Positions 1 through 44,652 of a DNA stretch of 44,652 bases are shown here, piece after piece (the first letter of the stretch is position 1; every line of letters begins with the position of its first letter). Source of the stretch: Terriglobales bacterium. Its GTDB lineage: Bacteria > Acidobacteriota > Terriglobia > Terriglobales > Acidobacteriaceae. Under the pieces are notes generated by a model. That model was not told where the DNA came from. It searched no databases and saw only the letters and a list, made by a program, of their open reading frames with translations. The translations under genes and the position numbers were made by a program. The stretch is taken from NCBI GenBank assembly GCA_035457425.1, contig DATIBR010000076.1:1-44652 (forward strand), in the 5' to 3' direction.

Positions 1-2
1 CC

Positions 3-383
3 GAGGAGTCGTTCGTCAACGAGTACGCGCCCGCCCGCACCTACGGATTCCTGCAGGATCTGGGCACCATGCGCAAGCACGGCCTGGCGCTGGGCGGCTC
101 GCTGGACAACGCCATCGTGGTCGGCAAGAGCGGGACCCTCAACGGTCTGCGCTACCGCGACGAGTTCGTGCGGCACAAGGTGCTGGACCTGATCGGCGAC
201 CTGGCGCTGCTGGGCAAGCGCATCATCGGGCGGGTGGTGGCGGACCGCGCCGGGCACGCGATGCATACGGCGCTGGTGTCGCGCATCCTGCGCGACCGCA
301 CGTTGTGGGAAGAAACGACGGAAGAAGCGCCCGCGCGCCCCGCGCCGGCGTTCACGCCCGCGCTCGCCGACCGCGGGTTGTAG
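3..383 (+). CDS. lpxC: UDP-3-O-acyl-N-acetylglucosamine deacetylase, C-terminal part
   Basis: This is the 3' part of lpxC, cut by the window edge; the reading frame is open from base 3. LpxC is the zinc-dependent deacetylase of the committed step of lipid A synthesis and acts in the cytoplasm. The fragment shows the family landmarks: ARTYGFLQD, GGSLDNAIVV, the zinc-ligand segment RHKVLDLIGD (His and Asp four residues apart), and a late GHA segment at the position of the catalytic His. It implies a Gram-negative envelope. The last 32 bases overlap, tail to tail, the end of the PilZ-domain gene on the other strand. The C-terminal tail after DRTLWEE is low-complexity (Ala/Pro/Glu) and not conserved. 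Confidence 0.95.
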   Translation, partial: EESFVNEYAPARTYGFLQDLGTMRKHGLALGGSLDNAIVVGKSGTLNGLRYRDEFVRHKVLDLIGDLALLGKRIIGRVVADRAGHAMHTALVSRILRDRTLWEETTEEAPARPAPAFTPALADRGL

Positions 384-1104
384 CGGCCGCGGGCACGCCG
401 AAGGTGGCAACCTCGCCGATCGAACTGGAAAACTGCTTATCGCGGAAGGCGCGGTCGTTGACCCAGTCTTCCAGGGTGCGCTGCAGGGTGCGCGAGAGGT
501 TGAGGCGCACGCCGGCCAGGCCGTTGCCCGCCCAGGCGACCACGCCGTTGCCGAAGACCTCGACCTCGGTCCAGGGCAGGGTGAACTGGAAGCGGACCTT
601 GGCGCCGGGCTTGAGGCTGACCTGCGCGAGGCGCATGCCGGTCTCGCTGAGATTGGTCATGAGTGCGGACATCTGCGCGGTCTTCACCCAGAGCTGGACG
701 TTGGCGGCGACCTCCTGGCGGAAGTAGCGGCGGCGCTCGCGCAGCATGAGGCCGACGGCGGCGCGCAGGGTGCGGGTGGTGAAGTCGACCGTCAGGGGCT
801 TGTCGAGGGTGAAGTTGGCGCCGAGGGCATAGGCGCGCCTGGTGTCGGTGCCGCCGTTGAGCAGCGCGAAGGCGATGGCCTGGCGGTTGGAGGCGGTCTT
901 GCGCAGCTCGCGGAGCAGTTCCTGGCCGAGGGGCATGTCGTCGCAATCCACGAAGACGGCGTCGAACTTCTGCTGGTTGAGGCGGCAGATGCCGGCGTCG
1001 GCCTGGCTGCAGATCTCCAGCTCCACGCCGGAGCTGTTGAGGAGGCGTTGCAGGGCGGCGACGGCTTGCGGGTCAGGACTGCAGAGCAGCGCTTGTGGGG
1101 ACAT
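352..1104 (-). CDS. receiver-like plus PilZ domain protein
   Basis: A 250-residue protein. Residues 1-118 look like a response-regulator receiver: FDAVFVDCDD carries an Asp at about 53 in the phosphorylation-site region, and LDKP at 100-103 supplies the conserved Lys. Residues 124-240 form a PilZ domain with RRRYFR (124-129) and NLSETG (151-156), which match the two c-di-GMP-binding motifs RxxxR and (D/N)xSxxG. Likely role: c-di-GMP-responsive output protein, partner unknown. The ATG at 1104 was chosen over longer upstream starts because the receiver fold begins there and a TACGCT -10-like box lies 7 nt before it. Its 3' end overlaps lpxC convergently. Confidence 0.8.
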   Translation of the reverse strand: MSPQALLCSPDPQAVAALQRLLNSSGVELEICSQADAGICRLNQQKFDAVFVDCDDMPLGQELLRELRKTASNRQAIAFALLNGGTDTRRAYALGANFTLDKPLTVDFTTRTLRAAVGLMLRERRRYFRQEVAANVQLWVKTAQMSALMTNLSETGMRLAQVSLKPGAKVRFQFTLPWTEVEVFGNGVVAWAGNGLAGVRLNLSRTLQRTLEDWVNDRAFRDKQFSSSIGEVATFGVPAAATTRGRRARA

Positions 1105-1111
1105 GCGGAGA

Positions 1112-1117
1112 AGCGTA
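1112..1117 (-). promoter_or_regulatory. -10 box (TACGCT) for the receiver-PilZ gene
   Basis: TACGCT lies 7 nt before the ATG at 1104 with no Shine-Dalgarno between them, so transcription would start at or next to the start codon. The same TACGCT box and spacing precede the RibD-like gene ending at 43853. Confidence 0.4.
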
Positions 1118-1329
1118 TCGCCGGCGGGCGGCGGGCGCGAGATAACCAAGGGCGGGCAGGGACAGTGTCCGGGTGGACAGGGCGGGAGGGCCAGGTGTCC
1201 CGCGAAGGTAACTGCGCCGGGGCCGGCGACGGGCGTAAGATGAACGCAACCAAAGCTCCCCGTTAGAATACGGAAGTATCGCGGCGCGATGGGTTGCAGG
1301 CCCGGCCGGGCGGCGATGCAGAGGACACC

Positions 1330-1704
1330 ATGGATCCGATCATGACGCGCATCAAGCGCGTTACCGAAGAGCTGCACTCGATCGAGCGCGACCTGCAACG
1401 GCTGAGCCAAGACACGAACGCGGCGCAACACATCGGCATCATCGACGAGAGCGAGAGCGTGGCGCTGCTGGGCTCGTTCAAGGTAGCGGTGGACAACATG
1501 CGGCGCTTCCTGTGGGCGTACATCGAAGCGACCTCAGGGTCGAACGTGAGCATGAACGAGGCGCTGCAGACGGCGCGGCTGGTACGGGTGACGGAGCTGC
1601 TGCGCGTGCTGCATGAGAACGAAGGGCCCACGACGGGCGGCGCGCGGGGGATCTCGGACATCGTGGATGCGGTGCTGAAGCCGCGGGACTCGCAGAGCGG
1701 TTGA
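1330..1704 (+). CDS. small helical hypothetical protein
   Basis: A 124-residue, mostly alpha-helical protein that I cannot assign to a family. It starts MDPIMTRIKRVTEELHSIE and is rich in charged heptad-like segments, suggesting a coiled coil over roughly residues 5-60. It has no signal peptide or membrane segment. The ATG at 1330 follows a GAGGAC Shine-Dalgarno-like stretch; an in-frame TTG at 1294 would add 12 residues with no homology signal. It lies between two PilZ genes, pointing the same way as the second one 40 bases downstream, so a link with c-di-GMP output is possible but is inferred from position only. Confidence 0.65.
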   Translation: MDPIMTRIKRVTEELHSIERDLQRLSQDTNAAQHIGIIDESESVALLGSFKVAVDNMRRFLWAYIEATSGSNVSMNEALQTARLVRVTELLRVLHENEGPTTGGARGISDIVDAVLKPRDSQSG

Positions 1705-1744
1705 CCTGGGTCGCGGCCAAAGTCAAAATCGCGCCAACGCCGGC

Positions 1745-2431
1745 ATGAGCACTCCTGTCGCCCCTGGCATCCCGACTTACGGCGCGCGCACCTACCCGGT
1801 GCCGCGCATGGCGGCCTTCGACCTGGAGGCGGGCGAGCGCGAGCGCATCGCCCAGGCCTTCCGCAACGTGAAGCTGACGGTCGAGGTGGTTCCGGCCGCC
1901 GCGCCGCCCAACGAGCCGATCTTCGACGCCGCCGTCCTGCGCGTGGACAAGGACGCGGCCCAGCGCCTGAACGCGCTCCGCTCGGTGAACCGCCGGATGC
2001 TGATCTACCTGATCGGCCCGATGCCGGAGATCGCGCGGCTGGCGAACTTCGGGGTCAACGCGGCGCTGGAGAACCTGAGCGACGCGGCCATCGCGCGCGC
2101 GGTGGAGCATACGTACCTGCTGCTGGCGGGCAAGCTGCGGCGGTACACGCGCGTGCCCATCTACGTGCCGTTGAACATGTTCGTGGACGGTCTGTCGTTC
2201 ACCGCCATCACGGAAGACCTGAGCGCGGGCGGGATCTCGGCGCTGGCGGTGCCGCCGGCGGTGGTGTCGGTGGGCAAGGCGGTGGCGGTGCGCATCGTGC
2301 TGCCGTCGACCGAGCCGCTGCAGCTGCAGGGCGTGGTCTGCTGGATCTCGGCGGAGCGAGTGGGCGTGCAGTTCGACCGCGGCGTCGAGCAGGACCGGCT
2401 GCGCAAGTGGGTGGAGGAGTTCCTCAGCTGA
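1745..2431 (+). CDS. PilZ domain protein with degenerate receiver-like N-terminus
   Basis: A 228-residue protein. Residues 1-125 have the alternating strand/helix pattern of a receiver domain (AAFDLEAGERERIAQAF, then a strand and MLIYLIGPMPEIARLAN) but lack a clear phospho-acceptor Asp at the end of the third strand. Residues about 133-225 are a PilZ domain: RRYTRVP gives the RxxxR motif and EDLSAGG the (D/N)xSxxG motif, so c-di-GMP binding looks intact. The architecture matches the gene ending at 352 on the other strand. folK begins 5 bases after the stop, so the two are probably co-transcribed. Confidence 0.8.
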   Translation: MSTPVAPGIPTYGARTYPVPRMAAFDLEAGERERIAQAFRNVKLTVEVVPAAAPPNEPIFDAAVLRVDKDAAQRLNALRSVNRRMLIYLIGPMPEIARLANFGVNAALENLSDAAIARAVEHTYLLLAGKLRRYTRVPIYVPLNMFVDGLSFTAITEDLSAGGISALAVPPAVVSVGKAVAVRIVLPSTEPLQLQGVVCWISAERVGVQFDRGVEQDRLRKWVEEFLS

Positions 2432-2435
2432 GGGC

Positions 2436-3002
2436 GTGAAGAAGCTCGTCTATCTCGGGCTGGGCTCGAACCTGGGCGACCGCCGCGGGAACCTGGAGGC
2501 GGCCATCGCGCAGCTCGCGCAGCTGGGCGCCGTCCAAGCGCGATCCTCGCTCTACGAGACCGAGCCGGTGGGGATGGCCGGGGTCCCCGGCGGGCAGGCG
2601 TGGTTCCTGAACTGCGCGCTCGCGCTCGAGACCGAGCTGATGCCCAAGCAGCTGATGGCGCGGCTGCTGGAGATCGAGCGGGGCCTGGGGCGAAAGCGCG
2701 CGCCGGCGGCGGAGGCCGGCAAGAAGCAGCCGCGCACCATCGACCTCGACATCCTGTTGTTCGGTAACTCGGTGATCGAGACGCCGGCGCTGGTGGTGCC
2801 GCATCCGGCGATGCACGAGCGGCGGTTCGTGCTCGAGCCGCTGGCGGAGATTGCTCCGGAGGCGCGGCATCCGGTGTTCAAGCGCAGCATGCGCGAGCTG
2901 CGGGACGCGCTGCCGAAGGAAGCGGGCGCGGTCAAGCGAGTGGACAGTGGAGAGTGGACGGTGGAGAGCAAGGAGCGCGCGGCAAAGCCGCCGTCGGAGT
3001 GA
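2436..3002 (+). CDS. folK: 2-amino-4-hydroxy-6-hydroxymethyldihydropteridine pyrophosphokinase (HPPK)
   Basis: HPPK transfers pyrophosphate from ATP to 6-hydroxymethyl-7,8-dihydropterin in folate synthesis, in the cytoplasm. The 188-residue product has the family signature: GLGSNLGDR (8-16), SLYETEPVG (38-46), the acidic metal site in RTIDLDILLFG (100-110), and VPHPAMHERRFVLEPL (121-136). The start is GTG at 2436, 5 bases after the PilZ gene; GAGG at 2430-2434 may serve as ribosome site. The conserved enzyme ends near residue 160. Residues about 169-179 are translated from a run of 7-bp repeats (2939-2968), so the tail is repeat-derived and probably dispensable. Confidence 0.95.
   Translation: MKKLVYLGLGSNLGDRRGNLEAAIAQLAQLGAVQARSSLYETEPVGMAGVPGGQAWFLNCALALETELMPKQLMARLLEIERGLGRKRAPAAEAGKKQPRTIDLDILLFGNSVIETPALVVPHPAMHERRFVLEPLAEIAPEARHPVFKRSMRELRDALPKEAGAVKRVDSGEWTVESKERAAKPPSE
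2939..2968 (+). repeat. heptamer tandem repeat (AGTGGAC type) inside the folK 3' end
   Basis: Four consecutive 7-bp units, AGTGGAC, AGTGGAG, AGTGGAC and GGTGGAG, read through by folK. The same word family recurs at 30624-30651 inside mnmG and, as inverted arms, at 35666-35763. No inverted arm was found for this copy. Confidence 0.75.
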
Positions 3003-3022
3003 AGATTTCCACAGAAATCTTC
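3001..3022 (+). terminator. perfect 9-bp hairpin at the folK stop
   Basis: GAAGATTTC (3001-3009), loop CACA, GAAATCTTC (3014-3022). It overlaps the folK TGA (3000-3002) and is conspicuously A+T-rich for this genome. There is no T-run after it, so it may be a processing or attenuation hairpin rather than a classical intrinsic terminator. Confidence 0.45.
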
Positions 3023-3424
3023 GCGCCCTGGTCGGGGGCGCGGTCGCCGGATGCGCGCGAAACCCGCCCGGCGGAGATGCGCAAAAGCCGCTAAAAATGC
3101 GCCTTCCCTTCGCATGGTTGAGGCGACGCGTGGGGAAAATGACGCGCTCGGACGCGGGCGGAACGCGTTTCTTTTCCTCAGCTTGCGGCGAAGGTCTCGC
3201 GCAAACGCTCATTTTCAGCGGGTGCGGCGCACATCCCGCCGCGGCGCGATGGCTGATAACCAACAGCGCAACGTGGCAGGGCTCCTAAGGTGTGTACAAA
3301 GTACCGGAGGCGGATGTGCAAAAACCCCAATAAAAATGCGGCTTCCGCGCTTGCCCCCCACGCGAAACCATGTAATATAGCGGCGAAGCACGGTTTTATT
3401 GTCAATTTAAGGAGGATAGTCTCA
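3003..3424. other. intergenic region between folK and the HU gene with a 35-bp direct repeat
   Basis: I see no convincing gene in these 420 bases; frames open here lack family resemblance. Two similar copies of a roughly 35-base element occur at 3073-3107 and 3312-3346. Both run GGaGATGcGCAAAA, then an A+T-rich middle, then TAAAAATGCGSCTTCC. The second copy ends just before the proposed HU promoter. A GC-rich imperfect dyad (GCGGGTGC ... GCAC.TCCCGC) lies near 3218-3241. Confidence 0.5.
3351..3378 (+). promoter_or_regulatory. promoter of the HU-like gene
   Basis: TTGCCC (3351-3356) and TAATAT (3373-3378) are separated by 16 bases and lie about 47 bases before the ATG. This leaves room for a normal leader with the strong AAGGAGG ribosome site at 3409-3415. 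It contrasts with the very short leaders predicted elsewhere in the window. Confidence 0.5.
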
Positions 3425-3712
3425 ATGTCGATGACCAAGACCCAGATCGTCCGCGCAATGGCGGAGAAGATCGGCACCAACAACAAGACGGCGGCGGCGT
3501 TCCTGGAGAACCTGTCGGACATGGCGATCAAGGAAGCCAAGAAGAGCGGCGTGTTCGTGCTGCCCGGACTGGGCCGCCTGAAGAAGGTCAACCGCAAGGC
3601 GCGCATGGGCCGCAACCCGCAGACCGGCGAGCCGATCAAGATCCCTGCCAAGGTCACCGCGAAGTTCTACCTCGCGAAGCACGTGAAGGATTCCATCGCC
3701 CCGAAGAAGTAA
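3425..3712 (+). CDS. HU/IHF-family DNA-binding protein
   Basis: A 95-residue nucleoid protein of the bacterial HU/IHF family, which binds and bends DNA as a dimer. Visible landmarks: an N-terminal helix pair (MTKTQIVRAMAEKIG ... LENLSDMAIKEAKK), the strand FVLPGLGRLKKV, and the DNA-binding arm signature RKARMGRNPQTGEPIKIPA (about 57-75), which corresponds to the family RxARxGRNPxTG motif. The length is typical. A strong Shine-Dalgarno (AAGGAGG, 3409-3415) selects the ATG at 3425. The gene stands alone between its own promoter and a strong terminator, consistent with high expression. Lysine-rich variants of this type are common in Acidobacteria. Confidence 0.93.
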   Translation: MSMTKTQIVRAMAEKIGTNNKTAAAFLENLSDMAIKEAKKSGVFVLPGLGRLKKVNRKARMGRNPQTGEPIKIPAKVTAKFYLAKHVKDSIAPKK

Positions 3713-3737
3713 GCCGGGCGCAACGCAGTCCCAACGA

Positions 3738-3772
3738 GAAGGCCGGCGGAAACGCCGGCCTTCGTGTTTTTT
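3738..3772 (+). terminator. Rho-independent terminator of the HU-like gene
   Basis: An 11-bp perfect stem, GAAGGCCGGCG (3738-3748) with CGCCGGCCTTC (3753-3763), closes a GAAA tetraloop and is followed by GTGTTTTTT. It is the best intrinsic terminator in the window. The opposing GT51-like gene stops at 3777. Confidence 0.9.
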
Positions 3773-3776
3773 GAAG

Positions 3777-4391
3777 CTATTGACGCGCTGGTGCGGGTTC
3801 GCGCTTGGCGGTGTCCGCCTCAGCGGTGGTGATCAGGTGTGTTTCCACCATTCGATCTATGAGCTGATCACGCTTTTCCAAGGCGCGATCAGGATGGGCG
3901 CTGAAGCTAGGTCGCTCCGCCAACCCCGCCAACCAAGCTGCTTCCCCGATTTTGAGTTGCTCCGGATCTTTGTTGAAGTACGCCCGTGACGCTTCCCGAA
4001 CACCGTAGACCGCCTGATTCCCTATGTTCCCGAGATAGATGGTGTCGGCGTAGAGAGCCAAGAGTTCGTCGGGCGCGTAGCGCTGGCTGAGCCGCTGTGC
4101 GATGAGGACGGCAAGGAGGTGGTGATGCATGATTCGCCCACGAAAATCGCGCAGTGCGAGCAGTGCCAAGCGCCCTTCCGGAGTGCTGCGTCGAGGAGGC
4201 AGAAATGTGGCCCGGAAGGAGCGCTCCACTGCCGGCTCCCCTGCCAGGGTTCGCTTCGTCTGCAGGCGGCTGCCGAAAGCAGATGCGAGGTATTGGTCAC
4301 TGAGGCTCGCATAGCTCCAGTACGCGAGCATCGTGGCCACAAAGCAGAAGGCGGCCAAGACTGCAGTCCAGCGCAGGATGGCTTTTTTCAT
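3777..4391 (-). CDS. GT51 transglycosylase-like protein lacking catalytic residues
   Basis: A 204-residue protein with an N-terminal membrane anchor (about 8-28). Its C-terminal half resembles GT51 peptidoglycan glycosyltransferases: DELLALYADTIYLGN (108-122), AVYGVREASRAYFNKD (127-142), and GEAAWLAGLAERPSFSAHPD. The usual first motif EDxxFxxHxG with the catalytic Glu is absent, no GGSTITQQ segment is seen, and the second catalytic Glu of the RKxxE motif has no counterpart. It therefore looks like a shortened, probably inactive relative with a possible structural or regulatory role. It ends the leftward group that starts at 5725 (30 bases after the preceding gene). The relationship is fairly sure; inactivity is inferred. 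Confidence 0.7.
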   Translation of the reverse strand: MKKAILRWTAVLAAFCFVATMLAYWSYASLSDQYLASAFGSRLQTKRTLAGEPAVERSFRATFLPPRRSTPEGRLALLALRDFRGRIMHHHLLAVLIAQRLSQRYAPDELLALYADTIYLGNIGNQAVYGVREASRAYFNKDPEQLKIGEAAWLAGLAERPSFSAHPDRALEKRDQLIDRMVETHLITTAEADTAKREPAPARQ

Positions 4392-4421
4392 GTCGAAAAG
4401 TCGTTAGACCGTCGCTGACCG

Positions 4422-4940
4422 CTATACCAGCAATCGGAAGGCCACCATCGGCAGCAGCAGGCCGAGGGCGAGACCGAACGCGCGGTCGCCGACCGGACGC
4501 AGCGCGCTAACCAGCAGCAGGAGCGCGAGCAGCGGATACGAAAGGATGGCCAGCGCGCCGCCGCGGCCCGCGAGTCTCCGGAGATGCTGCAACTCGTCGC
4601 GCGCGGGAAATGCCTGCACGCCGAAGGAGAGTCCCAGCCAGTAGAAGAACCAGGCCAGCGGGTCCCAGATCTGCAGCGCGAAGGCGGGCAGGTAGGCGGT
4701 GGAGCAGAACAGCAGGCACAGCGCGCTGTTGACGAAGAACGGGCCGAGGACTTCGACGAGCGCGAGGCCGAAGCGCGGCGAGGGCTCGTGGCGCACGTAG
4801 CCATAGGGCGGCTTCAGGCTGAGGAAGCGGACCTCGAAGATGGCGAGGTGCGCCCAGCGCACGAAGAACAAGTGCGCGGCCTCGCGCACCATCACGCCGG
4901 GAAAGGTGAGCGTGGTGAAGACGACGCCGAGGAAGTTCAT
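4422..4940 (-). CDS. membrane metalloprotease-like protein with degenerate zinc motif
   Basis: A 172-residue integral membrane protein with about four hydrophobic segments. The N-terminus (FTTLTFPGVMVREAAHLFF) and the mid-protein GYVRHEPSP, LGPFFVNS and LGLSFGVQAFPA segments resemble a family of small membrane zincins whose equivalent positions, as I recall them, read HEFAH and MHAFPS. Here HExxH has become REAAH (residues 19-23) and the His of the second motif is Gln109, so metal binding is probably lost. Its start overlaps the stop of the upstream gene by 4 bases (4937-4940), implying translational coupling. Family assignment is from memory of the pattern and is moderate. Confidence 0.55.
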   Translation of the reverse strand: MNFLGVVFTTLTFPGVMVREAAHLFFVRWAHLAIFEVRFLSLKPPYGYVRHEPSPRFGLALVEVLGPFFVNSALCLLFCSTAYLPAFALQIWDPLAWFFYWLGLSFGVQAFPARDELQHLRRLAGRGGALAILSYPLLALLLLVSALRPVGDRAFGLALGLLLPMVAFRLLV

Positions 4941-5725
4941 CGCGCGCCCTTCCCTGCCGCGATCTGGGCAGGCGGCGGCGTGGCGCTCGCCTGCGCGGTC
5001 AGGTCGGCCGCCGACTTCCCTAACGACGACATTTCGGGATAGAGCTCGGCGGCTTCCCTGGCCTTGCCGGCGGCGGCGGCGAAGTCCTGGTCGGCGGCCA
5101 GTCGTTGCGCCTCGCCGGCGAGGTCGTTCGCCTTCACCGCGCGCTCCCAGATCTTCAGCACCTCGTAGTAAAGCTCGCCGCTCTCGAACTTGGGGTGGCC
5201 GTTCATCAGGAGGCGCGCGTGCTCGTAGTCCCCTGCCAGCAAGCAGGCCTTCACGGTCTCGAGCAGCGTCTGGTCGGACTCGCTGCCGGCCTGGAGCACC
5301 TGGCGCAGCTCGACGGCGGCTTCAGCGTAGCGCGCCTGGGCGAGCAGCTTTTCGCCGCGCGCGAGCGCGATGCCGGTCTCCACGTACTGCCCGCCGTGCC
5401 AGACGGCGTAGGCCGCCAAGAGCGCGAGCAGGAGCAGGGACATGCGCATCCACGCGGGATACGGGACTTCGTAGAAGCGCTGGCGGCACTGGAAACACAG
5501 CGGCGTGCCGGCGACCTTCATCCAGTCCTGCTCGCCGCGGTCGGCGCCGCACTGGGCGCAGACGGTGGGATCCTGCGCGTGCTCGACCACGACCTGGCGG
5601 CCGCCGGCCTGCGCGTCCTGCACGCGGCGCGTGGCGCACGGCTCGCACACCATGACGCCGTCGATCACATACAGCTTGCCGATCGGGAGCGGGTTCTTGC
5701 AGGTGCGGCAGGGCGCGCGGCGCAT
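4937..5725 (-). CDS. zinc-ribbon, membrane-anchored TPR-like protein
   Basis: A 262-residue protein. Two N-terminal treble-Cys modules (CRTCKNPL ... CEPCA at 6-30; CAQCGADRG ... CFQCRQ at about 56-82) suggest two zinc ribbons in the cytoplasm. A single membrane helix follows (about 95-112, MSLLLLALLAAYAVW). The rest is helical with TPR-like repeats (LARGEKLLAQARYAEAAVELRQVL; ACLLAGDYEHARLLM) that would lie outside the membrane. No enzymatic motif is visible; a scaffold or assembly role is likely. It is the first gene of a leftward operon with the metalloprotease-like and GT51-like genes, and diverges from the RidA-like gene. Confidence 0.7.
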   Translation of the reverse strand: MRRAPCRTCKNPLPIGKLYVIDGVMVCEPCATRRVQDAQAGGRQVVVEHAQDPTVCAQCGADRGEQDWMKVAGTPLCFQCRQRFYEVPYPAWMRMSLLLLALLAAYAVWHGGQYVETGIALARGEKLLAQARYAEAAVELRQVLQAGSESDQTLLETVKACLLAGDYEHARLLMNGHPKFESGELYYEVLKIWERAVKANDLAGEAQRLAADQDFAAAAGKAREAAELYPEMSSLGKSAADLTAQASATPPPAQIAAGKGAR

Positions 5726-5841
5726 GGGTTTCGACAGATGCCTTGCGTTGATTATGCGCAGCCGGCGCGCGATTGCAACGGATATCGCCGTTCCCTTTCC
5801 GGTTCCTGCCGCGTATGGTGTTGGCGTCCGGAGGTGACGTG

Positions 5842-6318
5842 ATGAAAGCCGTCTTGCTGATGTGCTGCCTGCTGCTGTTCGGGATCGCCGCCGCGGCCGA
5901 GGACAAGCCGCACCAGTACGTGAACATCCCCGCGCACATCGAGGGCTTGCCGTTCTCGGATGCCGTGCTGGCCGGCGACACGCTGTACGTCTCGGGGCGC
6001 ATCGGGCTGGTGCCCGGGACGCGCAAGGTGCCCGACACCATCGAAGAAGAGGTGCGCGTGCTGATGGAGTCGATCAAGACCGCCGTCGAGCACGCCGGTC
6101 TCGCGATGGACGACGTCGTGAGCGTCACCATCTACTGCCCGGACCTGACGCTGTACGAGCGCTTCAACGGCATTTACAAGACGTATTTCAAGGAAGGGAA
6201 GTACCCGGCGCGGGCGTTCATCGGGTCGGGGCCGCTGTTGTTCGGCGGACACTTCGAGATGACGACCATCGCGGTGCGGCAGCCGAAAGCCGCGAAAACA
6301 GCGGGAAAGAAGCGCTAG
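5842..6318 (+). CDS. exported RidA (YjgF/UK114) family protein
   Basis: A 158-residue RidA-fold protein. Cytoplasmic RidA hydrolyses reactive enamine/imine intermediates made by PLP enzymes. Residues about 20-150 show the family pattern: a strand with LYVSGRIG, GLAMDDVVSVTIYCPDL, and YPARAFIGSG with the Arg corresponding to the ligand-binding Arg, then FEMTTIAV. Unusually, it begins with a clear signal peptide (MKAVLLMCCLLLFGIAAAAE), so it should act in the periplasm. The ATG at 5842 has a good ribosome site (GGAGGTGA, 5830-5837). Its stop codon overlaps the GTG of rsmG by one base, so the two are translationally coupled although functionally unrelated. Confidence 0.85.
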   Translation: MKAVLLMCCLLLFGIAAAAEDKPHQYVNIPAHIEGLPFSDAVLAGDTLYVSGRIGLVPGTRKVPDTIEEEVRVLMESIKTAVEHAGLAMDDVVSVTIYCPDLTLYERFNGIYKTYFKEGKYPARAFIGSGPLLFGGHFEMTTIAVRQPKAAKTAGKKR

Positions 6319-6950
6319 TGGAAGAGGCGCGCATCGCCGAACTGCTGGCGCCGTTCGCGGGTGAGCTGCCGCCGGAGCGGCTGCGGCAAATATCGACGTA
6401 CATCGATATAGTGCTGAAGTGGAACGAGAAGACGAACCTGACCGCGGTGCGCGAGCCGGAGGCGATCGTGCTGCGCCACTTCGGCGAGTCGCTGTTCGCG
6501 GCCCAGGCGCTGCTCGCGGCGGACGCGGCGCTCGCGGTGATCGACATCGGCTCGGGCGCGGGATTTCCGGGACTGCCGCTCAAGCTGTGGGCGCCGCGCA
6601 TCCAGCTGACGCTGGTGGAAGCGCACGCCAAGAAGGCGACGTTCCTGAGGGAAGTGGTGCGCACGCTCGCCTTCGGCAACGTGCAGGTGCGGGCCGAGCG
6701 CGCCGAGACGCTGAAGGACCAGGCGGAACTGGTGACGCTGCGAGCGGTGGAGAAGTTCGACGAGATCCTGCCGACGGCGGCGCGGCTGGTGCGCGCGGGT
6801 GGGCGGCTGGGGTTGCTGATCGGCACCGGCCAGGTCGGCGTGGCGCACCAACTGCCGGAGTTCTCCTGGGAGGCACCGCAGCCGGTGCCGCAGTCCCGCA
6901 ACCGCGTGCTGCTGGTGGGGAACCAGGCACGGCAAGAATCAGCGGGCTAA
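6318..6950 (+). CDS. rsmG: 16S rRNA (guanine-527-N7)-methyltransferase RsmG
   Basis: RsmG (GidB) uses S-adenosylmethionine to methylate N7 of G527 in 16S rRNA. The 210-residue product has the typical order: an N-terminal helix, KWNEKTNLTAVREPEAIVLRHFGES (which contains the conserved NLT and RH segments), the SAM-binding loop DIGSGAGFPG (76-85), VEAHAKKATFL and a C-terminal strand pair. The start is GTG at 6318, sharing its G with the TAG of the upstream gene; the length fits the family. rsmG next to parA-parB is a classical arrangement near bacterial replication origins. Confidence 0.95.
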   Translation: MEEARIAELLAPFAGELPPERLRQISTYIDIVLKWNEKTNLTAVREPEAIVLRHFGESLFAAQALLAADAALAVIDIGSGAGFPGLPLKLWAPRIQLTLVEAHAKKATFLREVVRTLAFGNVQVRAERAETLKDQAELVTLRAVEKFDEILPTAARLVRAGGRLGLLIGTGQVGVAHQLPEFSWEAPQPVPQSRNRVLLVGNQARQESAG

Positions 6951-7382
6951 CAAGTGGTCCGTGCCGCCGGCTTTCTGCTCGTTTTGGCGGGACGGGTGGG
7001 AAGGCGAGCGCGCCTGGCGGATTCCCTCTTGATTGAACCTTGGCCGTCAATGTTGGCGGGCTGGGTTCCGTGGTGGAACCAGGAGAGTTAACATCAGCGA
7101 TGGAAAGTGGAGCGATGACCGCAAAATGGTGCTCCCTCGGATGGCTAAGCAGTCTGAATCGGCACGCGCGACGCAGCAAAGTGGGATAAACTGGCAGAAT
7201 GGGGCCGGCACCGACAACGCGGCGGAGTCCGGGGAGATCGGCGAGCATCGGAACCAGCCGAGTAATAGTGGTATAAAGACGGCCAAAAGCGGAGAAAACC
7301 GGAAGATACCGGTCAATCACGGGCGCTGGGCGATTGTTTCAGGCATAAAAATCGCCCGAGAACCAGAACAGTTAACAGGGGA
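6951..7382. other. rsmG-parA intergenic region, non-coding
   Basis: This part of the 584-base gap has lower G+C than its surroundings and no convincing gene. It holds GGTTCC-gtggt-GGAACC (7074-7090), which resembles a parS palindrome with one extra central base. It also has a stem with arms GGGCGATT (7328-7335) and AATCGCCC (7350-7357) around a 14-base loop, which could end transcripts from rsmG. I looked for DnaA boxes (TTATCCACA type) and saw none, so I cannot call an origin here despite the origin-like neighbours. Confidence 0.5.
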
Positions 7383-7398
7383 TGTTCCACGTGGAACA
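7383..7398. other. parS centromere site 1
   Basis: TGTTCCACGTGGAACA is a perfect 16-bp palindrome of the chromosomal parS type (family consensus tGTTtCACGTGaAACa). It lies 137 bases upstream of parA and is the expected loading site for ParB encoded just downstream. Confidence 0.93.
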
Positions 7399-7423
7399 TC
7401 GTCCGTGGCGCCAGCGAGTTGCG

Positions 7424-7439
7424 CGTTCCACGTGGAACA
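7424..7439. other. parS centromere site 2
   Basis: CGTTCCACGTGGAACA carries the same 14-bp core palindrome as site 1, with only the first outer base changed. The two centres are 41 bp apart, close to four helical turns, so two ParB dimers would sit on the same face of the DNA. Confidence 0.9.
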
Positions 7440-7534
7440 CTTTTCCTCATTTTCCAGATAAAGCCGAGAAATCCTCTGTTGCGCGCTTTCACGAGCTGCT
7501 GCATTCTGGCGTTGCTCTGAGTTCTCCCGACAGC

Positions 7535-8380
7535 ATGGCGCGCGTCATAGCGGTTGCCAATCAGAAGGGCGGCGTGGGCAAGACCACGACGGCCATCAAC
7601 CTGGCGGCCTCCTTTGCGGCCGCCGAGGTCGCGACCCTGCTGGTCGACTGCGACCCGCAATCCAACGCCTCCAGCGGCCTGGGCTTTGCCCGCGACCCCA
7701 ACCGGCTCTCGACCTACGACCTGCTGATGGCCACAGCCGAGGCGCCGGAAGCGGTGCTGCCGACGGCGGTCGAGGGGCTGGCGACCATCCCGGCGCACAA
7801 GAACCTGATCGGCGCGAACCTGGAGCTGGTGAGCGCGGAGCGCCGCGAATATCGCCTGCGCGACGCGCTTCGACCGCTGCGCGACCGCTACCAGTTCATC
7901 GTGCTGGACTGCCCGCCGGCGCTCGACCTGCTGACGCTGAACGCGCTGGTGGCGGCGGATTCCGTGCTCATCCCGATGCAGGCGGAGTACTTCGCGCTGG
8001 AAGGCGTGAGCGAGCTGCTGGACACTATCGAGCGCATCCGGCAGAGCTTCAACCCGGACCTGGTGATCGAGGGCGTCGTGCTGACGATGTACGACGACCG
8101 CACCATCCTGGCGCAGCAGGTGACGCGCGACCTGAAGAGATTCTTCGGCGACCAGCTGTGCCGCACCAGCATCCCGCGCAACGTGCGGCTGGCGGAGGCG
8201 CCGAGCTTCGGGAAGCCGGCGCTCGATTACGACCCGCAATCGCGCGGGGCCGAGGCCTACATCAAGCTGGCGAAAGAGCTGATCACGCGGGCGGAGAAGC
8301 GGCAAGCCGCCGGCGCGCAGGTGCAGGAGAAGGTCGCGGCTGCCGCCGCGCCCTCGACTTCCGAAGTGGAGAGCCTATGA
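7535..8380 (+). CDS. parA: chromosome-partitioning ATPase ParA (Soj)
   Basis: ParA is a Walker-type ATPase that binds DNA when ATP-bound and moves ParB-parS complexes during chromosome segregation. The 281-residue protein has the deviant Walker A KGGVGKTT (11-18), the A' motif LVDCDPQ, Walker B FIVLDCPPALDLL, and PMQAEYFALEG typical of small chromosomal ParA/Soj proteins without an N-terminal HTH. The ATG at 7535 gives the family N-terminus MARVIAVANQKGG; the open frame extends further upstream through the parS sites but without homology. parB starts inside its stop codon (ATGA overlap), so the pair is translationally coupled. Confidence 0.96.
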   Translation: MARVIAVANQKGGVGKTTTAINLAASFAAAEVATLLVDCDPQSNASSGLGFARDPNRLSTYDLLMATAEAPEAVLPTAVEGLATIPAHKNLIGANLELVSAERREYRLRDALRPLRDRYQFIVLDCPPALDLLTLNALVAADSVLIPMQAEYFALEGVSELLDTIERIRQSFNPDLVIEGVVLTMYDDRTILAQQVTRDLKRFFGDQLCRTSIPRNVRLAEAPSFGKPALDYDPQSRGAEAYIKLAKELITRAEKRQAAGAQVQEKVAAAAAPSTSEVESL

Positions 8381-9264
8381 ACGACAAGCGCAAAGTGCTG
8401 GGCCGCGGCCTGGAATCGTTGTTGCCGGGAGCGCGGGCTACCGCGACGGCGCCCGCCCCGGTGGCGGCGGCGGCCGAGTCCGGCGGGGTCCGCGAGATCC
8501 CGATCGAGGAGATCGAGCGCAACCCGTACCAGACGCGGACGCGGCTGGACGAAGTCGCGCTGCACGAGCTGGCGGCCTCGATCCGCTCGAACGGCGTGGT
8601 GCAGCCGGTGGTGGTGCGGCGCGTGGAAGGGCGCTACCAGCTCATCGCGGGCGAGCGGCGCTGGCGCGCCTCGAAGCTGGCGGGGAAGCAGACGGTGCCG
8701 GCGATCGTGAAGGAAGCCTCGAACGAGCAGGCGATGGAGATGACCATCATCGAGAACCTGCAGCGCGAGGACCTGAACCCGATCGAGCAGGCGCGCGCCT
8801 ACGAGCGGCTGTCGCGCGAGTTCAACCTGACACAGGAGCAGATGGCGCAGCGCACCGGCAAGGACCGGTCGTCGGTGGCGAACTTCCTGCGGCTGCTGAA
8901 GCTGCCGGTCGAGGTGCAGCTCGACGTAGAGAGCGGCGGGCTCTCGTTCGGGCACGCGAAGGTGCTGATGATGCTGGAGTCGGGCGAAGCGCAGCTGGAG
9001 CTGGCGAAGCGCGCGGTGGACGACGCGCTCTCGGTGCGGCAGCTGGAGCAGATCGTGCACGACCTGATGCATCCGGAGCCGAAGGCGACGCGTGCCGCGC
9101 GCCAGGTGGATCCCAACATCCGCGAGGCGGAGAGGGAACTGGAGCGCGCGCTGGGCGTGCGCGTGGAGATCCGCGACTCCGGGGGCAAGGGCAAGATCAT
9201 CCTGCGCTACGGCTCGCTCGAGGACTATGACCGGGTGGTGGAGATGCTGGGCCGGAAGCCGTAG
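8377..9264 (+). CDS. parB: chromosome-partitioning protein ParB (Spo0J, CTP-dependent clamp family)
   Basis: ParB binds parS, spreads as a CTP-dependent DNA clamp and stimulates ParA. The 295-residue protein starts with the ParA-interacting peptide KRKVLGRGLESLLPG (4-18). The ParB/Srx domain carries NPYQTR (49-54), the CTP-binding GERRWRA box (92-98) and ENLQRED (126-132). The central helix-turn-helix is LTQEQMAQRTGKDRSSVANF (151-170), and a C-terminal dimerisation domain follows. The ATG overlaps the parA stop by 4 bases. Two parS sites upstream of parA complete the system. Confidence 0.96.
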   Translation: MNDKRKVLGRGLESLLPGARATATAPAPVAAAAESGGVREIPIEEIERNPYQTRTRLDEVALHELAASIRSNGVVQPVVVRRVEGRYQLIAGERRWRASKLAGKQTVPAIVKEASNEQAMEMTIIENLQREDLNPIEQARAYERLSREFNLTQEQMAQRTGKDRSSVANFLRLLKLPVEVQLDVESGGLSFGHAKVLMMLESGEAQLELAKRAVDDALSVRQLEQIVHDLMHPEPKATRAARQVDPNIREAERELERALGVRVEIRDSGGKGKIILRYGSLEDYDRVVEMLGRKP

Positions 9265-9300
9265 CACATTGATGCTCATCGATATGCAATGGGATCCCGT

Positions 9301-9315
9301 CGCCCTCCCAGGGCG
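9301..9315 (+). terminator. short GC hairpin after parB
   Basis: CGCCCT, loop CCC, AGGGCG: a perfect 6-bp stem 36 bases after the parB stop, without a T-run. It may stabilise or end the parAB transcript. Confidence 0.3.
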
Positions 9316-9454
9316 CCGGCAGCAAGTGCTTGACGGGAGCGCCTGGCGGCAGTAGCTTGTGCCGCGTTCTGAGCCCCGGCCCTTGCGCGGTCGGCCAGTA
9401 AGTCGAACGAGAGCCCTCCGCGACGGGAGCACCTGTACTGTGGAGGCGCCTCTC

Positions 9455-11224
9455 ATGCATCGTTCCCGCCTGTTGGTAAACCTCAGCGTCCTCTTGCTGG
9501 TCCTTCTCTCTGCCGGCGCGCCGGCGCTTGGCCAGAAGCCCAAGGGTTCGAGCGCGCAAAAGCCGCGCAGCGGCGCGCAACGCGGCGTTCCGCAGCAAGC
9601 GAAAGCCAAGTACAAAGGCGTGTGGGAGCCGGTGAACTACGAGCAGCCGATCGAGTTCCGGTCGGTGTACTTCGTGGACGCGAAGACGGGCTGGGCGGCG
9701 GGAGCGCACGGAACGATCGTGCGGACGCGTGACGCGGGCAAGACGTGGGAGACGCAGATGGGAGGCGACCCGCAGAACAGCGAGGAGACGTTCGACAACC
9801 TGTACTTCATCGACGAGCGGCAGGGATGGGTGATGGGGCCGTCGAAGTCGGTGGTGCAGCGCAAGCTGTTCGCGACCAGCGACGGCGGCGAGACGTGGCG
9901 TCCGGTGGGGACGATCTGCGCGGAGCTGCTGGCCTGCACCGATTACGCGTTCACGTCAGCGAATAGCGGCGTGTTCCTGACGGGCGGGAAGATCTTTCAC
10001 ACCCGAGACGGCGGCAAGAAATGGCGCGAGGCGCTCCCCAAGTGCGAGGTGCAGACCGAGGTCGATGGGGTGGCGAAGCAGGCGAATTGCGCGATGAAGT
10101 CGGTGCGTTTCGTGTCGGAGAACGTGGGATACGCGGCGGGGGCGGCAAGCGGCGGGACGGCCGTGGTCATGAAGACGCAGAACGGCGGCGCGAGCTGGGA
10201 CTATCTGTGGGTGCAGCCGGACGTGGGGCACCGCGACGAAGACCATTTCAAGCAGACGATCTCCTTCCTGGACGAGCGCCACGGGTACCTGGTGCTGCCG
10301 CGCGCGGGGAAGATCCTGAAGACGACCGACGGGGGCGAGAGCTGGGAGGAGCTGACGGCGACGGCGAAGGGCGAGTTGCGCTTTGCCGATCCCGAGGTGG
10401 GCTGGGTGATGGATGGCGGCAAGTGGACCTGGACGACCGACGGCGGGAAGCATTGGAACTCGCGCGAGTTCTCGGCGCTTTCGGGCGGGGAGTCGTTCAG
10501 CCTGCCGGCGCGGCAGCGCGGCTACGTGGCGGGACGGGGCGGAATGATCTACCGCTACAGCGTGGTGCCGGCGGAGTACACGTCGGAGGGCATGATCGAG
10601 GCGCCGGCGATGACGAGCGCGAGCGCGGAGCAGATGACGCAGCGCCTGGCAAAGATGAAGTCGGGAGTGGGCGCGCTGCGGACGAAGCTGGCGGCGGCGC
10701 AGAAGAAGGCGGGCGGGACGTCGGCGAAGAGCTCGGCGGCAACGTCGTCGGGAGGCGCGAAGAGCGGAGGCGCGAAGGGGCGGCCGGCGACGGGCAGCAC
10801 GGCGTCGGCGGAAAGCGCGGAGAGCAGCGCGAGCGAGCCGGCGGAGGAGCAGGCGGCGGAAGGCGCCACCGAGACGGGCGGGGGCGGGGAGAGCGCCGAG
10901 CCCGCGGCGGAAGAGGGCGGCTTCGTGCAGGATTGTTGTCCGGAGCAGCTCCAGGAGGTGGAGAGCACCGTGCAGGAGACGGCGGCGGAGCTGCCGAAGT
11001 TCGGCGGGCAGTTCCGCAACCTCAACCTGTTCAGCGCGGGTCTGAAGATGGTGCAGGACTTCATGAACCGCGGCAAGGAGCTGAAGTCGGCGTTCGCCGA
11101 GCTGCGCGGGGCGAAGGACGCGGACTCGGCGATGGCCGCTCTCAACAAGCTGGCAGGCAGCGCGGACAGCCTGACGCAGGAAGTGACGGCGCGGACGAGC
11201 GGCGAGAGCCCGGAGGAGGAATAG
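9455..11224 (+). CDS. secreted Ycf48/BNR-type beta-propeller protein
   Basis: A 589-residue exported protein. A signal peptide (about 1-26, LLVNLSVLLLVLLSAGAPALG) is followed by a basic linker and a beta-propeller of Ycf48/BNR-like repeats (about 55-365), each ending in a TxDGGxxW-type turn: VRTRDAGKTWE, ATSDGGETWR, HTRDGGKKWRE, KTTDGGESWEE, WTTDGGKHWN. After residue 390 comes an Ala/Ser/Gly/Glu-rich disordered stretch, then a helical C-terminus with a Cys-Cys pair (QDCCPEQLQ). Related proteins act in photosystem assembly in cyanobacteria, but no such role is suggested here. The ATG at 9455 has a GGAGG ribosome site. The next gene follows after 3 bases. Confidence 0.8.
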   Translation: MHRSRLLVNLSVLLLVLLSAGAPALGQKPKGSSAQKPRSGAQRGVPQQAKAKYKGVWEPVNYEQPIEFRSVYFVDAKTGWAAGAHGTIVRTRDAGKTWETQMGGDPQNSEETFDNLYFIDERQGWVMGPSKSVVQRKLFATSDGGETWRPVGTICAELLACTDYAFTSANSGVFLTGGKIFHTRDGGKKWREALPKCEVQTEVDGVAKQANCAMKSVRFVSENVGYAAGAASGGTAVVMKTQNGGASWDYLWVQPDVGHRDEDHFKQTISFLDERHGYLVLPRAGKILKTTDGGESWEELTATAKGELRFADPEVGWVMDGGKWTWTTDGGKHWNSREFSALSGGESFSLPARQRGYVAGRGGMIYRYSVVPAEYTSEGMIEAPAMTSASAEQMTQRLAKMKSGVGALRTKLAAAQKKAGGTSAKSSAATSSGGAKSGGAKGRPATGSTASAESAESSASEPAEEQAAEGATETGGGGESAEPAAEEGGFVQDCCPEQLQEVESTVQETAAELPKFGGQFRNLNLFSAGLKMVQDFMNRGKELKSAFAELRGAKDADSAMAALNKLAGSADSLTQEVTARTSGESPEEE

Positions 11225-11227
11225 CGC

Positions 11228-12388
11228 ATGAAGAAGGCGACATTGCTGGCGATGGTGCTGTGGGTCGTGAGCGCGTGGGCGGCGGAACCGTGTTGCAGCA
11301 TCACTTCCATCGACCAGGCGACTGGCCGGGTGACGGCGGTCGTGAAGCAGACCGGGCGCCGCTTCACGTTCGAAGTGAAGAACGCGCAGACGCTGGCCGG
11401 GTTGAAGGTGGGCCAGGGGATCTACGCGAACCTGACCGGCAAGCAGGTGTCGCTCGACGGCAAGAGCGCGTGCTGCAGGATCATCGCGATCGCGGAGCCG
11501 GCCGAGCCGGTGGGCAGCGCGGCGTCGTCGGCGACCGCGCAGAAGAAGAGCGGGGAGAAGATCGCGAGCACGAGCGCGGACACCACGAAGGGGAAGGCGG
11601 AGGAGACCTCGTCGACGGCAGGCGCAACGCGGGGGCGTCCGGAGAGCGAGGCGGAGGAGCAGGCGGAGGCGGCGCGGCCGGCGCCCAGCGAAGCGCAAGC
11701 GGCGACCATGCAGGAAGGGGAGGACGAGGACGACGGCGAGCCGCCCGACCCGAAGCCGGCGCGGGCGGCGTTGGTGAAGCCGAAGGGCGTGACCGGGCGC
11801 GCGGGCGGCAAGGATACAAAGAAGCTCAGCGAGGTGCCCTACGCCGACAAGATCCTGAAGGAAGTGATGCGTGGGCTGAAGGACCGCGAGATCGACGTGG
11901 CGCTGATCCGGGGCGAGAAATACATGATCAACAAGTGCCTGGGGATCAAGGCGAGCACGGGAACGTTCGCGCTGAAGCTGGAGAATCCCGACCTGCGGCT
12001 GGACGGCAGCGGCGTGAAGATGACGCTGAACATCCCGCGCATCGCGATGCACGCGCTGAAGGTCCGCATCCGCCCGAACACCAACCTGATGAAGAACCCG
12101 TGCAGCTTCAGCAAGCGCCACAAGGTGGGCGGGACCGCGAAGGACGTGAAGCTGGTGATGCGCTTCGACCCGGTGCTGGACATGCAGCAGTGCCAACTGG
12201 GCGGCGTGGGGAAGCCGGAGATCAAATGGCGGATCGGGGAGCTGAACCTGAAGCCGCTGCAGAACGACCTCGACAAGATCGCCAAGAACATGATCGAAGA
12301 CGCGCTCACCAACGCATCGAACTTCAACCTGATGGACCGGACGACGGCGGCCTTCAACGCCGCGATCGGGGCAGAGTGCAAGAAGTGA
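11228..12388 (+). CDS. secreted hypothetical protein with Cys-Cys pairs
   Basis: A 386-residue exported protein. Signal peptide about 1-19. Residues 20-90 form a small beta module bounded by two Cys pairs (AEPCCSITSID ... GKSACCRIIAI) with the pattern GRVTAVVKQTGRRFTFEV and LKVGQGIYANL; I have seen this type of module in acidobacterial proteins without known function. Residues about 95-190 are disordered (Ala/Glu/Lys/Pro). The C-terminal 190 residues alternate amphipathic strands (LKLENPDLRLDGSGVKMTLN) and end in long helices, recalling lipid-binding folds, but that is only an impression. It is coupled to the upstream propeller gene, which also has a Cys-Cys motif, so the two may act together in the envelope. 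Confidence 0.7.
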   Translation: MKKATLLAMVLWVVSAWAAEPCCSITSIDQATGRVTAVVKQTGRRFTFEVKNAQTLAGLKVGQGIYANLTGKQVSLDGKSACCRIIAIAEPAEPVGSAASSATAQKKSGEKIASTSADTTKGKAEETSSTAGATRGRPESEAEEQAEAARPAPSEAQAATMQEGEDEDDGEPPDPKPARAALVKPKGVTGRAGGKDTKKLSEVPYADKILKEVMRGLKDREIDVALIRGEKYMINKCLGIKASTGTFALKLENPDLRLDGSGVKMTLNIPRIAMHALKVRIRPNTNLMKNPCSFSKRHKVGGTAKDVKLVMRFDPVLDMQQCQLGGVGKPEIKWRIGELNLKPLQNDLDKIAKNMIEDALTNASNFNLMDRTTAAFNAAIGAECKK

Positions 12389-12401
12389 GAGCGCATCACG
12401 C

Positions 12402-12551
12402 ATGATCCGGAGGCTTGCGAGCGGCAAGTACCGCCTGTACTCGCGCAAGAAGGACCCGAAGACGGGCCGCCGGCGGAACCTGGGGACGTTCTCGTCGTTA
12501 GCCGCGGCGAAGAAGCACGAGCGCGCGGTGCAATTCTCCAAGCGGGGCTAA
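12402..12551 (+). CDS. 49-residue conserved basic protein
   Basis: The product starts MIRRLASGKYRLYSRKK and continues DPKTGRRRNLGTFSSLAAA, then KKHERAVQFSKRG. It is very basic and compact. I recognise the pattern GKYRLYSRK..KTGKRRNLGTF...A..HER.VQ.FKR from short uncharacterised proteins found in several phyla, so this is a real gene although only 150 bases long. A nucleic-acid- or ribosome-associated role is plausible from the charge, but nothing proves it. It begins 13 bases after the secreted-protein gene and ends 61 bases before kinase 1. Confidence 0.75.
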   Translation: MIRRLASGKYRLYSRKKDPKTGRRRNLGTFSSLAAAKKHERAVQFSKRG

Positions 12552-12586
12552 GGCCCGAAGATACTGGCCTGCGCTGGGTTCGCGCG

Positions 12587-12592
12587 TATAAT
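12587..12592 (+). promoter_or_regulatory. -10 box (TATAAT) of kinase 1
   Basis: A perfect TATAAT in the context CGCGTATAATCGCGCGACC, 20 bases before the ATG at 12613. The same extended sequence precedes kinase 3. No good -35 and no Shine-Dalgarno are visible; the predicted leader is only about 14 nt. Confidence 0.65.
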
Positions 12593-12612
12593 CGCGCGAC
12601 CCCAGAAAGACC

Positions 12613-15282
12613 ATGGCCCTCACCCCTGGCAGCAAGCTTGGACCCTACGAGATCGTGTCGCCCGTCGGCGCGGGCGGCATGGGCGAGGTGTATCGCGCCA
12701 AAGACACGCGGCTCGACCGCGAGGTCGCGATCAAGGTGCTGCCGAGCGCGCTCGCTTCCGATCCCGACCTGCGCGCGCGGCTGGAGCGCGAGGCGCGCGC
12801 CATCAGCGCGCTGAACCATCCCAACATCTGCACGCTCTACGACGTGGGCCAGCACGACGGCACCGACTACCTGGTGATGGAGCTGCTGGAGGGCGAGTCG
12901 CTGGCAGAGCGGCTGCACAAGGGAGCGCTGCCGGTGGAGCAGGTGCTGGCGTATGGGCAGCAGATCGCCGACGCGCTCGAGAAGGCGCATCGCTCGGGCA
13001 TCATCCATCGGGACCTCAAGCCGGGGAACATCGTGCTGACGAAGGGCGGCGCCAAGCTGCTCGACTTCGGGCTGGCCAAGCCGCGCGCGGCGGCGGCGGG
13101 CGCCGCCTTCTCCGGCGCCATCACCAAGACCACTCCCATCTCGCCCATCACGCAGCAGGGGACGGTGGTGGGGACGTTCCAGTACATGTCCCCCGAGCAG
13201 GTGGAGGGACAGGAAGCGGACGCGCGCTCCGACATCTTTGCGTTCGGCGCGGTGCTGTACGAGATGACGACCGGCAAGCGCGCGTTTGAGGGCAAGTCGC
13301 AGCTCTCGGTGGCCTCGGCCATCCTGGAAAAGGACCCCGAGCCGATCTCGAAGCTGCAGCCGATGACGCCGCCGGCGCTGGAGCACGTGGTCGTGACCTG
13401 CCTGGCGAAAGATCCGGAAGACCGCTTCCAGACGGCGCACGACGTGAAGCTGCAGCTCAAGTGGATCGCGGTGGGCGGCTCGACGGCGGTGGGGATGCCG
13501 GCGCTGAAGGCGACGCACCGCAAGCTGCGCGAGCGGCTGCTGTGGGCGGGACTGGCGGCGGCGCTGGCGCTGGCGGCCGGGATGGCGTGGCTGGTCCCGT
13601 GGTCGCCTCCGGCGCCGCGCCGGCTGGAGGCCAGCCTGCTGGCGCCCGAAAAGCGCTCCTTCTCCGCTTTCGATTTCGCGCTCTCGCCGGACGGCAACAA
13701 GCTCGCCTTCGTGACGATCGCGGAGGGGAGCCGTCCGCAGCTCTGGGTGCGGGGGCTGGACAGCAACGCGGCGCAACCGATCGCGGATACGGATGGGGCC
13801 TCGTTCCCGTTCTGGTCGGCCGACAGCCGGAGCATCGGGTTCTTCGCCGTCGGCAAGCTGAAGCGAGTGGAAGCCACCGGCGGCCCGGTGCAGACGCTGG
13901 CGGACGCCTCGGAGGGTCGCGGGGGAACCTGGAATCCGGAGGGCGTGATCCTGTTCACGCCGACCACGGGCGACGCGATCTATCGCATCCCGGCGACGGG
14001 CGGACCGGTCACGCAGCTCACCCACCTGGACGGCAAGTCGCAAACCTCGCACCGCTGGCCGTGGTTCCTTCCCGACGGCAAGCATTTCCTGCTGCTGGTG
14101 CGGGGCGGGACGAACGCGGCCGCCGCGGGCAAGAGCAAGGACAGCCAGAGCGGGATCTTCATCGGGGCGCTCGATTCGGGCGAGATCACGCAGGTGGCCC
14201 AAGGCGACCGCCGCCCGATGTACGCGGCCGGCTACATCCTTTATCCGCACGACAATTACCTGGAAGCGCAAGCGTTCGACGCGCGGGAGCGGAAAGTGTT
14301 GGGGAACCCGACGCCGGTGGTGGAACGACTGCTCACCGACGACCGCTGGACGGCTTCCTATTCGGTGTCGCAGGACGGCAAGCTGGCGTACCTCTCGGGG
14401 CTCGCGCAGACGACCGACCTGCGGTGGCGAGCGCGGGACGGCAAGTCATCCCCCTTGGCGATCCAAGGCTCGGCGTCGGTGATGCGGCTGGCGCCCGACG
14501 GCACGCGCGCGGCCGCCAGCATGAGCGAAGCGGGAGCGGCGCTCGATATCTGGATGCTGGACCTGAAGCGCAACCTGCGCACGCGCTTCACCTTCGCGCC
14601 GGGCGATGACGACGACCCGGTGTGGTCGGCGGACGGCAAGACCATCTACTTCGACTCCTCGCGCAGCGGCTCCTACAACCTCTACCGCAAGGCGGCGGAT
14701 GGTTCCGGGACGGAGGAGCTGCTGCTCGACAACAGCAACGTGAAGTACCCGACCAGCGTCTCCAGCGACGGACGCTACCTGGCGTACGACACCATGGACC
14801 CGTCGAACAAGAACCAGTACGACGTGATGGTGCTGCCGCTGTTCGGCGACAAGAAGCCCATCCCGGTGGCGAGCTCGGGGTTCAGCGAGCGGCTGGGGGT
14901 CTTCTCCCCGGATGGGAAATGGATGGCCTACATCTCGAACGAATCGGGGCGCACCGAGGTGTACGTGACCTCGTTCCCGCCGACGGGAGCGAAGTTCCAG
15001 ATCTCGACCGGCGGAGGGAATTCTCCGAAGTGGCGGGGCGACGGGAAGGAGCTGTTCTACTACGCCGACGACGGCCACGTGGTCGGGGTGGCGCTCACGG
15101 CCAGCGGGAACACCTTGCAGGTCGGCGCCGCGACGCCGCTTTTCGCCGCGCCCACCACGAACGTGCTGTATGCGTTCGACGTCACGCGCGATGGGCAGCA
15201 CTTCCTGGTGCTGGAGAGGCCGGAATTGGGCACCAATAGCCTGACCCTGGTCGTGAACTGGATGACGTCGCTCAGGAAGTAG
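12613..15282 (+). CDS. receptor-like Ser/Thr protein kinase with TolB-type beta-propeller (kinase 1)
   Basis: An 889-residue Hanks-type kinase. The N-terminal cytoplasmic kinase domain (about 12-275) is complete: glycine loop GAGGMG (19-24), VAIK with Lys41, catalytic HRDLKPGN (132-139, Asp134) and DFG at 151-153. A Thr/Ser-rich activation segment (TKTTPISPITQQGTVVG) precedes SPEQ. A membrane helix lies at about 308-330. The C-terminal 550 residues are a TolB/WD40-like propeller (repeats such as LSPDGNKLAFV, WSADSRSIGFF, FSPDGKWMAYIS) expected outside the membrane as a sensor. It is closest to kinase 4 by eye (shared activation segment) and 33 bases precede kinase 2. Confidence 0.95.
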   Translation: MALTPGSKLGPYEIVSPVGAGGMGEVYRAKDTRLDREVAIKVLPSALASDPDLRARLEREARAISALNHPNICTLYDVGQHDGTDYLVMELLEGESLAERLHKGALPVEQVLAYGQQIADALEKAHRSGIIHRDLKPGNIVLTKGGAKLLDFGLAKPRAAAAGAAFSGAITKTTPISPITQQGTVVGTFQYMSPEQVEGQEADARSDIFAFGAVLYEMTTGKRAFEGKSQLSVASAILEKDPEPISKLQPMTPPALEHVVVTCLAKDPEDRFQTAHDVKLQLKWIAVGGSTAVGMPALKATHRKLRERLLWAGLAAALALAAGMAWLVPWSPPAPRRLEASLLAPEKRSFSAFDFALSPDGNKLAFVTIAEGSRPQLWVRGLDSNAAQPIADTDGASFPFWSADSRSIGFFAVGKLKRVEATGGPVQTLADASEGRGGTWNPEGVILFTPTTGDAIYRIPATGGPVTQLTHLDGKSQTSHRWPWFLPDGKHFLLLVRGGTNAAAAGKSKDSQSGIFIGALDSGEITQVAQGDRRPMYAAGYILYPHDNYLEAQAFDARERKVLGNPTPVVERLLTDDRWTASYSVSQDGKLAYLSGLAQTTDLRWRARDGKSSPLAIQGSASVMRLAPDGTRAAASMSEAGAALDIWMLDLKRNLRTRFTFAPGDDDDPVWSADGKTIYFDSSRSGSYNLYRKAADGSGTEELLLDNSNVKYPTSVSSDGRYLAYDTMDPSNKNQYDVMVLPLFGDKKPIPVASSGFSERLGVFSPDGKWMAYISNESGRTEVYVTSFPPTGAKFQISTGGGNSPKWRGDGKELFYYADDGHVVGVALTASGNTLQVGAATPLFAAPTTNVLYAFDVTRDGQHFLVLERPELGTNSLTLVVNWMTSLRK

Positions 15283-15297
15283 GCCGCGCCGCCGCGC

Positions 15298-15303
15298 TAT
15301 AAT
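15298..15303 (+). promoter_or_regulatory. -10 box (TATAAT) of kinase 2
   Basis: A perfect TATAAT in CGCTATAATCGCGAACC ends 12 bases before the ATG at 15316 and 15 bases after the kinase 1 stop. Transcription would begin about 5 nt before the start codon. Kinase 2 therefore probably has its own promoter even though the gene gap is only 33 bases. Confidence 0.65.
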
Positions 15304-15315
15304 CGCGAACCTTCC

Positions 15316-17922
15316 ATGGCGCTCGCACCGGGGAGCAAGCTAGGGCCGTACGAGATCGTCGCGCCGCTGGGCGCGGGCGGCATGGGCGAGGTGTACCGCG
15401 CCAAGGACACGCGGCTCAACCGCGAAGTCGCGGTCAAGATCCTCTCCACGACCGGCGGTTTCAGCTCCGACCTGAAGCAGCGCTTCGAGCGCGAAGCGAA
15501 AGCCATCTCGGCGCTCAATCATCCGCACATCTGCACGCTGCACGACATCGGGAACCACGAAGGCACGGACTTCCTGGTGATGGAGCTGCTCGAAGGGCAG
15601 ACGCTGGCCGACCGGCTGGAGCGGGGGCCGCTGCCGCTGGAGCAGTCGCTCACCATCGGCGAGCAGATCGCCGACGCGCTGGAGCGCGCGCACCGCAAGG
15701 GCATCGTGCATCGCGACCTCAAGCCCGGCAACATCGTGCTGACGAAGAGCGGCGCGAAGCTGCTGGATTTCGGGCTGGCGAAGCCGGTGGCGCACCACAT
15801 GGCGGCGACGATGGAGGCCACGCGCAGCCAGCCGATCACCGCGGAAGGCGCCATCGTCGGGACTTACCAGTACATGGCGCCGGAGCAGATCGAGGGCAAG
15901 GAAGCGGACGCGCGCACCGACATCTTCGCGCTGGGCGCGGTGCTGTACGAGATGGCGACGGGCAAGAAGGCGTTCGAGGGGAAATCGCAGATCTCGGTGG
16001 CGAGCGCGATCCTGGAGAGGGATCCGCCGCCGATCTCGGCAGTGCAAGCGGTCTCGCCGCCGGAGCTGGACCGCGTGGTGGCGACGTGCCTGGCGAAGGA
16101 CCCGGAGCGGCGCTGGCAAAGCGCGCAAGACGTGAAGCTGGAACTCGGCTTCGTGCGCGCCGCGGGCAGCGCGCCGAGCAGCGTCCCCGGCGGGCGACGC
16201 ATGTGGCCGTGGGCGGCTGTGGGCGCCGCGCTACTGCTCTCGGTGGTGGCGGGGACATGGTGGCTGGCGCGGGGGCGCACGCCGGAGGCGGCAGGTGCGC
16301 TCTACCGCGCGTCGCTGCTGCCACCGCGCGACCACTCGTTCGTGGCTTACGATTTCTTGATCTCGCCCGACGGCAGCAAGCTGGCCTTCACCGCTACCAG
16401 CGCCGACGGGGTCACCACGTTATGGCTGAAGGACTTGAGTTCGGATTCGAACCAGGAGTTCGCGGGGACTGAGGGCGCGAGTTTTCCCTTCTGGTCGCCG
16501 GACAGCCGCTACATCGCGTTCTTCGCGGGCGGGCGGCTGCTCAAAGTGGACACGCGCACGGGCGCGACCCAGCCGCTGGCGTCGGCGATCGCGGCGCGCG
16601 GCGGCGCGTGGGGGCCGGACGGCACGATCCTGTACGTCGATATGTCGGCCACGGGTCTGGCGCGCGTCTCGGCGAACGGGGGCGCGGTCAGCGCGGCCAC
16701 CGTTCTTCCGGCCGGCGCGGGCGAGAGCCACCGCTGGCCGACGTTCCTGCCGGACGGGAAGCACTTCCTGTTCATGATCGACTGGTCGGCGCGCGACGGG
16801 CTGTACATGGCCTCGCTCGACGATCCCACGCCGGTGCTGGTGGCGCGCGGCATTTGGGGGAACACCGCATTCGCCGACGGCAAGGTCTTCTACGTGCGCG
16901 ACGGGACGCTGTACGCGCAGACCTTCGACCTGGCGAAGCACAGGCTGAGCGGGGAGCCCGAGCCGCTGGTGAACCAGGAACTGGAGCAGGACAGCGGCTT
17001 CAGCCGCTCGGGCTTCAGCATCGCGAACAACCGCACGCTGGTCTATCAGTCGAGGCGTTCTTACAGCTCGCGGCTGGTGTGGTTCGACCGCAGCGGCCAG
17101 GAGCTGGAGGCGGTGGGGCCGCCGGGCCCGTACCATCCCACCCTGTCGCCGGACGGGCGGCAGGTCGCACTCACGCGCGACAGCGGCAGTGACGGCCACA
17201 TGCGCGTGCATACGCTGGACCTGGCGCGCGGGACGGTGACGCTGATCGCGGGAGACAGCCAGCGCAACGAAGCGCCGGTCTGGTCCCCTGACGGCAAGCG
17301 CATCGCGTACGCGACCTACGGCGAAGGATCGCAGCTCATCGTGCGCGCGGCTGACGGCACGGGCAGCCCGAAGGTGATCATGGAAAGCCAGCGCATGATG
17401 ACGAACTCGTGGTCCCGGGACGGGCGATACCTGGTTTTCATGAACATGGTCCGTGGCTTCCCGGAGCTGTGGGCGTTCGACCTCGCGGAGAACAAGGCGA
17501 TCGACCTCCAGGTGCAGGGCGCCGAGGGGCAGATCTCGCCCAACGGCAGGTGGCTGGCGTACACCCTTGGAAGAGGAACCTCGCCGCAAACCTACATCCG
17601 CCCTTTCCCTGGCAACGGCGGCCGGCTCCAAGTCTCGCCCGGTGGCGGCACGCAATCGCGTTGGAGTCCTGACGGGAGCGAGCTTTTCTACGTGAACGAG
17701 GACAAGCGGCTGATGGCGGTCTCCGTGCGGGAGAAAGGCGGGACGCTGGAGCTCTCGACGCCGCGGCCGCTGTTCCGCACGCGCATGCGGGCATCGCGCT
17801 TCGCGCTGTTCCAGTACGACGTCTCGCCCGACGGCAAGCGCTTCCTCATCAACTCCATCCCGCGCGAAGACGCTGCGGCGCCGCTGACGCTCGTGACTGA
17901 CTGGACGCAGCTCGGCAAGTGA
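15316..17922 (+). CDS. receptor-like Ser/Thr protein kinase with TolB-type beta-propeller (kinase 2)
   Basis: An 868-residue paralogue with the same plan as kinase 1. Kinase domain: GAGGMG (19-24), VAVK with Lys41, HRDLKPGN (132-139), DFG (151-153), then APEQ in place of SPEQ. The activation segment differs from kinase 1 (MEATRSQPITAEGAIVG). A membrane helix lies at about 297-318. The propeller region has repeats such as ISPDGSKLAFTA, WSPDSRYIAFFA, LSPDGRQVALTR and WSPDGKRIAYAT. The kinase core is well kept while the propeller has diverged, so the paralogues probably sense different inputs. There is no Shine-Dalgarno before the ATG. Confidence 0.95.
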   Translation: MALAPGSKLGPYEIVAPLGAGGMGEVYRAKDTRLNREVAVKILSTTGGFSSDLKQRFEREAKAISALNHPHICTLHDIGNHEGTDFLVMELLEGQTLADRLERGPLPLEQSLTIGEQIADALERAHRKGIVHRDLKPGNIVLTKSGAKLLDFGLAKPVAHHMAATMEATRSQPITAEGAIVGTYQYMAPEQIEGKEADARTDIFALGAVLYEMATGKKAFEGKSQISVASAILERDPPPISAVQAVSPPELDRVVATCLAKDPERRWQSAQDVKLELGFVRAAGSAPSSVPGGRRMWPWAAVGAALLLSVVAGTWWLARGRTPEAAGALYRASLLPPRDHSFVAYDFLISPDGSKLAFTATSADGVTTLWLKDLSSDSNQEFAGTEGASFPFWSPDSRYIAFFAGGRLLKVDTRTGATQPLASAIAARGGAWGPDGTILYVDMSATGLARVSANGGAVSAATVLPAGAGESHRWPTFLPDGKHFLFMIDWSARDGLYMASLDDPTPVLVARGIWGNTAFADGKVFYVRDGTLYAQTFDLAKHRLSGEPEPLVNQELEQDSGFSRSGFSIANNRTLVYQSRRSYSSRLVWFDRSGQELEAVGPPGPYHPTLSPDGRQVALTRDSGSDGHMRVHTLDLARGTVTLIAGDSQRNEAPVWSPDGKRIAYATYGEGSQLIVRAADGTGSPKVIMESQRMMTNSWSRDGRYLVFMNMVRGFPELWAFDLAENKAIDLQVQGAEGQISPNGRWLAYTLGRGTSPQTYIRPFPGNGGRLQVSPGGGTQSRWSPDGSELFYVNEDKRLMAVSVREKGGTLELSTPRPLFRTRMRASRFALFQYDVSPDGKRFLINSIPREDAAAPLTLVTDWTQLGK

Positions 17923-17973
17923 GCGTGGGCCGCTGGAAGGCGGGAAAAAACCGGGCAGGCCGGCATTCCCGCG

Positions 17974-17979
17974 TATAAT
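17974..17979 (+). promoter_or_regulatory. -10 box (TATAAT) of kinase 3
   Basis: TATAAT in GCGTATAATCGCGCGACTCC, 21 bases before the ATG at 18001. The similarity to the kinase 1 box continues into the first codons (ATGGCCCTCAC), which suggests that promoter and gene were duplicated together. Confidence 0.65.
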
Positions 17980-18000
17980 CGCGCGACTCCCGGAAACCTG

Positions 18001-20589
18001 ATGGCCCTCACTCCCGGCAGCAAGCTCGGGCCCTACGAGATCGTCGGCGCCATCGGCGCCGGCGGCATGGGCGAGGTGTATCGCGCGCGCGACACGCGCC
18101 TGGAGCGCGACGTCGCGATCAAGGTCCTGCCGGCAGGTTTCGCGCAGGATACGGAGCGGCTGCGACGCTTCGAGCAGGAAGCGCGCGTGGTTGCCACGCT
18201 CAACCATCCCGACATCCTGGCGATCTTCGACATCGGCCAAGACGGCGCCACGCCGTATCTCGTCACGGAGCTGCTGGAAGGCGAGCCGCTGCGCGAGCGG
18301 ATGAAGGCAGGCGCGCTGCCGGCGCGACGCGCGCTGGAGTACGCCACCGGCATCGCGCACGGGCTGGCAGCGGCGCACGAGAAGGGCATCGTGCACCGGG
18401 ACCTGAAGCCGGAGAACGTGTTCCTGACGCGCGACGGCCGGGTGAAGGTGCTGGACTTCGGGTTGGCGAAGCTCACGCGCGGAGAGGCGGCGGCGGGCAC
18501 GAGCGACAGCCGCACCATCGACCATGCGACCTCGCCCGGCATGCTGCTGGGGACCGTGGAATATATGTCGCCGGAGCAGGTGCGCGGCCAGGCCGCCGAC
18601 CACCGCTCGGACATCTTCGCGCTCGGCTCGATGCTGTACGAGATGCTGGCAGGACGCCGCGCCTTCCACCGCGAGACGGGCGCGGAGACGATGACGGCGA
18701 TCCTGAAGGAGGACCCGGCGGAGTTCAGCGACGCGGCGCACCCGGTGCCGCCGGGGCTGGAGCGCATCGTGCGGCGCTGCCTGGAGAAGGCGCCGGAGCA
18801 GCGCTTCCAGTCGGCGCGCGACCTGGCGTTCGCGCTGGAAGCGGTCTCGGGACTCTCGCACGGCTCGAGCGCCTCGGGCATCGCGCCGGCCATGGCAGCG
18901 CCGAGGGCGCGCCACTGGCGCACGCCCGCGCTGGTCGCGGGGCTGCTGCTGCTGGCCGCAGCGGCCTACGTCGCCGGGCGGGGAAGCGCGCCGCGAGCGA
19001 GCGAGATCAGCTACAAGCAGGTGAGCTACCGCGCGCAGACCATCTTCCAGGCGCGTTTCTCGCCCGACGGCAAGACGATCGTTTTCAGCGCGGCCAGTGA
19101 GGGCACGAATCCGACGCTCTACACCATCCAGTCGGAGTATCCCGAGGCGCGATCGACGGGGCTGACCGGGGTGCAACTGCTTTCAATCTCTCCGCAAGGG
19201 GAGCTGGCGGTGCTGACGCATGCGCAGTTCCTGGGCCATCGGCTGTTCCGGGGAACACTGGCGCGCATGCCGCTGGGCAGCAGCGCGCCGCGCGAGATCC
19301 TGGAAGAGGTGCAGGAGGCGGACTGGACGCCCGACGGCAGCGAGCTTGCCATCATCCGCGAGGTGAATGGCCAGAGCCGTCTGGAATATCCGGTGGGGAA
19401 AGTCCTATATGAGACGGCGGGTTACGTGAGCGACCTCCGTTTCTCGCCGGACGGAAAGCACATCGGCTTCTTCGATCACCCGGCAAAGTATGACGACCGC
19501 GGCATCGTGGCGGTGGTGGACCTGGCGGGAAAGAAGACCGAGCTGGCGGGGGGATTCTGGGGCATGGAAGGGCTCGCGTGGTCCCGCGACGGCGACGAGA
19601 TATTCTTCTCGGCGAGCGCGGCGGGCGCGAATTACCTGCCACAAGGAGTGACGCTGGCCGGCAAGGGGCGGCTGGTGCTGCCTGCTGCCGGGAGTGTTGT
19701 GGTCTTTGACGTGGCGGCCGATGGACGCTGGCTGGTGGCGCGCGAGGATTCGGCCAACGGGGTAGCGGCCAAGGATCCGGCGTCCGGCAAGGAGCGCGAT
19801 CTCTCCTGGCTGGATCTCTCCGCGTTCCCGCGGATCTCGGAAGACGGCAAGGTGGTCGTCTTCACCGAGTACAGTTCGGCGACGGGCGCGAACTACGCGG
19901 TTTGCCTGCGCAAGACAGATGGCTCGCCGGCGGTGGTGCTGGGAGAGGGGTCCAGTGCGGGCGCGTCGCCGGATGGCAGGTGGGTGATGGCCCTGGTGCC
20001 GACGACGCCGCCGAAGCTGGTGCTCTATCCCACCGGCGCGGGCGAGGCGCGGGTGATGCCACGGGGCAGCCTGGAGAATTACGACTATTTCGGGGGCGGC
20101 TGGTTCCCCGACAGCCGGCGGCTGCTGGTCTGCGGGAACGAGCCCGGCCGCGCTAGCCGCTGCTACGCCCAGGAGGTGAGCGGAGGTGCGCTCCATCCCC
20201 TGACTCCAGAGGGCACGGGGAGCGGGTGGGTGTCGCCGGACGGAAGGTTGCTGCTCGGCCGTACCGGCGCCGGCGCCTTCCTGCTCTATCCGCTGGGAAG
20301 CGCAGGCGAGCCGAGGGCGCTGCCTCACCTGACGCGCGACGACCTGGTGATCCGCTGGAGCGGCGACGGGCGCTCGCTGCTGGTATATCGCGCTAACGTC
20401 CTGCCGGTGCGCGTGGAGAAGGTGGACGTGGCCAGCGGCCGTCGCACGCTGCTGCGGGAGCTTGCCCCGGCAGATCGCTCGGGTGTCACCGGCATCACGG
20501 GAGTCTCGTTCTCCAGCGACGAGCGGTGGTACGCCTACAGCTACTCGCGCGATGCCGCACAGCTGTTCAGCGTGGGGGGCGTGAAGTAG
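18001..20589 (+). CDS. receptor-like Ser/Thr protein kinase with TolB-type beta-propeller (kinase 3)
   Basis: An 862-residue paralogue, the most diverged of the four. Kinase domain: GAGGMG (19-24), VAIK with Lys41, HRDLKPEN (132-139, the common eukaryote-like form rather than PGN), DFG at 152-154, SPEQVRGQ. The activation segment has its own Thr/Ser set (GTSDSRTIDHATSPG). A membrane helix lies at about 309-328. The C-terminal propeller contains RFSPDGKTIVFS, RFSPDGKHIGFF and WSRDGDEIFFS repeats. The gene ends 9 bases before the convergent serine hydrolase gene, so transcripts of the two may overlap at their 3' ends. Confidence 0.95.
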   Translation: MALTPGSKLGPYEIVGAIGAGGMGEVYRARDTRLERDVAIKVLPAGFAQDTERLRRFEQEARVVATLNHPDILAIFDIGQDGATPYLVTELLEGEPLRERMKAGALPARRALEYATGIAHGLAAAHEKGIVHRDLKPENVFLTRDGRVKVLDFGLAKLTRGEAAAGTSDSRTIDHATSPGMLLGTVEYMSPEQVRGQAADHRSDIFALGSMLYEMLAGRRAFHRETGAETMTAILKEDPAEFSDAAHPVPPGLERIVRRCLEKAPEQRFQSARDLAFALEAVSGLSHGSSASGIAPAMAAPRARHWRTPALVAGLLLLAAAAYVAGRGSAPRASEISYKQVSYRAQTIFQARFSPDGKTIVFSAASEGTNPTLYTIQSEYPEARSTGLTGVQLLSISPQGELAVLTHAQFLGHRLFRGTLARMPLGSSAPREILEEVQEADWTPDGSELAIIREVNGQSRLEYPVGKVLYETAGYVSDLRFSPDGKHIGFFDHPAKYDDRGIVAVVDLAGKKTELAGGFWGMEGLAWSRDGDEIFFSASAAGANYLPQGVTLAGKGRLVLPAAGSVVVFDVAADGRWLVAREDSANGVAAKDPASGKERDLSWLDLSAFPRISEDGKVVVFTEYSSATGANYAVCLRKTDGSPAVVLGEGSSAGASPDGRWVMALVPTTPPKLVLYPTGAGEARVMPRGSLENYDYFGGGWFPDSRRLLVCGNEPGRASRCYAQEVSGGALHPLTPEGTGSGWVSPDGRLLLGRTGAGAFLLYPLGSAGEPRALPHLTRDDLVIRWSGDGRSLLVYRANVLPVRVEKVDVASGRRTLLRELAPADRSGVTGITGVSFSSDERWYAYSYSRDAAQLFSVGGVK

Positions 20590-20598
20590 CCGCGTCCC

Positions 20599-22551
20599 TC
20601 AGTAGCGCAAGCTCCAGTCCAGCATCCGCATGGTGAAGGTGAACCAGACGAAGGCGAGCGCGGCCAGCGCGATCGCGGTGTACCAGACGCGTGCCCACCA
20701 CCACAGCCCCGGGCGGAACCAGGCGCGCGCCATCGCCGCGAGCGGCACGAGCGTCAGGAGCACCGCCAGCCACTGCGCGAGCTGCAGCAGGTGCAGCCAC
20801 TTGTCGTTCTGCGAAGCGAGCATGCCGATGTCGTCGCCCGCCATCGAGAGCCAGACGATCCAGGTGAGCAGCACGGCGAGCTGGAGCGCGCAGACCAGGT
20901 AGACGGCGAGGCGGCCGCGGCCGGCGGCGGTTTCCGGCAGCGGGCGGCCGTAGTGGCGGCGCACCAGCGCGCCCACCGGCCACAGGATGAGCGTGAGCGC
21001 GAAGATGGTGATGGAGCCGACCAGCGCGCCCAGCACCACGTGGCTGGAGAGATACCAGGGTGCGCGCTCGAAGACGACGATGTTGGCGTTGGCGGACATG
21101 CGCATCGTGCCGTCGGGCATGCGGGTGAAGCCGAGCTTCTCCTGGCCGTTGACGTCCTGGAAGAGCATGGGTCCGACCTGCTTCCACTGGCGGGGCGTGC
21201 CGTTGGCGGACTTCAGGCCGTCGGCGACGATGGTTCCGTCCTTGCCGGGATGAAAGCGGAGCTGCTCGAGGTACGCGGCCATGCGCAGGATGCAGCCGTC
21301 GCAGCGGCGGCTGGTGGCGTACGAGCCGAGCACAGCCTTGTCGTCGCCGCTCGCCTTCAGGTCGGGCGGCCGGTACGGAAAATAGCGATCGAGGAAGGCG
21401 CGCCAGAGCGGGCCGCGCGGCGAGATCTCGCCCTTGCCGGCGCTGTTGTAGGAGACGAAGAAGCCGAGGCGCTGCGCGGGGATGAGGTGGAGGTCGCTGT
21501 GGAACCACAGCGTGTCGCCGCCGTGGCCGAGGATGCGCTGTCCGTTGCGGCTCTCCTCGTAGAAGCCGAGCGCCATGCCATTGAGCGCGGGGTTGGACCA
21601 GGTCCTGGCCTGGCGCTCGTGCATCTGCGCCAGGGTCGCGGGCTGGAGGAGTTGCGCGGAGCCCCAGCGGCCGCCCTCCAGGTGCGCGAGCATGAAGCGC
21701 GTGACGTCGTCGGCGGAGACGGCCATGCTGCCGGCCGGCGGCACGTTCACCCACTCGTATTCCTTGGCGTCGTCCGAGGCCTTGCGATAGCCGCTCGACA
21801 TCAGCGGCGCGAGCTCCTTCGGCAACGGCTGGCGGAAGGTGGAATGCTTCATGCTTAGCGGCCCGAGGATGTGCTGCTCGACGTAATCGTCGAAGGGCTG
21901 GCCGGAGGCGCGCTGCACGATGTAGCCGGCCAGCGCCGCGCCGTAGTTGGAGTAGGACGGCGTGGTGCCGGGCGCGAAGCGGCGGCGCGGCAGGTGCTGC
22001 TTCATGTAGTCGCCGAGCGGCTGCATGCGCTCGGGCTGGGCGACGAACAGGTCCTTGTCGGTCTCCTCGAAGCCGGGCGTGTGCGTGAGCAGGTGGCGGA
22101 GGGTGATGGGCTGCGGATGGGTCGCGGGGATCTTGAAGTCGAGGTAGTCGTTGACGTCGCGGTCGAGATCGAGCTTGCCGGCTTCGACCAGTTGCATGAC
22201 CGCGGTCCAGGTGAAGAGTTTCGAGACCGAGCCGGGGCGGAAGAGGGTATCGGTCGGAGAGACCGGCTTGCGCGTCTTCACGTCGGCGTAGCCGTAGCCC
22301 TTCTCGAAGATGACTTGGCCGTCCTTGACGACGGCGACGACGGCGCCGGCGATGTTCTCGCGCTCGAGCTGCATCGGCACCGCGGCGTCGAAGAAGCCGG
22401 CAAGGTCTTCGGCGGTGAGCGGATGCGCCGCGGCGGGCGGCTGCGGGGCGGGCGCGACGGCCTTTTGCGGCTTGGTCTCTTTCGGGACCTGCGCGAACGC
22501 GCCCAGAGAAAGGATGAGCAGGAAGAGTGCGCACAGCTTGCGGGGCTTCAT
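20599..22551 (-). CDS. class C beta-lactamase-like serine hydrolase with C-terminal membrane domain
   Basis: A 650-residue exported protein. Signal peptide about 1-21. Residues about 45-370 are a serine beta-lactamase/DD-peptidase-fold hydrolase with the full active-site set: SVSK (Ser108, Lys111), YSN (200-202) and a later GHGGDT in place of KTG. This fold covers D-aminopeptidases, esterases and penicillin-binding relatives, so the substrate cannot be read from sequence. The last 140 residues have four or five membrane helices (such as GALVGSITIFALTLILWPVG). The start MKPRKLC at 22551 was chosen for its signal peptide and for the TATAAT box 9 bases upstream. It is the only leftward gene inside the kinase array. 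Confidence 0.9.
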   Translation of the reverse strand: MKPRKLCALFLLILSLGAFAQVPKETKPQKAVAPAPQPPAAAHPLTAEDLAGFFDAAVPMQLERENIAGAVVAVVKDGQVIFEKGYGYADVKTRKPVSPTDTLFRPGSVSKLFTWTAVMQLVEAGKLDLDRDVNDYLDFKIPATHPQPITLRHLLTHTPGFEETDKDLFVAQPERMQPLGDYMKQHLPRRRFAPGTTPSYSNYGAALAGYIVQRASGQPFDDYVEQHILGPLSMKHSTFRQPLPKELAPLMSSGYRKASDDAKEYEWVNVPPAGSMAVSADDVTRFMLAHLEGGRWGSAQLLQPATLAQMHERQARTWSNPALNGMALGFYEESRNGQRILGHGGDTLWFHSDLHLIPAQRLGFFVSYNSAGKGEISPRGPLWRAFLDRYFPYRPPDLKASGDDKAVLGSYATSRRCDGCILRMAAYLEQLRFHPGKDGTIVADGLKSANGTPRQWKQVGPMLFQDVNGQEKLGFTRMPDGTMRMSANANIVVFERAPWYLSSHVVLGALVGSITIFALTLILWPVGALVRRHYGRPLPETAAGRGRLAVYLVCALQLAVLLTWIVWLSMAGDDIGMLASQNDKWLHLLQLAQWLAVLLTLVPLAAMARAWFRPGLWWWARVWYTAIALAALAFVWFTFTMRMLDWSLRY

Positions 22552-22560
22552 GGCGGGCGC

Positions 22561-22566
22561 ATTATA
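22561..22566 (-). promoter_or_regulatory. -10 box (TATAAT) of the serine hydrolase gene
   Basis: TATAATGCGCCCGCCATG: a perfect box 9 bases before the ATG, with no Shine-Dalgarno. It shares a 99-base divergent region with kinase 4. Confidence 0.6.
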
Positions 22567-22633
22567 CGAGCGGGGCGCAAGTGCCGCTGTGACGCCGGCC
22601 ACGACGCGCGGCCTCGCGCCCGGATTTACACGC

Positions 22634-22639
22634 TATAAT
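22634..22639 (+). promoter_or_regulatory. -10 box (TATAAT) of kinase 4
   Basis: TATAAT in CGCTATAATCGCCAACC ends 11 bases before the ATG at 22651, the same arrangement as kinase 2. The predicted leader is about 4 nt, so translation would be effectively leaderless. Confidence 0.65.
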
Positions 22640-22650
22640 CGCCAACCCTT

Positions 22651-25260
22651 ATGGCGTTGGCCTCCGGAAGCAGGCTCGGCCCCTACGAGATCGTCGCGGC
22701 CATCGGCGCGGGCGGGATGGGTGAGGTCTACCGCGCGCGCGATACGCGTCTGCAGCGCGAGGTCGCGATCAAGGTGCTGCCGGGCGAACTCTCCGCGAAT
22801 CCCGAGCTGCGCGCCCGGTTCGAACGCGAGGCGCGCGCCATCTCCGCGCTCAACCACCCGCACATCTGCGCGCTCTACGACGTCGGGCACCAGGACGGCA
22901 TCGACTACCTGGTGATGGAGCTGCTGGAGGGCGAATCGCTCGCCGAGCGGCTGCAGCGCGGCCGGATGCCGGTGCAGCAGATCCTGCTTTACGGGCAGCA
23001 GATCGCCGAGGCGCTGGAGAAAGCGCACCGCAGCGGGATCGTGCACCGCGACCTGAAACCCGGCAACGTGGTGCTGACGAAAGCGGGCGCGAAGCTGCTG
23101 GATTTCGGCCTGGCGAAGCCGTCGCAGTCGGCGGTGGCCGCCAGCACGGGCTTTTCCGGCGCCCTCACCAAGACCACGCCCATCTCGCCCATCACGCAGC
23201 AAGGCACGGTCGTCGGGACGTTCCAGTACATGTCGCCGGAGCAGATCGAGGGCGGCGAGCCGGACGCGCGCAGCGACATCTTCTCGCTCGGCGCGGTGCT
23301 CTACGAGATGGCCACCGGCAAGCGGGCGTTCGAGGGCAAGAGCACGCTGTCGGTGGCGAGCGCGATCCTGGAAAAAGAGCCCCCGCCGATCTCGACGGTC
23401 GAGCCGCTGACTCCGCCGGCGCTCGAGCAAGTAGTGCGCGGATGCCTGGCGAAGGATCCGGAAGACCGCATCCAGACGGCGCACGACGTGAAGCTGCAGC
23501 TCAAGTGGATCGCGGATGGGCGGACCTCGCAGGTGGCGGCGGCGCCGCTGTTGCGCTCGCGGCGCAACCGCGAGCGGCTGGCGTGGGGCGCGCTCACGCT
23601 GCTGCTGCTGGCCGCGCTCGCGCTCTCGTGGTTCCTGCGGCCGGCGCCGGCGGCAGCGCCGGTGAAGTTCGAGCTCGCGCCCTCGGCGGCCATCTTCGGC
23701 GCGACCATCTCGCCCAGCGGCCGGCAGGTCGCGTTCATCGGGGTCCAGAACAATTCCGCGATCGTCTTCGTGCGCGCGCTGGACAGCCTGGAAACCCGGG
23801 CGCTGCCCGGCACCGAGCACGCGAGCACCCTGTTCTGGTCGCCCGACGAGCAGCAGCTCGGGTTCATGAGCCAGGGCAAGATGCGCCGCATCGACCTGGC
23901 GAGCGGCGCGGTGCAGGTGCTCGGCGACAATGCCGGCGTCGGGGCGGCGTGGAGTCGGGAAGGCGTGATCGTCTTCGCTCCGCGCTACGGCGCGGGGCTC
24001 TCGCGCATGTCGGCGGCGGGTGGCGACGTGCGACCGCTCACCGAACTGGGAAAGGGCGAGACGGTGCACGCCTGGCCGAAGTTCCTGCCCGACGGCAAGC
24101 ACTTCGTTTTCCTGAACCGCAGCAGCCTGACGCAGGCGAACCACATCTGCGTCGGGGCCCTCGACAGCAAAGAGTTCAAGGTGCTGACCGAGGGCGAAGG
24201 GGTGGTCGGCTACGCGGATCCGGGCTACGTGATCTACGTGCGCGACGGCGCGCTGATGGGGATTGCAGTGAGCCCGCGCAGCTACCAGGCGACCGGCCAG
24301 CCGTTCCTCGTCACCGACAAGGTGGCGTTCAACGGGGACGACGGCTTCGTCTACGCATCCATCTCGCGCACCGGGACGCTGGTCTACCAGAGCGGCACCA
24401 CGACGCGGCAGCGCGAATTGGTGCTGGTGGACCGCGGCGGCAAGGTGGTGAGCACGCTCGCGCCCGCCGGACCCTACGAGGAACTCAGACTCTCGCATGA
24501 CGGGACGCAGGTGGCGGTCACGCGCATCGACCCTGCCGTGGGCTCGAACGATATTTGGGTGTGGAGCATTCCACGGCGCATCTTCTCGCGGGTGACGAGC
24601 TCACGCGCCAACGAGATGAGCCCGACGTGGTCGCTCGACGACCGCGAGCTCTTCTACAGCAGCGACCCGAAGGGGATGTACGACCTGTATCGCCACGCCG
24701 CGAACAACACCGAGGTGAGCCTGGCAGAGACGCTCCACGACAAGATCGCGAGCGACATCAGCCCCGACGGGAGATACCTGATCTACAGCGACGTAGATCA
24801 GGAGACCCACTCGGACATATGGGCGCTGCCGCTCGGGGGCGGCGGCCAGGCAACGGTGGTGGTGCGCACGCGCGCGCACGAGGGAGATGGCCGCATCTCG
24901 CCCGATGGCCGCTGGCTGGCCTTCATGGCGGCGGACACGCGCGGCTCCGAGATCTACGTGACCAGCTTCCCCTCCGGCGAGGGGCGCTGGCAGATCTCGG
25001 ACGCCGGGGGTGAAAAGCCGCGCTGGAGCCGTGACGGCCGCCAGCTGTTCTACGTCTCCGCCCAGGGGAAGGTGATGGCCGTGAACATCACGCCCGGCGC
25101 GCGCTTCGATGCGGGCGTGCCGCAGCCGCTGTTCGACGCGATCCATGGCGATTACTCCGTGCTGAAGAACGGACAGTTCATCTTCAGCAAGCCGACCAAC
25201 GAGGGCCGCACCGCGCCCATCACCGTCATCCTGAACTGGCCGTCCACCGTGAAGCGCTGA
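22651..25260 (+). CDS. receptor-like Ser/Thr protein kinase with TolB-type beta-propeller (kinase 4)
   Basis: An 869-residue paralogue. Kinase domain: GAGGMG (19-24), VAIK with Lys41, HRDLKPGN (132-139), DFGLAK, SPEQIEG. The activation segment TKTTPISPITQQGTVVG is identical to that of kinase 1, and the QLKWIA segment closing the domain is shared too. A membrane helix lies at about 311-329. The propeller (ISPSGRQVAFIG, WSPDEQQLGFMS, ISPDGRYLIYSD, ISPDGRWLAFMA) is well diverged from kinase 1. It is separated from kinases 1-3 by the serine hydrolase and ends 3 bases before the convergent LolA-like gene. Confidence 0.95.
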   Translation: MALASGSRLGPYEIVAAIGAGGMGEVYRARDTRLQREVAIKVLPGELSANPELRARFEREARAISALNHPHICALYDVGHQDGIDYLVMELLEGESLAERLQRGRMPVQQILLYGQQIAEALEKAHRSGIVHRDLKPGNVVLTKAGAKLLDFGLAKPSQSAVAASTGFSGALTKTTPISPITQQGTVVGTFQYMSPEQIEGGEPDARSDIFSLGAVLYEMATGKRAFEGKSTLSVASAILEKEPPPISTVEPLTPPALEQVVRGCLAKDPEDRIQTAHDVKLQLKWIADGRTSQVAAAPLLRSRRNRERLAWGALTLLLLAALALSWFLRPAPAAAPVKFELAPSAAIFGATISPSGRQVAFIGVQNNSAIVFVRALDSLETRALPGTEHASTLFWSPDEQQLGFMSQGKMRRIDLASGAVQVLGDNAGVGAAWSREGVIVFAPRYGAGLSRMSAAGGDVRPLTELGKGETVHAWPKFLPDGKHFVFLNRSSLTQANHICVGALDSKEFKVLTEGEGVVGYADPGYVIYVRDGALMGIAVSPRSYQATGQPFLVTDKVAFNGDDGFVYASISRTGTLVYQSGTTTRQRELVLVDRGGKVVSTLAPAGPYEELRLSHDGTQVAVTRIDPAVGSNDIWVWSIPRRIFSRVTSSRANEMSPTWSLDDRELFYSSDPKGMYDLYRHAANNTEVSLAETLHDKIASDISPDGRYLIYSDVDQETHSDIWALPLGGGGQATVVVRTRAHEGDGRISPDGRWLAFMAADTRGSEIYVTSFPSGEGRWQISDAGGEKPRWSRDGRQLFYVSAQGKVMAVNITPGARFDAGVPQPLFDAIHGDYSVLKNGQFIFSKPTNEGRTAPITVILNWPSTVKR

Positions 25261-25263
25261 GCC

Positions 25264-26112
25264 CTACTTCTTCTTCGGGTCGTAGTTGAGCGGGCCGGGG
25301 TCGAAGAGCGAGGCGGACATCGGCGGGTCGTAGGTCACGGTGTTGAGGAAGCGCTGCCGGGTCATCCAGTCGTCGGTCTTCCAGGCCAGGCTGAGAGGCG
25401 TCTGGATCACGCCGCCCTGCGCGGCGATGGGCCGGTAGTTGTCGTAGATCTCTTCGATGTTGCTGCGCTCGCGCGTCTCGGGATCGCGCAGCGTGAAGGT
25501 CTTCTTGATGGGCAGGTGCGTGTCGGCGTCGACGAAGAAGGTGACCGAGCGGTTCCGCGCGTCCATGATGGTGATCTTCTCGGCGGGCTTGCGCTCGGCG
25601 ACGGTGCGGCCGTCGTAGAACAGCACCGTGCCGGGCGCCTTCAGCCACTGGCGCAGGACGTGCTCGTTGGAGTAGGGGCGGCGCTCGAGGTACTCCTTCA
25701 TGTCGTCCTTGTCCATGGGGCGAGTGCCGCGGAAGGTGGTCTCGAAGCCCTGGTCGCCGTCGTAGATGACGATCCAGTCGCGCTGCTTGGTGAGCTCCAT
25801 GCGGTCCTTGTCGGGCCAGCGCCAGAAGCGCCAGAACTGCACGCCCACGCCCTTGGGCTCGCCGTGGTAGAAGCCGTAGGTGCGGCCGATCTCGGTGCGG
25901 GCCTGGTAGGTGAGATAGGCGTCGCCGCCGAGCGCCTTCAGCATGCGGTCGAGGATCTGCCGGGCCTGGCGCGCGTTCTCGTCGTCGACGGGCAGCGGCG
26001 CGGTCACCGGCGGCGCCGGCGGCGCGCTCGAGGTCACGGCGGGTTTCTGCGCGATGGCGGCTGGCGCGAGTGCGAGCAGCAACAGGGCGAGGGAACAGCG
26101 AAGCTTTCTCAT
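25264..26112 (-). CDS. exported LolA-like protein
   Basis: A 282-residue exported protein (signal peptide about 1-21, LALLLLALAPAAIA). The body has the long beta-sheet pattern of outer-membrane lipoprotein sorting/LolA-type folds: DARNRSVTFFVDADTHLPIKKTFTL-type strands with a DxxTHLP turn. It also has the segments ILDRMLKALGGDAYL and GRTYGFYHGE, which I associate with an acidobacterial family of unknown function. There is no lipobox. It probably binds a lipid or lipidated partner in the periplasm, but no partner is encoded nearby. The ATG at 26112 was chosen for the signal peptide. Confidence 0.75.
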   Translation of the reverse strand: MRKLRCSLALLLLALAPAAIAQKPAVTSSAPPAPPVTAPLPVDDENARQARQILDRMLKALGGDAYLTYQARTEIGRTYGFYHGEPKGVGVQFWRFWRWPDKDRMELTKQRDWIVIYDGDQGFETTFRGTRPMDKDDMKEYLERRPYSNEHVLRQWLKAPGTVLFYDGRTVAERKPAEKITIMDARNRSVTFFVDADTHLPIKKTFTLRDPETRERSNIEEIYDNYRPIAAQGGVIQTPLSLAWKTDDWMTRQRFLNTVTYDPPMSASLFDPGPLNYDPKKK

Positions 26113-26172
26113 GGACTCTCTGATTAGAAGCACAAACCAGCAGTGTAGCTGCTTAGCATAACGATCCACGGC

Positions 26173-26196
26173 AGAGACGCCCTTTTGGGCGTCTCT
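26173..26196. repeat. palindrome AGAGACGCCC-TTTT-GGGCGTCTCT
   Basis: A perfect 10-bp inverted repeat with a 4-base loop, overlapping the SDR stop codon (26195-26197). It probably acts as a 3'-end hairpin for the SDR gene and looks like a member of a dispersed repeat family. Confidence 0.7.
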
Positions 26197-26965
26197 ACCC
26201 GACTAGTACCGCGCCGCCGTTGACGTTGAAGACCTCGCCGGTCACGAAGCCCGCGCCTTCGGTGCACAAGAAAACGATGCAGGCGGCCAGCTCTTCCGGC
26301 GTCCCGACGCGGCCCAGCGGGATGGTGGCGAAGACGCGGGGGGCGACTTGGGGGTCTTCCAGCGCGGGGGCGGCCATGTCGGTCGAGACCCAGCCGGGCG
26401 CGACGCAGTTCACGCGGATCTTGTCACGCGCCAGCTCGGTGGAGAGGCCCTTGGTCATGCTGATGACCGCGCCCTTGGTGGCGGCGTAGTCGCAGTGGAA
26501 GGCCTCGCCGCGCTGGCCGGCGGTCGAGCTGATGAGCACGATCGCGCCGCCTTGCGCCTGCTGCTTCATCTGCGCGACCGAATGCTTGACCAGGCCGAAG
26601 ACGCTGTTCAGGTTGACGCCGATAGTCGTGAGCCACTGCTCGTCGGCCATTTTGTCGATGGGGGCGTCGTGCGGCGGCCAGATGCCGTGGTTGGCGACCA
26701 GGATATCGAGGCGGCCGAAGCGCCGCACGGCGGCCTCGACCAGAGCGCGCGCGTGCTCGGGCGTGGAAAGCTGCTGCTGGAAGGCGGCGGCGTTCTCGCG
26801 CCCGCATTCTTCCACGACTTTGTCGGCGCGGACGGTCGCCTTTTCGTAACTGAATGCAACCTTGGCGCCGGCCTTCGCCAGCAGCTTGACGGTCGCGGCG
26901 CCGATGCCGCGCGACCCGCCGGAGACGAGCGCGACCTTGTTCGCGAGTGAGAGCTCGAGAGGCAT
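26195..26965 (-). CDS. short-chain dehydrogenase/reductase (FabG-like)
   Basis: A 256-residue classical SDR, an NAD(P)-dependent oxidoreductase. Visible motifs: the cofactor loop SGGSRGIG (15-22), the structural NHG (92-94), the catalytic Ser147 in ISSTAGQ, and Tyr160 and Lys164 in YAATK. The PGW and GGAVLVG ends are family-typical. It resembles beta-ketoacyl-ACP reductase and glucose-dehydrogenase-type SDRs; with no fatty-acid genes nearby the substrate is unknown. The ATG at 26965 was chosen because the family starts there and a TATAAT box lies 12 bases upstream. Confidence 0.92.
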   Translation of the reverse strand: MPLELSLANKVALVSGGSRGIGAATVKLLAKAGAKVAFSYEKATVRADKVVEECGRENAAAFQQQLSTPEHARALVEAAVRRFGRLDILVANHGIWPPHDAPIDKMADEQWLTTIGVNLNSVFGLVKHSVAQMKQQAQGGAIVLISSTAGQRGEAFHCDYAATKGAVISMTKGLSTELARDKIRVNCVAPGWVSTDMAAPALEDPQVAPRVFATIPLGRVGTPEELAACIVFLCTEGAGFVTGEVFNVNGGAVLVG

Positions 26966-26977
26966 GCGACGCGTGGA

Positions 26978-26983
26978 ATTATA
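26978..26983 (-). promoter_or_regulatory. -10 box (TATAAT) of the SDR gene
   Basis: A perfect TATAAT ends 12 bases before the ATG at 26965, with no Shine-Dalgarno in between. This matches the short-leader arrangement of kinases 2 and 4. Confidence 0.6.
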
Positions 26984-27003
26984 GACGGTGCGCGGCGGGA
27001 CCA

Positions 27004-27076
27004 TTCACCACGGAGGCACGGAGTTCACGGAGGCTCTTTAGTCTTTCCCCGGGCCCTCCGTGTCTCCGTGGTAAAA
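27004..27076. repeat. composite inverted element, CACGGAG word (copy 1)
   Basis: The left arm (27004-27033) has CCACGGAG, GCACGGAG and TTCACGGAG units. The right arm (27055-27076) is its reverse complement (CCTCCGTGTCTCCGTGGT). The element fills nearly all the space between the SDR promoter and the glutamine amidotransferase stop codon at 27078. Confidence 0.75.
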
Positions 27077-27077
27077 C

Positions 27078-27881
27078 CTACCGCTTCCACCGGCCCGCCG
27101 CCGCGATGAACGCCGCGAACAGCGCGCGCGAGACCGGTTCCTCATCGTACGTCCGCTCGGGGTGCCACTGCACGCCGAGGACGAAGTGTTCCGGCTGCGT
27201 GCCTTCGACCGCTTCGATGACGCCGTCGTCGGGGCATTTTGCCACCGCGCGCAGGCCGTCGCCGACCGTTTCCGCCGCCTGGTGGTGGCTGGAGTTCACC
27301 GGCACGACCAGCTCGCGCGGCTCCTCGACCGGGCCGTGGCCTTCGCTGGTCTCTTCCCCCGGACTCAGCGAGGGCTGCGTGGTGTCGAGCACCTCCAGCG
27401 CCACGATCTGGCCGAGCACCGAATCCGCGGGAATGGCTGCCTGGTGCGCGCGCACGACGGCCTTGCCGGCTTCGTGGTTCACGCCGGTCTCCAGATGCTG
27501 GCGCAGCGTGCCGGTGCGCCACACGTTGAGGATCTGCATGCCGTAGCAGATGCCGAACAGCGGCTTGCGGAGGTTGTAGGCGTCCTGGATGAGGAGCTCG
27601 TCGACGTTGTCGCGCAGCGCGTCGGCGGCGGCGGTCTTCGCTCCGCGCTGCTCGCCGTACTTTTCCGGGTCGACGTCGGCGTTCGACCCGGGCAGCAGCA
27701 CGCCGGCGCACTGCGAGGCGATGCGCGCGACCTCCTCCGGCGTGGCGTGGAGAGCGACCTCGACCGGCTCGCCGCCCGCACGGCGCACCGCCTCGGCGTA
27801 CTGCGGGAAGGCGCGCGCGTTGTAGTCGGGCTTGTCGGAGGTGGGCAGCGGGATGGCGATGCGGGGGCGCACGTCCTTCAT
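27078..27881 (-). CDS. class I glutamine amidotransferase, gamma-glutamyl-GABA hydrolase (peptidase C26) type
   Basis: A protein of up to 267 residues of the PuuD-like C26 family, which hydrolyses gamma-glutamyl amide bonds. The nucleophile elbow GICYGMQ gives Cys112, followed by ILNVWRTGTLRQHL and VNSSHHQ. The closing GVQWHPE supplies the catalytic His-Glu pair. The N-terminus PRIAIPLPTSD matches the family. The ATG at 27881 overlaps a TAGAAT box; if that box is the -10, transcription starts about at the in-frame GTG at 27872, which would then be the true leaderless start. There are no polyamine genes nearby. Confidence 0.88.
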   Translation of the reverse strand: MKDVRPRIAIPLPTSDKPDYNARAFPQYAEAVRRAGGEPVEVALHATPEEVARIASQCAGVLLPGSNADVDPEKYGEQRGAKTAAADALRDNVDELLIQDAYNLRKPLFGICYGMQILNVWRTGTLRQHLETGVNHEAGKAVVRAHQAAIPADSVLGQIVALEVLDTTQPSLSPGEETSEGHGPVEEPRELVVPVNSSHHQAAETVGDGLRAVAKCPDDGVIEAVEGTQPEHFVLGVQWHPERTYDEEPVSRALFAAFIAAAGRWKR

Positions 27882-27885
27882 TCTA
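27880..27885 (-). promoter_or_regulatory. -10 box (TAGAAT) overlapping the annotated amidotransferase ATG
   Basis: TAGAATGAAGGACGTG: the box contains the A and T of the ATG at 27881 and is 7 bases before an in-frame GTG at 27872. This mirrors the TAGAAT-6 nt-GTG layout before mnmE and before the gene at 44633. Confidence 0.4.
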
Positions 27886-27894
27886 GTCGCAGGG

Positions 27895-27931
27895 TTTTCA
27901 CCACGGAGGCACGGAGACACGGAGAAGGGCG
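27895..27931. repeat. single arm of the CACGGAG element (copy 2)
   Basis: CCACGGAG, GCACGGAG and ACACGGAG in tandem (8-bp units), like the left arm at 27004 but without an inverted partner. It lies in the divergent region between the amidotransferase and the gene at 27974. Confidence 0.7.
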
Positions 27932-27973
27932 ATTGATAGAATCGTGGATTCCGAACACCAGAGGAGAACAGCA

Positions 27974-28666
27974 GTGAGCACCGTCCCGCAACAGAAGCCC
28001 ACCGGCGCCGCGGCCGGGCAATTCATGACGCTCGGCGGACTGCCGCTCACCATCGAGATGCAGTGGCCGTTCCATCCCGCGACGGCGGGCTCGGACTTCC
28101 ACGTCATCCACGGCAAGGCCACGCTGGCCGACGGCTCGGGCCTGCACGCCGACGTCTCGGTGCAGATCACGCAGGTCATCAAGGAAGCCCTGCCGTCCCT
28201 GGAGCGCGAGCACTCCGAGGCGGCGGTGGTGAACGCCATCCGCAAAGACTTCGACCGCAAGCAGCTCGAGCTGCTGAAGAGCGGCAAGCGGCAGCCGGTG
28301 CCGGTCTCGAGCCGCCACTACGACTTCAAGCAGAACAAGCTGATCTTCGCGCGCGCCAACGACGAGGACCTCACGGCGTTCATCCGGCGCAAGGTGTTCT
28401 GGCTGTCGAAGCTGGCGGGCGGCGACGACGTGCGCGTCGCCGAGCCGCTCGACCTGCTGTACCTCAACACGACGTCGGAGCACATGCTCGCGCTCGCCAA
28501 CGACCACCTCGCCAAGCACGGGCTGATCACGCTCGGCAAAGGCTGGGCGCGGCCGACGGAGAAGCTGCTCAGCTTCGCGCACCAGCTCGAGCACGAGATG
28601 CGGGAGGCGCTGCACGCGCTCGAGGAGAAGCATCGGTTCGAGCGCGAAGGCGCGACGCACTATTGA
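27974..28666 (+). CDS. hypothetical protein
   Basis: A 230-residue soluble protein that I do not recognise. It opens with a Gly/Ala-rich stretch, then a beta-rich half (LPLTIEMQWPFHPATAG, DFHVIHGKATLADGSG, ADVSVQITQVI) and a helical half rich in Glu/Arg (LEREHSEAAVVNAIRKDF; HQLEHEMREALHALEEKH). It has no signal peptide, membrane helix or catalytic motif. GTG at 27974 is preferred to GTG at 27944 because GAGGAGA (27961-27967) is a good ribosome site and the upstream codons are non-conserved-looking. It has a TAGAAT box at 27937-27942, leaving a leader of about 25 nt. Confidence 0.7.
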   Translation: MSTVPQQKPTGAAAGQFMTLGGLPLTIEMQWPFHPATAGSDFHVIHGKATLADGSGLHADVSVQITQVIKEALPSLEREHSEAAVVNAIRKDFDRKQLELLKSGKRQPVPVSSRHYDFKQNKLIFARANDEDLTAFIRRKVFWLSKLAGGDDVRVAEPLDLLYLNTTSEHMLALANDHLAKHGLITLGKGWARPTEKLLSFAHQLEHEMREALHALEEKHRFEREGATHY

Positions 28667-28695
28667 GCCGGCGCGCCGTTGCAAGGACATTTCGA

Positions 28696-28722
28696 ACCGC
28701 GGCGCAGCCGTCGCGCCGCGGT
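28696..28722. repeat. 10-bp perfect inverted repeat downstream of the gene at 27974
   Basis: ACCGCGGCGC (28696-28705), 7-base loop, GCGCCGCGGT (28713-28722). It begins 30 bases after the stop codon and probably forms a stable 3' hairpin; there is no T-run. Confidence 0.55.
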
Positions 28723-28775
28723 GAGAAAGCCCTACCGCTTCCACGACCCCACCGAAGAGCGATCTGGCCATAGGG

Positions 28776-28804
28776 ATCCCTCGCCCGCCGGGGCGGGCTC
28801 GGGA
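28776..28804. repeat. GC palindrome before the MFS gene
   Basis: ATCCCTCGCCCGCC, GG, GGCGGGCTCGGGAT: a 14-bp stem with two mismatches. It lies 32 bases before the MFS start, upstream of its proposed -10 box. Confidence 0.5.
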
Positions 28805-28836
28805 TGTTTCTAACCGCGTGATACAAAGAAATCCGC

Positions 28837-30114
28837 GTGGCTCAGAGGTCCATCTCGCTCGGCTCGTACTGGCGGCTGGTCCGCGGGAACGCGAACTTCC
28901 GGCGGCTGTGGACGGCGCAGATCGTCTCCGAGATCGGCGACTGGTTCTACATGGTGTCGCTCTACGCCATGCTGCTGGAGTTCACCGGCAAGGCGGAGTC
29001 GGTGGCGATGGCGTTCGTGCTGCAAGTGCTGCCGCAGGCGCTGGTGGGGCCGTTCGCGGGGGTGATCAACGACCGCATCTCGCGGCGCAAGGTGATGATC
29101 GCCACCGACCTGGTGCGCGCCGTCATCGTGGCCTGCGTGCTGTTCGTGCGGACGCCCGCGATGGTCTGGCTGGTCTACCCGCTGCTGTTCCTCGAGACGA
29201 CGATGTGGGGGCTGTTCGAGCCGGCGCGCACCGCGGTGATCCCCAACGTCGTGGAGAAAGACGAGACGCTGGTCGCCAACACGCTGGCGTCGAGCACGTG
29301 GTCGGTGAATCTGTTCCTGGGCGCGGCCCTCGGGGGCGCGGCCGCGGTGTGGCTGGGGCGCGACGCGGTGTTCGCGCTCGACGCGGCGTCGTTCCTGTTC
29401 TCCGCGTTCATGATCTCGCGCATGCGGTTCGCCGAGCCGCACACCGAAGCGCGCGGCCCGGCGCGGCTGCGCGACTTCTTCGACCACTCCGACGTGGTCG
29501 AGGGCTTCCGCTACGTGCGCGAGAATCGCCTGTTCTCGCCGCTGGTGGTGAAAGGCGTGCTCGGCGTGACGGGCGCGAGCTGGGTCATCTTCCCCGTGCT
29601 CGGCAAGGAGGTGTTCCCGCTGCACCGCGCGGGCGTCAGCGCGGAGCAGGGCGTGCTGCTCGGCATCAGCATGCTGATGGGAGCGCGCGGGCTGGGCACG
29701 CTGCTGGGGCCGCTGGCGGTGGCGCCCTGGGCGGAGCAGCGCCCCGACCGGCTGCGCATCGGGATCGTGCTCGGGTTCGCGCTCTACGGGCTGGGATACG
29801 TCGCGCTGGGGCACATCGCGACCGCGCCGGTGGCGTACGCCGCGGTCATCTTCTCGCACATGGGCGGCGCGCTGGTGTGGGTGTTCTCGACCACGCTGCT
29901 GCAACTGATCACCGACGACCGCTTCCGCGGGCGCGTCTTCGCCGCCGAGCTGGCCTTCTGCACCGTGATGCTGGCGGTCAGCGCGCAGGCCGCGGGCTAT
30001 GCCATCGACCACGGCGTGGACGTGCGGATGGTGTCGTTCGTGACGGGGCTGGTGACGCTGGTCGCGGGCGGGGCGTGGGCGGCGTTCGGGGCGCGGAAAC
30101 GTGCGAGCGATTAG
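28837..30114 (+). CDS. major facilitator superfamily transporter (EntS/MFS_3-like exporter)
   Basis: A 425-residue inner-membrane protein with about twelve hydrophobic segments. The start NFRRLWTAQIVSEIGDWFYMVSLYAML is typical of the EntS-like MFS group, which exports siderophores or small drugs. The loop 2-3 motif appears as GVINDRISRRKVMI, matching G-x-x-x-D-R-x-G-R-R. The substrate is unknown and no siderophore genes are nearby. The start is GTG at 28837, with TACAAA (28822-28827) 9 bases before it and no Shine-Dalgarno. The stop TAG (30112-30114) is supplied by the left arm of a repeat element. Confidence 0.88.
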   Translation: MAQRSISLGSYWRLVRGNANFRRLWTAQIVSEIGDWFYMVSLYAMLLEFTGKAESVAMAFVLQVLPQALVGPFAGVINDRISRRKVMIATDLVRAVIVACVLFVRTPAMVWLVYPLLFLETTMWGLFEPARTAVIPNVVEKDETLVANTLASSTWSVNLFLGAALGGAAAVWLGRDAVFALDAASFLFSAFMISRMRFAEPHTEARGPARLRDFFDHSDVVEGFRYVRENRLFSPLVVKGVLGVTGASWVIFPVLGKEVFPLHRAGVSAEQGVLLGISMLMGARGLGTLLGPLAVAPWAEQRPDRLRIGIVLGFALYGLGYVALGHIATAPVAYAAVIFSHMGGALVWVFSTTLLQLITDDRFRGRVFAAELAFCTVMLAVSAQAAGYAIDHGVDVRMVSFVTGLVTLVAGGAWAAFGARKRASD

Positions 30115-30179
30115 CAACTAGCGATTAGCGATTAGCGCGCCGGCGAGTCGCCGGCGCCTACCTGCGCAATCGCTGATCG

Positions 30180-30201
<22 letters not shown>
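30106..30201. repeat. composite inverted element, AGCGATT heptamer word, between convergent genes
   Basis: The left arm (30106-30137) is AGCGATT, AGCAACT, AGCGATT, AGCGATT, AGCG. The right arm (30165-30201) read in reverse is AGCGATT, AGCAGTT, AGCGATC, AGCGATT. Between them is a perfect palindrome, GCGCCGGCGA-G-TCGCCGGCGC (30137-30157). The MFS stop TAG lies in the left arm and the mnmG stop TAG in the right arm, so the element could end transcription from both sides. Confidence 0.85.
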
Positions 30202-32117
<1,916 letters not shown>

Positions 32118-32139
32118 CCCCGCGAATGCCTGCAGGTTG

Positions 32140-32145
32140 ATTTTA
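32140..32145 (-). promoter_or_regulatory. probable -10 box of mnmG
   Basis: TAAAAT in the extended context CTGATAAAATC, 22 bases before the mnmG ATG at 32117. No clear -35. Confidence 0.35.
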
Positions 32146-32199
32146 TCAGCGGAAATCGCGGGTCTTGGCCGCTCCCTGTGATGTTTCCCACCTGGTCAT

Positions 32200-32215
32200 T
32201 GTGACCGCGCTCACT
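32200..32215. promoter_or_regulatory. CRP/FNR-like operator upstream of the CADD-like gene
   Basis: TGTGACCGCGCTCACT matches the TGTGA-N6-TCACA consensus of CRP-family regulators with one outer mismatch. Its centre (32207.5) is about 42 bases upstream of the start point predicted from the TATATT box at 32238, the classical class II activator position. It lies in the divergent region shared with mnmG. Confidence 0.45.
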
Positions 32216-32237
32216 GGCGCGCCGAGGTCTGCTCCCG

Positions 32238-32243
32238 TATATT
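32238..32243 (+). promoter_or_regulatory. -10 box (TATATT) of the CADD-like gene
   Basis: TATATT, 37 bases before the ATG at 32281; no good -35, as expected for an activator-dependent promoter. The ribosome site AAAGGA is at 32268-32273. Confidence 0.45.
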
Positions 32244-32280
32244 TCAGGGGATCTCCTTTTTCCCTCGAAAGGACCCTGCC

Positions 32281-32967
32281 ATGGACGTCCAGCAATTCTT
32301 CTCCGAGCTCGACCGCCGCATCGCGAAGTACGACCTGCTCTGCCATCCTTTTTACCAGGCGTGGGCGGCGGGTGAGCTGACGCGCGCCGAGCTGCGCGAG
32401 TACGCCGGGCAGTACTACAACCAGGTGGCGAGCTTCCCGATCGCGCTCTCGACGCTGCACGCGCGCCTGCCGAACGGCGAGCTGCGCGAGGCGGTGCTGC
32501 ACAATTACTGGGACGAGGTGGGCATCGAAGCGCCCGACCGGCGTCCGCACGACGAGATCTGGCTGGACTTCGCCGAGGGCATGGACGGGACACGCGCGCC
32601 GCGGCCGCCCATCCTGGAGATGTGCGACCTGATGGCGCTGTTCCGCGACATCGCGCGCAACGGCGCGCCGGAAGAGGCGCTGGCCGCCTTCTACGCCTAC
32701 GAGTCGCAGGTGCCGCGGGTCGCGAAGGAGAAGGCCAAGGGGTTGCGCGAGCGCTACGGCGCCGACGCCAGGACCTGCAAGTACTTCGAGATCCACGAGA
32801 CCGCCGACGTGCACCACTCCGGCGTGTGGCGCGAGCAACTCGGCAAGCGCATCGCCGAAGGCGGCGACGCGAAGAAGGCGCTGGCCGCGGCCGAGACCAT
32901 TGCGCAGGCGCTGTGGCGCGCGCTCAGCGGCATCGAGCGCGAGCGGCAGACCAGGCGAGCCGCGTGA
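32281..32967 (+). CDS. CADD-family diiron protein, candidate self-sacrificing p-aminobenzoate synthase
   Basis: A 228-residue protein of the haem-oxygenase-like diiron fold, closest to chlamydial CADD. CADD supplies p-aminobenzoate for folate by consuming its own Tyr and Lys side chains. Counterparts of the CADD metal ligands are visible: Glu79 or Glu83, His90, Glu141 (YAYESQVP), and His172, Asp176 and His179 in HETADVHH. Tyr25 (CHPFYQAW) and Lys151 align in spacing with CADD Tyr27 and Lys152, the reported sacrificial residues. A PqqC/TenA-like role is the alternative. It has a good ribosome site. Folate context: folK is at 2436. Its TGA touches the repeat element that follows. Confidence 0.85.
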   Translation: MDVQQFFSELDRRIAKYDLLCHPFYQAWAAGELTRAELREYAGQYYNQVASFPIALSTLHARLPNGELREAVLHNYWDEVGIEAPDRRPHDEIWLDFAEGMDGTRAPRPPILEMCDLMALFRDIARNGAPEEALAAFYAYESQVPRVAKEKAKGLRERYGADARTCKYFEIHETADVHHSGVWREQLGKRIAEGGDAKKALAAAETIAQALWRALSGIERERQTRRAA

Positions 32968-33070
32968 ATTTGTAATTTGTGATCTGTAATTGGTAATTTG
33001 TGAGGCGGCCCGCCACGGTGGGCCGCTTCGTTGTTTCAAAATTACAAATCACAAATTACAAATCACAAAT
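32967..33070. repeat. composite inverted element, ATTTGTR heptamer word
   Basis: The left arm (32968-33003) is five heptamers (ATTTGTA, ATTTGTG, ATCTGTA, ATTGGTA, ATTTGTG). The right arm (33039-33070) is AAATTAC, AAATCAC, AAATTAC, AAATCAC, AAAT, the reverse complement pattern. The centre carries a GC hairpin, GCGGCCC (33005-33011) with GGGCCGC (33020-33026). The arm ends in the ATG of the next gene. Confidence 0.85.
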
Positions 33071-33464
33071 GAAAACGGTCCCCATCGGAGCGCGCGCGGA
33101 GGTCAGCGAGACGGTCGAGCGCAAGCACACGCTCGCGCATCATCACGGCGAGCTTCCGCCGGTGTATTCCACGCCCGACATGATCCGCCTGATGGAGACG
33201 GCGTGCTTCCACGCGCTGCTGCCGTACCACGAGCCGGGCGAGATCAACGTGGGGACGGCGATCCACGTGGAGCACCGCGCCGCGACCGGCATCGGGAGCC
33301 AGGTGCACGCGTCGGCGGAGCTGGAGCGCTTCGACGGCCGCTTCTACACCATGCGCTGCCGCGCGTGGGTCACGGAGAACGGCGCGCACCGCGAGATCGG
33401 CCGCGGGACGGTGGACCGCGCCGCGGTCCACGTGCCGACCTTCCTCGAGAAGACGAGAGTGTAG
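33069..33464 (+). CDS. FlK-like hotdog thioesterase
   Basis: A 131-residue hotdog-fold protein of the fluoroacetyl-CoA thioesterase (FlK)-like family. The start MKTVPIGARAEVSETV fits the family. The catalytic residues reported for FlK (Thr42, Glu50, His76) have counterparts with identical spacing: Thr35 in YSTPDMIRLME, Glu43 in the same segment, and His69 in HVEHRAAT. Most family members are general acyl-CoA thioesterases, so a fluoroacetate role is not implied. There is no Shine-Dalgarno: the ATG is the edge of the AAATCAC repeat arm. It lies between the CADD-like gene and mnmE on the same strand. Confidence 0.85.
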   Translation: MKTVPIGARAEVSETVERKHTLAHHHGELPPVYSTPDMIRLMETACFHALLPYHEPGEINVGTAIHVEHRAATGIGSQVHASAELERFDGRFYTMRCRAWVTENGAHREIGRGTVDRAAVHVPTFLEKTRV

Positions 33465-33508
33465 AAGTCTCCCGGGCCGCCCGGACCGCGCAACGCACCA
33501 CTCGCAAC

Positions 33509-33514
33509 TAGAAT
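33509..33514 (+). promoter_or_regulatory. -10 box (TAGAAT) of mnmE
   Basis: TAGAATGTCCCCGTG: the box ends 6 bases before the GTG start, so the start point would be the first base of the start codon (leaderless). Confidence 0.55.
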
Positions 33515-33520
33515 GTCCCC

Positions 33521-34870
33521 GTGCACCTGGACGACACCATCGTCGCCATCGCCACGGCCGCGGGACGCGGCGGGATCGGCGTGGTGCGGCTGTCGGGGCC
33601 GGAGGCGCGCGCCATCGCCGCGCCGCTGCTGCGGCTGAAGCACGAGCTGGCGGCGGGGCACGCGCGCCTGGGCGAGCTCGTGGAGCCGGAGACGGGCGAG
33701 AAGATCGACGAAGTCGTCGCCACGTACTTCGCGAAGCCGCACTCCTACACCACCGACGACGTGGTGGAGCTCTCGACGCACGGCTCGCCGGTGGTGCTGC
33801 GGCACGTGGTGGAGCTGTGCGGGGCGCGGGGCGCGCGGCTGGCCGAGCCGGGCGAGTTCACCATGCGCGCCTTCCTCAACGGGCGGCTCGACCTGACGCA
33901 GGCCGAGGCGGTGCGCGACCTCATCGAGGCCCAGACGCTGCACCAGGCCAAGGTCGCGGCGCAGCAACTGGAAGGCGCGCTCTCGCGCCGCCTGCAGCCC
34001 ATCAAGGAAGAGCTGGTGCAGCTCATCGCGCTGCTCGAGGCGGGCATCGATTTCGCCGAAGACGACGTCAGCACGCTCCCCGCCGAGAAGATCGTGGAGC
34101 ACATCGCGCGGGTGCGCGCGCCGCTCGAGCGACTGCGGGCGTCGTTCGCCTACGGCAAGGCGGTGCACGAGGGCATGACGCTGGCCATCGTGGGGCGGCC
34201 GAACGTGGGGAAGTCGTCGCTGTTCAACCGGCTGGTGGAGCGCGAGCGCGCCATCGTGACCGCCACGCCCGGGACGACGCGCGACCTGGTCTCGGAGACG
34301 GTCGCGCTCGGCGGCATCCCCGTGAAGCTGGTGGACACGGCCGGCATCCGCGAAGCCGCCGACGAAGCCGAGAGCCTGGGGGTGAAGAAAAGCTACGAGG
34401 CGCTGGCCGACGCGGACCTGGTGCTGGTGGTGCTCGACGCCTCGCAGCCGAAGGCCACCGAAGACGAGCGCCTGCTGGCGGCGGCGCGCGCGCGCAAGCA
34501 CGTGGTGGTCGCGAACAAGATCGACCTGGCGGGCGGCGCGCGCCCGGAGGCTATCGGTAACGGCGCGCTGCGGACCTCGGCGACGACGGGCGAGGGCCTG
34601 CCGCAGTTGCGCGACGAGATCCTGCGGCACGTCGGCATGGGCGCGGAGATGGAGACCGGCTTCCTGACCAACGTGCGCCACGAAGCGCTGGTGCGCGAAT
34701 CGCTCGCCGCGCTCGGGGCGGCGGCGGAATCCACGCGCGCCGGCGTCCCGCACGAGATGCTGCTGCTCGATCTCTACGGCGCCCTGCGCCCGCTCGACGC
34801 CATCACCGGCGCCACCACGGCCGACGACATCCTGCACCGCATCTTCAGCCAGTTCTGCATTGGAAAGTAG
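33521..34870 (+). CDS. mnmE: tRNA uridine-5-carboxymethylaminomethyl modification GTPase MnmE (TrmE)
   Basis: MnmE is the GTPase partner of MnmG in wobble-uridine modification. The 449-residue protein has the N-terminal tetrahydrofolate-binding domain (starting [20 protein letters not shown], with [16 protein letters not shown]), a helical domain, and the inserted GTPase domain: G1 GRPNVGKS (225-232), PGTTRD, G3 DTAG (272-275), G4 NKID. It ends in FCIGK, which carries the essential C-terminal Cys. The start is GTG at 33521 directly after a TAGAAT box. Its folate cofactor gives a loose link to folK and the CADD-like gene. Confidence 0.96.
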
Positions 34871-34875
34871 AAGAG

Positions 34876-34942
34876 GATTTGTGATTTGCCGTGGATCACA
34901 CACATCGCAAATCAGAAAGTACAAATCACCAATTGCAAATTC
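34876..34942. repeat. composite inverted element, ATTTGTG word (diverged copy)
   Basis: The left arm GATTTGTGATTTGC (34876-34889) and right-arm segments GCAAATCAGAAAG and CAAATCACCAATTGCAAAT (34907-34940) are imperfect inverted copies. It fills the 72-base space between the convergent mnmE and C39-like genes. Confidence 0.65.
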
Positions 34943-35608
34943 CTAGCGCGGGGTGGGTGTGGCGACGGTGGGGACCCAGTCGAGCTCGCGCATCTCCATC
35001 AACTGGTACTCGATGGCACCGCCGAGGTCGGCGACGTCGTCGCGTCCCTTCTGGAAGGTGACGGTGTTCTGCGCGACGGGATCGAAGAGCGTGAGCTCGG
35101 TGACCTCCCACAAGCGCGCGCCGTTGGGCCCGATCCACTCGTTGTAAGCCGCGCCCACGGCGACGTAGGCGCGCGACTTCCAGAAGACGATCATCGGGCG
35201 CTCGCGCTTGATGCCCGCCAGCAGCGCCTCGGCCGAGATGGTGCCGCCCGCCGGGACCACGCGCGCCACCACCTTCATCTTGCGCTTGGGACCGGCCGGA
35301 TAGATGCCGCCGACCATCCTGCCCATCTTCTCGAGGTCGAGGGGAGTGTCGAGGCAAAGCTCGCCGCCGAAGATCCGCTGCACCAGGTCGTGCTGGTCGA
35401 CCGCGACCTGGTCGAGCGCGAGGATGCTCTGCGTGGCCGCCGCCCACGCCCAGTTGCTGCACTCGAAGGCGGGCGGGACGACGGAGAAGTTCGCGACCTG
35501 CGCGGTGCCGGGCTTGCGGATGAATCCGGGCTTCGGTTTTTTCGCGACCGCCGGCGTCGCCAGCAGCACGAGCAGAGACACCGCGGTCAGGGCGCGCAGC
35601 GTGCGCAT
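34943..35608 (-). CDS. exported papain/C39-like protein with lost catalytic Cys
   Basis: A 221-residue exported protein. Signal peptide about 1-22 (LRALTAVSLLVLLATPAVA). The segment CSNWAWAAATQSIL (50-63) corresponds to the SNWCWAA active-site helix of papain-like/C39-like bacterial peptidases, but the nucleophile position is Ala54. The later RPMIVFWKSRAYVAVGAAYN corresponds to the strand that normally carries the catalytic His (GH.V.V.G), and no His is present. It should therefore be a non-catalytic relative, perhaps a binding protein. The ATG at 35608 fits the signal peptide and a TATAGT box 6 bases upstream. Family call is moderate. Confidence 0.65.
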   Translation of the reverse strand: MRTLRALTAVSLLVLLATPAVAKKPKPGFIRKPGTAQVANFSVVPPAFECSNWAWAAATQSILALDQVAVDQHDLVQRIFGGELCLDTPLDLEKMGRMVGGIYPAGPKRKMKVVARVVPAGGTISAEALLAGIKRERPMIVFWKSRAYVAVGAAYNEWIGPNGARLWEVTELTLFDPVAQNTVTFQKGRDDVADLGGAIEYQLMEMRELDWVPTVATPTPR

Positions 35609-35614
35609 GTCCGG

Positions 35615-35620
35615 ACTATA
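35615..35620 (-). promoter_or_regulatory. -10 box (TATAGT) of the C39-like gene
   Basis: TATAGTCCGGACATG: exactly 6 bases between box and start codon, no Shine-Dalgarno. Predicted leaderless. Confidence 0.5.
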
Positions 35621-35665
35621 GCGCGGTTCCGGCAGGACGAGGTTGCCGCGCGTGGTTCCCGGCGA

Positions 35666-35763
35666 AGTCCACAGTCCACGGTACACAGTCCACAGTGGCC
35701 GCAGCCGGTGTTTCGGTCGGACCGATCGGGCCACGGTGGACCGTGCACTGTGGACTGGGGACT
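35666..35763. repeat. composite inverted element, AGTCCAC heptamer word
   Basis: The left arm (35666-35698) is AGTCCAC, AGTCCAC, GGTACAC, AGTCCAC, AGTGG. The right arm (35731-35763) is its reverse complement with 28 of 33 positions matching. A 32-base centre separates them. It lies in the 153-base gap between the C39-like gene and ruvA and overlaps the ruvA stop codon (35762-35764). Confidence 0.85.
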
Positions 35764-36355
35764 ACTTGGAAAGCGATGCGAGCGCCTGGCGGAAGAGCGC
35801 GTCGAAGGAGCCGGGCTTGCCGCCGTTGGCCGCCGCCGCGGCCACCGCGCGCTCGGCGAGCGGGCGCTGGTAGCCGAGGTTCACGAGCGCGGAGAGCACG
35901 TCTTCCTCGAGCGGCGAGCCGGCGGCGGCTCGGGCCGGGGCGGGGCCGAAGGAATCGAGCTTGTCCTTGAGCTCGAGCGCCAGCCGCTCGCCGGTCTTCT
36001 TGCCTACGCCGGGGATCTTCGTCAGCCGCGCGACGTCGTTGCCGCGGATCGCGCCGACGATCTCGCCCGCGCTCGGCATTCCGCTCAGGATCGTCATCGC
36101 CAGCTTCGGACCGACGCCGGAGACCGAGATGAGCTTCTCGAACAACTGCTTCTCTTCGGCGCGCAGGAAGCCGTAGAGCGCGAGCGCGTCCTCGCGCACG
36201 TGGGTGTGGACGTGCAGCGCGACTTCCGCCCCGGTGGCGGGCAGCTCGGTGAACGTCGGGACGCTGATGGCGACGTCGTAGCCGACGCCGGCGGCTTCGA
36301 CCACCGCCTGGCCGGGACGCTTCGAGAGCAGCTTGCCGCGAAGATGCGCGATCAT
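35762..36355 (-). CDS. ruvA: Holliday junction branch migration protein RuvA
   Basis: RuvA binds four-way DNA junctions and loads the RuvB motor during recombination and repair. The 197-residue protein starts MIAHLRGKLLSKRPGQAVVE (OB-fold domain I). Domain II has two helix-hairpin-helix motifs (ISVSGVGPKLAMTILSG and LTKIPGVGKKTGERLALEL). Domain III is joined by an Ala-rich linker and ends VNLGYQRPLAERAV. ruvB and ruvC are not adjacent. The ATG at 36355 is preferred because of the family start and the TACAAT box 8 bases upstream. Its stop codon falls in the right arm of a repeat element. Confidence 0.95.
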   Translation of the reverse strand: MIAHLRGKLLSKRPGQAVVEAAGVGYDVAISVPTFTELPATGAEVALHVHTHVREDALALYGFLRAEEKQLFEKLISVSGVGPKLAMTILSGMPSAGEIVGAIRGNDVARLTKIPGVGKKTGERLALELKDKLDSFGPAPARAAAGSPLEEDVLSALVNLGYQRPLAERAVAAAAANGGKPGSFDALFRQALASLSK

Positions 36356-36363
36356 TTGCCGCG

Positions 36364-36369
36364 ATTGTA
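36364..36369 (-). promoter_or_regulatory. -10 box (TACAAT) of ruvA
   Basis: TACAATCGCGGCAAATG: box 8 bases before the ATG at 36355 and no Shine-Dalgarno. Confidence 0.5.
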
Positions 36370-36380
36370 GCCGCAAATCT

Positions 36381-36446
36381 CACCACGGAGACACGGAGGC
36401 GCGGAGAAACCAGAGAAAAAAGGACTCCCCCGTGTCTCCGTGGTCG
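36381..36446. repeat. composite inverted element, CACGGAG word (copy 3)
   Basis: ACCACGGAGACACG (36382-36395) and CGTGTCTCCGTGGT (36431-36444) are perfect 14-bp inverted arms; the left arm continues with GAGGCGCGGAG. The centre is A-rich. It sits between the ruvA promoter and the stop codon of the gene at 36448. Confidence 0.8.
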
Positions 36447-36447
36447 A

Positions 36448-37197
36448 CTAGCTTTTTCTGCGGTAGAAGACGTTGAACTCGAAGCCCGGGTCGGGCGGGA
36501 AGAGCGCGGCGACCTGCTTCAGCCGCTCGGCCAGCGCCGGGGGCGCGAGCAGCGGATACTCGCGCTCGCGCAGCTCGTAGTAGTCGACGTCGAGATAGAG
36601 CGAGAGCATGTAGATGGCGATGGCGTCGGCGAAGGCGGCGGAGAGGAAGTCGTTGCGCGCGCGCTCGTTGATGGGGCCGCCGGCCTGCGGCAGCGCGACC
36701 TTGCGGGCGTCGTGGGCGTCGAGCGAGGTCTCGCCGCGCACGCCCTCCTCCACCTGCTTCCAGGCGAGGTCGGCGAACTGCTCGGCGACGCCGGCGCGCT
36801 CCACGAAGGCGTGCCCCACATTGATATAGAACTCGAAGGCGACGGAAAACTTGTCGTCCATCAGGCGAGTGGAGATGAAGACGCACTGCGCGTCGCCGAC
36901 GGTGAGGTTGCGATGGCAGACGGCGCGGTCGGAGAGTGCAACGTCGTAGCGGTCGGCGACCAGGGTCTCGTCGCCCTCGTTCACCGCCAGCGGCACGAAG
37001 TAGTAGGCCTTGCGGGCGTCGACCAGGGCGCGGGCGATGCCGCGCGGCACGGCGGCGACCATGCGCTCCAGCTCCGCGGCCGCGATGGCGGTCTCGCCCG
37101 CCGCGGCGAAGCACACGCCGTTGGGCGCCTGCGACACCGGCGCGTGGCGGATGACCTCTTGGGCGGTCCGGGTGCCGGCCTGGGCTGTGCTCGACAT
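36448..37197 (-). CDS. conserved hypothetical protein
   Basis: A 249-residue soluble protein that I cannot place in a family. It has an alternating helix/strand composition, several aromatic-rich segments (KAYYFVPLAVNEGDE, FSVAFEFYINVGHAF, AIYMLSLYLDVDYYEL) and ends PGFEFNVFYRRKS. There is no signal peptide, membrane helix or obvious catalytic motif. Codon use matches the neighbours. The ATG at 37197 is preceded by a TAAAAT box 9 bases away. It is divergent from the alpha/beta hydrolase gene (59 bases apart). Confidence 0.7.
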   Translation of the reverse strand: MSSTAQAGTRTAQEVIRHAPVSQAPNGVCFAAAGETAIAAAELERMVAAVPRGIARALVDARKAYYFVPLAVNEGDETLVADRYDVALSDRAVCHRNLTVGDAQCVFISTRLMDDKFSVAFEFYINVGHAFVERAGVAEQFADLAWKQVEEGVRGETSLDAHDARKVALPQAGGPINERARNDFLSAAFADAIAIYMLSLYLDVDYYELREREYPLLAPPALAERLKQVAALFPPDPGFEFNVFYRRKS

Positions 37198-37206
37198 GCG
37201 GATTTC

Positions 37207-37212
37207 ATTTTA
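37207..37212 (-). promoter_or_regulatory. -10 box (TAAAAT) of the hypothetical gene
   Basis: GATAAAATGAAATCCGCATG: box 9 bases before the ATG at 37197, no Shine-Dalgarno. Confidence 0.4.
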
Positions 37213-37256
37213 TCGCCTGTGGGCGCGCGGTTACTATCGCGACGAGCCCTCATCCC

Positions 37257-38393
37257 ATGCAGCGCAAGACCCAACGCGTGCTCGGCAGCGTGGCGGTGGT
37301 CGTGCTGGTGGTGGCGGCGCTCGGCACGCCCTCGCTGCTGTGGCACCTGCGCGCGCTCTACGTCCTGCTGAAGCTGGAGGACGCGAACGCCAGGCCGCCG
37401 CTGGCCGCGCTGGTGGAGCGCAGCTTCGTGGAGAGCGAGATCGCCGTTCCGGCGCCCGGCGGGCCGATGCGCGCCCGGCTCTACCAGCCGGTGCATCCGG
37501 CGGGGACCGCGATGGTGGTGGTGCACGGCGTGCACTTCGACGGCATCGACGACCCGCGCATGCGGCGCTTCGCGCGCGCGCTGGCGGGCGCCGGCATCCC
37601 GGTGCTCACGCCGCACGTCACCGCACTGACCGAGCTGCGCGTGGAGCCGAGCGAGATCGAGTCCGTCGGCGCCGCCGCGCAGGAGATGCAGCGGCGCACC
37701 GGGCGGCGCGTCGGCGTCTTCGGGCTGAGCTTCGCCGGCGGGCTCGCGCTGCTGGCGGCCGCCGACGAGCGCTATCGCCGCTCCATCGCGTACGTGTTCG
37801 CCGTCGGCGCGCACCACGACATGGCGCGCGTCGCGCGCTACTACGCCACCGACGAGGACCAGCGCCCCGCCGCCGGCGTGCAGAAGCTGCCCGCGCATCC
37901 CTACGGCGCGATGATCCTCATCTACACCCATCCGGAAGATTTCTTCTCGCCGCAGGAGGCGCCGATCGCGAAGGAAGCGCTGCGGCTCGCGCTCCAGGAG
38001 AAGGAGGCAGAGGCGCGCGCCGCTGCCGCGAGGCTCTCGCCTCCTTCGCGCGCCCTGCTGGAGTCGCTGGCGGTGAAATGGCAGCCGGCGCCCGAGCTGC
38101 GCGCGGCGCTGCTGCAGTCGATCGAGAAACATAAGGAGGAGTTCGCGGCGGTCTCGCCCGCGGGCAAGCTGGACGGCGTGCGCAGCCGCGTCTACCTGCT
38201 GCACGGGGCGGGCGACAACGTGATCCCGTCGGCCGAATCGGAGTGGCTGGCGCAGGAATTGGGCATCACGCGCGTGCGCGCGCTGCTGATCAGCCCGGTC
38301 ATCTCGCACGTCGAGACGGAAACCAAGCCGACCGGCGGCGACGAGGTGGAGCTGGTGCACTTCCTCTCGCAGGTGCTGTCCAGCTCGCGCTAG
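37257..38393 (+). CDS. membrane-anchored alpha/beta hydrolase
   Basis: A 378-residue protein with an N-terminal membrane anchor (about 10-30) and an alpha/beta-hydrolase domain. Visible are the oxyanion strand MVVVHGVHFDGIDD (His90-Gly91) and the nucleophile elbow GLSFAGG (Ser158). The late strand SRVYLLHGAGDNVIP carries the acidic residue, and HVETE may hold the catalytic His. A helical insertion rich in Glu/Ala/Arg lies at about 240-290. The substrate cannot be inferred. The stop is at 38391-38393, followed by a repeat element. Confidence 0.85.
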   Translation: MQRKTQRVLGSVAVVVLVVAALGTPSLLWHLRALYVLLKLEDANARPPLAALVERSFVESEIAVPAPGGPMRARLYQPVHPAGTAMVVVHGVHFDGIDDPRMRRFARALAGAGIPVLTPHVTALTELRVEPSEIESVGAAAQEMQRRTGRRVGVFGLSFAGGLALLAAADERYRRSIAYVFAVGAHHDMARVARYYATDEDQRPAAGVQKLPAHPYGAMILIYTHPEDFFSPQEAPIAKEALRLALQEKEAEARAAAARLSPPSRALLESLAVKWQPAPELRAALLQSIEKHKEEFAAVSPAGKLDGVRSRVYLLHGAGDNVIPSAESEWLAQELGITRVRALLISPVISHVETETKPTGGDEVELVHFLSQVLSSSR

Positions 38394-38401
38394 GGGATCT
38401 G

Positions 38402-38489
38402 TAACCACGAAGGTCACCAAGGAGCACGAAGGCATTTGTGTTTCGAGACCCCGCTCCCTTCGTGACCCTTCGTGGCCTTCGTGGTTAAC
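38402..38489. repeat. composite inverted element, CCACGAAGG word
   Basis: The left arm (38402-38432) is CCACGAAGG, TCACCAAGG, AGCACGAAGG. The right arm (38457-38489) reads CCTTCGTGA, CCCTTCGTGG, CCTTCGTGG. These are units of about 9 bp in inverted orientation around a 24-base centre. It occupies the gap between two same-strand genes. Confidence 0.8.
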
Positions 38490-38535
38490 GGTTTTGAGGT
38501 CCGCCCGTCCAACCGTGGTACCCTTCCGCGCTTCC

Positions 38536-39849
38536 ATGGCGGCCGATTCCCAAGTCGAGCGCGAGCTGCGGCCGCCGCAGGTCTCGGGGCCGTTCGTCCC
38601 CGGGAAGCTGCGGCTCGACGCGATCGACGTCATGCGCGGCCTGGTGATGGTCATCATGGCGCTGGACCACGTGCGCGACTACATGAGCTTCGCGCAGCCC
38701 ACGCCGGAGCACTGGACGACCACCTCGCTCGCCCTCTGGCTCACGCGCTGGATCACGCACTTCTGCGCGCCCGCCTTCGTCTTCCTCGCGGGGACCGGCG
38801 CGTATCTTTCGTACGCGCGCCACGGCGACGTCGCGCGCACCTCGCGCTTCCTGTGGACGCGCGGACTGTGGCTGGTCTTCGCCGAGTACACCATCATCGG
38901 GTTCGGGTGGTCGTTCCTGTTCCCGTTCGGCTTCGCGCAGGTCATCTGGGTGATCGGGTGGTCGATGGTGATCAACTCGTTCCTCATCCGCCTGCCGCTG
39001 CGCTGGGTGGCGGCCTTCGGCGCGCTCCTGGTCGCCGGCCACAACCTGCTCGACTACATCCAGCCGCCCGGAGGCTTCGCCAACTTCGGGAAGGTGCCGT
39101 GGTACTGGGTGCTCTTCCACACGCAGGGATTCATCCCGGTGAAGCCGCCGGCGTTCCTGCACGTGCCGCCGAACTTCCCATTCGGGATCTTCGTGGTGTA
39201 TCCGCTGATCCCGTGGGTGGGGGTGATGTCGCTGGGGTTCGTCTTCGGCGCGGTGCTGCGCCGCGCCGCCGCGGAGCGCCAGCGCTGGATGTTGCGCGCC
39301 GGGGCCGCGCTCACGGCCGCGTTCGTGGTCCTGCGCGCGTTCAACCTGTACGGCAATCCCAAGACGCTGGCCGCCGCCGGGCCGGACATCGACGCCACCT
39401 TCCACCTCCAGCCGACGCTGGCCAAGACCTTCATCCTGTTCACCGACGTGGAGAAGTATCCGCCGTCGCTGCAGTTCCTGCTGATGACGCTCGGGCCCAC
39501 GCTCCTCCTGATCGCGCTCTTCGACCGCATGAAGATCGACGGGGCGGGCCTGGGCAACGCGGTCGCGCGCTTCTTCGTCGTCTTCGGGCGCGTGCCGTTC
39601 TTCTATTACGTGCTGCACCTCTACGTGGTGCACCTGCTGGCGTATTTCGCGGCGCTGGCCACCGGGCAGCCCGCGCACTGGCTGCTGCGCGGCGCGATGT
39701 TCGCCAACCCGCTGCCCGCCGGCTACGGACACCACCTGCCGTTCCTCTACGCCACGTGGGCGCTCGCCATCGCCATCCTGTACTTCCCCTGCCGGTGGTT
39801 CATGCACCTGAAGCAGCGGCGACGCGACTGGTGGCTGAGCTACTTGTAG
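38536..39849 (+). CDS. DUF1624-type membrane acyltransferase-like protein
   Basis: A 437-residue integral membrane protein with about ten hydrophobic segments. The N-terminal RLDAIDVMRGLVMVIMALDH followed by VRDYM is the hallmark of the DUF1624/heparan-alpha-glucosaminide N-acetyltransferase-like family: the first membrane helix with D-x-x-R-G, then a His facing the membrane. Such proteins acetylate or otherwise modify sugars across the membrane, but the bacterial substrate is unknown. The ATG at 38536 places this motif about 30 residues in, as expected. The 3' end faces the gene at 39895 across a hairpin. Confidence 0.8.
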   Translation: MAADSQVERELRPPQVSGPFVPGKLRLDAIDVMRGLVMVIMALDHVRDYMSFAQPTPEHWTTTSLALWLTRWITHFCAPAFVFLAGTGAYLSYARHGDVARTSRFLWTRGLWLVFAEYTIIGFGWSFLFPFGFAQVIWVIGWSMVINSFLIRLPLRWVAAFGALLVAGHNLLDYIQPPGGFANFGKVPWYWVLFHTQGFIPVKPPAFLHVPPNFPFGIFVVYPLIPWVGVMSLGFVFGAVLRRAAAERQRWMLRAGAALTAAFVVLRAFNLYGNPKTLAAAGPDIDATFHLQPTLAKTFILFTDVEKYPPSLQFLLMTLGPTLLLIALFDRMKIDGAGLGNAVARFFVVFGRVPFFYYVLHLYVVHLLAYFAALATGQPAHWLLRGAMFANPLPAGYGHHLPFLYATWALAIAILYFPCRWFMHLKQRRRDWWLSYL

Positions 39850-39856
39850 AAAAGAA

Positions 39857-39878
39857 ATCGCCGGCCGCAGCCGGCGAT
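39857..39878. terminator. hairpin between convergent genes
   Basis: ATCGCCGG (39857-39864), CCGCAG, CCGGCGAT (39871-39878): a perfect 8-bp stem 7 bases after the DUF1624-type stop, preceded by GAAAAGAAA. It could serve both convergent genes. Confidence 0.5.
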
Positions 39879-39894
39879 GCTGAGCTCCGCGGCG

Positions 39895-40446
39895 CTACCT
39901 GGGCCACAACCAGCCGAAGCTGCCGGCGATGAGCAGCGCGTAGATCAGGCCGTCGGCCATCTCCTTCACCACGAAGCTCCACGGCATGCTTTTCCAGATG
40001 CCGTTGGCCATGTTGGCCAGGCCGAGCGCGAGGAAGGCGCCGGTGCCCACCACGCGGAACACCTGCAGGTAGTGCGTGCCGGGCGCGAGCGTGCGCGAGG
40101 CCAGGTATGCCACGAAGAAGTTCACGATCAGCAGGAACACGAACCACAGGCCGAGGTACTTGCCCATGGTGACCTCGCCGGCGGGCATGACGGTGACGAT
40201 GGTGTTGGGCCCCTGCTTGAATTTCTCCTTCGCCTCGGGCGACTTCATCTGCTCATGGGTGCAGTGCGGCGTCATGTAGAGGCCGGGCGCCGCGCCGCGC
40301 ATCGCCGCGCGCGCCGCCTCTTCGTCGGGCAGTTTCTTGTAGTCGTTCTTGTGATAGGGCAGGACCATGTGCAGGATGGCGCTGGCGACGAACGCGATCA
40401 CCGCGCCCACCACGATGGGAAGCCATAGCGAGACCAGAGGGACCAT
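39895..40446 (-). CDS. hypothetical membrane protein
   Basis: A 183-residue inner-membrane protein. One hydrophobic helix lies at the N-terminus (about 6-28, LWLPIVVGAVIAFVASAILHMV). A soluble loop (about 30-95) follows with DYKKLPDEEAARAAMR and PHCTHEQMKSPEAKEKF. Three more helices (about 100-120, 132-150, 160-178) complete it. I know of no function for this pattern. A clear ribosome site (AAGGAG, 40455-40460) selects the ATG at 40446, in contrast with the many genes here that lack one. Confidence 0.75.
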   Translation of the reverse strand: MVPLVSLWLPIVVGAVIAFVASAILHMVLPYHKNDYKKLPDEEAARAAMRGAAPGLYMTPHCTHEQMKSPEAKEKFKQGPNTIVTVMPAGEVTMGKYLGLWFVFLLIVNFFVAYLASRTLAPGTHYLQVFRVVGTGAFLALGLANMANGIWKSMPWSFVVKEMADGLIYALLIAGSFGWLWPR

Positions 40447-40555
40447 TCGAATCGCTCCTTGCGCTGATTTTTTTGGCCAGGGTTCTAGGCTGGATGTAGT
40501 GGGCGCAGCCTACGCCCGCGCCGAGCAACGGTCAAGCAGGCGCGCCCGGCAGTGC

Positions 40556-40888
40556 TTAGGTCAGCGCGGCGAGCAGGGCGTGGGGACCGTCGCCCACCTG
40601 CACCACGCGGTCGGCGCGGATGGGGATGAACCACCCCGAAGCCACGAACACCACGCGCGCCTTGGGGTTGATCTTGCGGAACGCCTCGGTGACGGCGGTG
40701 GCGACCTCGGAAGGGACGGTGTGTCCGACGACGAGGGCGTCGAATTCGCCGCCCGCGATGGCCTGCTCGGCCTCGATCCGGGTGGCCGCGGTGGAGACCT
40801 GGAGCCCGTGATCGCGCAGCAGCAGCGCCCGCGCCGCGGCCAGGTCAGGGTCGGCGCATACCGACAGGATGTGGTTGGTCTTGCTCAC
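40556..40888 (-). CDS. degenerate response-regulator receiver protein
   Basis: A 110-residue stand-alone receiver-like domain. It has the first strand ILSVCADPDLAAARALLL, the third strand FDALVVGHTVP and the fourth VVFVASG. The normal phospho-acceptor Asp at the end of strand 3 is replaced by Gly-His (VVGHTVP), and no acidic pair of the usual DD form is seen, so phosphorylation is unlikely. The start is uncertain: GTG at 40888 gives a normal receiver start, and GTG at 40921 would add 11 residues. A striking palindromic array lies immediately upstream. Confidence 0.65.
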   Translation of the reverse strand: MSKTNHILSVCADPDLAAARALLLRDHGLQVSTAATRIEAEQAIAGGEFDALVVGHTVPSEVATAVTEAFRKINPKARVVFVASGWFIPIRADRVVQVGDGPHALLAALT

Positions 40889-40923
40889 ACCCTGAGGATG
40901 GCCTAAACCGGGAAGTCGCACAA

Positions 40924-40974
40924 ATTACTGAGGTAATGAGGGTAACGTTACCTCCATTACGAGATAACGTTACC
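40924..40974. promoter_or_regulatory. tandem palindromic operator-like array
   Basis: A nearly perfect 28-bp palindrome (40933-40960) runs GTAATG, AG, GGTAACGTTACC, TC, CATTAC. A second core, GATAACGTTACC (40963-40974), is centred 22 bp further on, about two helical turns. ATTAC-TGAG-GTAAT (40924-40937) adds an overlapping dyad. It is A+T-rich for the genome, lies upstream of the receiver-like gene and downstream of the methyltransferase gene, and looks like a regulator-binding cluster. Confidence 0.6.
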
Positions 40975-41009
40975 GCCGTTCTGAGCCCGTCGATCGTGTG
41001 GGTTAGCGG

Positions 41010-42074
41010 CTACTGCTTGACGGCCTCGACCACCGCGAGCGGCGAGGCGTTGCGCACCACGCGCGTGAGGCGGAAGCCGGCGCCGGCGAACAGCGCGCGG
41101 AACTCCTCTTCGGTGCGCTCGCGTCCGCCGGGCAGCGCCAGCATCTCCAGGTCGATCCACTTGCCGAGGTCGGGGTCGTTGCCGGGGACGAGCACGCTCT
41201 CGATGAGCATGAGCCTGCCGCCGGCGGGGAGCGCGCGGTGGCAGTTCTGCAGGATCGCGCGCGCCTCGGGGTCGTTCCAGTCGTGGATGATGTGCTTCAT
41301 CACGATGGCGTCGCCCTGGGGCACTTGCTGGAAGAAGTCACCGGACTCGACGCGCACCCGGCTGGAGATCGCAGCGGGCAGCTTGGCGATGCGCTCGCGC
41401 GCGCCCGCGGTGACGCGCTCCATGTCGAACAGCACGCCGCGCATCGCGGGATACTTTTCCAGGATGGCGGTGAGGACGAAGCCGTGCCCGCCGGCGACGT
41501 CGACCAGCGTCCCGATGCCGCCGAAGTCATAGGTCTCGAGCACGGCGGGGATGACGACGGCGCTGAAGCCGGTCATGGCGTCGTCGAAGATGCGGGCGAA
41601 GCGCGGGTCCGTGCCGAAGTAGTCCCAGCAGTTCATGCCCCAGGCGGGCTGGCAGAGCGTCTCGCCGGTGGCGACGGAGTGCGGGAAGTGCGCGTAGGCC
41701 TTCATGTGGACGGGGTCGCCCATCCACTCGACCATGGCGCGGAGCGGGCCGGCGTCGCGGCGCAGCAGGTCGCTGGTCAGCGTGTTGGCGAAGACGCGCG
41801 GCGCGCGCTCCTCGAAGACGCCGGCGGAGGCCAGCGCGCGCAGCACGCGGTAGAGCGCGTCCTCGTTGAGGTTAGCGGCACGCGCCAGCTCGGCCACGGG
41901 CTTCGGGCCCTTCGCGAGCAGGTCGGCAAGGCCGTGGCTGGCGGCGATGTGCAGCGCGGCCGAGGCCATGTAGCCGGTCGCCAGCTGCATCAGGAGCTGG
42001 TCGGGACGCGGCGGAGCCAGGGGTTCGGACTGCGCGGCAGAGGCGGACTGCGGAGGTTTCGGCGCCGTGGACAT
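41010..42074 (-). CDS. SAM-dependent O-methyltransferase (ASMT/CrtF-like)
   Basis: A 354-residue methyltransferase of the small-molecule O-methyltransferase family (plant OMT, hydroxyneurosporene and ASMT-like). Residues 25-115 are the winged-helix dimerisation domain (LADLLAKGPKPVAELARAANLNEDALYRVLRAL). The SAM-binding loop is VDVAGGHG (191-198), and the catalytic His264 sits in HIIHDWND with the usual Asp partner. The substrate is unknown; no carotenoid or polyketide genes are adjacent. The ATG at 42074 was chosen because a TACGAT box lies exactly 6 bases upstream and the family fold starts soon after. Confidence 0.9.
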   Translation of the reverse strand: MSTAPKPPQSASAAQSEPLAPPRPDQLLMQLATGYMASAALHIAASHGLADLLAKGPKPVAELARAANLNEDALYRVLRALASAGVFEERAPRVFANTLTSDLLRRDAGPLRAMVEWMGDPVHMKAYAHFPHSVATGETLCQPAWGMNCWDYFGTDPRFARIFDDAMTGFSAVVIPAVLETYDFGGIGTLVDVAGGHGFVLTAILEKYPAMRGVLFDMERVTAGARERIAKLPAAISSRVRVESGDFFQQVPQGDAIVMKHIIHDWNDPEARAILQNCHRALPAGGRLMLIESVLVPGNDPDLGKWIDLEMLALPGGRERTEEEFRALFAGAGFRLTRVVRNASPLAVVEAVKQ

Positions 42075-42080
42075 CCAGAA

Positions 42081-42086
42081 ATCGTA
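42081..42086 (-). promoter_or_regulatory. -10 box (TACGAT) of the methyltransferase gene
   Basis: TACGATTTCTGGATG: 6 bases between box and ATG, no Shine-Dalgarno, so leaderless initiation is predicted. Confidence 0.45.
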
Positions 42087-42143
42087 GCACGCCGGGCGGC
42101 AACGCGCAGTGCGCCGCGACACTCCCATCAGTGAGGAGGGCAT

Positions 42144-42314
42144 ATGCCAGGGAAGAAGCACGTTCGCGGGGTCGGATCGAAGGAGCAGCGCATGTACGAG
42201 CACATCAAGGAGAGCGCGGAGAAGGAAGGCCGCTACGGCAAGCGCGCCAAGGAGGTCGCGGCGCGCACCGTGATGAAGCACCACAAGGAAGAAGGCCACC
42301 GCAAGGGGGCGTAG
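42144..42314 (+). CDS. 56-residue conserved basic helical protein
   Basis: A small protein rich in Lys, Glu and His (MPGKKHVRGVGSKEQRMYEH ... VAARTVMKHHKEEGHRKGA). The pattern YEHIKES.EK.G....A.EVAARTV matches short proteins sometimes labelled plasmid-stabilisation-like, whose function is not established. The ribosome site GAGGAGG (42133-42139) fixes the ATG at 42144. Convergent with the membrane protein gene at 42346, with a palindrome between them. Confidence 0.75.
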   Translation: MPGKKHVRGVGSKEQRMYEHIKESAEKEGRYGKRAKEVAARTVMKHHKEEGHRKGA

Positions 42315-42324
42315 TTCATGGGGA

Positions 42325-42343
42325 GGCGGGCGACTCGCCCGCC
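42325..42343. repeat. 19-bp palindrome GGCGGGCGA-C-TCGCCCGCC
   Basis: A perfect palindrome between two convergent genes, identical to the copy embedded in mnmG (30492-30510). It is a REP-like element and possible shared terminator hairpin. Confidence 0.8.
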
Positions 42344-42345
42344 AC

Positions 42346-42645
42346 TCACATCCGGTAGATGCGGTCGGTGTCGAGGCGCTCCATCTTGCGGCGCGCGAGC
42401 AACAGCACGCCGACCGCGAGCCCGGCGACAATGCTCAGCACCGCGACACCGCCCATCTCGGCGGTCAGGTTGCCGAGCCCGTGTGTCGCGTCGTCTTGCT
42501 TCAGCTGGCCGAAGATCTCCGGCCGCGTGAGCACGGCGCCCACGCCCAGCGCCATCACCAGCACGAGGACCCAGGCGGAAAGCACCAGGGAGCGGTGGAT
42601 GGGCGCGCGCTTCAGGTCTCGCTTCGCGGCCATCGGTTCATGCAT
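42346..42645 (-). CDS. small two-helix membrane protein
   Basis: A 99-residue protein with two membrane helices (about 21-40, LVLSAWVLVLVMALGVGAVL; and about 65-85, GVAVLSIVAGLAVGVLLLA) joined by a soluble loop that includes LKQDDATHGLGNLTAEMG. The C-terminus is basic. The ribosome site GGAGGGTGAGG directly upstream selects the ATG at 42645 over one five codons earlier. Function unknown. Confidence 0.7.
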   Translation of the reverse strand: MHEPMAAKRDLKRAPIHRSLVLSAWVLVLVMALGVGAVLTRPEIFGQLKQDDATHGLGNLTAEMGGVAVLSIVAGLAVGVLLLARRKMERLDTDRIYRM

Positions 42646-42761
42646 GTCCTCACCCTCCATGCCGGAATGGACACCGCGGCGAGAGGATTGTTCCCGCGGA
42701 TAGAATCGGCAGCGATGAGACGCGAGGAGCTCACGACTGGCTCCTGCTCTCCTCCCGTTTC

Positions 42762-43670
42762 TTATTCGTACCAGCCGCAGGAGCCGGAGCTAAGGCGGTA
42801 CCGCCACTCCATCGTGACATGGCCCGGGACCTCCAGCCGCTCGGGCGACGGCTCCAGGAAGTAATGGACCTTCTCGCCCGGAATGCGATGCAGCAGCTTG
42901 CCGCGGTAGGAGCGAGCCTCCGAGCAGCCAAAGCCCCCCGGGCGGACGTAGCACAGCAACGAATAGGTGTAGCAGCGCTTGCCGGAGGTATCGACCAGGT
43001 AGTTGCGTGAGTACTTCATGTCGAGTGGGTGGTACTCGGTCCCGTCCAGCGGGATGTCGGTGACACTCTCGCGCACTTCGCCGATGAGCTGATCGTCGAG
43101 GCGCACTTCGCGGCCCGCCGCACACGCCGGCTGATATGAGATGTGGTAGACGCCCTTGCTGTTCGCCGCTACGTGCTCCTCGTGCCCGCCGACCACTAGC
43201 TTGACCTCGGCGTGCTCGCGGTTGTCGACCCAGACGTCCGCCGACTCGTCGGCGAGCTCCCCCCGCCGCTGGGTGTAGGCCTGCACGGTCATCGCCACAC
43301 CACGGGCGAGCGCGCGCTGCATCTCCGACGGGTCGAGCCGGGTCTGGAGCCGGACCTCCGCCGTCTCGCTGCCGCAGGGACCTTCGAGCCGTGCGCTCAG
43401 CTCCGGGAACATCTCGCGACCGTAGCTGCGGCGCGGGTGCCCGGCGATGTGCGCGCTCAGCGTCGGCCGATCCACTCCGCGGAAGGCGGTGGAGCCTTCG
43501 GCCACCGGGCGGCCGTCGGCGAGCAGGACGACATGGGTGAAGGCCGAGCTGGGGACGGAGAGCTCCACCACGAACTCCGGCTGCTTCATGCGGTAGCGCC
43601 AGGCAAGGAGGCCGGCGCCCAGAAGGATCACGACGAACAGCGCGAGCCCGGCTGCTTTCTTCCAACTCAT
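42762..43670 (-). CDS. membrane-anchored hypothetical protein
   Basis: A 302-residue protein with one N-terminal membrane helix (about 6-25, AGLALFVVILLGAGLLAWRY) and a large extracytoplasmic part rich in beta strands. Several Cys are present, four of them in the last 75 residues (RCYTYSLLCY, FGCSEARSYRG, GSCGWYE), suggesting disulphides. I do not recognise a family. The ATG at 43670 follows GAGGTG, a usable ribosome site. Codon use is like the neighbours. Confidence 0.7.
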   Translation of the reverse strand: MSWKKAAGLALFVVILLGAGLLAWRYRMKQPEFVVELSVPSSAFTHVVLLADGRPVAEGSTAFRGVDRPTLSAHIAGHPRRSYGREMFPELSARLEGPCGSETAEVRLQTRLDPSEMQRALARGVAMTVQAYTQRRGELADESADVWVDNREHAEVKLVVGGHEEHVAANSKGVYHISYQPACAAGREVRLDDQLIGEVRESVTDIPLDGTEYHPLDMKYSRNYLVDTSGKRCYTYSLLCYVRPGGFGCSEARSYRGKLLHRIPGEKVHYFLEPSPERLEVPGHVTMEWRYRLSSGSCGWYE

Positions 43671-43753
43671 CGGGCACCTCGGGAGACGGATGCGCGGATT
43701 GTGCGCCTGCGAAGAGCCGAATTCAAGGACGCGCGCCGCCGGTGACGTGGAGA

Positions 43754-43797
43754 GCGAGCCGACGGGATGGATCGCTCGCCGTCCCGCAGGGCGGGAC
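43754..43797. repeat. nested hairpins in a 182-base intergenic region
   Basis: GTCCCGC-AGG-GCGGGAC (43781-43797) is a perfect 7-bp stem, preceded by GCGAGC (43754-43759) with GCTCGC (43774-43779). It is the only structure I see between the genes at 42762-43670 and 43853-44401; possibly a 3' hairpin for the latter. Confidence 0.45.
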
Positions 43798-43852
43798 TGG
43801 AGCACGTTCCGCTGATAGGAGCCCTGCGGTGAGAGGCAACGCGTGAGAAGGA

Positions 43853-44401
43853 CTACCTTCTAGGCTCGTAGCGCAGCGCGACCGCGCCCGAGCCGAGCTC
43901 CAGCCGGCTTACGAGCTTCAGGTCGAGGGGCCGCGCGAGCCCGGCGAGCAGCGCCGGCCCGTGGCCCACCACCCGGGGATGCACGATGAACTCGTACTCG
44001 TCGATCAATCCCAGCTCGGCCAAGGCCAGCGGGAGCTTCACGCCGCCCACGCCGAGTCCCCTGCCCGGCTCGCTCTTCAGCTTCCGCACGGCGGTCGCCA
44101 GGTCGCCGCGCACCAGCTCCGCGTTCCAATCGACCCGGTCCAGGGTGCTCGACACCACGTACTTCTTCGCGGCGTCGATGGTGCGGGCGAACGGGTCGGT
44201 CCAGTCGGGTCGCGCTACCGCCTGTGCGGACGGACGGAAGGCTGCCTCCATCATCTGGTAGGTCACGCGCCCGAAAAGCAGGGCGTCGGCCTGCTCGAGG
44301 TTCGCCCTTGCGTGACGGTGGAGCTCTTCGTCGGCGGGGATCGCACGATGGTCGCAGCAGCCGTCCAGGGTGACGTTGATGGAGTACCGTAGAGGTCGCA
44401 T
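43853..44401 (-). CDS. RibD C-terminal/dihydrofolate reductase-like protein
   Basis: A 182-residue protein of the RibD C-terminal/DHFR-like family, NAD(P)H-dependent reductases of mostly unknown substrate (YyaP/YwjB type). Visible: the first strand RYSINVTLDGC, DALLFGRVTYQMM, KYVVSSTLD, GRGLGVGGVKLPLALAELGLIDEY and the end strands. It is not the main DHFR; a true folate role cannot be claimed. The ATG at 44401 is preceded by TACGCT with a 6-base gap and lacks a Shine-Dalgarno. Confidence 0.85.
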   Translation of the reverse strand: MRPLRYSINVTLDGCCDHRAIPADEELHRHARANLEQADALLFGRVTYQMMEAAFRPSAQAVARPDWTDPFARTIDAAKKYVVSSTLDRVDWNAELVRGDLATAVRKLKSEPGRGLGVGGVKLPLALAELGLIDEYEFIVHPRVVGHGPALLAGLARPLDLKLVSRLELGSGAVALRYEPRR

Positions 44402-44407
44402 CGGGTA

Positions 44408-44413
44408 AGCGTA
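44408..44413 (-). promoter_or_regulatory. -10 box (TACGCT) of the RibD-like gene
   Basis: TACGCTTACCCGATG: the same hexamer as before the receiver-PilZ gene at 1104, 6 bases from the start codon. Confidence 0.4.
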
Positions 44414-44439
44414 CCGCCGGGGGAATCTCCCACCCAAGC

Positions 44440-44580
44440 AAAAGCGGCTGGGGTCGGGCACCCCGGCCTCCCACCCTTTGCCTCGCGAAAAAACGCGCTT
44501 GGCAAAGGATGGGGCACCCTCAAGAACCTCGTCGGGCCGGAAGGGTGGGCCACCCGCCCCCCAAAGAAAACCCGCGCGAC
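44440..44580. repeat. intergenic GC hairpin cluster
   Basis: CCTTTGCC (44475-44482) pairs with GGCAAAGG (44501-44508) around an inner CGCG-AAAAAA-CGCG stem. The flanks carry related short phrases (GGGTCGGGCACCCC, GATGGGGCACCC, GGGTGGGCCACCC). This resembles a dispersed palindromic repeat rather than a gene; no coding frame is supported here. Confidence 0.55.
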
Positions 44581-44620
44581 CGAGCGCGTCAGCGCGAAGG
44601 AGCGCACAAACGATCCGAGA

Positions 44621-44626
44621 TAGAAT
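44621..44626 (+). promoter_or_regulatory. -10 box (TAGAAT) of the last gene
   Basis: TAGAATGCGCCCGTG: the box is 6 bases before a GTG, nearly identical to the mnmE arrangement (TAGAATGTCCCCGTG). Confidence 0.5.
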
Positions 44627-44632
44627 GCGCCC

Positions 44633-44652
44633 GTGAAGACGTGGCAGATCCC
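44633..44652 (+). CDS. start of a further gene (5' end only)
   Basis: GTG followed by AAG ACG TGG CAG ATC (V/M-K-T-W-Q-I) up to the window end. Called a gene only because of the box six bases upstream that copies the mnmE layout; no function can be inferred from six codons. Confidence 0.4.

Follow-up and report, generated by a model that had tools for sequence, protein, structure and literature searches.

A predicted self-sacrificing p-aminobenzoate synthase of the CADD/PabS family in Terriglobales acidobacteria

Background

The closest described systems for the gene studied here are CADD (CT610) of Chlamydia trachomatis (Ct) and PabS (NE1434) of Nitrosomonas europaea (Ne). CT610 homologues were linked to folate genes in 2007 and failed to replace folE, according to the available part of PMC1971073, and PMC11965152 cites work in which ne1434 complemented an E. 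coli pabABC deletion. Both enzymes consume two residues of their own chain, Tyr27 and Lys152 in Ct CADD and Tyr25 and Lys159 in Ne PabS (available text of PMC11965152 and PMC13108848). The metal ligands of CADD-type enzymes are three histidines and three carboxylates, Ne Tyr41 is described as an essential second tyrosine with Tyr45 and Trp99 as helpers, and further putative PabS proteins are mentioned in Chloroflexi, Sphingomonas, Wolbachia and Rickettsia (available text of PMC11965152).

This kind of enzyme is already known, also outside Chlamydia, and, being spent after one reaction, it is an expensive way to a vitamin precursor. The PabB/PabC route to p-aminobenzoate (pABA) is chorismate-based and multi-turnover.

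The window is the whole stretch of DNA analysed here, 44,652 nucleotides from a Terriglobales metagenome-assembled genome (MAG; G000, 96.46% complete with 2.79% contamination). One of its genes had been proposed, from the DNA letters alone, to encode a self-sacrificing pABA synthase outside Chlamydia. The placement outside Chlamydia is supported by the present analysis, while the novelty that it implied is not, as PabS of N. europaea was characterised in 2025 (available text of PMC11965152). A literature search, mostly outside subscription journals and covering articles without their supplementary files, found no published report of CADD/PabS in acidobacteria. The description of the host as a free-living soil-type bacterium we infer from its relatives and not from the window; most of these relatives are MAGs under the label Acidobacteria or Terriglobia, and the one of the same genus bears a groundwater MAG name.

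Data sets and thresholds

Residue correspondences were taken from a sequence alignment with the solved CADD structures, and an AlphaFold2 model of the 228-residue product was built from 33 sequences. For the family survey, 150 genomes of the window's bacterial family were searched with a profile. A match of at least 125 bits was called CADD-level, the line being drawn where the scores drop from 125 to 91. With two fragments at contig ends (G284 and G308) counted as CADD present and one genome at 90.6 bits (G329) as absent, 85 genomes had a CADD-level match.

A set of 80 named relatives was found by six search peptides, five of which cover residues that were counted, so that conservation counts from this set alone would be biased. 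The peptides cover Tyr25, Tyr41/45, His90/Trp94, Tyr140/Glu141 and Tyr168/His172, and none covers Lys151. The conservation counts relied on below are those from the profile matches.

Results

The gene product and its family

Coordinates of the gene and of the features around it are collected in Table 1. That the product is a CADD-like protein is indicated by the NCBIfam model of the CADD family (TIGR04305: E 1.5e-50, 171.7 bits, profile positions 1-211 of 212) and by the best sequence matches among solved structures, which are C. trachomatis CADD (1rcw and 8va9) and a 4-aminobenzoate synthase (9pj4), with E-values of 1e-26 to 1e-27. The score lies below the curated NCBI cut-off of 200 for TIGR04305, a shortfall seen in 47 of the 85 CADD-level genomes of the family, among them that of the window; 38 of the 150 lie above it. 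Among Pfam models, PF14518 matches with 106.5 bits and PF03070 (TENA_THI-4) with 50.4 bits. The equivalog models for PqqC (TIGR02111, 20.4 bits against a cut-off of 240) and for the BesC-type oxidase (NF042919, 19.5 bits against 500) did not reach their cut-offs on this product.

When an offset of 21 is applied, the 9pj4 chain carries Tyr, Tyr, Tyr, Trp, Phe and Lys at 25, 41, 45, 99, 148 and 159, which equals the numbering in the available text of PMC11965152; one peptide printed there has Gln where the chain has Lys. Judged by its sequence, we equate 9pj4 with N. europaea PabS or with a close homologue of it.

Table 1. Features of the window discussed in the text.
Feature	Position	Strand	Remarks
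CADD/PabS-family self-sacrificing p-aminobenzoate synthase (predicted)	32281..32967	+	ATG start, 228 aa
Tyr25 codon TAC, predicted sacrificial tyrosine (pABA ring)	32353..32355	+	Ct Tyr27, Ne Tyr25
Ten-residue loop, ligands Glu79 to His90	32518..32547	+	Four residues longer than in Ct CADD
Lys151 codon AAG, predicted amine donor	32731..32733	+	Ct Lys152, Ne Lys159
folK (HPPK)	2436..3002	+	PF01288 131.8 bits; about 30 kb from the CADD gene
mnmG (gidA), divergent neighbour	30180..32117	-	PF01134 562.7 bits; 163 bp start-to-start with the CADD gene
FlK-like thioesterase, downstream	33069..33464	+	PF22636 91.4 bits; ATG chosen by eye, longest frame from 33000
mnmE, downstream of the thioesterase	33521..34870	+	PF12631 and PF10396

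The predicted model has a mean pLDDT of 97.3 and a pTM of 0.92, and its heme-oxygenase-like fold is closest to Ct CADD. Foldseek placed chains of Ct CADD at ranks 1-4 (TM 0.85-0.86 by query), and VIA-align superposed Ct CADD on the model at 1.4-1.5 Å over 208-210 residues (Z 28.9-29.3, 33% identity). PqqC and HrmI follow at Z 25.9 and 2.4-2.5 Å, and the nine VIA-align rows after Ct CADD superpose at 2.0-2.5 Å.

Codon usage of the CADD gene (index 0.619, rank 9 among 18 genes compared) gave no sign of very high expression, as a one-shot enzyme might need. The index was 0.690 for mnmG, 0.597 for folP, 0.542 for trpE, and 0.796 and 0.771 for fusA and rpsL, both of which belong to the reference set. 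A promoter and terminator scan around the gene found none, where 0.1 and 0.8 were expected.

Sacrificial residues, metal ligands and loop

By alignment the product has a complete set of six ligands, three histidines and three carboxylates. Glu79, His90, Glu141, His172, Asp176 and His179 align with Ct Glu81, His88, Glu142, His174, Asp178 and His181, which we take to be the six metal ligands of C. trachomatis CADD. The original prediction had left the first ligand as Glu79 or Glu83 and had otherwise named the same residues. Glu83 is ruled out, position 79 being the invariant one (Glu in 79 of 79 covering rows, against 36 of 61 at position 83).

Tyr25 and Lys151 had been noticed by their spacing, and sequence and structure comparison together place both at the sacrificial sites. 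Tyr41, Tyr45, Trp94, Tyr140 and Tyr168 align with Ct Tyr43, Tyr47, Trp92, Tyr141 and Tyr170, the first three being also the counterparts of Ne Tyr41, Tyr45 and Trp99. The original prediction is right on the residues and probably on the function.

An insertion of four residues between the first Glu and His was likewise found to be real (10 residues, against 6 in Ct CADD). We rejected it as a sign of lost function, since relatives with loops of anywhere between 2 and 14 residues retain the ligands and the sacrificial pair. In the AlphaFold2 model the loop block (residues 81-90) has a pLDDT of 94.

Conservation and comparison with paralogues

Among the CADD-level family genomes Tyr25 is kept in all 84 that cover the site and Lys151 in 84 of 85; the counts are 83/85 for Tyr140, 84/84 for Tyr168 and 83/84 for Asp176. 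Four matches in other acidobacterial families (L084-L087) keep Tyr25, Lys151 and Tyr140 and have Phe at 168. On the scale of the phylum, and at a threshold of at least 170 bits, CADD was found in 17 of 247 genomes, namely 13 of 29 from the window's family and 4 of 218 others.

Conservation among close relatives proves little, and the protein was therefore compared with paralogues. Seven same-phylum dimetal-oxidase paralogues (L101, L102, L104, L234, L235, L237 and L239) align at the ligands and keep them, with Glu instead of Asp176 in L239. All seven are aliphatic at both sacrificial sites, where position 25 is Ile or Leu and position 151 is Ile, Leu or Val. Four more of the 11 paralogue rows (L236, L238, L240 and L241) were unaligned at the ligands and were excluded from this count. 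In a quick tree, of which the details are unsure as L104 and 9pj4 are long rows, 64 rows including the window's protein and 9pj4 split from L101, L102 and L104 with an SH-aLRT of 98. The Tyr/Lys pair is present in 63 of these 64, the exception being L064 with Arg at 151.

Nine of the 80 named relatives depart from the key residues or fail to cover them. Six of these are truncated (L073, L075, L078, L079, L082 and L083), and three carry substitutions (Tyr140Phe in L053, Lys151Arg in L064, Asp176Gly in L067). Lys151Arg was also seen, together with Tyr140Gln, in one CADD-level family genome (G342, row L218), and in both of these Lys151Arg relatives a loss or change of function is possible. All key residues are present in a relative from a named strain, Paracidobacterium acidisoli 4G-K13 (L021), and a protein 72% identical to the window's CADD was found in the MAG Candidatus Korobacter versatilis NC_groundwater_580.

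Folate pathway of the genome

The original prediction had noted folK and no pabA, pabB or pabC in the window, and had proposed a search of the whole genome. The window's folK is confirmed, and in G000, window included, the search found no complete pabABC set. At 96.5% completeness of the assembly, neither pabB nor pabC was found and the PabB and PabC models stayed below their cut-offs. Nor did the search find a second chorismate-binding protein or class-IV aminotransferase in G000: the sole chorismate_bind protein, with TrpG following it, is TrpE (572 bits, cut-off 517.7), and the sole aminotran_4 protein is IlvE (417.6 bits, cut-off 279). TrpG could act as PabA; a PabB partner for it was not found in this genome. 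FolP is encoded outside the window (294.4 bits, cut-off 162.6). A pab gene may possibly have been missed in the remaining few percent of the MAG.

The other genome of the window's genus in the draw (G247) likewise has a CADD-level match, one chorismate_bind protein, one aminotran_4 protein and no PabB-PabC fusion. The same holds for G270, which has one match to each of the two models and lies outside the fusion genomes counted below.

CADD and the PabB-PabC fusion across the family

Relatives have a standard pABA route in the form of a PabB-PabC fusion, about 620-660 residues long, with the same predicted product as the window's CADD and not found in the window's genome. Two of six such fusions were scanned with NCBIfam and matched TIGR00553 with 377 and 364.9 bits (cut-off 328.4). 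Using an alignment of the six as query at a strict E-value of 1e-140, which an unfused or split PabB would escape, we found the fusion in 32 of the 150 family genomes. Seven genomes have a second chorismate_bind match and were yet not counted as having a fusion (G275, G284, G294, G320, G357, G363 and G374).

CADD and the fusion are found together in 4 genomes (G271, G316, G332 and G351), CADD only in 81, the fusion only in 28 and neither in 37. Fisher's test on these 150 genomes gives p 9.7e-9 for the anticorrelation and shuffling within genera gives a permutation p of 0.004, both without correction for the species tree. By a looser measure, at least two chorismate_bind matches, the counts are 7 of 85 with CADD versus 32 of 65 without (Fisher p 1.5e-8). 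Both patterns are also seen inside genera: genus g4 has CADD alone in two genomes and the fusion alone in five, and genus g8 has CADD alone in three and the fusion alone in one. CADD appears to stand in place of the standard pABA route in many related environmental bacteria. A host without pabB and pabC is usual for CADD, not defining, given the fusion in 4 of the 85 CADD-level genomes.

Dihydropteroate synthase (DHPS) scored over its cut-off in 35 of the 37 genomes with neither route (G288, G267, G334 and G360 are examples; G372 and G374 are the two without). Absence of pabB and pabC is therefore apparently survivable, and by itself is no proof of a replacement. These 37 genomes may reflect salvage of pABA or auxotrophy, an unrecognised route, or assembly gaps.

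Proposed function and alternatives

The gene product is very probably a p-aminobenzoate synthase of the CADD/PabS type, working for a single turnover, that would take the place of the PabB/PabC route. The reaction, the radical path and the single turnover are carried over by analogy from the two characterised homologues and would run as follows. The dimetal centre at Glu79, His90, Glu141, His172, Asp176 and His179 would activate O2, and the oxidising equivalent would pass to Tyr25 over redox-active residues, for which Tyr140, Tyr168, Trp94, Tyr45 and Tyr41 are candidates. The side chain of Tyr25 would be cut from the backbone, with a glycine left behind, and oxidised to the benzoate, while Lys151 would supply the amine. 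The pABA would then enter folate by way of FolP, instead of coming from the PabB/PabC route that is apparently missing from the genome.

A different heme-oxygenase-like dimetal oxidase such as BesC, UndA, FlcD or HrmI, acting on a small molecule and keeping Tyr25 and Lys151 by descent, would agree with the weak BesC profile match and with HrmI, FlcD and UndA coming next by structure at Z 23.4-25.9. We hold it to be very unlikely, as the CADD model scores 171.7 bits against about 20, Ct CADD superposes at 1.4-1.5 Å against 2.0-2.5 Å for the next nine rows, and neither sacrificial residue is present in the paralogues that share the ligands. That the protein resembles PqqC or TenA in function and belongs to some other cofactor pathway is scarcely credible: the better fit of PF14518 and the distance of the PqqC equivalog score from its cut-off outweigh the TENA_THI-4 match and the place of PqqC directly after CADD by structure.

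An intact CADD homologue might also not be the pABA source of its cell, if the cell relies on pABA salvage or if the few percent absent from the MAG include a pab gene. Such a situation would fit the 37 relatives that have neither route, of which 35 score above the DHPS cut-off, and the four genomes that have CADD together with the fusion. We regard it as unlikely, though less so than the two other enzyme assignments, since the anticorrelation holds within genera (p 0.004), both genomes of the window's genus in the draw are without the fusion, and Tyr25 and Lys151 are conserved near-strictly. If the CADD-type synthase is indeed the source, its presence in 85 of 150 genomes, with sacrificial residues nearly always kept and the fusion seldom alongside, would place self-sacrifice among the mainstream routes of environmental bacteria and not among the oddities of parasites.

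Predicted metal

Phe148 and Phe177 in Ne PabS go with an Fe/Fe centre, and with Tyr in place of both the enzyme comes to prefer Mn/Fe; it is argued in the same source that Mn/Fe suits an iron-short intracellular pathogen (available text of PMC11965152). The C. trachomatis enzyme is called the sole known Fe/Mn member in the available text of PMC13108848. With few exceptions, Tyr occupies the two metal-adjacent sites (140 and 168) in the enzymes of the window's family, and by the rule from Ne PabS Mn/Fe is therefore expected in this family. The centre would then resemble that of Ct CADD (Mn/Fe) and not that of Ne PabS (Fe/Fe), a fallible prediction that rests on two residues.

The combined proposal, that in Terriglobia-type acidobacteria a single-turnover enzyme has largely replaced the chorismate route and also runs on Mn/Fe like that of Chlamydia, is put forward tentatively, as a conjecture that may well fail. 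If true, it would add a second natural Mn/Fe enzyme to the heme-oxygenase-like superfamily, and its occurrence in non-intracellular bacteria would undercut host iron restriction as the selector of the Mn/Fe form. Tyr/Tyr here, Phe/Phe in N. europaea and Tyr/Phe in the four proteins L084-L087 form a natural series for what selects Mn/Fe versus Fe/Fe. The acidobacterial breadth, the displacement pattern with its exceptions, the paralogue residue control and the Mn/Fe prediction from Tyr/Tyr are what the present analysis adds.

Comparison with the known enzymes and gene neighbourhood

The protein is like Ct CADD in its predicted fold, its six ligands and its sacrificial Tyr and Lys, and also in the two tyrosines next to the metals (Ct 141 and 170; available text of PMC11965152). 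It differs from Ct CADD in the longer Glu79-His90 loop, in a gene that lies beside mnmG and outside a folate cluster, and in a host that is no chlamydia. With Ne PabS it shares the sacrificial pair, the essential second Tyr, an environmental host and a gene outside the folate biosynthesis cluster, and it differs from it in the Phe at both metal-adjacent sites and the Fe/Fe preference there (available text of PMC11965152). The chain of 9pj4 falls in the same clade as the window's protein.

In the DNA of the 80 named CADD loci, matches to mnmG were found in 50, to the thioesterase in 43 and to mnmE in 4, where presence in the locus DNA and not adjacency was counted and many flanks are incomplete. 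MnmEG uses methylenetetrahydrofolate, and mnmG and mnmE beside the CADD gene are a hint only of a link to folate use. The sole direct folate context seen for CADD relatives is that of L063, from a MAG labelled Melainabacteria, which adjoins folK (141.2 bits) and folP (285.5 bits). None of the four neighbours scanned in L021 shows a folate context.

Directly 3' of the CADD stop codon, at 32968-33063, lies an imperfect palindrome with two 47-base arms that are 77% complementary and separated by 2 bases; its core is rich in G+C and its arms are rich in A+T. Among 184 loci, a 20-base stretch from it has an exact match in only 2, both being the window's own place. Elsewhere in the window, at 12613-25260, the + strand encodes four proteins of 862-889 aa whose matches to Ser/Thr protein kinase models stay below the cut-offs; three of the four also match TolB-like propellers. 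Between the third and fourth genes, the other strand encodes a class-C beta-lactamase-like protein (101 bits against a cut-off of 415). The genes rsmG, ParA-like and mnmG/mnmE cluster near the replication origin in many bacteria. Here rsmG and a ParA-like gene (5862-8380) are about 22 kb apart from mnmG/mnmE (30180-34870), with the kinase-like genes between them.
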